Positions 1 through 64,000 of a stretch of DNA of 64,000 bases are shown piece by piece. Below the pieces are notes generated by a model. The model was not told where the DNA came from, did no database searches, and worked only from the letters and a program-made list of their open reading frames with translations. Each line of letters opens with the position of its first letter. Within the stretch, counting starts at the first letter, position 1. The DNA comes from Callipepla californica brunnescens (Eukaryota; Chordata; Aves; Galliformes; Odontophoridae). The position numbers and the translations under genes were made by a program. The DNA lies in the NCBI GenBank assembly GCA_023055505.1, contig JALIRH010000013.1, forward strand, positions 8,370,001-8,434,000, read 5' to 3'.

Positions 1-510
1 TATTTCATAACAAAATATGAGGTTTGTTTAATCTCGCGCTCCTCCTCTTCTTCACTTCCTAAGTGGACTGAGTTGTTCAAAAGCACGTTGTGATCATCAA
101 AGCTTTATTTGTAGAAACAGAGCTTGCTGGTTACTACAGTCTGCCTGAATGGACATCTGTTGTGCTGTGTGATGGAACAGGTTGTTTGCTGTAATGGTAT
201 CTCATCAATTTTTGTAATCAAGCTTCACCAGTTCTTTCAGCCACTGAATGATGAACTTCTTTCTTCCTCCCACTACGCAAGGGCTCCACTATTTGTGTTT
301 TTAAAACATTTCCCAAAAGTAAAAAAAATGAAGTGATGATGTACTGAATGAATTATGAAGTGGTCAGGTTAACAAGACGTATATTCCTAGCAATCATGAA
401 CACGATGAGTATGTTACCCATCAGAGGTGGAATAAATCTGAGAAGGGCAAATGAGTGCATTGCCATTGGCTTCTTGTCATTCATTCTATACACTGGCCAC
501 ACGGTGGCAG

Positions 511-632
511 AAGGTGCATGGAACAGTGTGAAAAATGAGTGTTCAAAGCTCAGTGATAAGCTAAACTCACCTGTGTCTCTAAGGCTGGTGCTGATTCTGT
601 CTCTTCTGCTGTGCTACATCCATTTCTCTTGA
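511..632 (+). CDS. Possible terminal exon of a GPI-anchored (CD48-like) protein, partial
   Basis: A candidate last exon starts after a CAG at 508-510 in the phase-1 frame used by every SLAM-type exon in this window, and ends at TGA 630-632. It would encode about 40 residues: a polar stretch with one Cys and an N-S-P segment, then a C-terminal hydrophobic run (V-S-L-R-L-V-L-I-L-S-L-L-L-C-Y-I-H-F) with no basic cytoplasmic tail. That is the layout of a GPI-attachment signal, as in CD48-type SLAM members. The polypyrimidine tract before the acceptor is poor and any Ig exons would lie upstream of the window, so this is an inference. It could equally be a chance open frame. Confidence 0.25.
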
Positions 633-2523
633 AAAGCCCGGGGACTGCTGTTCAAACATTTGTTAGATGTTTTTTTTTTTTTTTAAGGAGCAGCAGGACA
701 TGGTGTACGCTGTACCGAAGGTGATGGTGAAGGGAACAGAGATGTGAGGGCACACAGAGGGGATTTAAAGGAGTGTGGAGAAAATGGGATGGTTTTGGAG
801 GTGTGGGGAGGAGGAAGGAGCTGATCTAAGCACAGTCCAGGGGTAAACAGAGCTCATCAGGTGGCTGTTGGAGAGTACCATCTAACTTGAGGCCCTCAGT
901 TCCCATCCATGTGTGTCCCAGTACCGACATTTTGGTTTCACAGCAGCCAGCTCTCTCTAAACTTGTGTACCTGAACATTTCCACATTGTGCATGCACCTT
1001 TGTTTATCTCTGCTTGCCCTCTGGTCCTTTCTAGTGACTCTTTTTGCCCTGCAGTGCCTTCCCTCACAACCTTCTTTGGGGCTTTATCCCCTTGGAATCA
1101 TTCAGAACAGAGGAGTCTTCAATTCTTCAGTGAAACCAAGGTCTGCCGCTGAAAAATCCCTTTTGTTTCTGCACTTGCCATACTTAGATACTCAGCTAAG
1201 CTGAAAAATGTTTCTATTGTTGTCCCCTCATTTCTTTCCTTTTTGGCTATTTTAATACACAAACTATTTTGCTAGGTTCTTTCAGGTAAGTAAACTGAAA
1301 ACAGTATTACAGCTAACAGTTACCTTAATTCAGTGCTGGTTCATACCAGAGCTATTAGGGTCAGGCAGACAGGAATGGATTTCCTGTGGAAGTGGGATAA
1401 TATGAAGTCACAGGGAAAAAAGTGGAAGCAAATTAATATTCATCAAATATCACAGTTTTGACACATGGTAGAGGGGAAGTTCCTGGTCATTGACCTCTGA
1501 GACACGCAGGAAGGGTGGCCTGCTGCTTGTAGTGTGTAAGAAATAATGTGCAGACTGCACAGAAACCAGCTATCCTTGAAACATTTCCTTTCACCTCCTG
1601 CTTTACATGTGTTCTGCAGACTCTTAAGTAATCTACAGCAGCGTGGATGCCTCAGATTGAGTAGACAGAGCAGCAGAGTGTGAGTAGTGTCTTTCATGGG
1701 CCCTTTGTACCTGTTCATTTTGACTCTCTTCTGTCCCTTTTCTGTTAGAACTTTAAAGACCTCATTAGACAGAGAAATTACTTTTTATTTGTGGATGCAC
1801 TGCTAATGGGAAACATCCATTTCTAGTTCACTATTGAAAGTGTAGATCTAACATTAACTGAAATAAATTCATTTTGGCTTAAAGAGCATGGCAACCCTCC
1901 TTTAACAGCACAGGCTGATCGTGTGCCACAGTGTAGTGTAATTGCTTACAACAGAAAAGCTCAGTGGAGTGATTTGGAAAGGGATAATTGTGCATGAAGA
2001 ATGATACCAATGTATCCCCAAACTTAACTGCACAGGCCCTGTTCTGCCTCCCCAGCGTGGTTCCTCCCTGCTCCCGTGGGTCTGTGCAGCCATCTCCATC
2101 TTCACACTCTCCCAGACTGGGGTTGCCCTACTTCACATCAGTGTCAAAGCCCAGACTGCTCTTCCTGCTCCTGAGATCTGACCTCTGTAGGCTTCTGTTG
2201 GTATGTAACCTAGGACTGTAGCTCTGGAAGACGTTAGCTGATCCTTGATAGCCCAATGATGAGTTCCCACCACTGGTTTGTGTTCCTGTATGTTCTTTGT
2301 GGTTTCCTTCCTTTCTTATTATCTCTTGGGGCATTGGAAAGGGTTCTTGGCCAGATACCTCTGAAGAAGCAGATGTTCTCCTTTCAAGTTCCACGTCTCT
2401 GGAGTGAATTTCCTTGTTTTTTTGTTGTTGTTTTTTCCCCGTTTCTTAATATGTAATTAAAAACACATATTAATCAGTAGTGCAGGTTGCAACACCTGAA
2501 GAAACAGCTGAGAAGTATGAAGT
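633..2523. other. Non-coding stretch, no recognised gene
   Basis: No Ig-like, transmembrane or other recognisable exon was found on either strand. A short poly-T run lies near 669-684. Open frames here are short and have no convincing splice context. If 511-632 is a real last exon, part of this stretch would be its 3' UTR, but I see no clear AATAAA soon after it. Confidence 0.5.
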
Positions 2524-2870
2524 CACAGAATCAGAGAATCATCGCTAAGGTTGGAAAAGACCTCTGAGTTCACCAAGTCCAACCCTCGCGTGTTCACTAA
2601 CCTGTGTCACTCAGTGCCACATCTCTGTGTTTCTTGATCGTCTCCAAGGACAGTGACTGTGATCTCCTTTGCCAATCTGTTCCAGTGTCTCACTGCTCCT
2701 TCTGAGAAGAAAATCTTAATATCCAATCTGGTGCAACTTGAGGTCATCACCTCTCATCCTTTTGCTGTTACCTGAAGAATAGGCGAACTCCCACCTCACT
2801 ACAACATCCTTTCAGGCAGTTGTAGAGTGGTGAGGTCTTCCTTCTGCTCTTGGGGAACCCTGAAAGCCCG
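2524..2870 (-). repeat. CR1-type LINE fragment (minus orientation)
   Basis: The left edge begins with the reverse complement of the CR1 3' tail (cagaatcagagaatcat), followed by the typical antisense CR1 text: 'ggttggaaaagacctctgag', 'ccaagtccaaccc', 'ccagtgtctcactgctc' and 'cttcctt'. The element is a 5'-truncated 3' end of a LINE, read on the minus strand. Confidence 0.85.
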
Positions 2871-4601
2871 TGAGAGGTGGCTCTATTGAGCAGGGCTTGG
2901 TCTGAATTTCACATTGTGATGACTTGCAGCAAACACGTGTGTAGATTTACTGATGAGATACAAAAACGCAGAAGATGGGGAGAAGAGGGCAGCAGGTTTT
3001 CTGCTCTGTCTCCAGCACTTGCATGACACGGTGTGTGCAGACAACTCTTCGATTCTTGACCTCGAACCCAGGAAGGCAGGAAGCTGAAGCAGGAGCATGC
3101 TGTAGTTAGCGTGGGCTCTCAGAGGGCTGTGGTCAACGTCACCCTGATGAAAGATGTGATGCTGCTCACAGAGGGCTTTGCATCTTATCCCACCACAGGA
3201 AGTAGCTGCTGCCTGTAATGGTGAGGTGTTTGTGCAGGCAGGCTGCTGCACGGGTAGAGTTTCCTGCTCCCCTCCTGCTGCTGGGGCAGGTGAAGCCCTT
3301 GCATGGACCAATGGACCATCATTTTGCTGAAGAGGGAAATAGAAGCTTTGCTCAATCCTAAAATTGGCCAAGCTGAGCTCTCGGAGCTTGCAGTGTCACC
3401 ACATTCACCAAGAGACAGACACCCCTCAGGAGCAGCACAGTGAACAGGAACAGGATTTGACCCATCTATTCATTCGTTTCTGCTCAGAAACAGTATCTTC
3501 TCATTTCCTGGCACCGTTTTCATTATGTTGTGTTCTGAAATACTTGCAGAAAGCTGGCAAAAGTGATTTCATCTGCATGTTAATATGAACTACACGTTAA
3601 ACCAATGCAGATGCTTTTTGTTCAGAGGCACACGAGAAAGGGCAAAGTTATCTTCCTACAAAAGTTTAGGGAAGGAAGAAATTAATGTATTCTGAGTTAA
3701 CAGATCATGTGTGTCTGAGCCCTTGAGAACTTCCAGTATAGCTCATCTGGAAAAGCTCACGTGCTCCCCTGGCTGAGCTGCCTGAACACAGCCTGAAGGA
3801 CCTAACAAGGCTTTGCATCACCAAATATGCAGCAAATCAGCTGGACGGAGGGTGCACATTGGTTCCTTCTCCTTTACCCTTCTCCTTTACTTTTCATATT
3901 TAATCTTGATACAGTGATATTGCATTATGCATCTGTGACTGTTACATAGTTTGAAAGCTGCAAGCGTACTTGTAAGTCACCATCATTTTCACCTGCTGTC
4001 TTTGGCACCAGCCCTCCAGCCTCCCCAGTGAAGACCTCCTGATTTCTCCTCACCCATCCATCACCCCTTTCTCCAGCTGCACCCCAGTGCTGGGCTTAAG
4101 CTTCTCTTGGCTAGCTCTGCCCAGAAGCCTTAAGCAGTGGATTCCTGAGCTTCCCAGCAATGGATCAAGTCATACAGCACAGGTCATGCTACAGTCTGAA
4201 TCTGCAATGTGATTTTAGCTGTGAAAAGACTGCAGTTGGAAAGTAGCAACCCAAGCACTGCAGTGGTGAAGATGGGGTAGGACCTGCACCCTGAGCGTTC
4301 CCCAAACCCATGGGGAACACCTGCAAGCTGAATTACAGGAGGAAGTCCTAAAAGCCACGACGAATCTAGAAAATCTGTGACCGAAAGCTGAGTTACACAA
4401 TGGTGTGGAAAGGTGTGAGTTTTCTGGTTGTCACTGAAGATTTGTTCTTCAAGCTGCAGGTGCTGTGCCTTTGAAGTCCCCCATCACAGCTTCCCACATT
4501 TCCTTCCCAGATGAGTGACCTGACCAAGTGACAATCAGCCCAGTGCTGCATATCCAGCTCTTGGACACAGCAAATTGCAGCCATTGCCCGAGAGACATTG
4601 G
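2871..4601. other. Single-copy flank left of the duplication, no recognised gene
   Basis: The longest open frame here is on the minus strand at 2883-3371. It has no domain resemblance and no splice-consistent context, so I do not call it. The stretch ends at the left breakpoint of the tandem duplication, where 'ggaatggaag' (4601-4610) begins the duplicated unit. Confidence 0.5.
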
Positions 4602-4889
4602 GAATGGAAGAAAAAGTTGTGAAGTAGGTACTGCATGCTGAGGGAGGGATCACCATGGAGATTTGGCCAGAACTTCCAGCCAGGAGTTCAAGGTGCCCTT
4701 GAATCACGTGGAGATGACCATGTGCATCCCTCCTTGGGCTGTCCCTTCCCACCATGTTGGATCTCCACAGGGAAGACCAAGCTCTGCTCTGATGATGACA
4801 CTGCCCCGATTTCTCCTATCTGGGGGGCCAGCAGCCAAGGCAATCTCATTTAATAATGGGTATGTTCCTATCTGGTGAGATGCAAGAGA

Positions 4890-5045
4890 ACTGTAGAATC
4901 TTGGAATGGCATTGGTTGGAAGGGACCTTAAAGGTCACGTATTTCCAGCCCCTTACCTCGGTAGGGACAGCTTCCATATCTATGCGTCTTTCTGTTAAGC
5001 AGGCTGAATTGTGGAAGAAATCCATGGATTGAAATGAATGGAGAA
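4890..5045 (-). repeat. CR1-type LINE 3' fragment (minus), copy 1
   Basis: The text 'gtagaatcttggaatggcat' followed by 'ttggttggaagggaccttaa' and 'ggtcac' is the antisense CR1 3' end. The same insertion sits at about 23203-23358 in copy 2, so it predates the duplication. Confidence 0.7.
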
Positions 5046-5642
5046 GGGTGATGGCCATCTCCTGTGGTCCTGATCATCAAAGCCATAAGGTCAGGACTCC
5101 AAACCAGCCTCTCTTTTTCACGTGCATGCCGCTGGCTTTGAAACAGAGCTGGTGGTTCTGAAATTGCATCTCAGAACAACCTCCCTGGAAAAGACTCTTG
5201 GGTCTTTTCCTTCTAGGGGTTGACAGCCTGATTCTTTGTCTCTGCCTGCAAGGTGGAAGCTTTTCTCTTTCTACTGACAGCTTCTTTAGAGTCCTCTTGT
5301 CATCTATGGTTTCAAAGAATAGCAATCCTCACTGATTCCCATGTTGTGTTTATCAGAGCATTACGTTTCCTTCATCTCCTTTAAAGCACAGAGCCTCATT
5401 GCCGCTCTAGGTGTAAAAGGGAAAGTTCTTTAGACCCTGCTCACTCCCATTGGCATCCTCCTGGCACTGGGATTCCCTGGCACCCGGGATTCCCCGCACA
5501 ACGCAGTGCCCGAGGCCGCCCCTCTCCGCTGGCAGGAAGGAGCCCGGTCTCCCCCACCCACAGCAAACCCAACGGGTGCAGAGGGGCTGAGCCCGAGCTG
5601 CTGACTTCCTCCCAGGCTGGGAGAGCACGGCAGCCTCAGGAG

Positions 5643-8246
5643 ATGCAGCGCTGCCGGGGCCTTGGCTCCGTCGTGCTGCTGCTGCTGCTGGGTGAGTCGG
5701 GGCTGGGATTGCTGCCGGGCAAGGTGTGAAGCCAAGGGCTGGCGATGGGCAAGGGGAGGTGGGATGCAGGGTGCTGCGAGCACCCGGAGCTGAGGTTGGG
5801 GCTGAATGGCTGCTGTGCTGCCTCCTGCTGCTCTGCAGGGCAAAGCCTGGCTCTTCTCATCGAAATCCCGCAGGATGTGGTCAGCGGCACCGTGGGGCAG
5901 TCCGTGCTCCTGCCGGTCTCCTACAGAGTCAACAGCTCCCTTCGCTTCCCAGTGTCAATTCGGTGGAAGTTTGGGAACAGCCGACAAGTGATCATCACCA
6001 CCTGCTCAGTGCAGAACTGCTTCCTGGATGCTTCGGGAGCTCCCAGTAAATGCTCCGCACTATATTTCCCTCATGCCAAATACCGGGACCGCGTCGAGGT
6101 CTTCCCTGAGAACGCATCCCTGCTGCTGTGGGACCTACGGCTCAGTGACAGCGGGCTGTACAGCGTCACCTTCACACAGCAAAACCAAAGCAGGAGGATT
6201 ACCCTGGCCGTGCACAAGGAGCCTGTTTCCTCCGAGCATCTTGACGAAGGTAAGTGCCCGTGTGCACGGACAGTTGTGCTCCTCGATTATAGAAGTAAGC
6301 CCACCCTATTCTGCTCTGCCTGCTAAATGAGAAGGACGAGAGCTTCTTGTGCATGCTTCTTGTGCACGTCTTGTGTTTATGTGAAATGAATGGCTTCATG
6401 TGGGAGAGACGGGCTCAGAAACTGATGCCCTGGCTCTTAGTCCTGTGCCAGAGCAGATCCATTATTTGCTGAGCTTAATGGGATGTTTAGAGATAAATCA
6501 TTAGCCACAGAGGCTGTGAAACTTACACCAAATATTCTTCTACCACTTTGGTGCCACCCTACCTTAAAAAGCAGGGGAAACGATCTCTGCTGCGGTATCT
6601 GCCAGCCCTGCATTCCCTTAGGAAGTACTCACAGCACGTGTTGTCTTCCCAGAACCAGACAACAAGCATCAAGACAACATCCATTACTACATAATTGGAG
6701 TTTGCTCTCTTGTCGGCCTCTTGCTGCTGTTCCTGGTCCTCTGCATACGGCGATGGGGTAGGTGGATCTGCTCCTGCATTTCTCCCTTTAAGGGAGTGTT
6801 TCTGGGGGATAAAGGCAGCAGAGGGCTCTTCTGACCAAAAATATTCCTTCCCCAAGAGTTCCCCCTTGATGTGCCCCTTCTGCCATTCCTGAAAGGTTCC
6901 GAGTTTGTGACGCAACTTAACGAAGCAGAAGCAGAGTACGGGGAGGTTTTGGTTTTCTGCAGAACCTAGATGGTTTAGTGCTGAGACCAGAACTGAGAAA
7001 TGGCATCACATCTAGTCAATCCATCACAAATTGATGGATTCAGAAATGCACCCTCTGAGTGTTGACATGATTATTCTGTTGTAGACACTTTAGAACTCCA
7101 GCTGGGGAGAATATCCTGGGTGGTGTCCACTTGAAAATGAACCTGTAAGATGCAGGTCTCTGCAGCTTCCATCAGCACCTTCACCCCTCAGGATGCCTTT
7201 GTCAGGAAGCAACTGCATTTGTTTCCAAGTGGGAAAAGTAACTTGTACTTGAGTAAAATAGCCACAGAGATCTCCGTCTTGACAACAAAATCCACATCAG
7301 CCCCTGGTGAATGTGCCAGCAGTGCACCTCGGGTTCCCCAGGGCTCAGGGAGAGGAGGGCACAGCGCATCAGTGTGTCTGTTGGGTACTAAAATTCTCCT
7401 TTTCTCAAATGCAGTGTGGCAGAAGAAGATGGGAACCACTACACAGCAGCAGGTACAGGCAGTTCTTCTGAAGGCTCCTTGGGTAAATGCTTGCTGCTGG
7501 CTTGAGTAGGATGCACTGAGCTGCAGGAATCATTTGCTGAATATAAAATTAGGAAGTTGGTTAGGTGCTGTAAGAGTAAGTTGCAAAGTGCCTGCCCTTC
7601 CCCCAGATGCACAGTTCCCCTTTGCCTCCCACCCAGAGCCCAGAGGAGCTGCTTTTAGGGACTTGAGAAGCCTGAGGACAGCTTTGACCAACAGCCGCAT
7701 TGAGGAAAAATGGTTACATGCAGAGAAATATGGAGACAGCCTCTCTTGTCTGATTGCCAGCCTTGTGAATTCATGTTCAGAATGTCTTCAGGGGTCCACA
7801 TGGGCCATTTAGGGACTCATCTCGTGCAGGGTTCCACCCGTGAGAAATAAAGCCCAGAGGAAGAGGCAAAAAAACCTCAGTAGGAGACAGGAGAGCAGGA
7901 CAGCCCCATCTGCTCTGCAGGCTGTGACTCCTGAAGGACCTGGCTTTGTCTGAGAGGTCCTTGGGTAAAATACTCCTTGCTGTCTGCAGTCAGCAGCTCT
8001 GGATCCCTTCTGATTCCAGCACCTTTGGTTTTCTCTCTGCTTCTCCAGGCCTCAGACACAGAGGATATTTACAACACCATGGCAGGGGACGTGGTAACAA
8101 TTTATGCCAGAATTGGAGAAGACATGGAAGAGACAAAGCCAAGAGCACTGCCAGATACTCTCTATGCATCTGTCACATTCCCTCATCTGCCTTCTGCTTT
8201 GGCTCCAAACCTTGCAGGAGATAGAGCTGCGGCAGAGCCAAGGTGA
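5643..8246 (+). CDS. A1: SLAM-family-like receptor, single V domain, one TM, two ITSMs
   Basis: Five exons: 5643-5691, 5839-6249, 6653-6757, 7415-7452 and 8049-8246 (801 nt, 266 aa), all GT-AG with matching phases. Residues 1-17 form a Leu-rich signal peptide. Residues about 23-140 form one V-type Ig domain that lacks the B- and F-strand cysteines (V-L-L-P-V and S-G-L-Y-S-V), as in CD2/SLAM V domains. It carries three cysteines in its middle (T-T-C, Q-N-C, S-K-C) and N-glycosylation sequons. The TM segment is about 165-185, followed by R-R-W. The tail holds Y-N-T-M at Tyr209 (a YxxM form), T-I-Y-A-R-I (Tyr220) and T-L-Y-A-S-V (Tyr240). The last two match the ITSM consensus that binds SAP/EAT-2-type SH2 adaptors, so a leukocyte signalling receptor is likely. 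The usual SLAM C2 domain exon is absent: nothing Ig-like lies in 6250-6652. Confidence 0.85.
8097..8174 (+). other. A1 tail: two ITSM codon blocks
   Basis: The codons at 8097-8114 read T-I-Y-A-R-I and those at 8157-8174 read T-L-Y-A-S-V. Both match T-x-Y-x-x-[V/I]. The Thr codon ACA (8097-8099) is the one changed to TCA (Ser) in copy 2. Confidence 0.85.
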
Positions 8247-8642
8247 TGCTGTTGTCACTCTGTCCCTTGAGACCAGACTCTTGGTGAGCCCACTCCTGCC
8301 CCATGGAGCAACTGGAAATGCATTAGTTTGCCTCAAACCACAGTTTCTCTTGAATTTGAGGGATGAGCTGTTTGTTGTTTCATCTTGAGAGCGCTTCCTG
8401 AGAGCACAAAGATGCTAAACGCAAGAGAAAGATGCCTAAAGCAAAGGCAAAACAACAGCTCACCCATGGGAAGCTCAATTTCATAGACACCTTTAACTTG
8501 AGGTATAGTGGAGATTGTTGAATGGATTTCAGTCTCGTGTCCCAATTGCCCTGTCACATTAAAAGCATGTATGAAGATCTTTGGACCTGGTGTCCTTGTT
8601 TTTATGGGCATGCCAAGTAATACTTGAGCAGACCTTTCCTGC

Positions 8643-8648
8643 AATAAA
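8643..8648 (+). terminator. Polyadenylation signal AATAAA for A1
   Basis: AATAAA lies about 400 bases after the A1 stop codon, in a conserved 3' UTR position. It is the first good signal after the stop. Confidence 0.6.
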
Positions 8649-9352
8649 TTTTGCTCAAACTTGGGGTCCCATGGCAATAGCATTTTAGGGTATCTGCAAA
8701 ATGCAATGAGAGAATAGATCAATTTTGTTCTTCTTTGGGTTCTCTGGGTTGCCTGATCTTTCTGCCCTTCGTCAGCATTGAAATGCATTGTTGTTTATTG
8801 TCAACTTGAAGGAGTGGCTGCTGTGTCGTGGCTGGGGTGAGTTAGAAGCTGGTGATGGGAAGAGGAAGAAAGCAGCATGATCTGAGCGAGCCCATTCCAA
8901 AACAGAGGGCAATTACAGCAGGTTCTTGAATAGTCCATACTGCAGTTTTTACTTTCACTTAATCATGCTCATAGAAAAATGCTTCACTTTTTGGCATCTA
9001 ACTTGCTTTGGGGCTAGAATTCTCTTTCTGCTATCCTCAGTCTTGGGCTCGGGACTTCTTCTTTCTACCTAACAGGTGCCACGTAAAGAGAGCTGCAGGA
9101 TTTGGGTGATACAGTGCCTGATTCTGGGAGAGTTGGGAAGTATTTGGTCCACACACCTCCACAGAGGCCAGTGTCTGTTGGTGAGTGGCTAGATGCAACA
9201 TCGACACCAGATCTCTGCAGTTTTGTGCTTGCCAAGTCCTGCCGTCCATGCTGGGTCATACACAGATGGGATAGCTGTGCTTGTGGCACGGTGTGGTTGA
9301 AACTCCATGCTTCTTTGGTAGACTGCAAGAGGAGCCCAGGGGATGGGAAATA

Positions 9353-10650
9353 AGGTATTCATGCAGCTAAGAACTGGGGGGAGGCATAGAGCCATAGAAT
9401 TATAAAGACTGGAGAAGACCTCTAAGATCATCTAGTCCCAGTCTGTCACAGATACCCCACAGCAAGCCCATGGCTCTGCTTGCATCCCATGCTATGTGTA
9501 AAACACAGAGCAAACTGCAGAAACCAGTAAAGCACAAGCTAAAAGAGAGGGGAGGAATGGTTGGCCACATTTTCTCTGTATGGTTTGCCTGCTGCCTTGT
9601 TTCTGACCTCTTCCCTTCCTCTGCCCTGATGTTCTGCTCCCCTTCTTGCTTCATGCTCTACTTGCGGCATTTTGCCCCCATCTCCGCCATGTCATGGCTA
9701 ATGTCTTGTGCTGCAGCCTCATCAGCTGCCTCTGCCCTTCCATTTCCTCCTCTGAGCAGCTTTTTTCACAGGGCTCTGTCTCTCTGGCCCCTTCTCTGAC
9801 TGCTCTTTGTAGCTTTTAAAGGTCAGTGTGGCTTTCTTTGTGGCTGCAGATGGCTTGGTGCTCACAGACCTCCCCCTCACACACTGCTCGCTGCATCTCA
9901 GAGCAGCTTCCTCTGACAGATACTTGCAGCCCTTGATTTCAAAGGCTCACCTAGTGCACCGTTCCTCTCAGCAGCCCTGCTGCTTGTCCTAGTTTCTTCT
10001 TCCACATTTTAATCCATCCCATGTGTCTGAAAGTCATCTTCTGCTGAGTGTGACGTACTCGGAGTGGGACAGGGGTGCCAAAGGGCATGGAAACTGTCAA
10101 CATATCTGAAGCCTTCTTCACCTCGGTCTTCATCAGTACGACTGGTCCCCCTTGGTGGGAGGGGAGCAGGTTAGGGAGTACCCAAGCCAACTAGCTGTAT
10201 GTAGGCACATGGGGCCTGATGGGATGCACATACAACCTCTGAGAGTGGCTGATGTCACGGCAAGGCTGCGCTTGGTTGTCTATGGGAGGCTGTGATAACT
10301 GGGAGAGGTTCATGAAGGCAGGTGGAGGGCAAACATCACTCCTGCCTTCAAAAAGGGGCAGGAAGGAGGATCTGGAGGAGCTCCAGGATGGTCAGCCTCC
10401 CCTCGAATCCTGGGTAGGTGGGGGAAGCCACTTCCCAACATGTGACAGGCAAGAAAGTGATTGGTCAGCGTGGATTTATGGATGAGAAATGCCATTTAAC
10501 CAAACTGAAAACCTTCTACATTGAAGTGGTTGGTTGGTAGATGAGGGCAGATGCTTACCTCAACTTTAGTGAGGCTTTTGATGCTATCTCCCTAAACATC
10601 CTCATGTCAACATCATGTCAGAGAAGATGACGAAGCGTGGGTTGGGTAAG
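9353..10650. other. 1.3 kb block present in copy 1, absent from copy 2
   Basis: In copy 2 the left flank (..gggaaata) at 27668 is followed by one extra T and then directly by the right flank (tgaatttatc) at 27670. The block carries a CR1 3' fragment and part of a second CR1. Its right edge falls inside that second CR1, so a deletion from copy 2 is more likely than an insertion into copy 1. Confidence 0.85.
9388..9475 (-). repeat. CR1-type LINE 3' fragment (minus)
   Basis: 'agagccatagaattataaag' followed by 'actggagaagacctctaag' and 'atcatctagtcccag' is antisense CR1 3' end. It lies in the block missing from copy 2. Confidence 0.7.
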
Positions 10651-10660
10651 TGAATTTATC
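10245..10660 (+). repeat. CR1 LINE ORF2 (reverse transcriptase) remnant, broken
   Basis: The plus strand resembles the CR1 reverse-transcriptase region: 'tgggagaggttcatgaagg', 'gatggtcagcctcccctcg', and a degraded form of the F-S-K-A-F-D motif stretch ('tttagtgaggcttttgatgc', 'tatctccctaaacatcctca'). Frames are interrupted, so it is an inactive fragment. Copy 2 keeps only what follows 10651. Confidence 0.6.
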
Positions 10661-12059
10661 AAGCAGATGGGGCTGAAAAACCAGGCCAAGACATTCAAAA
10701 CCAAACTGAACATGGTCCTGGTGACCATCTCTAAGAGACCCTATGTGAGCAAGCTGCTGGACTAGAAAAAGTGCCCGCAGGCCTTCGCTGCTCTGCCATC
10801 CTACCCACCCAGAGTGAAAAAGTGTCACAGGGCTTTACCAGAACTGATCTGGTGGAGAAGTCACATTACTGTTTGTTTGTTTTTTATCTGTCTTTTAACA
10901 CTATGTGGAAAACCCTTCAGCCAAGCACCTCCTGGTGAAGATCAGGGTGCTCCAAACTGCCTGCAACAGGAATGCTGAGATCAACCAAGGAATGCAATTT
11001 TCTTCTTCATCCGGACACTTTCTAGCAGATATCAATGATTTGTCCCTTTGTGACGAGGTGTGTTACAGCAGTGTGGGGCTGGAAAGTGATGCCTGAGGTT
11101 GTGCCTTTGGACAGGCTGTGACACTGGGTACACATCTGCTGCTGGTCAGCTGCTGTTATCTCTCTCCAACTGCAAGAAGGTGCCCTGACCCAAAGCAGTG
11201 TATGAACAACTCCTCCTCGCAGCTAGCATTTACAGGTTTGTGCTGCTGTGTTTGCTATTTGATCTCTCCCAGCCCTTTAAAAGGTGCAGGGTGCAAAACA
11301 AGTGCCAGAAGAGCTTTTAAAGTACGTATGAAAGGAGTTTACCTCATTTTTCATGTCGTTTATTTAAGATTAAGGGTAGAACATGACTTTAACATTTTCT
11401 TCCAAGGAGTTGTGGAAGGAGTAACATGGTAGAGTATCCTGATTGGTAAGCATGTCTCCTTGGAGAGGTGGGTATGGATGCTGGGAACGTGGTGGGAGCA
11501 TCCCCTCCAAGGAGGGGAAGGAGCTGCTGCTCCCGGTGACAAAGTGAATTTTTCTGCTGCAGCTTAACACCATCACCTTCACGCTTCTTTTAATTGCTTT
11601 CAGTTTTGCAGCTGTCCTGAGCACCCTGGGTGCAGCACTGCTTTGCTATGACTGAATATGAGTGTATAGTGACATGACCCTGCGCTGAGGAACCAAGGAG
11701 ATAGGAATAGAGAGCATGCACTTTGCTGGGCACAGGGAAATAGAGAAGTTTTATTAAAAATGAAAATGCACCGCTGGCAACAAAACAGTGTGAAGAGATC
11801 CAAACTGGAACAGCCTCTGCTTTAGCAAAAGGAAAAAAAAAAAAGAAGAAGAAAAATAGAAGGAAGAATAAGAGGGAAATCACTGTCTGTGACAAATCAT
11901 AACATGAGAAGCATTAAAAATCAGAGATGGATCTGCAAGGTATGCACGGGTTTCACACGTGGCCAAAATTGCTGAGATAACCATACCAAAAGCACCAGAG
12001 AAAGCTAAGAGCCTCTGCAGTGGTGTCAGAAATACTAAATTTAGGGGTGGATCTACTCC

Positions 12060-12237
12060 AGATACTAAATGTGGGTGGTGAGGCACTGGAGCAGGTTGCC
12101 TAGAGAAGTGGAGGTGGTGAAAGGCAGGTTGGACAGAGCTTGGAGCAACCTGATGTAGTGAGAGATGTGCCATGGTAAGAGATTGGACCAGAGGATCTTC
12201 CAGCCCAAACCACCCAGTGCTTCTATGATTCTGTGTA
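12060..12237 (+). repeat. CR1-type LINE 3' fragment (plus), copy 1
   Basis: 'ggcactggagcaggttgcct', 'agagaagtggaggtggtgaa' and a tail of 'cagtgcttctatgattctgt' form a plus-oriented CR1 3' end. The same insertion lies at about 29080-29257 in copy 2. Confidence 0.85.
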
Positions 12238-12939
12238 GCAAAATGAGGAATAACAGGGAGAAGTATGGGCATATTAATTTGAAAAGAGATTGGGGTAGAG
12301 AAAGGAAGGGTTGAGAAATTGGAAAGAGGACAGCAAAATACAGACACCAAACATGGGTCGCAAAAGGCTTGATGTCATCAGGTGGTTCAGATGAGTTTCC
12401 CTGGCTCAGATGGAGTGTGGATAGGGGTGACAGAGCAGCCAGACTTCACCATGTTGGTGGTGCTTCCTTTGGGCTTCATGACATACTCCCATCACTTCCT
12501 AGGGCTGTGCAGCCTGGTCCCAGCTTCCATCTCACTCTGGTTTTGATGGCCCAAAGGAGTCAGATGGAGCTGGCCATGCTCAGCAGGGCAAGAAATCTTT
12601 CTCTGGAGCTCTGGCCCCAGGCTCCAACCTCCCCAAGCTTCTCATCTCTCTGACCATTCAACCTGGTCCCCAGGTGCTCCTTCAGTGCATGCTTCCTTAA
12701 AATGAAATTCCTCTTGCAGAGAGCTTGTGACACATGGGTGATCTCATTCTGGATCTGCTTTGGTGGAGGACAACACCACTGGAAGTGAAACAAAGCCCCT
12801 GACACTGCCAGAAACTGCCTCAGGGAACTGGGATGCTCTCTGGGGGAAGATGCATGAAAGTGATGGAGACGGATCTTCTGACCTCACCCGGAATTTATAT
12901 TACTTTCAGAATAGAAATAGGAACCCCTCCTCGGATTGG

Positions 12940-13308
12940 AGTCGGGTGGGTTCTTCTCCCTGGGCCGTCGCGGCCACCAAGCGCTGCATTTCTTGCAGGG
13001 CCACTTCTGGGGCACGGCCTGGCTCCTTGGGACGAGACGCCGTGTGGGTACGGGATCGGGATGAGCATCGCAGCGCTGGGGCGGGAGTGGCTGCTGCCGG
13101 CAGAAACCTCCCAGGAAGGAGGAGAAGCGGCAGCAGGGGCAGAGAGGAGCAACCAACGGGGAGACGTGAGCCTGGAGCCAGCCCAGCCTCGGCGCTGCCC
13201 TGCGGAGCACAGCATCAGCCATCCAGCCTCGCAAGCAACAACCTGACTCGAAATTAGGAATTAGTATTTTTTTTAGTACAGCAATTTTGAGTCTCTTCCC
13301 CTCGACGG
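12940..13308 (+). promoter_or_regulatory. CpG-rich region before the B1 leader exon, probable promoter/5' UTR
   Basis: The stretch is conspicuously richer in CG dinucleotides (ccgtcgcggccaccaagcgc, ggagaagcggcag) than the surrounding DNA and ends just before the B1 start codon at 13309. An open frame crosses it but resembles no protein. I infer a CpG-island promoter with a 5' UTR. No TATA box is evident. Confidence 0.45.
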
Positions 13309-16300
13309 ATGCTGCTGCACCACCCCGTGGAGCTGCTGGGGATGCTCCTGGCAGGTAAATGGGGGTCTGATGCTACCCAGTGGGCTCGAGTCTGAATCCT
13401 CACCTGGGGCACACCAGCACAGGATTAAGCAGTTGTGTAATTACGCATGGGGATCGCTGGTCTATACGGGTCAGGCTTTTTTAAATGGGGCTAGATGCTC
13501 GTCCTCCAAGGGAAGAGCATTTCTGTTCTGCTGTCCCACGGTAGAGGAGCTAGAAGCAGCTCAGGAGCATGCCACTGAGGCTAAGAGTTTTCTGCAGGTA
13601 AGTCTGTACCGAGATCAATCTACATGATAACACAACGTTTATATCACCGCGGTGAGATTACTACATATGCACTGGTGGTTTTGAAGAACAAATGTACAAA
13701 GGTTTTCAGGCTGAGCATCTAAAATGGGGAAAAAAGCCTGTTAAGGTATATGCAGTAGCTCAGGTGTCATAGAGTTAGTGAGTGCTGAGTGTGTACAGAA
13801 TGAGCTTGGGATGTTGCAGTTGTAAAAAGGTGCTCATAATGAAGTATTTTCTCTTATTTCACGTTGATGACACTGTGTGAAGAGTGTTCTTCTAGAACAA
13901 GGGGACTTTCTGTTATAAACTCACTTATTCTCCTTGCATGCAGTTCTCAGGTGATAAAGGCACAAGAATAAAACCTGATGGCTGTTTCTATCGGTTGCCA
14001 GCATGAGAATTGGAAAAACCATCAGCTGGGCTCGTTTTGTTTGCCTCGTTATGGCTGATTTCTATCCTGCCCTGCAAATTTCCCAGGGGAAATAGCAAGT
14101 TTGCTCAGAAAGGATGATTTTCAGGAGGGTTTGCAGTGTGAATGCACAGCAACAGCTTTCATCAAGGGCAGGAACTGAGCTGTGGTGGAGGGAGAGGAGG
14201 AAGCGCAGCCTGCAGTGCCCGCTGTGTCTCTGCCTGCTCCTCCCCACCTCAGGCCATCTCCTCAGGGTCAGCCTGGCTGTCCTGCTGAGGGAAGGAGGAC
14301 CTCAAACAGAAATCCTGGTGTTTCCATCAGTAGAGGCACAGGTGTGTTTGTAGTGCGAGGAGAGCCACTGGCAATTCACTGGGTTTGTGCCTGGCTGATA
14401 AAGACCTTTTCTTACGTGACTGTTAATGTTTCTAGGTAAACAAATGCCATTCCTCTCATTTCCTCTGCCTAAGGTGCCTCCTCCCTCTAAACTATTTACT
14501 CTCATCTTCATTTGTTTGTAAGGACTGCTTTACAAGCCAGGATTTTAGCTGTTATGTCTGCTTGGCTTTCTCTGAATACTCTTTATTCCGTTTGGTCTGG
14601 GAGCTGTGACCCCTTGAAGTCCTCAGAGCCTCATGAAAAAAAACAACGCATATTGCCATGCATTTCAGGGAAGCAGCTCTATCTCACTCAAATGAGAGCT
14701 TTCAGCTCCAAACTAGATCAGGAACTGGGAATGAGATGATTGGGAAGTGCCTTCTGGGCACAGGCTGCTAGGGAAGGGCACCCTTACACATAAGACTTGA
14801 GTAGAAATGGCCTCAGCCCTGCAGACAGGTTTCTCAGAGCATCCAATACAAGCTCCCGATGGGATGTCACAACGCCTGTGTGCCTTGGCTCAGTGAGTAC
14901 CACGGTCCCTCCTGAGGGTTGCTTCATCTCCCTGGCTTGTCTTCTCTCCATCTTCTGCCACGCAGGGCTGCTGGTGCCTTTGAAACAGGCTGCAGAAGTG
15001 GAGACAGTCCTGCAGAGAAGAGTGGCCGTCGTGGGTTCCTCAGTGCTGCTTGTGAGGCCACTTAACATCACACGCATCCATTCTGTGCAATGGGAGCACC
15101 TCAACGGCACCGCTTTCCACACCATCCTGCAGTATGAGAGGCACAACCTGACCGTCCATGTGCCTTACATTGCACGAGTCCACCTGCATACATCCAATGG
15201 ATCTCTCCTCCTGGAGGACCTCCAGGAAAGTGACAGAGGCATCTACAGAGTGACTGTCAACCGGGAAGAAAGGGAGAGCTTGATGATCTCGCTGGATGTT
15301 CTCAGTAAGTGGTGGCCATGAGAGAGAGGAGTGAGATGATAGATGCAGGCAGTATTTTTGAATATGTATGGATCATCAGTCAAGTGAAGGGGCTTGGGGG
15401 AAGGGATCTGGATTAAGTTTAACAGGCCAGATATGGGGAACTTGGACCAGCCATGGATAGAGATCTTCCTAGAGAACTCTGGGAGACCACTAGATCTGGT
15501 GATGCTTCTTCTGCATCTGGATGTGAGAAAAGGCCTGGCCCCATACCAGAAGGTCCCTTCCAACCCTTTTCTGCTCTCTGAGAAGCAATGGAGAGGTTGG
15601 CAGTGCTGTGGCCAGTGTTACCCATGCCACGTCATTTCCAAGGGGAAGCTGATAGCACTGATGGAGTGAAGCCCAACAGGGTGGCCTTTAAGGAGAAGTC
15701 ACCAAAGTCCTCACCCACACACCAAGCTGCGTGAGGCTGTTTGCTATTTACAGGCACAAACTGCTGTTGCAGAGATAAGAGCATGCTTTAAATAACACAC
15801 AAGTCCCTTCTCGATGTTGCTCTTGCCAACTCCCTTAATTTGACTGGTTGTTTTCAATCTAATAATGCTGCTGCCATGATGTTACTGCAGCTTCTCTGCT
15901 GCAGAGAAATTTGCTTTCGTTTTTCTTTTTTTCTTTTTTTTTTTTTCCTTATATATTAAATGCCCTGTATTAACCCGAATATGATTTAAAAACCAATGAC
16001 TCAACTAGAGAAACAAAATAAATACCAGAAAGCCCAGCAACCTTGTGCAGTGCAAGACTTTCCAGCAGAAGCCACCTGTGATTTCATCCATGCAGATTCA
16101 AGGATGCTTTAATGCTACCACCCTAATCCCCACTGTGGATGGTCCTGCTTAGGTCTGAGAGAAGTGCTGGTGTTTCTGTTTCCTTTCCAGAGCCCGTGTC
16201 TCACCCTCAGCTCTGGAGCAGTGGCCTGGTGGCCAAGGCCAGTGGTGAGGTACTGTGTGAGGTGGCGGAGGGCAGGGCAGACACGTTCACCTGGAAGAAG

Positions 16301-19158
16301 GATGGGCAGATGCTTCCCCCAGACAGAAGTTATCGCCTCTCTGGAAGCATCAGTGTTTTGTACCTGAGGATGGCAAAGAAGTCGGACTGTGGTTCCTATT
16401 CCTGCAATGCCAGCAATGGGATAAGCTGGCAGGAGACCTCCCTGAACATCACTGTTGCAGGTGATCACTAAATCAGTGGCAAAAAATGAGCTTCCCGTGT
16501 GCTGCTCAGAGAGACATGGAGAGATGCTGCTCCCCAGAACCCCACACTCTTCCTTTGCTCCAACCGTCCGCAGTATCCTTGCTTAATTCACTCCATTTTT
16601 CTTCCATTCCCAAGGTCTTGCCATCCAGGATGCTCATGTGCTGTGAGCCAGAGCTCGCTGTTGTTAGGATGATGGGCAGCAATCTGCAGTCTTCCTTCCC
16701 ACCTCTAGCCGGCGCCAAGCCACAGATCCTGGTGGGTGGGATGGGCAGAAGAAGGCGTCCTTTCCTTCTTACAGAATGTCCCTAAGCCTGGGACAACACC
16801 ACAACCCTTGGCCAAGGCAGTGTTGGGCAGGACATGGTCAGAGGGTGGAACCTCATGGCTTGCCAGTGCCCTCCATGCTCATCCTGCTGTGACCTCACTC
16901 TGCTTCACAGACTGGTTTTGTTGTTTTTGTTTTCCAGGGCTCTCCCCTCCCTTGCAGGATGTGCTGAGGATTTCAGTGGTCGCTGTGGTCTTCGCTGCTG
17001 TCTCAGGATGGGGCATAATTTTTCCTGTCTGCCAGTCTGAAAAGCTAAGAATAAGTGAGTCTGCACTGGGGACAGCTGAATACCCAATTTCCTCCTCCAA
17101 TGGTGCTGAGTGAGGAGTCATGCTGTGGGAAGAGATAGTAACCCACTCATGCTCCCTTCCTGATGACTAAACATCTTCCCTTCTCATCTGGAAGGTCTTT
17201 TAAAGAGTTCACTCTCCTTGGTTGTTATTTTTTGTTTATTTTAGTGGCAAAATCTGATTTTGTTCTGTTTTCAGGTTAGGTTAATCCCTGGCATATCCTT
17301 ACATAATTTTTCTTTGAGCGTTGAGATGACTGAGAGACACTTCAGTAGCAAATGAGGCATCTCAGAGCATTTTCATTCTAAGACTCAATTTTTATTTAAG
17401 TGTTTTATATACACTATGCAATGGTTGCTACCCCTTCTTTAAAGTGGGTCAACTCTACTGTACCCTGGACAGGGACACCCCACTGCTGCATCCCAAAAGG
17501 AGGGCTGGGGACTGCTGTGGGACAGCCTGGGGGGACATAAATGTCACCCCACTCTGCTCTGGGTGTCTAGGGGGAGAGCTGTGGAGGTGGCTCAGTGCCT
17601 ACACCTGCGGGCTGGTGTGCATCTCCTCCATCCTGACTGGCACCGCTGGGCTCCTCTGGATGCGAGAAGAAGGTACAGGGCACTTTTGGGGGTGTTGCAG
17701 TGCAGATCTCAATCGTTTCCCTCATAAAGTGTACAACACGCAAGAGTAATCACTGGGGTGGGGACCTTATGGCAGACGAACATCCATGCGTGGCTGGAGA
17801 GAAGGGTGCTCCATAGACTGAATGAACCCACCAGGGACAACATATGGTTCCTCCGTGTGTGATCTCAGCTTGCTGTGGCTGATCGTATGGATGAGACACT
17901 CACTTATACTGCTAATATACACAAAACTTTTTTTTCCCGCAAAGACTTTTCCCAGTGGGTAACTGCAGAAGGGCACCAAGGAATGGAGCTGCACCCTGTG
18001 GGGGTGGGGAGTGACTGGGAAGGCCAGGAGGGTGAGAAAGGACATGATGGAGATTCATAAAATCCTGAAAGTGGTAGGCAAATGGAAGAAGTGGTGCTCA
18101 GCTCTGTGCTGTTCTCTTCCAGGCCCATCCATTGCTGTCATACTGCCAGAGATTTTCCTTTTGTATGTGATTGTGATCACCTTCCTAGTGGCCTCTACTG
18201 TGGCATTCCAGCCTACAAAGCTCACCCAGCTCAAAAGCACAGCAGGTGAGCTGTTCATGAATGGCAAGAATGGAGATAAAACCAAATGATCAGGGAGCTT
18301 TGTTTTGCCACAGCTCTCATTGCTCATGTGGCAGTTCTGGGGGCAAGTGTTAACATTTCTTTCTTGTCCTTTCTGTGGACAGCACAGCGCACGCTGGGCT
18401 ATGCTGCTCCAGGAGGGGTGCTCTTGGTGGTGTTGACAAGCAGCATGCACATGAAGAACATCCACCAGCGCCATGGTGAGAAAGCTGTCTGCCATTAGCT
18501 CTTCTGATCAACCATTTGGTTGGGACTGCTCCAAAAAATCCATCAAATCGTTTTTCTTTTTTTTTTTTTTTTTTCCCCCTCAGAGAAAATTTGTTTGTTT
18601 GTTTTCCTAAGTGTACTTAAGCATGTTTTCATAGTGGTGAACTGCTTTTCTCTTGTCTTTTCCTTCTGAGTTGTCTTCTGCTTTTTCCTTGCCTGATCAC
18701 AGAAGAAGGCTGCACGGCGTTCGTGGATGTCACCACCCTTGTGGTCAGCACAGCAGCGGTGCTGGCCCTGCCGCTCCTCGCCATCTTCCTCTGCTGTAAG
18801 TGCTCCTCCTCATTTCCCTGAGCCTGCATGGCATCAAGCTCCAATGTGAGTTGTTCAAAAGTTGTTTTTTCTGCTTATGAGAAGTCCTCCTAATCATTCT
18901 GGTGATGATTTCCCTTCCCTATCCCAGCTGCCATCCCCTGAGATCAGCACCCCGTGCCGTACCTCTCAGGTGCTTTCAATGATGTCTGGGTCACATCTAC
19001 ACATCTATATCCTACTTCTACAACAGTAAATGTGTTTTTTCACAGATCACACAACACAGGGGTGGCTGCAGGAACGTGATTCTGGTTGTGCACACAAGGA
19101 AAGGTACAGCCTTCTTTGCCTTTTCCCAAGGAAACACAAACATATCGTCTTGAAGTGA
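13309..19158 (+). CDS. B1: SLAM-like V+C2 ectodomain on a five-pass membrane protein
   Basis: Exons: 13309-13354, 14966-15304, 16191-16460, 16938-17054, 17571-17672, 18123-18245, 18383-18475, 18703-18795 and a probable last exon 19046-19158 (431 aa). Every internal boundary is phase 1. Residues 1-15 are the leader. Residues 16-128 form a V domain without canonical cysteines (ends D-R-G-I-Y-R-V). Residues 129-218 form a C2 domain with V-L-C-E, W-K-K-D-G, S-D-C-G-S-Y-S-C and N-G-I-S-W. Five exons follow, each with one hydrophobic helix, at about 227-248, 264-286, 295-319, 336-353 (weakest) and 371-394. Loops after helices 1 and 3 and the C-terminal tail are basic, which fits N-out/C-in topology. 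The tail has no ITSM. The 3' end is uncertain: a donor-like gtacag at 19104 could splice the last exon onward. Function is unknown; adhesion or ligand activity at the leukocyte surface is inferred. Confidence 0.8.
15440..15575 (+). repeat. Possible old CR1 3' fragment in B1 intron 2
   Basis: The stretch resembles a diverged plus-strand CR1 tail ('ccataccagaaggtcccttc' then 'caaccc') but lacks a clean tail repeat. The equivalent stretch in copy 2 is about 32450-32585. Confidence 0.35.
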
Positions 19159-19461
19159 AAAGAGTGGGATATGGAAACCAATACGTGCCTTGTTCCAAGG
19201 TTTAGACCCCAAGAAAGGCACAGACCAGTTCTCACTTCACAGTTCCTGATTTCACCCTGGTCTGGGATGCTGTGGAGAGGTCCATGTCCAGGGCAAATCC
19301 AATGCACAGCCTCAGTCAGCTTCTTTGTGCCCCAGACAAAACTATCCTGAGCTGAAGAAAGGAGCATCACAGCTGTGCATGGGGTCTTGTTGGTGTGTGG
19401 GGCTTCAGGTGTGGGGTAGGGCTGCGCTTGTGGCTCCTCTGATTGTCAGCACATGGGGGGA

Positions 19462-19640
19462 AACTTGAGGGTTATTTGGTCCAACACATCTGTTAACACA
19501 TCAGGCTGCTCAAAGCCCCATCCAACCTAAATTATACACATCAAATGACGGAGCACTCACAGCTTCTCGGAGCAGCCTGCTCTGTGACACAGCACCCTCA
19601 CTGTGAGATCTTCCTTTCCTCCAGCTCCTTTGAGATGTCC
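19462..19640 (-). repeat. CR1-type LINE fragment (minus), downstream of B1
   Basis: 'ggttatttggtccaacacat', 'caaagccccatccaacctaa' and 'agcagcctgctctgtgacac' followed by 'cttcctttcc' read as antisense CR1. Its copy 2 counterpart is at about 36479-36657. Confidence 0.65.
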
Positions 19641-19796
19641 GTGCCCATCAGCAAGGATCCTGATTTAACCGGCTAGACACTGGCGATGTTTCCTGCACGG
19701 CTGACTCAACATGTTAATGGCTCTGTTTCATAGGTCTGAGCCTATGATATCTTGGAGATAAACAGCAATGAAATTAACATTTGTCTTTTCTTTTTT

Positions 19797-19817
19797 ATTT
19801 ATTTATTTTTAATTAAA
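19797..19817 (+). promoter_or_regulatory. AU-rich element next to ATTAAA, possible B1 3' UTR end
   Basis: Overlapping ATTTA pentamers (19797-19805) run into ATTAAA at 19812-19817, about 650 bases after the B1 stop. If the B1 transcript reaches here this would be an AU-rich instability element beside a variant polyadenylation signal. The same arrangement is kept in copy 2 near 36814-36834. Confidence 0.3.
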
Positions 19818-20224
19818 CACAGGACTAGAGAGTTCAAACACACATATTCCCATTTATTTTCCTCTTTAAAACCAGTCTCTGTGTTAGAGAAATGCCTTTA
19901 AATCTTGCTACCAGCATCTCCCTCATTAGTTTACGGCATTAATGAGGCTGTGTATGTTTGTGAGTGTGTAGGTAACCAACCATGCCCACCCCAGCTTTTT
20001 CCTGCTGCTGCCTGAGGCCACACTCTACTGCTTCCTCTCTACATGGGTTGACCTCACATGCTTTGCAAGGCAGGTTCAGGCTCTCTTCTCCCTTATCCAC
20101 AGTTCTGTGTGCTCCCTGAGTGCCCCCTGAAGAACTTTACAAGCGAGTTGGCATCTCCTAAGGACTGCTGTTCTCCTTATCCAGCAGCATCCACGCCTGC
20201 AGTGACCTTTGTGTGTTTTAAACT

Positions 20225-20242
20225 ATTTGCATTAATGCAAAT
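20225..20242. promoter_or_regulatory. Perfect 18-bp palindrome made of two octamer motifs
   Basis: ATTTGCATTAATGCAAAT is its own reverse complement and holds the Oct-1/Oct-2 octamer (ATGCAAAT) once on each strand. Octamers are typical of lymphoid promoters and enhancers. It lies about 1.1 kb downstream of B1 and is conserved exactly in copy 2. Confidence 0.55.
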
Positions 20243-21239
20243 CCCTCTGCAGGAGCGCTGCACCTGTCCCTGGCCGTTGACAACAGCTCCTCTGTTCTCT
20301 GCTGTGGTTCTGTGCAGGAAGGAAATATGGGGTGTTAGGGAGGTGCTTTAGATTCATAGATCTAGATTCATAGATTTCTTAGGGTGCAATGTGTAGGCCT
20401 AGATGAGGGCGTTGCTTTTGCAGAGGATTTCCTGCCCACACTGCAGCCCGGGGAAGGTGAGGTTTGGCTCCAGGCATGCAATCTAGATGCTTGTTGATTT
20501 ACTTTCGTGCTCCTCTTTGTTTTTCCTGCCTGGAATTCCGACATCGCGTCCAACTCTCACTTCACCTTCAATTCCCACTGGCTTCCTCTTCCACTGACTT
20601 CAGCAGGAGCTGTGTTTCAGAGCTCAGCAAGTTTAACCACTGCCCACTCCCAATTTAACACTGCCTGTTTCAGCCTTCAGCAGCACCTCGTAAAGCAAAC
20701 AATGTGTGGACCTAGCAACTAATTGGCTTTTGGGCAAGATGCCCTTCTTCCATCACAATGCCAATATGATATTCAGGTTTTTGGCAGTACCAGAGAGCAT
20801 TTTCTGGACTGCAGCTGTTTTAGGCGTGAGGGTTAAGAATTCACTCGCTTCCGCAGCTCTGTAAAGTCTCTCCCTCAGTTCACCCCAAACAGCAGCTGCT
20901 GAGCGCTTGCAGTTCTGCAGGTGGGGTCCCTGGGGCTGGCCAAAGGGGAAGCAAACACAAATAGAGCCTGTGATGGGACTTTTCTGCCCTTTGTAAGAGA
21001 AACACTCTCCCTGCAATAATCGGTGCAATGAGGATCGCTGCCTGGCTACAGGTGGCAGCATCCCCTCCGAGGGGCAAAGGCCATATGTGTCTATTTGCCC
21101 ACCTTCTGTCACGCTTTCCTGTTCCCCTGGTACCTGATTGTACATGAAGTTATCTATTGATTTTTTTTTTTTTTTTTTTTGCCTTTGCTTAGTGCAGACC
21201 CTTAAGCTTAAAATTTAATCTATCAGGCTGAGGCAGGCT

Positions 21240-21640
21240 GTGGGATGCAATGGTCAGACTACAGAAGGAGTTGCTTGTCCTAGCACAGAGTGCCCCAGTG
21301 CGGGGTTCTCCCTCCCCAGCATATTTCCACATGCTGAGCCCCACAAGGTCCCTCAGCACGTGTCTTCAGCCTGCCCAGTTCCCTCCGGGTGCCAGCATCA
21401 CCCTTGGTGCCACTCATCCCAGTGTGGCGGTGCTGCTGAAGATGCTGGGCAATGCTGGCCCCAGCACTGACCCCTGTGACCCAGTGCTGTCAGGGCCTTG
21501 TGCTGCTGCCCATAATGCAGCTGTTCTGCTGGTTATCAGCCCTCTGCTGACCACCCAGAGCCCTATCTACTTTATCAGCGTGCTTATGGGGTTGCCAGAA
21601 GTCCAGCCTGCCCAATGCAATGCTGACAAACAGAAGGACA
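21240..21640 (-). repeat. Probable diverged CR1 fragment (minus), copy 1
   Basis: Phrases such as 'ccccagcactgacccctgtg' and 'cagccctctgctgaccaccc' followed by 'agagccc' resemble antisense CR1 internal sequence. The similarity is weak. Copy 2 has the same stretch at about 38250-38655 with a small insertion. Confidence 0.4.
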
Positions 21641-23202
21641 GAGAAGGAACCAGGCTATGGCAGCTTTCAGGACCTCTAGCAAGAAGATAATGCTGCTGCA
21701 CTGGGTTTACAGGGCAGGAGTTCAGTAGTGAGGACTGCATGGGTGTGAACAGAGCCCTGGAAGCTCTGCTGAGTTTTGGTACCAAGGAAACAGGAGGCCC
21801 TGCTTGGAATGGGTCAATGAATACATAACGTACTTCTGGGAAAACCTGTGCATAAACAACAGAAGTTACACAAAGTGAAGATCCTTTGTGTAAGCTGTGA
21901 GTGATAGGAGGATTATCACCACGCATCCAGGGCTGCCCATGGCAATACCTGCATAACAGTGATAAAACTTTCACTGCTAAGTGTCTCCGCATCAATTCCG
22001 TTGAGGCAGAATGCCTTATCCTCTGGAGCAGCTGTCATCCAAAATCGAGGAAGAAAACTCTCTTAACTCCAACGCAGTGTTAGAAAGTGGTATTCCCTTA
22101 TTCCTCACGTTACGTATTGAGTGATTCGGCAAGCAAACTCTGTCAGAGTTCGGGTTCCAGGTTTAAACAGTTAAGATGTACATATGGAACACATTTATAT
22201 ACATATTCATGCTTTTTCAAGGATCCATTAATATATGCTTCCCCACTTCTCACCATCAGCTCCATCACTGAGACCTTTGATTCACTTTCATCCACTTTTC
22301 CCCAGTATATTTCCACTGCTTATTAGCCTTTTTTTTTTTTTTTTTTTTAAAGCAATACACGTGGAACCCGAGGAACATGCCGCTTAAAGTTGTTATGAAT
22401 CCAGTGCTTCTGGGCATGCACTGGTTTACATCACTCAGAGGGACTGGCTCTGGATGCTCCACCCTCTCAGAACAGAAAGCTTTTTTCAAGAGAAGCTGCA
22501 AGAGGAGGTGAGTACCCACATGGGCTGAGCTGGCCGAGCTGGGGTGGGGGAGGGGAGGAGAGCTGGGGAGGGGGGACAGGGGCAGAGTAAAAGGGACAGG
22601 GACAGAATGAGGGCAATGGAGCCGTGGGACTGAAGCCATGGGAATGGGGGGACCCTGTAGTGCTTCCCACGTGGTGCTCCCACTCTCCCCTATAGGGAAC
22701 CAGGTTCTGCTCCTCCAGCTCAGATCTTCCCTTTTCTCGAGCCCTATAAATGCCAAATAAGCACTTTCAAAGCCATTTGCAGAGCTAAAAAACAATGCAC
22801 TCGGCTCGTGCACAGCTCTCCTGTGACTTCAGCTGCCTGCAATGAAAGGAACTATGCCAAAGCCCTCGATCACCATTTGCTGGCATCACCCGTATCTCCA
22901 GCAATAGCTGGAATGGAAGAAAAAGACGTATGAAGTGGGTACTGCATGCTGAGGGAGGGATCACCATGGAGATTTGGCCAGGACTTCCAGACAGGAGTTC
23001 AAGGTGCCCTTGAATCACGTGGAGATGACCATGTGCATCCCTCCTTGGGCTGTCCCTTCCCACCATGTTGGATCTCCACAGTGAAGACCAAGCTCTGCTC
23101 TGATGATGACACTGCCCTGATTTCTCCTATCTGGGGGGCTAGCAACCAAGGCAATCTCATTTAATAATGGGAATGTTCCTATCTGGTGAGATGCAAGAGA
23201 AC

Positions 23203-23358
23203 TGTAGAATCTTGGAATGGCATTGGTTGGAAGGGACCTTAAAGGTCACGTATTTCCAGCCCCTTGCCTCGGTAGGGACAGCTTCCATATCTGTGCGTCT
23301 TTCTGTTAAGCAGGCTGAATTGTGGAAGAAATCCATGGATTGAAATAAATGGAGAAGG
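23203..23358 (-). repeat. CR1-type LINE 3' fragment (minus), copy 2
   Basis: This is the copy 2 counterpart of the fragment at about 4890-5045, in the same position relative to gene A. Confidence 0.7.
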
Positions 23359-23953
23359 GTGATGGCCATCTCCTGTGGTCCTGATCATCAAAGCCATAAG
23401 GTCAGGACTCCAAACCAGCCTCTCTTTTTCACGTGCATGCCACTGGCTTTGAAACAGAGCTGGTGGTTCTGAAATTGCATCTCAGAACAACCTCCCTGGA
23501 GAAGACTCTTGGGTCTTTTCCTTCTAGGGATTGACAGCCTGATTCTTTGTCTCTGCCTGCAAGGTGGAAGCTTTTCTCTTTCTACTGACAGCTTCTTTAG
23601 AGTCCTCTTGTCATCTATGGTTTCAAAGAATAGCAATCCTCACTGATTCCCATGTTGTGTTTATCAGAGCATTACGTTTCCTTCATTTTCTTTAAAGCAC
23701 AGAGCCTCCTTGCTGCTATAGGTGTAAAAGGGAGAGTTCTTTAGACCCTGCTCACTCCCATTGGCATCCTCCTGGCACTGGGATTCCCTGGCACCCGGGA
23801 TTCCCCGCACAACGCAGTGCCTGAGGCTGCCCCTCTCCGCTGGCAGGAAGGAGCCTGGTCTCCCCCACCCACAGCAAACCCAACGGGTGCAGAGGGGCTG
23901 AGCCCGAGCTGCTGACTTCCTCCCAGGCTGGGAGAGCACGGCAGCCTCAGGAG

Positions 23954-26560
23954 ATGCAGCGCTGCCGGGACCTTGGCTCCGTCGTGCTGCTGCTGCTGCT
24001 GCTGGGTGAGTCGAGGCCGGGATTGCTGCCGGGCAAGGTGTGAAGCCAAGGGCCGGCGATGGGCAAGGGGAGGTGGGATGCAGGGTGCTACGAGCACCCG
24101 GAGCTGAGGTTGGGGCTGAACGGCTGCTGTGCTGCCTCCTGCTGCTCTGCAGGGCAAAGCCTGGCTCTTCTCATCGAAATCCCGCAGGATGTGGTCAGCG
24201 GCACCGTGGGGCAGTCCGTGCTCCTGCCGGTCTCCTACAGAGTCAACAGCTCCCTTCGCTTCCCAGTGTCAATTCGGTGGAATTTTGGGAACAGCCAACA
24301 AGTGATCATCACCACCTGCTCAGTGCAGAACTGCTCCCTGGATGCTTGGGGAGCTCCCAGTAAATGCTCCGCACTATATTTCCCTTATGCCAAATACCGG
24401 GACCGCGTTGAGGTCTTCCCTGAGAACGCATCCCTGCTGCTGTGGGACCTACGGCTCAGTGACAGCGGGCTGTACAGCGTCACCTTCACACAGCAAAACC
24501 AAAGCAGGAGGATTACCCTGGCCGTGCACAAGGAGCCTGTTTCCTCCGAGCATCTTGACGAAGGTAAGTGCCCGTGTGCACAGACAGTTGTGCTGCTTGA
24601 TTATAGAAGTAAGCCCACCCTATTCTGCTCTGCCTGCTAAATGAGAAGGACGAGAGCTTCTTGTGCATGCTTCTTGTGCACGTCTTGTGTTTATGTGAAA
24701 AGAATGGCTTCATGTGGGAGAGACGGGCTCAGAAACTGATGCCCTGGCTCTTAGTCCTGTGCCAGAGCAGATCCATTATTTGCTGAGCTTAATGGGATGT
24801 TTAGAGATAAATCATTAGCCACAGAGGCTGTGAAACTTACACCAAATATTCTTCTACCACTTTGGTGCTACCCTACCTTAAAAAGCAGGGGAAACGATCT
24901 CTGCTGCGGTATCTGCCAGCCCTGCATTCCCTTAGGAAGTACTCACAGCACGTGTTGTCTTCCCAGAACCAGACAACAAGCATCAAGACAACATCCATTA
25001 CTACATAATTGGAGTTTGCTCTCTTGTCGGCCTCTTGCTGCTGTTCCTGGTCCTCTGCATACGGCGATGGGGTAGGTGGATCTGCTCCTGCATTTCTCCC
25101 TTTAAGGGAGTGTTTCTGGGGGATAAAGGCAGCAGAGGGCTCTTCTGACCAAAAATATTCCTTCCCCAAGAGTTCCCCCTTGATGTGCCCCTTCTGCCAT
25201 TCCTGAAAGGTTCCGAGTTTGTGAAGCAACTTAACAAAGCAGAAGCAGAGTACGGGGAGGTTTTGGTTTTCTGCAGAACCTAGATGGTTTAGTGCTGAGA
25301 CCAGAACTGAGAAATGGCATCACATCTAGTCAATCCATCACAAACTGATGGATTCAGAAATGCACCCTCTGAGTGTTGACATGATTATTCTGTTGTAGAC
25401 ACTTTAGAACTCCAGCTGGGGAGAATATCCTGGGTGGTGTCCACTTGAAAATGAACCTGTAAGATGCAGGTCTCTGCAGCTTCCATCAGCACCTTCACCC
25501 CTCAGGATGCCTTTGTCAGGAAGCAACTGCATTTGTTTCCAAGTGGGAAAAGTAACTTGTACTTGAGTAAAATAGCCACAGAGATCTCTGTCTTGACAAC
25601 AAAATCCACATCAGCCCCTGGTGAATGTGCCAGCAGTGCACCTTGGGTTCCCCAGGGCTCAGGGAGAGGAGGGCACAGCGCATCAGTGTGTTTGTTGAGT
25701 ACTAAAATTCTCCTTTTCTCAAATGCAGTGTGGCAGAAGAAGATGGGAACCACTACACAGCAGCAGGTACAGGCAGTTCTTCTGAAGGCTCCTTGGGTAA
25801 ATGCTTGCTGCTGGCTTGAGTAGGATGCACTGAGCTGCAGGAATCATTTGCTGAATATAAAATTAGGAAGGTGGTTCAGTGCTGTAAGAGTAAGTTGCAA
25901 AGTGCCTGCCCTTCCCCCAGATGCACAGTTCCCCTTTGTCCCCCACCCAGAGCCCAGAGGAGCTGCTTTTAGGGACTTGAGAAGCCTGAGGACAGCTTTG
26001 ACCAACAGCAGCATTGAGGAAAAATGGTTACATGCAGAGAAATATGGAGACAGCCTCTCTTGTCTGATTGCCAGCCTTGTGAATTCATGTTCAGAATGTC
26101 TTCAGGGGTCCACATGGGCCATTTAGGGACTCATCTCGTGCAGAGTTCCACCCGTGAGAAATAAAGCCCAGAGGAAGAGGCAAAAAAACCTCAGTAGGAG
26201 ACAGGAGAGCAGGACAGCCCCATCTGCTCTGCAGGCTGTGACTCCTGAAGGACCTGGCTTTGTCTGAGAGGTCCTTGGGTAAAATACTCCTTGCTGCCTG
26301 CAGTCAGCAGCTCTGGATCCCTTCTGATTCCAGCACCTTTGGTTTTCTCTCTGCTTCTCCAGGCCTCAGACACAGAGGATATTTACAACACCATGGCAGG
26401 GGACGTGGTATCAATTTATGCCAGAATTGGAGAAGACATGGAAGAGACAAAGCCAAGAGCACTGCCAGATACTCTCTATGCATCCGTCACATTCCCTCAT
26501 CTGCCTTCTGCTTTGGCTCCAAACCTTGCAGGAGATAGAGCTGCGGCAGAGCCAAGGTGA
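23954..26560 (+). CDS. A2: SLAM-family-like receptor, single V domain, ITIM-like plus ITSM tail
   Basis: Exons: 23954-24005, 24153-24563, 24967-25071, 25729-25766 and 26363-26560 (804 nt, 267 aa). All are intact with the same phases as A1. The leader has one extra CTG (Leu) codon and a Gly-to-Asp change. The V exon differs from A1 at five residues (K to N, R to Q, F to S, S to W, H to Y) against one silent change. The TM and juxtamembrane exons are protein-identical to A1. In the tail the first switch motif reads S-I-Y-A-R-I (Ser219, Tyr221), which fits the ITIM consensus better than ITSM. The second, T-L-Y-A-S-V (Tyr241), is unchanged, as is Y-N-T-M (Tyr210). The role is probably similar to A1, with possibly altered adaptor preference. 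Confidence 0.85.
26411..26488 (+). other. A2 tail: ITIM-like (Ser) and ITSM codon blocks
   Basis: Codon TCA at 26411-26413 gives Ser in S-I-Y-A-R-I, where A1 has ACA (Thr). The downstream block T-L-Y-A-S-V (26471-26488) keeps the ITSM consensus, with a silent change in its Ser codon. Confidence 0.85.
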
Positions 26561-26958
26561 TGCTGTTGTCACTCTGTCCCTTGAGACCAGACTCTTGGTG
26601 AGCCCACTCCTGCCCCATGGAGCAACTGGAAATGCATTAGTTTGCCTCAAACCACAGTTTCTCTTGAATTTGAGGAATGAGCTGTTTGTTGTTTCATCTT
26701 GAGAGCGCTTCCTGAGAGCACAAAGATGCTAAACGCAAGAGAAAGATGCCTAAAGCAAAGGCAAAACAACAGCTCACCCATGGGAAGCTCAATTTCATAG
26801 ACACACCTTTAACTTGAGGTATAGTGGAGATTGTTGAATGGATTTCAGTCTCATGTCCCAATTGCCCTGTCACATTAAAAGCATGTATGAAGATCTTTGG
26901 ACCTGGTGCCCTTGTTTTTATGAGCATGCCAAGTAATACTTGAGCAGACCTTTCCTGC

Positions 26959-26964
26959 AATAAA
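26959..26964 (+). terminator. Polyadenylation signal AATAAA for A2
   Basis: Same position relative to the stop codon as in A1. Confidence 0.6.
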
Positions 26965-29079
26965 TTTTGCTCAAACTTGGGGTCCCATGGCAATAGCATT
27001 TTAGGGTATCTGCAAAATGCAATGAGAGAATAGATCAATTTTGTTCTTCTTTGGGTTCTCTGGGTTGCCTGATCTTTCTGCCCTTCGTCAGCATTGAAAT
27101 GCATTGTTGTTTATTGTCAACTTGAAGGAGTGGCTGCTGTGTCGTGGCTGGGGTGAGTTAGAAGCTGGTGATGGGAAGAGGAAGAAAGCAGCATGATCTG
27201 AGCGAGCCCATTCCAAAACAGAGGGCAATTACAGCAGATTCTTGAATAGTCCATACTGCAGTTTTTACTTTCACTTAATCATGCTCATAGAAAAATGCTT
27301 CACTTTTTGGCATCTAACTTGCTTTGGAGCTAAAATTCTCTTTCTGCTATCCTCAGTCTTGGGCACGGGACTTCTTCTTTCTACCTGATAGGTGCCACGT
27401 AAAGAGAGCTGCAGGATTTGGGTGATACAGTGCCTGATTCTGGGAGAGTTGGGAAGTATTTGGTCCACACATCTCCACAGAGGCCGGTGTCTGTTGGTGA
27501 GTGGCAAGATGCAACATCGACACCAGATCTCTGCAGTTTTGTGCTTGCCAAGTCCTGCCCTCCATGCTGGGTCATACACAGATGGGATAGCTGTGCTTGT
27601 GGCACGGTGTGGTTGAAACTCCATGCTTCTTTGGTAGACTGCAAGAGGAGCCCAGGGGATGGGAAATATTGAATTTATCAAGCAGATGGGGCTGAAAAAC
27701 CAGGCCAAGACATTCAAAACCAAACTGAACATGGTCCTGGTGACCATCTCTAAGAGACCCTATGTGAGCAAGCTGCTGGACTAGAAAAAGTGCCCGCAGG
27801 CCTTCGCTGCTCTGCCATCCTACCCACCCAGAGTGAAAAAGTGTCACAGGGCTTCACCAGAACTGATCTGGTGGAGAAGTCACATTACTGTTTGTTTGTT
27901 TTTTATCTGTCTTTTAACACTATGTGGAAAACCCTTCAGCCAAGCACCTCCTGGTGAAGATCAGGGTGCTCCAAACTGCCTGCAACAGGAATGCTGAGAT
28001 CAACCAAGGAATGCAATTTTCTTCTTCATCCGGACACTTTCTAGCAGATATCAATGATTTGTCCCTTTGTGACGAGGTGTGTTACAGCAGTGTGGGGCTG
28101 GAAAGTGATGCCTGAGGTTGTGCCTTTGGACAGGCTGTGACACTGGGTACACATCTGCTGCTGGTCAGCTGCTGTTATCTCTCTCCAACTGCAAGAAGGT
28201 GCCCTGACCCAAAGCAGTGTATGAACAACTCCTCCTCGCAGCTAGCATTTACAGGTTTGTGCTGCTGTGTTTGCTATTTGATCTCTCCCAGCCCTTTAAA
28301 AGGTGCAGGGTGCAAAACAAGTGCCAGAAGAGCTTTTAAAGTACGTATGAAAGGAGTTTACCTCATTTTTCATGTCGTTTATTTAAGATTAAGGGTAGAA
28401 CATGACTTTACAATTTTCTTCCAAGGAGTTGTGGAAGGAGTAACATGGTAGAGTATCCTGATTGGTAAGCATGTCTCCTTGGAGAGGTGGGTATGGATGC
28501 TGGGAACGTGGTGGGAGCATCCCCTCCAAGGAGGGGAAGGAGCTGCTGCTCCCGGTGACAAAGTGAATTTTTCTGCTGCAGCTTAACACCATCACCTTCA
28601 CACTTCTTTTAATTGCTTTCAGTTTTGCAGCTGTCCTGAGCACCCTGGGTGCAGCACTGCTTTGCTATGATTGAATATGAGTGTATGGTGACATGACCCT
28701 GCGCTGAGGAACCAAGGAGATAGGAATAGAGAGCATGCACTTTGCTGGGCACAGGGAAATAGAGAAGTTTTATTAAAAATGAAAATGCACCGCTGGCAAC
28801 AAAACAGTGTGAAGAGATCCAAACTGGAACAGCCTCTGCTTTAGCAAAAGGAAAAAAAAAAAAAGAAGAAGAAAAATAGAAGGAAGAATAAGAGGGAAAT
28901 CACTGTCTGTGACAAATCATAACATGAGAAGCATTAAAAATCAGAGATGGATCTGCAAGGTATGCACGGGTTTCACACGTGGCCAAAATTGCTGAGATAA
29001 CCATACCAAAAGCACCAGAGAAAGCTAAGATCCTCTGCAGTGGTGTCAGAAATACTAAATTTAGGGGTGGATCTACTCC

Positions 29080-29257
29080 AGATACTAAATGTGGGTGGTG
29101 AGGCACTGGAGCAGGTTGCCTAGAGAAGTGGAGGTGGTGAAAGGCAGGTTGGACAGAGCTTGGAGCAAACTGATGTAGTGAGCGATGTGCCATGGTAAGA
29201 GATTGGACCAGAGGATCTTCCAGCCCAAACCACCCAGTGCTTCTATGATTCTGTGTA
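29080..29257 (+). repeat. CR1-type LINE 3' fragment (plus), copy 2
   Basis: Counterpart of the insertion at about 12060-12237, ending in 'cttctatgattctgtg'. Confidence 0.85.
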
Positions 29258-29959
29258 GCAAAATGAGGAATAACAGGGAGAAGTATGGGCATATTAATTT
29301 GAAAAGAGATAGGGGCAGAGAAAGGAAGGGTTGAGAAATTGGAAAGAGGACAGCAAAATACAGACACCAAACATGGGTCGCAAAAGGCTTGATGTCATCA
29401 GGTGGTTCAGATGAGTTTCCCTGGCTCAGATGGAGTGTGGATAGGGGTGACAGAGCACCCAGACTTCACCATGTTGGTGGTGCTTCCTTTGGGCTTCATA
29501 ACATACTCCCATCACTTCCTAGGGCTGTGCAGCCTGGTCCCAGCTTCCATCTCACTCTGGTTTTGATGGCCCAAAGGAGTCAGATGGAGCTGGCCATGCT
29601 CAGTAGGGCAAGAAATCTTTCTCTGGAGCTCTGGCACCAAGCTCCAACCTCCCCAAGCTTCTCATCTCTCTGACCATTCAACCTGGTCCCCAGGTGCTCC
29701 TTCAGTGCATGCTTCCTTAAAATGAAATTCCTCTTGCAGAGAGCTTGTGACACATGGGTGATCTCATTCTGGATCTGCTTTGGTGGAGGACAGCACCACT
29801 GGAAGTGAAACAAAGCCCCTGACACTGCCAGAAACTGCCTCAGGGAACTGGGATGCTCTCTGGGGGAAGATGCATGAAAGTGATGGAGAAGGATCTTCTG
29901 ACCTCACCCGGAATTTATATTACTTTCAGAATAGAAATAGGAACCCCTCCTCGGATTGG

Positions 29960-30328
29960 AGTCGGGTGGGTTCTTCTCCCTGGGCCGTCGCGGCCACCAA
30001 GCGCTGCATTTCTTGCAGGGCCACTTCTGGGGCACGGCCTGGCTCCTTGGGACGAGACGCCGTGTGGGTACGGGATCGGGATGAGCATCGCAGCGCTGGG
30101 GCGGGAGTGGCTGCTGCCGGCAGAAACCTCCCAGGAAGGAGGAGAAGCGGCAGCAGGGGCAGAGAGGAGCAACCAACGGGGAGACGTGAGCCTGGAGCCA
30201 GCCCAGCCTCGGCGCTGCCCTGCGGAGCACAGCATCAGCCATCCAGCCTCGCAAGCAACACCCTGACTCGAAATTAGGAATTAGTATTTTTTTTAGTACA
30301 GCAATTTTGAGTCTCTTCCCCTCGACGG
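29960..30328 (+). promoter_or_regulatory. CpG-rich region before the B2 leader exon
   Basis: Nearly identical to the CpG-rich stretch before B1 and ending at the B2 start codon. Both gene copies therefore keep the same putative promoter and are likely to share expression. Confidence 0.45.
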
Positions 30329-33300
30329 ATGCTGCTGCACCACCCCGTGGAGCTGCTGGGGATGCTCCTGGCAGGTAAATGGGGGTCTGATGCCACCCAG
30401 TGGGCTCGAGTCTGAATCCTCACCTGGGGCACACCAGCACAGGATTAAGCAGTTGTGTAATTATGCATGGGGATCGCTGGTCTATACGGGTCAGGCTTTT
30501 TTAAATGGGGCTAGATGCTCGTCCTCCAAGGGAAGAGCATTTCTGTTCTGCTATCCTAAGGCAGAGGAGCTAGAAGCAGCTCAGGAGCATGCCACTGAGG
30601 CTAAGAGTTTTCTGCAGGTAAGTCTGTACCGAGATCAATCTACATGACAACACAACGTTTATATCACCGCGGTGAGATTACTACATATGCACTGGTGGTT
30701 TTGAAGAACAAATGTACAAAGGTTTTCAGGCTGAGCATCTAAAATGGGAAAAAAAGCCTGTTAAGGTATATGCAGTAGCTCAGGTGTCATAGAGTTAGTG
30801 AGTGCTGAGTGTGTATAGAATGAGCTTGGGATGTTGCAGTTGTAAAAAGGTGCTCATAATGAAGTATTTTCTCTTATTTCACGTTGATGATACTGTGTGA
30901 AGAGTGTTCTTCTAGAACAAGGGGACTTTCTGTTATAAACTCACTTATTCTCCTTGCATGCAGTTCTCAGGTGATAAAGGCACAAGAATAAAACCTGATG
31001 GCTGTTTCTATCGGTTGCCAGCATGAGAATTGGAAAAACCATCAGCTGGGCTCGTTTTGTTTGCCTCGTTATGGCTGATTTCTATCCTGCCCTGCAAATT
31101 TCCCAGGGGAAATAGCAAGTTTGCTCAGAAAGGATGATTTTCAGGAGGGTTTGCAGTGTGAATGCACAGCAACAGCTTTCATCAAGGGCAGGAACTGAGC
31201 TGTGGTGGAGGGAGAGGAGGAAGCGCAGCCTGCAGTGCCCGCTGTGTCTCTGCCTGCTCCTCCCCACCTCAGGCCATCTCCTCAGGGTCAGCCTGGCTGT
31301 CCTGCTGAGGGAAGGAGGACCTCAAACAGAAATCCTGGTGTTTCCATCAGTAGAGGCACAGGTGTGTTTGTAGTGCGAGGAGAGCCACTGGCAATTCACT
31401 GGGTTTGTGCCTGGCTAATAAAGACCTTTTCTTACGTGACTGTTAATGTTTCTAGGTAAACAAACACCATTCCTCTCATTTCCTCTGCCTAAGGTGCCTC
31501 CTCCCTCTAAACTATTTACTCTCATCTTCATTTGTTTGTAAGGACTGCTTTACAAGCCAGGATTTTAGCTGTTATGTCTGCTTGGCTTTCTCTGAATACT
31601 CTTTATTCCGTTTGGTCTGGGAGCTGTGACCCCTTGAAGTCCTCAGAGCCTCATGGAAAAAAAAAAAAAACGCAGATTGCCATGCATTTCAGGGAAGCAG
31701 CTCTATCTCACTCAAATGAGAGCTTTCAGCTCCAAACTAGATCAGGAACTGGGAATGAGATGATTGGGAAGTGCCTTCTGGGCACAGGCTGCTAGGGAAG
31801 GGCACCCTTACACATAAGACTTGAGTAGAAATGGCCTCAGCCCTGCAGACAGGTTTCTCAGAGCATCCAATACAGGCTCCCGATGGGATGTCACAACGCC
31901 TGTGTGCCTTGGCTCAGTGAGTACCACGGTCCCTCCTGAGGGTTGCTCCATCTCCCTGGCTTGTCTTCTCTCCATCTTCTGCCACGCAGGGCTGCTGGTG
32001 CCTTTGAAACAGGCTGCAGAAGTGGAGACAGTCCTGCAGAGAAGAGTGGCCGTCGTGGGTTCCTCAGTGCTGCTTGTGGGGCCACTTAACATCACACGCA
32101 TCCACTCTGTGCAATGGGAGCACCTCAACGGCACCGCTTTCCACACCATCCTGCAGTATGAGAGGCACAACCTGACCGTCCATGTGCCTTACATTGCACG
32201 AGTCCAGCTGCATGCATCCAATGGATCTCTCCTCCTGGAGAACCTCCAGGAAAGTGACAGAGGCATCTACAGAGTGACTGTCAACCGGGAAGAAAGGGAG
32301 AGCTTGATGATCTCACTGGATGTCCTCAGTAAGTGGTGGCCATGAGAGAGAGGAGTGAGATAATGGATGCAGGCAGTATTTTTGAATCATCAGTCAAGCG
32401 AAGGGGCTTGGGGGAAGGGATCTGAGTTAAGTCTAACAGGCCAGACATGGGGAACTTGGACCAGCCATGGATAGAGATCTTCCTAGAGAACTCTGGGAGA
32501 CCACTAGATCTGGTGATGCTTCTTCAGCATCTGGATGTGAGAAAAGGCCTGGCCCCATACCAGAAGGTCCCTTCCAGCCCTTTTCTGCTCTCTGAGAAGC
32601 AATGGAGAGGTTGGCAGTGCTGTGGCCAGTGTTACCCATGCCACGTCATTTCCAAGGGGAAGCTGATAGCACTGATGGAGTGAAGCCCAACAGGGTGGCC
32701 TTTAAGGAGAAGTCACCAAAGTCCTCACCCACACACCAAGCTGCGTGAGGCTGTTTGCTATTTACAGGCACAAACTGCTGTTGCAGAGATAAAAGCATGC
32801 TTTAAATAACACACAAGTCCCTTCTTGATGTTGCTCTTGCCAACTCCCTTAATTTGATCTGGTTGTTTTCAATCTAATAATGCTGCTGCCATGATGTTAC
32901 TGCAGCTTCTCTGCTGCAGAGAAATTTGCTTTCCTTTTTCTTTTTTTCTTTTTTTTTTTTCCCCTTATATATTAAATGCCCTGTATTAACCCGAATATGA
33001 TTTAAAAACCAATGACTCAACTAGAGAAACAAAATAAATACCAGAAAGCCCAGCAACCTTGTGCAGTGCAAGACTTTCCAGCAGAAGCCACCTGTGATTT
33101 CATCCATGCAGATTCAAGGATGCTTTAATGCTACCACCCTAATCCCCACTGTGGATGGTCCTGCTTAGGTCTGAGAGAAGTGCTGGTGTTTCTGTTTCCT
33201 TTCCAGAGCCCGTGTCTCACCCTCAGCTCTGGAGCAGTGGCCTGGTGGCCAAGGCCAGTGGTGAGGTACTGTGTGAGGTGGCGGAGGGCAGGGCAGACAC

Positions 33301-36175
33301 GTTCACCTGGAAGAAGGATGGGCAGATGCTTCCCCCAGACAGAAGTTATCGCCTCTCTGGAAGCATCAGTGTTTTGTACCTGAGGATGGCAAAGAAGTCG
33401 GACTGTGGCTCCTATTCCTGCAATGCCAGCAATGGGATAAGCTGGCAGGAGACCTCCCTGAACATCACTGTTGCAGGTGATCACTAAATCAGTGGCAAAA
33501 AATGAGCTTCCCGTGTGCTGCTCAGAGAGGCATGGAGAGATGCTGCTCCCCAGAACCCCACACTCTTCCTTTGCTCCAACCGTCCGCAGTATCCTTGCTT
33601 AATTCACTCCATTCTTCTTCCATTCCCAAGGTCTTGCCATCCAGGATGCTCATGTGCTGTGAGCCAGAGCTCGCTGTTGTTAGGATGATGGGCAGCAATC
33701 TGCAGTCTTCCTTCCCACCTCTAGCCGGCGCCAAGCCACAGATCCTGGTGGGTGGGATGGGCAGAAGAAGGCGTCCTTTCCTTCTTACAGAATGTCCCTA
33801 AGCCTGGGACAACACCACAACCCTTGGCCAAGGCAGTGTTGGGCAGGACATGGTCAGAGGGTGGAACCTCATGGCTTGCCAGTGCCCTCCATGCTCATCC
33901 TGCTGTGACCTCACTCTGCTTCACAGACTGGTTTTGTTGTTTTTGTTTTCCAGGGCTCTCCCCTTCCTTGCAGGATGTGCTGAGGATTTCGGTGGTCGCT
34001 GTGGTCTTCGCTGCTGTCTCAGGATGGGGCATAATTTTTCCTGTCTGCCAGTCTGAAAAGCTAAGAATAAGTGAGTCTGTACTGGGGACAGCTGAATACC
34101 CAATTTCCTCCTCCAATGGTGCTGAGTGAGGAGTCATGCTGTGGGAAGAGATAGTAACCCACTCATGCTCCCTTCCTGATGACTAAACATCTTCCCTTCT
34201 CATCTGGAAGGTCTTTTAAAGAGTTCACTCTCCTTGGTTGTTATTTTTTGTTTATTTTAGTGGCAAAATCTGATTTTGTTCTGTTTTCAGGTTAGGTTAA
34301 TCCCTGGCATATCCTTACATAATTTTTCTTTGACTGTTGAGATGACTGAGAGACACTTCAGTAGAAAATGAGGCATCTCGGAGCATTTTCATTCTAAGAC
34401 TCAATTTTTATTTAAGTGTTTTATATACACTATGCAATGGTTGCTACCCCTTCTTTAAAGTGGGTCAACTCTACTGTACCCTGGACAGGGACACCCCACT
34501 GCTGCATCCCAAAAGGAGGGCTGGGGACTGCTGTGGGACAGCCTGGGGGGACATAAATGTCACCCCACTCTGCTCTGGGTGTCTAGGGGGAGAGCTGTGG
34601 AGGTGGCTCAGTGCCTACACCTGCGGGCTGGTGTGCATCTCCTCCATCCTGACTGGCACCGCTGGGCTCCTCTGGATGCGAGAAGAAGGTACAGGGCACT
34701 TTTGGGGGTGTTGCAGTGCAGATCTCAATCGTTTCCCTCATAAAGTGTACAACATGCAAGAGTAATCACTGGGGTGGGGACCTTATGGCAGACGAACATC
34801 CATGCGTGGCTGGAGAGAAGGGTGCTCCATAGACTGAATGAACCCACCAGGGACAACATATGGTTCCTCCGTGTGTGATCTCAGCTTGCTGTGGCTGATC
34901 GTATGGATGAGACACTCACTTATACTGCTAATATACACAAAACTTTTTTTTCCCGCAAAGACTTTTCCCAGTGGGTAACTGCAGAAGGGCACCAAGGAAT
35001 GGAGCTGCACCCTGTGGGGGTGGGGAGTGACTGGGAAGGCCAGGAGGGTGAGAAAGGACATGATGGAGATTCATAAAATCCTGAAAGTGGTAGGCAAATG
35101 GAAGAAGTGGTGCTCAGCTCTGTGCTGTTCTCTTCCAGGCCCATCCATTGCTGTCATACTGCCAGAGATTTTCCTTTTGTATGTGATTGTGATCACCTTC
35201 CTAGTGGCCTCTACTGTGGCATTCCAGCCTACAAAGCTCACCCAGCTCAAAAGCACAGCAGGTGAGCTGTTCATGAATGGCAAGAATGGAGATAAAACCA
35301 AATGATCAGGGAGCTTTGTTTTGCCACAGCTCTCATTGCTCATGTGGCAGTTCTGGGGGCAAGTGTTAACATTTCTTTCTTGTCCTTTCTGTGGACAGCA
35401 CAGCGCACGCTGGGCTATGCTGCTCCAGGAGGGGTGCTCTTGGTGGTGTTGACGAGCAGCATGCACATGAAGAACATCCACCAGCGCCATGGTGAGAAAG
35501 CTGTCTGCCATTAGCTCTTCTGATCAACCATTTGGTTGGGACTGCTCCAAAAAATCCATCAAATCGTTTTTCTTTCTTTTTTTTTTTTTTTCCCCCTCAG
35601 AGAAAATTTGTTTGTTTGTTTTCCTAAGTGTACTTAAGCATGTTTTCATAGTGGTGAACTGCTTTTCTCTTGTCTTTTCCTTCTGAGTTGTCTTCTGCTT
35701 TTTCCTTGCCTGATCACAGAAGAAGGCTGCACGGCGTTCGTGAATGTCACCACCCTTGTGGTCAGCACAGCAGCGGTGCTGGCCCTGCCGCTCCTCGCCA
35801 TCTTCCTCTGCTGTAAGTGCTCCTCCTCATTTCCCTGAGCCTGCATGGCATCAAGCTCCAATGTGAGTTGTTCAAAAGTTGTTTTTTCTGCTTATGAGAA
35901 GTCCTCCTAATCATTCTGGTGATGATTTCCCTTCCCTATCCCAGCTGCCATCCCCTGAGATCAGCACCCCGTGCCATACCTCTCAGGTGCTTTCAATGAT
36001 GTCTGGGTCACATCTACACATCTATATCCTACTTCTACAACAGTAAATGTGTTTTTTCACAGATCACACAACACAGGGGTGGCTGCAGGAACGTGATTCT
36101 GGTTGTGCACACAAGGAAAGGTACAGCCTTCTTTGCCTTTTCCCAAGGAAACACAAACATATCGTCTTGAAGTGA
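30329..36175 (+). CDS. B2: SLAM-like V+C2 five-pass membrane protein, copy of B1
   Basis: Exons: 30329-30374, 31990-32328, 33207-33476, 33954-34070, 34587-34688, 35139-35261, 35399-35491, 35720-35812 and probable last exon 36063-36175 (431 aa). All splice sites and phases match B1 and there is no frameshift or stop. V-exon differences from B1 are R to G, H to Q, T to A and D to N. The C2 exon is protein-identical. Exon 4 has P to S (S-P-S-L-Q) just before helix 1. Exon 8 has D to N, which creates an N-V-T sequon in the loop predicted to be extracellular before helix 5. The gene should be functional and nearly equivalent to B1. The 3' end is uncertain in the same way as for B1. Confidence 0.8.
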
Positions 36176-36478
36176 AAAGAGAGGGATATGGAAACCAACA
36201 CGTGCCTTGTTCCAAGGTTTAGACCCCAAGAAAGGCACAGACCAGTTCTCACTTCACAGTTCCTGATTTCACCCTGGTCTGGGATGCTCTGGAGAGGTCC
36301 ATGTCCAGGGCAAATCCAATGCACAGCCTCAGTCAGCTTCTTTGTGCCCCAGACAAAACTATCCTGAGCTGAAGAAAGGAGCATCACAGCTGTGCATGGG
36401 GTCTTGTTGGTGTGTGGGGCTTCAGGTGTGGGGTAGGGCTGCGCTTGTGGCTCCTCTGATTGTCAGCACATGGGGGGA

Positions 36479-36657
36479 AACTTGAGGGTTATTTGGTCCA
36501 ACACATCTGTTAACACATCAGGCTGCTCAAAGCCCCATCCAACCTAAATTATACACATCAAATGACGGAGCACTCACAGCTTCTCGGAGCAGCCTGCTCT
36601 GTGACACAGCACCCTCACTGTGAGATCTTCCTTTCCTCCAGCTCCTTTGAGATGTCC
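36479..36657 (-). repeat. CR1-type LINE fragment (minus), copy 2
   Basis: Counterpart of the fragment at about 19462-19640. Confidence 0.65.
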
Positions 36658-37242
36658 GTGCCCATCAGCAAGGATCCTGATTTAACCGGCTAGACACTGG
36701 CGATGTTTCCTGCACGGCTGACTCAACATGTTAATGGCTCTGTTTCATAGGTCTGAGCCTATGATATCTTGGAGATAAACAGCAATGAAATTAACATTTG
36801 TCTTTTCTTTTTTATTTATTTATTTTTAATTAAACACAGGACTAGAGAGTTCAAACACACATATTCCCATTTATTTTCCTCTTTAAAACCAGTCTCTGTG
36901 TTAGAGAAATGCCTTTAAATCTTGCTACCAGCATCTCCCTCATTAGTTTACGGCATTAATGAGGCTGTGTATGTTTGTGAGTGTGTAGGTAACCAACCAT
37001 GCCCACCCCAGCTTTTTCCTGCTGCTGCCTGAGGCCACACTCTACTGCTTCCTCTCTACATGCGGTTGACTTCACATGCTTTGCAAGGCAGGTTCAGGCT
37101 CTCTTCTCCCTTATCCACAGTTCTGTGTGCTCCCTGAGTGCCCCCTGAAGAACTTTACAAGCGAGTTGGCATCTCCTAAGGACTGCTGTTCTCCTTATCC
37201 AGCAGCATCCACGCCTGCAGTGACCTTTGTGTGTTTTAAACT

Positions 37243-37260
37243 ATTTGCATTAATGCAAAT
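37243..37260. promoter_or_regulatory. Perfect double-octamer palindrome, copy 2
   Basis: Identical to the 18-bp palindrome at 20225-20242, at the equivalent distance downstream of B2. Confidence 0.55.
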
Positions 37261-38249
37261 CCCTCTGCAGGAGCGCTGCACCTGTCCCTGGCCGTTGACA
37301 ACAGCTCCTCTGTTCTCTGCTGTGGTTCTGTGCAGGAAGGAAATATGGGGTGTTAGGGAGGTGCTTTAGATTCATAGATCTCTCAGGATGCAATGTGTAG
37401 GCCAAGATGAGGGCGTTGCTTTTGCAGAGGATTTCCTCTGCAGCCTGGGGAAGGGGAGGTTTGGCTCCAGGCATGCAATCTAGATGCTTGTTGATTTACT
37501 TTCGTGCTCCTCTTTGTTTTTCCTGCCTGGAATTCTGACATTGCGTCCAATTCTCACTTCACCTTCAATTCCCACTGGCTTCCTCTTCCACTGACTTCAG
37601 CAGGAGCTGTGTTTCAGAGCTCAGCAAGTTTAACCACTGCCCACTCCCAATTTAACACTGCCTGTTTCAGCCTTCAGCAGCACCTCGTAAAGCAAACAAT
37701 GTGTGGACCTAGCAACTAATTGTCTTTTGGGCAAGATGCCCTTCTTCCATCACAATGCCAACATGATATTCAGGTTTTTGGCAGTACCAGAGAGCATTTT
37801 CTGGACTGCAGCTGTTTTAGGCGTGAGGGTTAAGAATTCACTCGCTTCCGCAGCTCTGTAAAGTCTCTCCCTCAGTTCACCCCAAACAGCAGCTGCTGAG
37901 TGCTTGCAGTTCTGCAGGTGGGGTCCCTGGGGCTGGCCAAAGGGGAAGCAAACACAAATAGAGCCTGTGATGGGACTTTTCTGCCCTTTGTAAGGGAAAC
38001 ACTCTCCCTGCAATAATAGGTGCAATGAGGAACGCTGCCTGGCTACAGGTGGCAGCATCCCCTCCGAGGGGCAAAGGCCATATGTGTCTATTTGCCCACC
38101 TTCTGTCACGCTTTCCTGTTCCCCTGGTACCTGATTGTACATGAAGTTATCTATTGATTTTTTTTTTTTTTTTTGCCTTTGCTTAGTTGTGATAGCAGAC
38201 CCTTAAGCTTAAAATTTAATCTATCAGGCTGAGGCAGGCTGTGGGATGC

Positions 38250-38655
38250 AATGGTCAGACTACAGAAGGAGTTGCTTGTCCTAGCACAGAGTGCCCCAGT
38301 GCGGGGTTCTCCCTCCCCAGGGCACTGCTTTATATTTCCACATGCTGAGCCCCACAAGGTCCCTCAGCACGTGTCTTCAGCCTGCCCAGTTCCCTCCGGG
38401 TGCCAGCATCACCCTTGGTGCCATTCATCCCAGTGTGGTGGTGCTGCTGAAGATGCTGGGCAATGCTGGCCCCAGCACTGACCCCTGTGACCCAGTGCTG
38501 TCAGGGCCTTGTGCTGCTGCCCATAATGCAGCTGTTCTGCTGGTTATCAGCCCTCTGCTGACCACCCAGAGCCCACCTATCTACTTTATCAGCGTGCTTA
38601 TGGGGTTGCCAGAAGTCCAGCCTGCCCAATGCAATGCTGACAAACAGAAGGACAG
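38250..38655 (-). repeat. Probable diverged CR1 fragment (minus), copy 2
   Basis: Counterpart of about 21240-21640. It carries a roughly 13-base insertion (near 38322) relative to copy 1. Confidence 0.4.
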
Positions 38656-39926
38656 AGAAGGAACCAGGCTATGGCAGCTTTCAGGACCTCTAGCAAGAAG
38701 ATAATGCTGCTGCACTGGGTTTACAGGGCAGGAGTTCAGTAGTGAGGACTGCATGGGTGTGAACAGAGCCCTGGAAGTTCTGCTGAGTTTTGCTACCAAG
38801 GAAACAGGAGGCCCTGCTTGGAATGGGTCAATGAATACGTAAAGTACTTCTGGGAAAACCTGTGCATAAAAAACAGAAGTTACACGTAGTGAAGATCCTT
38901 TGTGTAAGCTGTGAGTGATAGGAGGATTATCACCACGCATCCAGGGCTGCCCATGGCAATACCTGCATAACAGTGATAAAACTTTCACTGCTAAGTGTCT
39001 CCGCATCAATTCCATTGAGGCAGAATGCCTTATCCTCTGGAGCAGCTGTCATCCAAAATCTAGGAAGAAAACTCTCTTAACTCCAACGCGGTGTTAGAAA
39101 GTGGTATTCCCTTATTCCTCACGTTACATATTGAGTGATTCGGTGAGCAAACTCTGTCAGAGTTCGGGTTCCAGGTTTAAACAGTTAAGATGTACATATG
39201 GAACACGTTTACATACATATTCATGCTTTTTCAAGGATGTATTAATATATGCGTCCCCACTTCTCACCATCAGCTCCATCACTGAGACCTTTGATTCACT
39301 TTCATCCACTTTTCCCCAGTATATTTCCACTGCTTATTAGCCTTTTTTTTTTTTTTTAAAGCAATACACATGGAACCCGAGGAACATGCCGCTTAAAGTT
39401 CCGTTATGAATCCAGTGCTTCTGGACACGCACTGGTTTACATCACTCAGAGGGACTGGCTCTGGATGCTCCACCCTCTCAGAACAGAAAGCTTTTTTCAA
39501 GAGAAGCTGCAAGAGGAGGTGAGTACCCACATGGGCTGAGCTGGCCGAGCTGGGGTGCGGGAGGGGAGGGGAGGAGAGCTGGGGAGGGGGGACAGGGGCA
39601 GAGTAAAAGGGACAGGGACAGAATGAGGGCAATGGAGCCGTGGGACTGAAGCCATGGGAATGGGGGGACCGTGCAGTGCTTCCTACATGGTGCTCCCACT
39701 CTCCCCTATAGGGAACCAGGTTCTGCTCCTCCAGCTCAGCTCTTCCCTTTTCTCGAGCCCTATAAATGCCAAATAAGCACTTCCAAAGCCATTTGCAGAG
39801 CTAAAAAACAATGCACTCGGCTCGTGCACAGCTCTCCTGTGACTTCAGCTGCCTGCAATGAAAGGAACTATGCCAAAGCCCTCGATCACCATTTGCTGGC
39901 ATCACCCGTATCTCCAGCAATAGCTG

Positions 39927-41344
39927 CGAGGCTGCGGGGAGCCCCTCACACACAGAGGTGCTCATCACTGGGCTTAGGGCTGCAATTCTGCATAAAAAAA
40001 CTTTTTCAGAGGGTTCGTTTTTTTTTTCCTTTTTTAGTTACAGCAGTCTGCAGCAGCTTTGCTGAGCTGTCCTGCTCTTACAGAGGATGAATGTTGTTTT
40101 TGCCTGCTATGTAACTCCACCAGCCAGCAGCGTTTTCCGTGTTTTTCACTGCTTTTGTCAGTTCTTTTGTTCAGTGAGATGGAACCGACTGAGTGAAACA
40201 TTTCTCACAGTGGGGTTTCCTGTTTAATAACGAACTTAACCTTCTGCAGCTGATTTGCATTTCTTCTTTCAGGGGAGACCATAGATAACAGTTTCTGCAG
40301 CAAGGGCCTTAAATACAAACAGGCAGGCTGCAAACAAGAAGAAATATTTGCCTGATATATATATATATCAGTCAGCTCCATCTGTATTTGTACCCATCAT
40401 ACATGCTGGTGCCACGTGCTTCTGAGTGCACTGAAGATCTGCCGGCCTCAGGGGCACCGCGTGCACAGTGCTTCAGTGTGCAGTGCATCACAACCCGATT
40501 CTGAGCTACAAAGGTATGGGTATGGCAAGGTCTGGGATCCCTTAAGAGTAAATCCAGGAGAAACAGAAACAAATAATGGGTTAAGTATTTACTGATAACC
40601 CACTACAATACCACTTACTGGTGGTAAGCCACGATGATATGGCACGACTTGAAAAGAGTGAGAAAGATGGACAGAAATCACCACGCTTGGATCCAGTGAC
40701 GCTGTGTAGTTAGGGCCATTGCTCCAGTGGTGGATGCACACTTGAACTGCCACTCTTCTCCCTCCTGTGTGCTTCTCCCACCCCCTGCCCCCAAGAAAGG
40801 CTTCGGTCAGCTGCTGTAAATAAGTCAGACCTTTTGTGGCCAGCAGGCCCTCTCTAACGTTGTGGTCAAGGCGTGGTCCTGCTGCTGCGTAAGCGCAGCT
40901 TGAGATTTGGAATAATTCATTAACAGATCAGAGGGGATTCTGTGGGTTTTGCTCTCGCCTCGCTCAAATGACTGCTGGAAGTTGGGAGGGGATGGAATGA
41001 GGACAGCTGTCTGAAATGACCGCAGAAATATTTCATAATACATATTATGAAGAAAAACTGTGAAACACAGCGAGGAATTGGCTGAGCCGTTGCTGCTGGG
41101 GAACTGATGGGCATTGTCTGGCAAGTGAAAAGCAATTGCCTTGTGTGTCAGTTGTTTTGCATGTACATATATCATTACAGTTTTTTCTCTTCCTTTTCTT
41201 TCTTAAAACATAATTTTTATCTCTACCCACACTTTCTACTGTTTTTTTAATTATTATTATTATCTCCTCCATCCCACTGGGATGAGGTGGGGTGGATGAA
41301 TGATGGGTGGTGCCGAGCTGCTGCTGGGCTGAACCACAGCACTG
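39927..41344. other. Single-copy spacer right of the duplication, no gene seen
   Basis: It holds a GGGGTTTCC kappaB-like site (40212-40220), an octamer ATTTGCAT (40253-40260) and an 18-bp AT-rich palindrome (40353-40370), but no recognisable exon. Open frames are short and unlike any protein. Confidence 0.5.
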
Positions 41345-41700
41345 CCCTTTAGACATTCCTAAGCTTCAGAAAGATCCCCTCTCAGTTTTCTCCATGCTGA
41401 ACAGCCCCAGATCTCTCAGCCTTTACCAACCCCTGGGGCATGCTACTAGTTAAAGGCCTCCAGCGAGACTCTGCATTGCCGATCACAACGCTGAGCTCTG
41501 CCCATCAGCCAGTTCTCAGTCCACCTTCCTGTCCGCCCATCTGTCCCACACTTCCTCTGCTTACCTACAAGGATGTTACGGGGGACAGTGTCAAAAGCTT
41601 TGCTGAAGTCAGGGTGGACAACATCCATCAATCTCCCCTCACTTATCCAGTCATGACATCACAGGAAGCTACCATGATGAGCAAGCAGGATTTCCACTCG
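41345..41700 (-). repeat. CR1 LINE fragment with reverse-transcriptase remnant (minus)
   Basis: The minus-strand frame at 41446-41631 contains D-F-S-K-A-F-D-T-V-P, the typical CR1 reverse-transcriptase motif. The flanking text 'ctcagttttctccatgctga' and 'acagccccagatctctcag' is antisense CR1. The fragment is truncated and inactive. Confidence 0.9.
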
Positions 41701-44336
41701 GTAATCTGTGTGGACTACTGCTCCATCTGGCAAAATGGAGAAGATAACTTGCGCACAAGTGTTTTCCACTTGGACACCCAGGGCTTTATATTCTTCTCAT
41801 TTTTACCCACGCAGAAAAGCAGCAGCAGACAGCAGTCCTTGCTCCTGACAAGTCACTGTACTCTCCCATATCTCGGCTCCTGTTCCCAGCAGCAGACCCC
41901 ACTACCTTTTAACAAACTGTACACTGTCTTTGTGGGCCTGTCCTCCCTCTCCTTCTTTTAGCTAAAACTTCTTCTAACATCTGCCCCCGCGGAAAGTTTT
42001 AGCATTTGCTGCCAATCCCACACTACAGCAAACATCTGTGGAAGGAGGATTTTTCAGTTCCTTATATAGACTTTCCGGGGATCAACAGCCTGGCCACGAC
42101 AAACTGTCTGATGAATTCCTGTTCCCATGGGGCCCGCATTTCTCCATATGACAACCTGAGAAGATGGAAGAGGGATTAATTTTTTGAAGAGGCAGCAGCA
42201 ATTTGCAAAGGAAGTGCACTGCATGCCTGCTTGCAAACTTGCCTGGCAGTGAAGTGATACTGCCTGGGCTCCTGGAAGACGCTGACTGTGGCCTGGAACA
42301 CTTCACTTCTTTTCTGAGAGCTGCAGATTTGTGCAGCCTTCCTGAGCTTCCTGTTCCTTTTTCTGAGTCACAGAAGAAAGCCCCTCCAACCACAGTCCTT
42401 CCTCCAGAGGAGCCTTGCTTGCAAACTTGCCTTATTCTTTACTGGGAGAACCTCAGTCCCTCCCTGTGTGCACAGGAGATCTGGGTGGAACTCTAGGACC
42501 CAGTTGCCCTGACTGGGAAATAGAGTATGCCAGCTGGGATTTGCTTGGAAAATGGAAATTCTTCATCTCTAAATGGTGCCTTCCTCCTCCATAACCCTTG
42601 CTCCTACATCCTTAAAATAGCTGCATTATACCAGTAAAGAATATTTTTCTTGTTTCCCTTTTAAAAGCCTCAATTGTTTCTTGCCCAAATCTCAGACAGC
42701 AAGAGGGTGCCAGGGAAAATGTGAGGAAAGTGGCTGATTTTTGCATCAGCACCCCCACAGCCCTTTGTGCCGTACTGTCCTCCAAGATCACAGGCATTCT
42801 GCAGAGGGAAAGCAGACCTCATTTCACACATTTTCTCCACTTCAAAGAGTTCACGGTGGGCTTTCTTGGAGCCCACGAAGCTCCGCCAGCAGCCCTAAGT
42901 GTATGCATTCAGATACAAGCTCTGCCACCAGGACTCTGTGGCCTGCAGCATCTGCTCAGCCTCAGGTAATGCAGTGCACAGACGTTCAGGTGATTTCCTC
43001 TAAAAGCACATTTCCTGAAGTCCTTTGATTAGGGCAGAAGCCAGGGAACCACCCACCCTGGGTGGTGGGGACAGCCAGGTCTGGAGGTCTCCATCACAGG
43101 CTTGAACAGGACGTGCCCTGGCTCTATCCTTCTCCCCTCGGGTTTTGGCTACTCTTGGGGTTAGGACAATGGGCTGAGCATGGGCTCAGAGTAGCTCCAT
43201 AGTACGCTCCAGGAGCAGTTCCATAACTGAAATGACTTTTCTCTCCTTCAGATGCTTGTCTGAAGTACGCTGGGGCCCATGGAAGCCAACTGGATGTTGC
43301 CAGGAGGTAATGTGTCCCTGAAGTGGGTTCAGCTTTCAGCACAGGGCCTCATCTCTGCATCGGAGCTTCCTTTCCCACCAGGCTCACATTGTTTCTGAAC
43401 CAGACCGTGCCCCTAGCCAAGTCTCTAAACATGTCCCTAATACAGACCATCCTGACTTCTTCGGGTCCCAACTGAGACTTTAATTTCAGGATGGTGAAAT
43501 CCCTTCACCAAAAATATGAGCTCCTCCACCATCACCTTTGTTCTAGAGCTTTGCAAATCCCAGCAGTAAATGCAGTCCCTGTTGTCCAGATGCCAATGTT
43601 TGTGTCTGGGATCTGCAAGGCAGCTATGAGCATGGTTGCACCTCGTTGCAAAACACACTGAGCACAGGCAGTTTTTGCTTGAGATCTCTCATGCAAACAG
43701 ATCAGCGCTGTGCATACTGGAGTTTCTAGAGAGAAGAAAGAAAGTCTCCTAAAAAGTACAGAAAGTCCAGAGGGGAAAAGATAAAAAAATAATGAAAAAC
43801 GAAACAGAGCTCAAACAGGCAAGAACCATTCACTTTGTAGAGAACTGGCTGGGAAGGAGACGGGATTGAGTTTTTCCAAGTCATTACAGTGGTGGGTAAG
43901 GCAGATGCAGTGCCTGCAACCACTTGAGAGCTCAGTCATCTCAAGGACGTGAGGGAATGTGTTTACACTGGGGAAACGTGCTTCAGTAAGTGCTCAGAGC
44001 ATGACCATAATGGCCAACAGCTCCATAAATGGATACTGAAGGGTCGAGGTGAAGCTATAGCACTGAAAATCTGCAGTGCATGGGAAGGAATGCAGAAAAC
44101 AAAAGCGCTGCAGCTCCTGTGCTGGTCTCAATGACAGGAGCTAGCAGGAGAAGTGCTGACAATGCTTTGTATGGTGTCATTTGCAGGTGGGGACACCGTT
44201 CCTAGAGAGCCCCACCAGGAGCACATCACAGCAGGAGGAGCTCAAACTTAGTGAAGGCCTGACGGCACCCACAGGTCTTGGCCATGTCCATCACGTACTG
44301 TAAGTATGAGAGGTAAAGTCAGCTGTGCATACTTTG
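41701..44336. other. Non-coding stretch between the duplication and gene C
   Basis: I scanned this for the missing gene C leader exon (ATG, short hydrophobic run, phase-1 donor) and found no convincing candidate. No other gene is recognisable. Confidence 0.45.
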
Positions 44337-44520
44337 CAATGAAACAGGTTGTCCAGAGAGACTGTGGATGCCCCATCCCTGGAGGCATTCAAGGCAAGGC
44401 TGGATGTGGCTCTGGGCAGCCTGGTCTAGTGATTGGCAACCCTGCTCATGGCAGTGGGATTGAAACTAGATGATCTTTGAGGTCCTTTTCAACCCAGGCC
44501 ATTCTAAGGTTCTATGATAT
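44337..44520 (+). repeat. CR1-type LINE 3' fragment (plus) upstream of gene C
   Basis: 'ggttgtccagagagactgtg', 'ggaggcattcaaggcaaggc', 'tggatgtggctctgggcagc' and a tail of 'ttctaaggttctatgat' form a plus-oriented CR1 3' end. Confidence 0.9.
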
Positions 44521-45303
44521 ACTTGGGCTGGGTGCTGCTGGGCAGCCCTCCAGCTTCAGCAGAGCTGAGAGGTGGCGGGCAGGTCCTGAAGCATTTCCAT
44601 GCTTCCTTGCATCTCTGTCTTGGTCAGGGAATGAGCATCCTGGCAGGTGTGCAGCATTGCCTTGCCTAGGAACCACAAGGTCCTATTGCTGAGACAGCAT
44701 GATTTCTGGGGGTGAAGCTGTGCTGAGTATGGTCCCACTGGGCAGTAACACCCAGTGTAGCAGAAATGTTAAGTCATGGCTTGAAGCAGTGGGGGGAAGG
44801 CAGGGCCAGCCCAGGGGAGCTCAGGTGCATGCAATTCATCTGAGTGACCAGAAGGGGTGGAGCCAGGATCCACCCCATCTCAGACCTCATTTAAGGGTTG
44901 GCAGTGGGGGTAAGGGTGTTTTGCTGGAGATCTCTGCCTACCTGAGGCCTTCTAAAGGTAAGTAGCTTCTTTAGTTCTGTGCTTATGGTTGTTATGTTTG
45001 ATCAAATCCTTGCTCAGTGCAGCCTGGGATCTTGCTGTTGTGCTTTCTGTTGCATTACACCCAAGGAGCCTAGAGTCCTGTTTTTCCCATTTCAAAGGCA
45101 AAGAACTGTCTGAGCTTGCTAAGAAACGCTTATGTAATGGCCTATGGAAGTGGTATGTTTTTATCTTACAAAGAAAAAGGGAGGAAGTAAATGAGATGTG
45201 TGGCATAACTGGGGCTGAGAAATCAAAAGGTCTATGGTAAAAATCAAGTTGTACTTTGCCCTTTATTTTAAACTAACCCACCATGCATCAATCTGGTTTC
45301 CAG

Positions 45304-48300
45304 ACCTGCTGCTGCCTTTGTTGGGATCCTCTCATGGTGTGGAAATCACAGAAAGAAAACTTGCAGCAGAAGGCTCTTCTGTCATGATGCATGCACCAGC
45401 CATCAGCAACGTGAACATCACTGAGTGGGAATACATAGAGGGCATCACACCCAAATTCATCTTGCAGTACTTTGCCACCTCGCAGCATCCAGTCATTTAC
45501 TCTGGTTATGAAGGTAGAGTGGTTTTCTACCAAACGAATGGCTCGCTTCTCCTGCAGCAGCTGCGGAAGGCAGACAGCGGTGTCTACAAAGCAACAGTTG
45601 ACCTGATGGAGGACAAAGCTAGGACAACCATCCTCGAAGTGATTGGTAAGTCGGAATAGGTTGAAAGGATGTTTTGCTCTGACAAAGATTTGCCTGTAGT
45701 GTGACAGATAGAACCACAAGTATGCATCCTTCTCACCAGACTGGAGGACTTTCTGGTTTCATCTCTGCCTTGAAGGACATGGATGGGAGACAGTAAAAGG
45801 ATAGCTGGGGAGTTGTAAATGATATTTTGAGGCTGCAAGACCTGCCCTTCCACTTCTGCTAGACCAAGCTGCTTTTTGGCTGAACTTGATGGTTTTTCTT
45901 ATGTCCCATCCTTTCCCCACACCACTGCTGTGTGTGAGCAGTCCTTTTCTTTTGGAAGAAAGTGTCCAGAAGGTCCTTGTCATCACTTCCCAGATAATCC
46001 CACTTAGCACCTCCTTCAGGCTGCTCTCCCTGACCCAAGGGTGCCATGCCTGATCTCTAAGAGTCAGTGCTACCCATCATTAGGATGGTACAGTGGTTTG
46101 ATGGCAGCAACTGTTGAACTTTGTGGGTGTTGCCTTGCTCCTGCAATATTTCCTGTCCCTCCAAGCTGACCCAAGGCAGAGCTGAAAAACAGGAAGGTGC
46201 TGCTCTCCCCATGAGGCTCGCAGTTCTTCCATCTCAACCACAGTTGACTTTGAGGGGGGATTATCAGAGCAAGAAGCAAGATTCTTTGATATACGCAGGG
46301 TGAGATTGAGACACAAGCCAGGTCAAATGTTGTCTGACTGGTTTATTATAAATTAAAGTGAAGGGAAAGGAAAAAGCTGATAATTAATTACAAGTTAGAG
46401 TGATGGGGAAGGGAAGGTGAGTGATAGGAAAGACAGGTTTATTTAGCTTGGAAGTATGTGGAGTTCCAAAAGGATGTCATGCCACATTACAGGTCCAACC
46501 TTTACCGGTATCACTTTCATTCCTGCACCACTTACTGCTTCAAGCCATAGCATGGGGTTTTCAGGTGCAATTCACACCTCCAGCTTTGGAAAACAGGGTG
46601 CTGTTTGTGGAGGATCAGAAATAAGGAAATCCTTCCTCCATTCCCAAATAATGATTTCACCCCCATTTATAATCGATGTGCTTTCCTAGCTCATAACCCA
46701 TTTTATGATTAATGCAATATAAACCATTAAAATAAACTGTCTGCCTTTCTGCATTCAGTCAGGGTCTGTGTTTTTGCCTGTGGTTAATTAACTATTGGGC
46801 AACCCCCCTCCCATCCACACTTTGTACTCCAGCTGTTAATGGTTAGGGATTACAGGTCCTCCTAACACTGCCTGGATTCTCTCTCTTTGAAACATAAACT
46901 GTATTTTTCCTTGCAATTGTATACCTACAGGTTTCAACGACTCTGGAATCCCCCTAATTAAAGGAGTCATCCTCTTGGGATCAACAGGCATCATTATGAT
47001 TGATTCATGGTGCGGCTGATGCTTTCTATCATGCATCATTTGGAGACAAGCAGCCTTCTGAACACTTTCTACTAATGGATTGACAGTCTCAGTAATGGCA
47101 AGAGGGCCTCCCCTTTCTAAAGGGCTTGAGACTGCCTGCCTGATAGGTAGCCCTCTCTGGAAGTTCAATTGTTACCAGTTGCCAGAAATACCTCTTACAG
47201 GCACAATCCAAGAGAGTGCTGCCATTGTCACTTTCTCTTTTCCAGAGCCTGTCCCCCAGCCTAAGCTACTGAGCAGCTCAGACCTGGATGGTTTTCTCAT
47301 CAAGCTGACCTGCCTGCTGCCCAATGGAACCACAGCTGCTCTCTCCTGGAAGAAAGATGGACGTCCCCTTCCCCCCCAAAATCGCCATCAGTTCCTTCAT
47401 GACCCCACCATGTTGTGGATAAGAAAGGGAGAGAAGTCTGACTGCGGTTCCTACTCCTGCAACGTCAGCAATGCCGTAAGCTGGAAAGAGGCAACCTTCA
47501 ACTTGACAGTAGCAGGTGAGCATCAGCGAGCAGTGGGGCCAGTGCTGTGCCAGGTGGCTCAGAACTGTCCTCAGTGTTAGTTCCCCATGCCTCACTTTGC
47601 AGGTCTCTTGCCTCCTTTCCGTGCTGCAGTGAAGATAACTGTGGCTGCACTGGTGCTCGCTGTCATCGCTGCCATCAGCTTTGTTATCTGGCTCCTGCAG
47701 CCAGGGAAGCACAGACTTGGTGAGTGCCCACACAAATCCCCAAACTGAGCCCTCTCTCTGTGCCATAGAGAGGACAGAGGGTGCAGTAACTGCTAACTCA
47801 CTTTCTGGTTGGAGGAACCTTGCTCGATGTTCATGGAGTTAATGCACTTCTACTTGTGCATCTGTATATTGCATGGGAAGTAAAGCATCCTAGCAGCCAT
47901 TAACCCCACATGGCTTTGGGAGAAATTGGGCTACTTATGTATACAATTAATTAGGTCCTGTTTTTTGGTGTCATCTTTCCTTAGGAGCTCTACACATGTG
48001 ATTCTTGTAGTGAGAGCTTATACCATCTGGGTTCTTTGTGAACTGGGTCTCCAGAAGAAATCCAGTGCTTGTCAGGTTACTGTAAGAGGTGAAAACCTGG
48101 ACAGAAGTGTATTGAGGTACCAAACCAGATGAAACTGGTGTCTTGTTTAGATCAGAGCCCCAAACCTTGCTGGAATCTCATTGTCTCTCCTGAAATCAAA
48201 GTTCTTGTGAGCTCACCAAAATCCTTCGAAGTCCAGAAGGTTTTGTCATTGGGAGTTAAAAACCTTGGGGATTTAGCTCTTTACAAAGATAATCTGTGCT

Positions 48301-50529
48301 TGCATTCATTTTTCTTCACAGGCTGCACCTCATTGGTGAGGTCCTGAGCTCCAACTTGAGTCTGTTTGCCTTTTTTTCTCAGGAAAAGTATGGGCATGGC
48401 TACCTTCATCCATCACAGGGCTGCTGGGCATCTCGTGCCTCCTCCTGTTTGTTACTTCTGTCATCTGGATGCACGAAGAAGGTAAGATTCACTGAACTAG
48501 TGCATCCTTGCCTGATGTCCTGGTAGCTGATGGGTAGAAATCAGTGTTAGGGTTTGCTGCTCTGTAGTCTCTGCCTGACCCAGGAGAAGCTTTCCCATCC
48601 TTGTTTAATTCCTTTTCCCATAGGTCCTTCTGCTGTCTTCATCCTGCACGGGCTCTGCTTTCTTGCTGCAGCTATGACCGCGGTGCTGATGGCGGTGATC
48701 TCTCGGTACAAACCAGAAGCACTCGCCTGCTGCCCAGCTCAGATCTGTGAGTTGCTGGTGGGGACCCAAACTCTTGGTGCTCAAAGTCCTACAGGAGCCA
48801 TGGAGCAACCTCTGAGGTTATCACTGAGGGAGAGATTAATCCTGCTGTGGGGCACAGCCATGCCATGCTCCCTGCTGAAGCCCATCTCCTCCCAGTACCA
48901 ACTCTTCCTCACCCATTGCCCTCCCATGCATCAGAAATTCTCCTCTTTCCAGGTGACCGTGCCAATCTGTACAGTAAAGCCATGACACTGGCAGTCAGCT
49001 TGTCATTCTCCTCGTTCTTGCTTCACAACTTCCAGCAGCTTCACAGTAAGGACTAGTTGGGTTTGTACTGTATGTGCCCTTCCTGGTGGGGAGGGCTGAG
49101 GTGTTTGTGGGGTTGGGTAGAGAGACTTCCTGGGTGGCTTTGCAGGCTGGTGCTTCAGGAAGGGGATCTGCACTTGGTGCAGCCATGACAAGCTATGTGT
49201 TGAGCGGGGAGGGAACAGCAGGCTGATGTTTGCCCCTGGAGCTCAAATGCGTGAAATCCAAGGCTGCTCTCTTCATCCTCATCTGGGTGACTTTACAGAT
49301 CTGGAGATGGTTAAGGGGGATGCAAGAGCAACTACTGACACTTCTTACTGTCTCCCTGGCAGAGCGTGGCTGCTCAGAGCCTGTTGATGTGACTGTCAGC
49401 TGCACCCTTGCTGTACTGGCAGCAATCTTGCTGCTGCTGTTCTCCTTCTGGTGTAAGTATCCAGTGGGTTCACATCCTAAATAGCTGCTTGATCACCAAG
49501 ATCCTGGGTTTGGCTCTCACACCCTGGCAGCAGCCCCTAAGGAAAGGGGAATCCCACACTTTTCCCAGGATAAGCAGAGCATTTCATAGCCCAGAACAGA
49601 GGCAATCTGGCAAAGCATAAAGCCAGTGGGCGGTGGGTTAGAGCTGCAGGGCTTGCAAGCAAGTTGGGTGTTCGTCTTCTTGATCTCCATCTGAAGCAGA
49701 GATCTTGTGGTCTGAAAACAGAGATATTCTGCTGAGTGAAAGCCTCTCACACCCATTGCTCCCTGCAGCCCATTTCCTTCCCATGCCCCATTAAGCATGG
49801 TGTTGGGAACCCAGCAGCTGAATCTCTCTCCTTCATTTCCAGATCACAAGAAGACGACGGATGCCATGCACTGCACACAGGCCACAAGTATCCATGTAAC
49901 TCACTGCCTGCCTCAGTGTCTCCTTCCCCTGCTATTGCTTTCAAAACTCCTCAGTATTTGATGAGGAACATGTGCTATTCAGTAGAAAGCACCCACCTGC
50001 CTTCCTGCAGGGTGACACAGGCTTTGTCACTACCCTGGGGGGACACCACGAGCCTGCTCTGGCCGTTGTGTTATTGCTCCCATGAGCATGCTGTGGGGAG
50101 CTCTTATGCAAAATGTGCGTGTCAATTTGGGTACAAACATGCTTCTACACCACACCTCCTCCAAGACACAGCTCTGTGAGTGAGGGAAACTGTGGGGTAC
50201 TACACAGCATCAGCATTACGTCTGCATGCCGTCATGTTGTACGCTTCAGTGTTTAGTGCCATGCCTCAGATCCTGCCTCTATGTTTTGGAGATACTAGTG
50301 GGCTCTGGGAGCTGGTACCTGTTCCCTGTCCTGCAGCTGAGTCGCAGGGCTTTGGGGCAGCCCTGTCCCACCTCACAAAGGGATCTGAGTGCCATGGGGG
50401 TTTATGGTCCACCAAAGGCTCAGTCCCATGTTTTTGCAGGTGAAAGAAGACCGAGACCAGAACAGAGACAAGAAGAGAAAGCTGTCCCTTCGGCATGCTG
50501 GAGATGATGTTCAGCAGGAGCCATGCTGA
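45304..50529 (+). CDS. C: diverged paralogue of B, V+C2 five-pass SLAM-like protein, leader not found
   Basis: Exons: V 45304-45645, C2 47246-47515, five membrane exons 47603-47719, 48383-48481, 48624-48746, 48953-49045 and 49363-49452, then tail exons 49843-49895 and 50440-50529. About 425 residues are encoded without the leader. Boundaries are phase 1 up to the tail, as in B. The V domain lacks canonical cysteines (ends D-S-G-V-Y-K-A). The C2 domain has K-L-T-C, W-K-K-D-G, S-D-C-G-S-Y-S-C and N-A-V-S-W. The motif W-M-x-E-E-G-P-S spans the exon 5/6 junction in both B and C, and R/E-G-C with V-D-V-T starts the last helix exon. The lysine/arginine-rich tail (K-K-R-K) has no tyrosine motif. The tail splice is ambiguous: donors at 49896 (used here) or 49889 give different C-termini. 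Sequence is far more diverged than B1 versus B2, so the duplication producing C is older. Confidence 0.75.
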
Positions 50530-52521
50530 GAAAAAAGGCAGTAAGGCATCTGCAAGCTCTTTCTGCTCTCCAGCAGAGCATGGGGCAAAAATTGTCTAAA
50601 TCTTTAAAAGAAAAAAAGGAAAGATACACGTGACAGACTTAACTGCGGGTGGTTCTGAGAAGCTCTGCCCAGCTGTTGCAGCTATGATGTATTGTTTGTC
50701 AGTATAAGAGCAGTGCTGACCCAGTCAGTGCTTTTTGGTGACAAAAGATTCCTGATCTGTTCTGCTTTCAGCACAGCTGCTGAGAATTTCCACTTCCTGA
50801 GCTGCTTTCTTGCTGTCCCCTTATGTGGTGCCTTATAGCTACAGCTATTGTGTGCTGCCCTGTGTGCCTTAGTGGTAGGACTGTTGATAAGGCTTTTAAA
50901 GCATCCCTGACCTCAAATGCCATGAGCTGCTTTCCATTCCACTGACCCAGCCTTGTCCTGCCAACTGGCAGTGTGAAGTGAGCTCTGCCTGGGCTGACAC
51001 CGGGACAAGGGGAGGGTGCAGTGTAGAGCTAACCCAAGTTTCAGCAAGTAATTGTGTGTGTTTTGTTGCATTGGCTAAAGCCAGCCCTGTGAGTGGGGAA
51101 AAATATGCAGCTTTGCTTTCTCTTTTTGGAAAAGAAATTTGAGAATAGGTTTCAAGATTTTGTTTGTTTTGACATTCCATTTTCAGTTGACATACATTCC
51201 TTACAAGTGAGTTTTCAAATGGGGTGTGTTGAATTGCAACCTGGCATTCAACTAAAAGTCTAGTCAAGAGACTTGATCAGATTTTTTTTAAGGAAGCACT
51301 CTCTTACTCTTCTAGAGTAAGCCCTGTAGGTGATCTCTAGAGTTCCCTTCCATCCCCTACAATTCAGTGATTACCGGAGAGAAATAGCCCTTGTAGTCAT
51401 GCCTTGTTTGTGTCAGTGCTTTTTGGCCATGTGTGCACTTGTGAAAAAAATATTGTCAAGAAGAGTGTATTTCCATGCAGGGGAGGAGTAAGATTTCATC
51501 AAAGGTCTCTGATTAACACCTTGAGAACTCACTAAAAATTGGAACCACTGCCACTGAACCTGCCTGATGCATCAGTGTCACAAAATCAAGGTCATATATT
51601 CTCTAGTTTTACAGTTTTATTGTTCACTTTTTTTTAAAGTGCCTTAATTTTAAAATGTTAAATATAATTTTTTTTATATACAGTAACTATATTATATACT
51701 TGAGAGCTACTCTGAAAACAATGCCACCTTTTTTTATGATGGCCGAGGATGTTAGAGGCAGATGCTTGTGGGATAATAGAAGAAGTTGAACTTTCCCACT
51801 GCTATTCCATTACATTTGTTGCTGTGTGACAGATGACAGAAGAGGGGCAGTCTGACCGAATGGTGCCTGGTATGGAAGGGCATGTGACCAAAGATGTGGA
51901 GCTGGATCTTTTCATGTAGAAAAACATGTATCTGTTGTTGTTCAACACCCAGTGAACGTTTATGGAGACCAAACAGAGTATGTGGGCACAGCGAGGAGGT
52001 GGGTGGTGCAGTGCACTGCAGAGTTGTGACAGTGGGACACCTCCGTTGGTACACGTTTTGACAAGTGTGGTGTACATTTTCTTGTTTGCTGCTGGTGAAA
52101 AAACATAGCTAATGGTGGTGACTATGTTGAAAAATAATGCTTTCTAACTGGTAATTTGATCTGACAAATATTTGTGTTTGTGCTCTTTCTTTATCAGTTG
52201 CATTTTCCATGCAAATACATATGAAGCATTACTTTTGGAGTGAGCTATGTATGTGCAGCTCAAAGCAACGCCTCTTTGCTCAATGTGGGCAATGTTGGAC
52301 GACAACTCACTAACATGTTCTTTCATGAGGGGGAAAAAAAAATGGATAACCCACTTAGGCCACCATTTCCTTCATTTTGCTACAGCTGCCACAATAGACT
52401 TATCCCATATGGATACTCCTAGCTTTGTCCCCGTTGTGTGGAGGGAGCTCTGTGCTCTTTGGGACCCAGCTCTGGGGTTGGATCCTCCCCCAGAAAGCTC
52501 TGCACCACAATTTTGGAGCCC
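50530..52521. other. Region downstream of gene C, no gene seen
   Basis: Probably begins with the gene C 3' UTR. AT-rich sequence lies near 51600-51720. No canonical AATAAA was noticed close to the stop codon and no other exon is recognisable. Confidence 0.45.
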
Positions 52522-52541
52522 GGGGGGGGGGGGGGGGGGGG
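52522..52541 (+). repeat. Run of 20 consecutive G, followed by C and GGGG
   Basis: An uninterrupted homopolymer, able to form G-quadruplex structures and prone to sequencing or assembly error. It sits in a G/C-skewed patch. Confidence 0.9.
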
Positions 52542-53739
52542 CGGGGAAGAGCCCTAAACATCCAAGCTACAGCTCAGCGATGTTTGGGGTCGCCACAAAT
52601 CCCATCCCCAGAGCAGGGAAACCCCCTGTCCCGTTGTCCAGACGCCTCTTGGTGGCCAAAACAGTTCTTAGAGCTGGGATTCAGACGTTGCAATGGCACA
52701 ACCCTGTGGCAGTGAGGAGAAGAGCATTATAACATCTTTCAAGCAAAGCCCTGCCAAACTGTCTGTACAATGCAGCAATTACTCACTTTGCGTGATAGCA
52801 AGCTGATTCATTTCTGAGCAGGATCTTGTTATTTCACATCTGACAGGAAAAAGGCCTGCTGTTCTATAATGTGCCATTTTGGTTAGAAAGGAGCTGCTGC
52901 CTGCCATGCGTCTGAATGACAGCCTCACACTGGAAGGTTTATAAACCCAGACAAACTTTGTTGCCACCGTGCAGTGCAAAGCTGACATTTCCTATGTCTG
53001 TATTCATAAGAAATGGTTCCCCCACTCCAACAGCAATAACGATTGTTTAGTTATGTTTTAGCTTGCTCCAAACCTGGATGAAGCACAAAGGAAGGTTTTA
53101 TGGTTTTATTTTTCTTAGGGCTGAGTAAGAGCTGTGATGTACTGGTGCCTGGAATGCTCAGGAATGTACCTGCCCAGGAGTTTCTTGATAGAGAACAGCC
53201 CTGATCACCTGCACTGTGGCTTTCTTTTATGATTTCTGGTTTAAATTCCAGAATTTCAGGTAAACGTAGTACTCTGTAGTACTCCCAATGACTGCAGAAA
53301 TTGAAGTGGTTGTCACTGCTCTAAGAGCCCAACACTGGTTTATTTCAACTTGAAACTACAGGGGTGTTCACTTTCATGGGGAATCAGAGCAGTTACAACA
53401 CCACGTTCCTAACCCATCACTGAAACGTGGTGCCTTCCTTTGACAAACTCCACATCTGCATGTTTCTGAGCAGGACGCCTTTTGCCTTCTTAAGCTCTTT
53501 CTTCCCTAAGAGGTGAAATCTTTTCTCTGTCTCGCTAGATCACTCAGAACCCTTCTATTTAACGTGTCTCTGAAACAGCCAAGTAGATAGCATTGCATGC
53601 TGGGCTGGAAGGAGGGCTTCCAAATCGCTGAGGTAAGCACAGATGTATTTGTTTCTTTACGAATTACGTGCTTGGCTTCAAAGTTGAAGAGAGTAAGATT
53701 TTCTAATTCGTGGTGTGCAGGTACGCTTTTTGAGCACAG

Positions 53740-53896
53740 ACCCCATTTTCCCCTTCGCTCTCTCGCTCGTACACCCCTACCCTGCCCGGGCTGAACCCCG
53801 CTTCCGGTACGAGGCGGAAATGGGCGTAGCCCCATCTTCCCGCCTAGCGCCCCCTGGCGGAGCGGAGGTTTAGAGAGCGCTGAGGAGTTTGCCTTA
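53740..53896. promoter_or_regulatory. Small CpG-rich patch with ETS-like sites
   Basis: A short CG-rich island (ctcgctcgtacacccctacc, cgcttccggtacgaggcgga) contains CTTCCGG and GCGGAAAT ETS-type sequences. No gene start could be linked to it. Confidence 0.35.
53847..53860 (-). promoter_or_regulatory. CTCF-type motif
   Basis: GCGCCCCCTGGCGG on the plus strand is, on the minus strand, CCGCCAGGGGGCGC, a full match to the known vertebrate CTCF core (CC-[GA]-[CG]-CAGGGGGCGC). It lies about 3.3 kb beyond the last gene of the cluster. Confidence 0.6.
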
Positions 53897-54407
53897 GCTA
53901 TTGGTACGTGGCTTTGAGAGCAATGCTCACGGACTGAAAAATACGATCCCAAAGCGTAAGCCAAGGGCAAATCTGCTCTTCACATCTCTTCCAGAAAGAA
54001 CTCCGCATCACCTGCTTTGAACTGCCGCTGAGCACCTTTTATATCTCCTACTCCCGTGTGCCTACAGCATGGGAACCCATAGCGGCTCCACTTCCTTACG
54101 AGGATGCATAATCCTCTCATACCCAGTATGCATGCAATAACACATCCTTAAGATCCGGAGTCTAACATCTATTTCATGCAGATAAAGCGGCGCTGTACTG
54201 AAAATCACATTATGACTTTGTACTGTGCGAAGACATGAACTCTGACTTTAAGAAATAAGTGAATTAAAATCCGTTTAGACAAAATGTGGTTATTTATTTA
54301 CTCTTTAATCCTAATACCACATTTCCCTGTCAAAGAGAAGTTTATCTGGAAATGAATTCATGTACCTGTGGTCAACTGAAGGTGACTTTGATGGACTTAG
54401 CTTTACT

Positions 54408-54690
54408 AGAATCATAGAAGTCTTTTCCAACCTTAATAATTCTGAGATCATTTAGTCCAACTATGCACCTACCACCAGTACTGCCCACTAAACCACATCC
54501 CTGAGTATTGCAACTACATGTTTCCTGAACACTTCCAGGGACAGTGACTCTCTGGGCAGCCTGTTCCAGTGCTGGACCACTCTTTTGGAGACTAAGTTTT
54601 TCCTGATACTCAACCTGAATAGTTGTTAAGATTTCTCCAGCCCTGACTGAATGTCCTTGCTTTGGTTTTATAAACATTGGTTACATATCT
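54408..54690 (-). repeat. CR1-type LINE 3' fragment (minus)
   Basis: 'agaatcatagaagtcttttc', 'catttagtccaactatgcac', 'gggcagcctgttccagtgct' and 'ttttcctgatactcaacctg' are antisense CR1 text in the normal order. Confidence 0.9.
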
Positions 54691-55097
54691 TTTAATCACA
54701 AGTAAAAGTACTGGTCATCTTGTTTGTGATATCAGGGTAATATAAATAAGTATCAGAGTTTTTATTAAAACTATGATGAAGGCAGATTTTGACTTGGGAG
54801 TAACAAAGTGGCTCCATTCAGCATGGCTGTACCAACTCACCTTCAGTCGGTTTCGCTTGTTCTTGCCTGACTCTTGGTTGCATGCATTGGGTTGCTAGTA
54901 GGCCAAGACTGAGGGCTGTTTTCCTGCTGAAGAAGGAAGGTGTTGTGTTGAGGAATGCAGTGTGGGCTGCTTGATGTGTGCTTCACTCCTTCCCATGGAG
55001 CTTGTGCATCTCCCTCACTCCTCCTCTAGAGCTTGTTTATCTCTTCCTTGACATGTTTTCCTTCTGAGCAAAATGGCAAAGATCATCTTTGGATTCA

Positions 55098-55128
55098 ACT
55101 GCAAAAAACAAAACAAAACAAAACAGAA
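55098..55128 (+). repeat. (AAAAC)n simple repeat
   Basis: About five imperfect units of aaaac. Confidence 0.8.
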
Positions 55129-55817
55129 ACTGCTATAGAAGCATCCAGTCAGTCCTGGACGGCAGCTGACCCCTTTCTATGGCCCTAGTCAGAGAAGCCC
55201 GCCTGCGAATAGACCAGAGCGAGCAATGCGGGCTTCCCCCACACGGTGGCACCCCCAGCTCACCTCTGCCCTGAGTGACACCGAGGGGCTGCCGCATGTA
55301 TCCCGCACTCGCCCCTTTTCCCTGCACACAAATTGCCCTGGCAGGACCCAAAAGCTTTGGAGCTGCGCTGAGGCTGCTAGGTGGCTGTCGGAGAAGGGAT
55401 GTGATGCAGTCGAGTGGACCATTGCATTTCTTCCTCTTTCTGTGGGATCCTCTGCACCTGCCTAGTGTATGGCAGAGCTGGTTGATCTGCTCTTCTGTTC
55501 AGGATCCCGGGGAGGGAGAAGCTCACGTTTGGAAACACTGCTTGATAATAGTTCTGCTCATCACTAGCTGACTCTGAAGAGTAACTCTCAAAGCTTCCTC
55601 CTGCTGTTCCTGTTCCCCATTCCTTAGCTCCCACCTGGGCCCTGTGCATCTCTCCACTGCTGTGATATTGAAGTGCTTTTTCCAAGCAAGCTCTCCAGAG
55701 CACCTCCAACGAATTTCACCAACATCTTTGCAGTCCATCTTTGTGCTAACACAACTATTACCTTCCTTTCTGCTTTTTTCTGTGCTCCTCCTTCGGCCCC
55801 CATTCCATATTCTGTCA

Positions 55818-55895
55818 CCACAGAACTGTAAAGATTGGAAAAGACCTCTGAGGTCACTTAATCCAACCACCCCATCCACCTACCACTGCTGGCTG
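55818..55895 (-). repeat. CR1-type LINE 3' fragment (minus)
   Basis: 'ccacagaactgtaaagattg' followed by 'gaaaagacctctgaggtcac' and 'ttaatccaaccacccc' is a short antisense CR1 3' end. Confidence 0.75.
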
Positions 55896-56689
55896 TAAGT
55901 TAAGAGAGGGAGTGTGAGCAATAGCATGATACAAAAGACTGCTATCATGATTTTTCATCGGTGGCAATGCCTCGTGCTGGGCAGCAAGCACCTGACCAGG
56001 AGGAGGACTGATCCCCACAGACAAGAGCTTGTTAGTTTGCTACAGCTGCAGCTACTGAGATATAAGGTCAGCTGTGTGGTGAATTGGAGGTGCTCCTGCT
56101 TGCTCTCACCTTCTTCCTCCTTTTTTCTTCCAGTGAGCCCAAGTCATCCATAAAAGCAGAAGTACTGGAGAGGGATGAGAGCATAGTGGCGGTTTCACCT
56201 TCAGTGCCTTACTGAGAAAAGGAAAAATATTTTTGCACGTAAAATGGGAGGATATGATGTATGTGTCAGCTTGCATACTTTTCTGCTCAAAGAGCAGCTG
56301 GGCACCAGCCCTGCTAACAGTTTATCATGCAGGGAGGGATGCTACCTTGAGTCAGAGATGCTAGTAGGTCAGCAAGAGATTAGGAGATTGTTGTGGTCCG
56401 GACGGCAGGGAAGCACTGGAAGAGCAAAGGCCAAATTAGAAACAGAAAGATGGGCTACAGACATGAGAGTTTGTGTAAAAACATGCATAGACAAGAGACC
56501 CTTCTTAGCAGCTGTTACTGTTTTGAAGGCTGCTGCAAGTGGTGAAGCACCCATTCAGCTCTGCCCTCTTGGATGGAAGACAAGAATTCACAGATGAAAG
56601 GTGGAGAAATCTCCATGCTTCAGTGATGGAGAGAAAAAGAAAGGAATTGCAGGTCCTCAGCACACAGGAGCAGGATCATAAAATCATCA

Positions 56690-56840
56690 AATCACAGAGT
56701 CATAGAATCTTTTGAGTTGGAAAGGACTCTTAAAGGCCATCTAGTCCAACTCCCCTGCAGTGAACAGGGACACCTACAGCTCAATTAGATGCTCAGAGCT
56801 TCATTCAGCATAACCTTGAGTGTCTCTGAGGATGATGTAA
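56690..56840 (-). repeat. CR1-type LINE 3' fragment (minus)
   Basis: 'cacagagtcatagaatcttt', 'gagttggaaaggactcttaa', 'aggccatctagtccaactcc' and 'cctgcagtgaacagggacac' form a clear antisense CR1 3' end. Confidence 0.9.
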
Positions 56841-59800
56841 TGGGGCAGAAGAACAGGAGATGTGGAGACAAAGAATATTGCTGCAGAGTGGAATTTGCTC
56901 CAGTGCAAGGTAACAAATATGTGTCTGTGCATCCTTACTAGTTGGGAAGGATTCGGAGAGGGTGGGTCAAAGTGGAATGAGGAGGAGGGATGACATCTCT
57001 GTGAGGAGTGTAGTGGGCTTCTTCCTTGATCTGTGTTAATTTTCACTGCTCCCTTGTATCCATCTCTCTGCTGTGTAGACAGTGAGATTATAAAGGAGGG
57101 CCTCTGCTGCTGTGAAAGGGTAGAAGCAGCAAATGGATCCAAATTGCTTGATCAGGCTTCAAAGATGCCCTACAGAAAAGTGCTTGTCTACACTGGGTCA
57201 GTCCTACACTGTGGCACATTCTTTGCAAAGTGCTGGGTCTGCATTGGAGCTAAGAACGGGATGCAGCAAGAAACCCCAGTGCATGTGGTACTCCTGGCAG
57301 TGAGGGCAGCAGCTGCGTATGGGATGGGAGGATCAAATCCTGACTTTCACCTCTGACTCTTTACGTTTCTCTCCATACCCACAGCATTAGGGAGAAAAAA
57401 AGTTGCGTATGAATGCTTTCTCTCATTCATCGTCTCCAACTTGGAGCTCCAGCATACTGACTTTGAGTCAGATCATGTGGATGAGATCTTGTACTGGGAA
57501 AAGCACATGTTGTCATAGCCATCTTTCTCCTGCCACTGTGCCTTTTGTACAGTATTATTAACAAATCTGTTTCTTCACTTGTGCTCTGGGCCATCATTCT
57601 GGTGGGACAGCGAGGTTAGGTCCTCCTTACCTTCCCCTCATCTAATAGGGCTGGCATGCCTGGCAGGGAAAGCTTGAAGAAGGCTGTAAGAAGTATCCCA
57701 GGCGAGCATGCTGTAACACTGCTAGAGGAGCATGGTGTGAGATTCAGGATTTGGGACTTTTCAGCCTGGGAAGCAGCCTTGAATCCATACCCCAAGGAGC
57801 CCACGCAGCAGCTAAACTGGGTCCCTGCCTGCATTTTCCTCTTGAGTGCGTCTGTTTGTTAAATAATGTAGCAATACAAGGTTCCTTGAACTAAATTTAT
57901 CTTCCCATGTAGCTATGGGAACAGTTGGTGGCATGGTGACGTTGCAGTCAGATCTGTTGCAAGGCTCTGGGCTAGTGTGGCTAAGCCCAGCATCTTTCCA
58001 CAGATGCTATCCTGCGTGGGAGCGTCTCCTTTCTCCAGGCCTCCTTTCTTAGGCTCTTTTATAGTCAGCAGTATAACCACACTTTTGACCCAGAGAATAC
58101 AGAAAAACATGGGATTCTGGGAGCAGCCAGAGGCCACACGTGGCTGTAGGGCCACTGTATCTCCCTGCCCTGTCTCCAACACGGCTCATGGGAAAAAACT
58201 AATGAGGGCAAGTTGAATTCACCGTCCTTCCTGAAGCACATTCCCTGGGTGTGGAAGGACAAGGGTGTGGGTGGCCAGCACAGCATTGCTCTTTTGACTT
58301 GACTTCAACACTTCATTTATCCTGCAAAGTCACCAGACCACGTGATAGAAACTGCTGGCTTAGATGGTGTCACCGGTTGTGCTGTATATGTTGCCCGAAA
58401 GTCAGTGTTGAGCAACATGGCTATGTGGATAGAGTGTGTCTCATCGTGCGTGGTAAGCACTTTGCTGCGTCCTTTTCCCCTGTGGCTGGATTTGCTTGCA
58501 TTCCTGCACTGCTTACTTTCACTGTTGCTAGTGCAGATAGAAAGGACATGTGTATGCAAGTGTATTTTATTTCCTACAGTCTGCAGGTACTGTGCCTGCT
58601 TCTACAGTTTTTGATTTCTCATCTTTCTGGCTGAGTCCTGGTTTGTTTCTAGCTCATGTTTCCAGATCTCAGATCTGCTTCTGCAAGCTCTCTTGATGTT
58701 TTCAGCTTGTGCTGCCTACTGTGTTTTCAGGTTAGTACTGTGGGTGGTAACACTGGACTTTGAAGGTAGCTCCCATATCTCCCTTCACTCATGGTTTGAA
58801 GGTAGCATTTATTATGTCCATTTATGTTTGTTTGTTTTTCTCTCTTTTTATTTTTTTCTTGTTCCTTTTAAAATCTTGTCAGCTGACCCTTAAACCACAA
58901 GACAGTACTCTCATGGCATTTCATTTTCAATAGAGCTGTTCAGGACATCGAATTTGCACTAGGAGATCTCAATGAATCAAAGTTTCCTTTCACAGTGTTA
59001 GACACTTGCATGAATTTTGCAGTAGCATGAAATATGGTTTTGCACAGACAGAGCCTTAGGGAGCAGCTACATTATTGGCCATGATAGGAAATTCTATCCC
59101 ATAAGCCCATCATCCTTTAAACATCTGCCCTGGGTATGGCATCAGACAGAGCTTTATTTTCTTCTCCAAAGCTGCTGCTGCAGCATCCACGCATTCTTTA
59201 TGCTTGGTCTCCACATGTGTTAGCTAGTAATCTTAGTGGCTGCTGCTCTTTGCACTTCTTATTCCATCCCATTATATCTAGCTCTGGGATCTGAACTTTC
59301 TCCCTAATACTACTTGACCTTATTCTTTATAAGATTATTTTCAAGCATCCCTGATGTTTGTTTCATCACGAGCAGCTGCACCTCGATCCCAGGAACCTGG
59401 CTGCATTGAGAGCCCACACAACTCAAAGCTGCTCCTGTTTCATTCCTACCCCTCAGGGAATGGGTGCCGTGCAGGCATGACGTACAGAAAGCAGACACTT
59501 GGGTGTTAGCGATAGGAATGAGCTTTTCTGAATGAGGAGGTGGTGAATAAAGGGCAGCTTTGATGCAAGCATTGATCAGCGGGGATCTGTGAGCCTGCAG
59601 CAGTGTTTAACAGCTTGCGAACAGTTAGCAGGTGTCATACTCTCGCCTCTCCGTGTCTCACATTGCCAGCAAGGCAAAATATGTACTCCCTACAGCAGTA
59701 CGTGGGACTGTGACATTTCTTGAGCTGATGTGTTTTTGTCTTTTTTTTTTTTTTTTTTTTGCTCGATGTAAAGAAATAACACAGAAAATAACTTTATGAT

Positions 59801-62640
59801 GGAGCATTTCCTAATGAATACAACTTGGCAAACAGTAGAGCTGTTTATTTTCCTTAGTAGATAAGCTGCTATCAAAGTACCTGGTTTTGAAACTTGGCAC
59901 TTCTCTCAGGCATCGTTCAAAGCACGGTGAATAGTGCCTGTGCCAAAAGCCATAGTCGTTTGGGGGAATTAAGTTGTGTAGTGAAGGTAAATACTTATTG
60001 CAGGCGAGGAGATCAGTAAAGCATCTTAAAAGATAACACCCTTTGGCAGAGCTTCCAGCTCCCAGAGCTCTGCAGGTCCTCCCTGCCAGTACCACACTGT
60101 GAAGCCGTAAGGCTGCAGACAGCCCTGAAAGACTTGGTGGGGAAACCCAGCCTGGCTCGCCCTTGCTTTCAGCCCTGAGTGGGACCCATGCAGGTGCAAG
60201 GAGCCAGGGAAGACAGTGCTGTATCCCCTTGGCTCATGCTGCTATGAGTAGTATGGCTGGCTTCATCCCACCAGTCAGCTGGGAGTCCCACACCATGTTC
60301 TAGTTTCCAACTGAAATGATTCTGTGACTCTAAGTTGGTGACCTGTGCAGTAACACTAACCTATTTTCACCTGCAGACTTTACAAGCAAGAATCAGCCCA
60401 TGGGGATGGGATGCCAGTCCCTGTAGCACACCTGGGAGAGGGGTTAGTTCAGTTTTTGGGAACGTGCTGAAACTCACAGCAGGACCTTTGTATGCAAGCA
60501 TGCCCTGGGATGTTACCTGTGTTGAGGAACCCCTGGTCCCACAGTGGCTGTGCTCCTTACCTCGAAAACAAGGAGTTAATTTGCTTCTGCCTCCTGCTGT
60601 GTCTTATCTGCAGCTTCCCCTTCAGGGTGGGATACAGGCCTGATGCCTCTGCTAGCATGCAGATGGAGAGAGCAGCTTTGCAATCTGGTAATATCATTAC
60701 AATAAAGTGAGTTCAAAACATCAGATGGCCAATGAGGAAGTCCTTGAAAGGGAAATAGGGCTGATTAGAGATTAATTGCTCTGTTTTCCCCCTGCTCTGT
60801 CAGATTTGATGCATGGTCTACGTTGCAGCCCGTGGAAAATCCAAAGGTGAAGGGCAGCACGGTCTTTCCAGTAAAACTGTACTGGGATAGCTCAAAGGGT
60901 GTGGGAGCATCAAGGTTGTGGAGCCTTAGCTCTGTAATGCCTTGGTGTCTCTATGACTTTTTTCCTCCTAAAAGGAAATATCTAAAAAATTGGGTAATTA
61001 AAATAAATCTGTTGGAGCAATCTTGGGAGTGTCAGCCACATGCAGCTGGTGTTGTGGGACTTTGCTCTGATGACCTGAGGAACCTAGAGGGAGGTTTTCT
61101 TGAGAAGCAGGTTCCGTGTCCTGCTTTTAGCCTTTTTTAGCAAGCTGGACATCCCAGAAATAGAGGCTATTCTAAGTTCTGTCAAAGGCACTTGCTTCAC
61201 ACCCTTCCTTTGAAATCCTGAACAGAGACAGAAGGCAGTTCCATGGACACTGAAGCCTCCCTGGGTTGTGTGCTTCCAAGGTCACACAGCACGGCTGAGA
61301 GCCAAGAAGGATCACTTGTGTCTCAGGGTGAGTATCTTCTAAGTACAAACCCAGCTGCCAAAGCGTTGGTATCCCTGGACTGCAGCTCTCAAGTGTTTCA
61401 GGTATCGTGAGCGTGGAGACAACAGGCTTGCTTGGAACAACTCTTTAAACAGCTTTACATGATCACAACTCAGTTCATTCATGTAAAGGTGTTTAGGACT
61501 TTTAGGCCCTGATCTCCTTGCAGCAAACTGCCAATTAACCAGAGCTCATCAGTGAGGCTGCCCAGGACACAGTACAACTTCTGCTCAGCTCTCAAGGCAT
61601 TTCCCAGCTCTGCAGGAGAGATTTTGTCGGGACATGTCTGCTTTCACCAAAAATTCTGTAAAGTTCCCTGGTATAGCTTCTGTTTAGACTTCTGTATAAA
61701 CGTTTCTTGCTGATAACGCTTTATTTGCTGGCTCACTTGATGGAGGCTCTGGTGATACTGTTCTTGCTACTGCAGTTGTGAGTGTGCTGGCTTCGCTGAG
61801 GTGGTTAACTTGGTGTTTCTGTATAGATTAGACTTAAATTATGGAAAAATATAATTGTGATATTAATGTAATGCCTTGAAGATCAAATATCCGTCCTCTT
61901 AGTGGATATAACATGTAATTTTCCAAGGTAAACAAGTTTTATAGCTTACCTGATACTTTCCTGAACTGCTGTTTAATCCCAGCCAGGAAGGTGCTTTCTA
62001 GCAATCTCCCCAGGTGCACCCAAAGGTCTATTTCCCCTCTGTGTCATTGTTTGAGTTTGTTCCGCAATATTTCTCCCACGTTTTTCTTTAACAATCAAAA
62101 GATCCTTTAAAGCTCCCTTAAACAGCCCACTTCCAGGAGAAGGATGGAAAGCCATGAGGTTGCAGGCAGACTTTTCTTCCAAATTAAGGTGTTTACAGAG
62201 GAAGAGCTGGTTTCTTGATAACCCGCACCAGCACTGTGAAGTGTTCAATTAAAACCAGAAGAGCTGGGCACCAGCAGGGTGATTCCCCATGGCTTGGGGA
62301 GGGCATGAAGCCTTTGGAAGTGAGGAATGGGCACCACTGATGTCAGAGAAAGAGTTGTGTTCATGCTGTGCTGAGGCATGCCATGGGAGAAAGCTGGGGA
62401 AGGAAGAAGGCAGAGGAATGCAGAGGCTGCTTCCAAGGGCCTCAGCCCATCAGGAACTTGGCCTGAATTTTCTTCCCCTCCCTCCTCTCCTATATGAGTG
62501 CTTCCCCGGGTTGTACAGGGATGGCCTCTCTTATCACCTGGGCTGATGCTGCTCAAAGAGTCTGCATGAATTATTTGCTGCTTCAGAACCTAGGTGGGAA
62601 CAAGATGTGGGATGACAGAGGGCTAACTAACCTCTGCTTG
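56841..62640. other. Long stretch without a recognised gene
   Basis: No Ig, membrane or other conserved exon was recognised on either strand. A poly-T run is present at about 59740-59760. Scattered open frames under about 130 codons show no family resemblance and no splice context I could support. Confidence 0.45.
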
Positions 62641-62779
62641 CCTGGAGGCCGACGTTGAACTGTGAGATCCAGCCAGGGCTGCCCCTTTTACTGTGGGATG
62701 TCCAGAGAAGATGGAGAGATCTCTGTGCTGGTTGGAGGCAGTGGTAGCAGCCGGACTTGGTGCTGGGATAATCACCTCC

Positions 62780-62910
62780 TGCTCCTTCTGGCTGCACTAT
62801 TTCTGGTACAAACCATGATGCCATTGGGCTTTTTGGCTGCCTGGGCACTCTGCTAGCTCACATTCAGCCAAGTGTCAGCCAGCACTCCCAGATCCTCAGA
62901 TCCAGGGGTC
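62780..62910 (-). repeat. CR1 LINE internal fragment (minus)
   Basis: 'gggctttttggctgcctggg', 'cactctgctagctcacattc' and 'agccaagtgtcagccagcac' followed by 'tcccagatcc' match the antisense CR1 internal region. Confidence 0.7.
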
Positions 62911-64000
62911 AGGAGGGAGTGATGTAACTGAAACACATTCTTCTAACTGTCCCGCCAGGTCTTAGTCCCCAGCCCAGGCGCAGCTGCAGGTTTGTGTACT
63001 GGGCATTTATAGCACCACTATCTCCTCTGAAGATAAGGGCATGTTAATCCTTTATTGTCCCCTTCTTCATCTGAGGCACCCTCTGGAGGAAGAGGTGAAA
63101 TTCTGTCCTTACAGCAGAGGATTAGTCACCAGCACCCAGCCCTGCGGCGAGGGGCTCCTGCCATCCTGCAAGGCCACTCTGTTGTCTGTGCATCATCCCA
63201 CCCTTCCTGCTCATGTCACCTCACGTGATCTCACTCCTCCATGCCCTCCCTGCTCCCACTGTACAGGTGACAAGCTGTGGAGCTGACCCTGCACCCTGGC
63301 CTGCCTGGCTCTGCTTCCCAAAGGCATGGCCTCATCCTGACTGCCGTCCTCTCTGGCCCTGGCCTGGGCTGGGCTGCGTCCAGCCTGGCCTCAAGGACCC
63401 GACTTATCTCACTAATGGGAAACGTGGCTATTGCGTGAGACAGAGATAACTGCTGCTGCATTCGTGCACCTGGCACCCTTCATTTTCCTTGTCTTCACTC
63501 CTCTTAGAAGAGGAAAATCTTTTCTAGCCTGTCTTTCCCTGGAGCTAAGTTTCTTTGGGTGGAAAGAACCCACAAAATCTGGACAGGAGAAAATTCCCTG
63601 GCATAAGGGGCCAGTATTGCATGGGCCAGAGAAATACCCATGGGCTGTGGGGCAGTCAGGGCCTGGAGTGGGGCTGGGCCAGAGAAACCTCCCCCATGGT
63701 CAGCACACTTCCAAGCAGTGCCATGGCCCAGTGCTCATATGTCCAAATTGAGGGAATTCCCAGTATAGGTTTTGGCTGTACCTGCCCTTGCTGCTCCCTA
63801 GGGATGGTGTGCAGCAGCCAGAAATCCTCCCTTCTGCTGCTCCAACAATAGTGTTAATAAGCCCAGCAGTGATAGGACTCTGAATAGAGCATTTCTAATG
63901 CACCCATCTTTAATTAAGCCAGTGTCTGCCCACAGACACAGGTCACGCTGTCAGCCCTGAGTGGGAGCGAGGAGCGAAGGCAGAGCATTCCTCCTCCTCT
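62911..64000. other. Right end of window, no recognised gene
   Basis: GC-rich sequence with several short open frames and no recognisable domain. A gene edge continuing beyond the window cannot be excluded. Confidence 0.4.

Follow-up and report, generated by a model that had tools for sequence, protein, structure and literature searches.

What kind of surface protein is encoded by a quail gene in which exons for a V-type and a C2-type Ig domain are followed, in the same frame, by five exons that each specify one hydrophobic segment? The gene (gene A) lies in a 64,000-nucleotide stretch of Callipepla californica brunnescens DNA (contig JALIRH010000013.1, nt 8370001 – 8434000), hereafter the window, and all positions given below count from its first nucleotide.

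Gene structure and neighbourhood

The earlier note on this DNA placed a leader, a V and a C2 exon and five one-helix phase-1 exons at nt 13309 – 18795, an arrangement that is confirmed by the splice sites, the phases, the frame, a duplicate, a paralogue and relatives (Table 1). All junctions of gene A are GT/AG, exons 2 – 9 each begin in phase 1, and the transmembrane (TM) exons 4 – 8 are 93 – 123 bases in length with a single hydrophobic segment per exon. Chance can be dismissed as the origin of these exons, since the duplicate (gene A') retains all of them together with their splice sites, a diverged paralogue (gene B) occurs in the same window, and 129 relatives have five TM segments.

The 3' end of the gene required correction. 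As first described, nine exons form a single frame of 431 aa with a last exon that extends to nt 19158, which is wrong, as relatives splice at nt 19103 into a tenth exon and the product becomes 430 aa. The new ending, SSFEMSVPISKDPDLTG, resembles orthologue tails, e.g. chicken SFEMSLPISMDPDLTS. The 'basic tail' previously described (KHKHIVLK) is intron read-through, and in family A neither the window tail nor that of chicken is basic. YSLL, considered as a sorting motif in that tail, was rejected because its letters come from an intron that is spliced out in relatives. Two sparrowhawk models (P0046, P0049) read through at the same intron site.

Table 1. Coordinates of genes, exons and tandem copies in the window
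Feature	Position (nt)	Strand	Remarks
Gene A (whole)	13309..19676	+	ten exons, product 430 aa, coding span ~6.4 kb
Gene A exon 1, leader	13309..13354	+	identical in copy A'; 14/15 residues in common with chicken LOC422295
Gene A exon 2, cysteine-free V-type Ig domain	14966..15304	+	Pfam V-set 1.6e-7
Gene A exon 3, C2-type Ig domain, C151, C195, C200	16191..16460	+	Pfam Ig_3 4.7e-13; three Cys invariant in alignment of 44 proteins
Gene A exon 4, TM1 plus beginning of inside loop 1	16938..17054	+	helix 222-249, AF2 model of chicken orthologue
Gene A exon 5, TM2	17571..17672	+	chicken orthologue: AF2 helix 260-291
Gene A exon 6, TM3 plus inside loop 2	18123..18245	+	chicken orthologue: AF2 helix 295-320
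Gene A exon 7, TM4	18383..18475	+	chicken orthologue: AF2 helix 331-363
Gene A exon 8, TM5 and the outside loop 2 that carries invariant C367	18703..18795	+	chicken orthologue: AF2 helix from 374
Gene A exon 9, beginning of cytoplasmic tail	19046..19103	+	donor at 19104; matches orthologue tails; earlier note extended exon to 19158
Gene A exon 10, C-terminal SSFEMSVPISKDPDLTG with stop codon	19625..19676	+	matches orthologue tails
Two head-to-tail copies, each with one U and one A gene	4601..39926 (about 4601-22910 and 22910-39926)	+	aligned parts 98.3-98.4% identical
Gene A', tandem copy of gene A	30329..36693	+	all ten exons intact; 12 codons differ, 6 of them silently
Gene B, old paralogue: V, C2, five TM exons, two tail exons	44284..50529	+	430 aa, same ten-exon plan as gene A
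Gene U, single-pass receptor: leader, one V, TM, tail with ITSM-type TIYARI and TLYASV	5643..8246	+	266 aa; adjoins gene A
Gene U', tandem copy of gene U	23954..26560	+	first motif is SIYARI

Substitutions between the tandem copies amount to 0.93% in exons, 0.83% in introns and 1.09% in flanks, a comparison that gives no signal of selection. The duplication is young, and the tandem of ~17 – 18 kb, with its clear joints, represents either a recent gain in copy number or uncollapsed haplotypes. A 1.3-kb stretch (nt 9353 – 10650) is present in the first copy only and by eye resembles a CR1 retroelement. Gene B shares 32% (V) and 42% (C2) identity with gene A, while its leader and tail resemble galliform proteins P0102 and P0103. 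Genes U and U' have the appearance of a SLAM-like, V-only signalling receptor that was duplicated together with gene A. The best solved match of gene U is SLAMF5, a weak one (E 0.0047). Part of its V domain is similar to the V of gene A, at 44% over 48 columns (E 5e-5), the stretch concerned being one that V domains share in general.

Relatives, clades and transcripts

Three protein searches, in which candidates were those sharing exact words, listed 228 distinct relatives (101 of 101 matches, the best 120 of 133 and the best 120 of 227), and among the named-organism matches so listed none came from outside the birds, crocodilians, turtles and tuatara. The highest matches of gene A are to other New World quails (Colinus, 96% identity; Cyrtonyx, 95%), and the chicken counterpart, Gallus LOC422295, is 91% identical. 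This is the unnamed predicted locus that had been surmised to exist already; it lies on a contig that we take to be chicken chromosome 4, and the known chicken SLAM genes are on chromosome 25.

Twenty-seven proteins, including two of the window, fall into three clades in a tree rooted at the midpoint only. Clade A (support 100/100) comprises birds, Mauremys mutica and Alligator sinensis; clade B (88/95) birds, turtles, Alligator mississippiensis and tuatara; and clade C (95/98) ostrich and two turtles. All five TM segments are present in the clade B protein of A. mississippiensis, and the tuatara clade B model is truncated before TM5. The simplest reading of this tree is that the duplications would predate the split of birds, turtles and crocodilians. 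The earlier suggestion that a bird lineage produced the five-pass protein does not hold, as turtles and alligator carry the family too. Clade C (P0228 of ostrich, P0095 and P0096 of turtles) shares the architecture of A and B and was not seen in the window.

When domains and TM segments were scored by alignment coverage, 221 of the 228 relatives were found to have the C2 domain. All five TM segments accompany it in 129 of these (nine of which have no V domain by the same measure), four in 66 and fewer in 26, so that 92 of the 221 listed C2 proteins are without one or more segments. That number would suit a single-pass protein whose later TM exons are an artefact of annotation or of the genomic sequence. 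Some of the TM-poor relatives are annotated isoforms, such as Gallus X5, which has no TM2 (P0014), and others may be faulty models, such as A. sinensis P0097 without TM4 and tuatara P0225, which ends before TM5. Five passes need not be required of every product of the family.

Evidence bearing on this point comes from twelve rows of the first two protein searches, all from a source marked 'lgn' and from no other. Eight of them (P0002, P0003, P0004, P0006, P0110, P0112, P0120 and P0138) comprise C2 and all five TM segments in frames of 417 – 436 aa, and sit on contigs of at most 1435 – 2214 bases; P0003 represents 48 contigs, the longest being 1618 bases. The remaining four are partial or run into unrelated sequence. 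Contigs this short leave no room for introns on the scale of gene A, and would thus be spliced RNA or copies of RNA. Their size implies that the TM exons are joined to the Ig exons in transcripts, the opposite of what the earlier note had reckoned with as fatal to the five-pass model, namely TM exons that are never so joined. Since, in addition, the phases are conserved in genes A and B and the same five segments recur in three paralogous clades, next to no credence can be given to the single-pass reading.

In several isoforms (P0013 – P0018, P0060, P0113, P0198) TM exons are skipped without a frame shift. Loss of TM2 alone leaves an even number of helices and would flip the later loops, while loss of TM3 and TM4 together keeps the number odd.

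Ig head, membrane half and a conserved cysteine pair

The V domain of gene A is free of cysteines; across the 129 five-TM members, 114 have none in V, 14 have one and a single member has two. The C2 domains of genes A and B have three each, the standard pair and C195. Among the Foldseek matches listed, a model of family A is closest to CD58 (E 2.5e-14) and CD48 (8e-14), and a model of family B to CEACAM1 (TM-score by target 0.77) and CEACAM6; CD58 takes fifth place there and CD48 eighth. A sequence profile search found CEACAM1 at 1.3e-22, but titin, a general Ig match, scored higher (9.1e-38). The Pfam family Receptor_2B4 is matched by 8 of 44 members, at best with 3.6e-5. The earlier description of the head as SLAM-type is therefore right as to the predicted fold, a V+C2 arrangement of CD2/SLAM type in family A, and too narrow as to membership, family B being nearest to CEACAM1 and CEACAM6 and no ITSM occurring in 129 tails. 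Among the predicted folds of a viral structure library that match the head are ORF11 of turkey and fowl adenoviruses and Ig-type proteins of primate betaherpesviruses.

Five TM helices are predicted in the models of both families. Averaged over the 129 members, net charge is +1.9 and +3.3 in the inside loops and -1.3 and -0.8 in the outside loops, a pattern that fits the N-out/C-in topology proposed previously; the first part of the tail has a mean of +1.4 (sd 2.1). TM4 is weakly hydrophobic in gene A, with a best printed 19-residue mean of 1.25, and scores 2.52 in a turtle orthologue; it is a helix in both AlphaFold models, which were made from relatives (families A and B). The linker before TM1 is of the type TVAGLSPPL. 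Tails differ between the clades, and neither an ITSM nor an ITIM was found in any of the 129. Family A proteins have an acidic residue inside TM3 (position 301 of P0001), and so do the B proteins of turtles and alligator, but not the bird B sequences shown.

In family A, all five TM exons exceed the V exon in conservation in six of the seven orthologues compared. Duck, for example, has 61% in V and 82 – 94% in TM1 – 5, and ostrich 61% and 68 – 89%, respectively. Comparison of family A with family B shows no such excess of the TM exons over V. The conservation of the multi-pass part within family A, and the acidic residue of TM3 there, would be in keeping with an Ig sensor on a channel, transporter or adaptor subunit, the kind of role suggested in the earlier note. 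When 14 TM halves were compared with Pfam, scattered weak membrane families were returned; among the best 25 of 58 of these none was matched by more than four of the halves, and the one that was matched by four reached an E of 1.4 at best. Among them there was no consistent match to a transporter or channel family, and a role of this kind has no support here and is very improbable.

Four cysteines are invariant in an alignment of 44 proteins: C151 and C200, which form the standard C2 pair, C195 and C367. Both C195 and C367 are cysteine in 129 of 129 members with C2 and five TM segments, and C367 is the only invariant cysteine of the TM half across 14 sequences from clades A, B and C. In the AF2 model of the chicken orthologue (DSSP), C195 immediately precedes strand F (196 – 203) and faces the end of strand G (215); TM1 starts at residue 222, so that C195, as modelled, is on the membrane side of C2. 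In the ten Ig domains of the printed alignments (from two proteins, titin and Robo1) the corresponding position is always occupied by another residue. C367 lies in the TM4 – TM5 loop, which is outside by the charge rule. CD47 has a disulfide between its Ig domain and outside loop 2, described as Cys33 – Cys263 (C15 – C245 in mature numbering), and its loss is reported to reduce SIRPalpha binding (PMC10902115, PMC3564380, PMC8410850) and to block signalling (PMC10902115). From the sequence pattern and by analogy with this bond, we infer that C195 and C367 form a disulfide. Being invariant in every member, the pair is unable to show covariation.

A five-pass adhesion protein could also do without such a bond, its helices serving only as an anchor and C195 or C367 being engaged in dimers or free. 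Ig adhesion molecules of this fold commonly act with no lock between head and membrane, the C195 – C367 bond is itself a prediction, and about 40% of the 129 members have a further C2 cysteine at position 175 (P0001 numbering), which gives an odd number of cysteines and another possible partner. Set against this are the retention of both cysteines in all 129 members, in a place and a loop that match the CD47 bond, and the position of C195 at the membrane end of C2. We regard the unlocked form as somewhat unlikely.

Known systems and proposed role

The choice of CD47 as the nearest parallel, made in the earlier note, was borne out by the five TM helices, the N-out/C-in orientation and the cysteine pattern. 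Both designs consist of an Ig head on five TM segments with a short tail (the topology being predicted here), and in both a cysteine of outside loop 2 is matched by a spare one in the membrane-near Ig domain. Unlike CD47, which has one IgV domain, the present family has V and C2, with the spare cysteine in C2 rather than V; it also has no SWF linker and no sequence or profile match to CD47 was found among the PDB profile and Pfam matches listed. With two Ig domains, no SWF linker and no profile match among those listed, the family does not belong with CD47.

An alternative reading is that the five-helix base alone is homologous to that of CD47, with the head exchanged. Equal helix number and orientation, a short outside loop 1 and the conserved cysteine of outside loop 2 would all agree with such a far-diverged relative. 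A PDB profile search with the TM half for a donor family returned one chance match, an acetylcholine receptor subunit, and no chain better than its E of 7.8; Pfam gave no family up to E 10 for the TM half of the window protein and no CD47 among the best 25 of 58 for the 14 members, all of these being insensitive tests. CD47 did not appear among the best 50 fold matches per search either, an absence that carries no weight, as full-length models were the queries and Ig matches filled the lists. Given the profile and Pfam results and the missing SWF linker, a far-diverged kinship with CD47 appears clearly unlikely.

CD2/SLAM proteins (CD58, CD48, SLAMF5, SLAMF6) are similar in having a V domain without cysteines followed by C2, and provide the best Foldseek matches of the family A model. 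They have one pass or a lipid anchor as against five passes here, where an ITSM is also wanting. The C2 domain of the CD2/SLAM group has two disulfides (four Cys), whereas that of the present family has one standard pair and a spare cysteine. By these strict features (five passes, no ITSM, differing C2 cysteines) the family is not a SLAM member. CEACAM1 and CEACAM6, the best Foldseek matches of the family B model, differ in the same way from the predicted five-pass form, as CEACAMs are single-pass or lipid-anchored. HEPACAM, also single-pass, is likened by name only, the name having been given automatically to several family B database entries. SKINT and butyrophilin-like proteins do carry an Ig head on several TM helices, three in number. 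A similar lineage range is known for chB6 (Bu-1), described in PMC11882424 as a CD2/SLAM-like protein of birds, crocodilians and turtles with two Ig domains; it is a type I single-pass protein with a proline-rich tail, encoded beside CD2 on chicken chromosome 1 (PMC11882424). The likeness to chB6 thus extends to lineages and Ig domains, the difference being one pass versus five.

No literature was found on Gallus LOC422295 or on six other LOC numbers of the family, and topic searches gave no title on such a family among the best-ranked matches. The five-pass V+C2 family of birds, crocodilians and turtles (with a partial tuatara model) is, as no paper on it was found, undescribed and unnamed.

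The interpretation that we favour, with moderate confidence, is that of a five-pass IgSF family in which a ligand or adhesion head is locked on a five-helix base, a CD47-like design with a CD58/CD48/CEACAM-like head. The putative C195 – C367 disulfide would lock C2 onto the top of the five-helix bundle, and the cysteine-free V domain would thereby be presented in a fixed pose. The protein would be displayed on the cell as a ligand or partner in adhesion, would itself do little or no tyrosine signalling, and would have its head read by a counter-receptor on other cells; it may also assemble with other membrane proteins. The missing ITSM/ITIM and the well-kept TM exons of family A suit display of a head in fixed pose better than a tyrosine-signalling receptor. 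An immune label for the family would be given by analogy.

Gene U, the neighbouring V receptor with two ITSM-type motifs, would be the first candidate counter-receptor, because it adjoins gene A, is duplicated with it, has a related V domain and possesses the signalling tail that A is without. Mammalian 2B4 and CD48 are such a receptor-ligand pair, with genes that lie close together. Position and V similarity suggest that gene U is perhaps the partner. More tentatively, it is possible that the family forms a second, independent class of five-pass proteins with locked heads, in which case the CD47 design would have arisen more than once in vertebrates, and reptiles and birds would have a recognition pair with an ITSM-bearing neighbour comparable to CD47 – SIRPalpha or CD48 – 2B4.

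CD47 has been called the only 5-TM receptor of the immune system (PMC8410850). A layout of the CD47 type is now seen also in three paralogous clades, in lineages that include chicken. If the cysteine bond is real, an Ig head locked on a five-helix base either arose twice or is older than thought, and the reason for the odd anchor of CD47 becomes testable by comparison. For poultry immunology, LOC422295 would add a new surface molecule, encoded next to a receptor that has two ITSM-type motifs.
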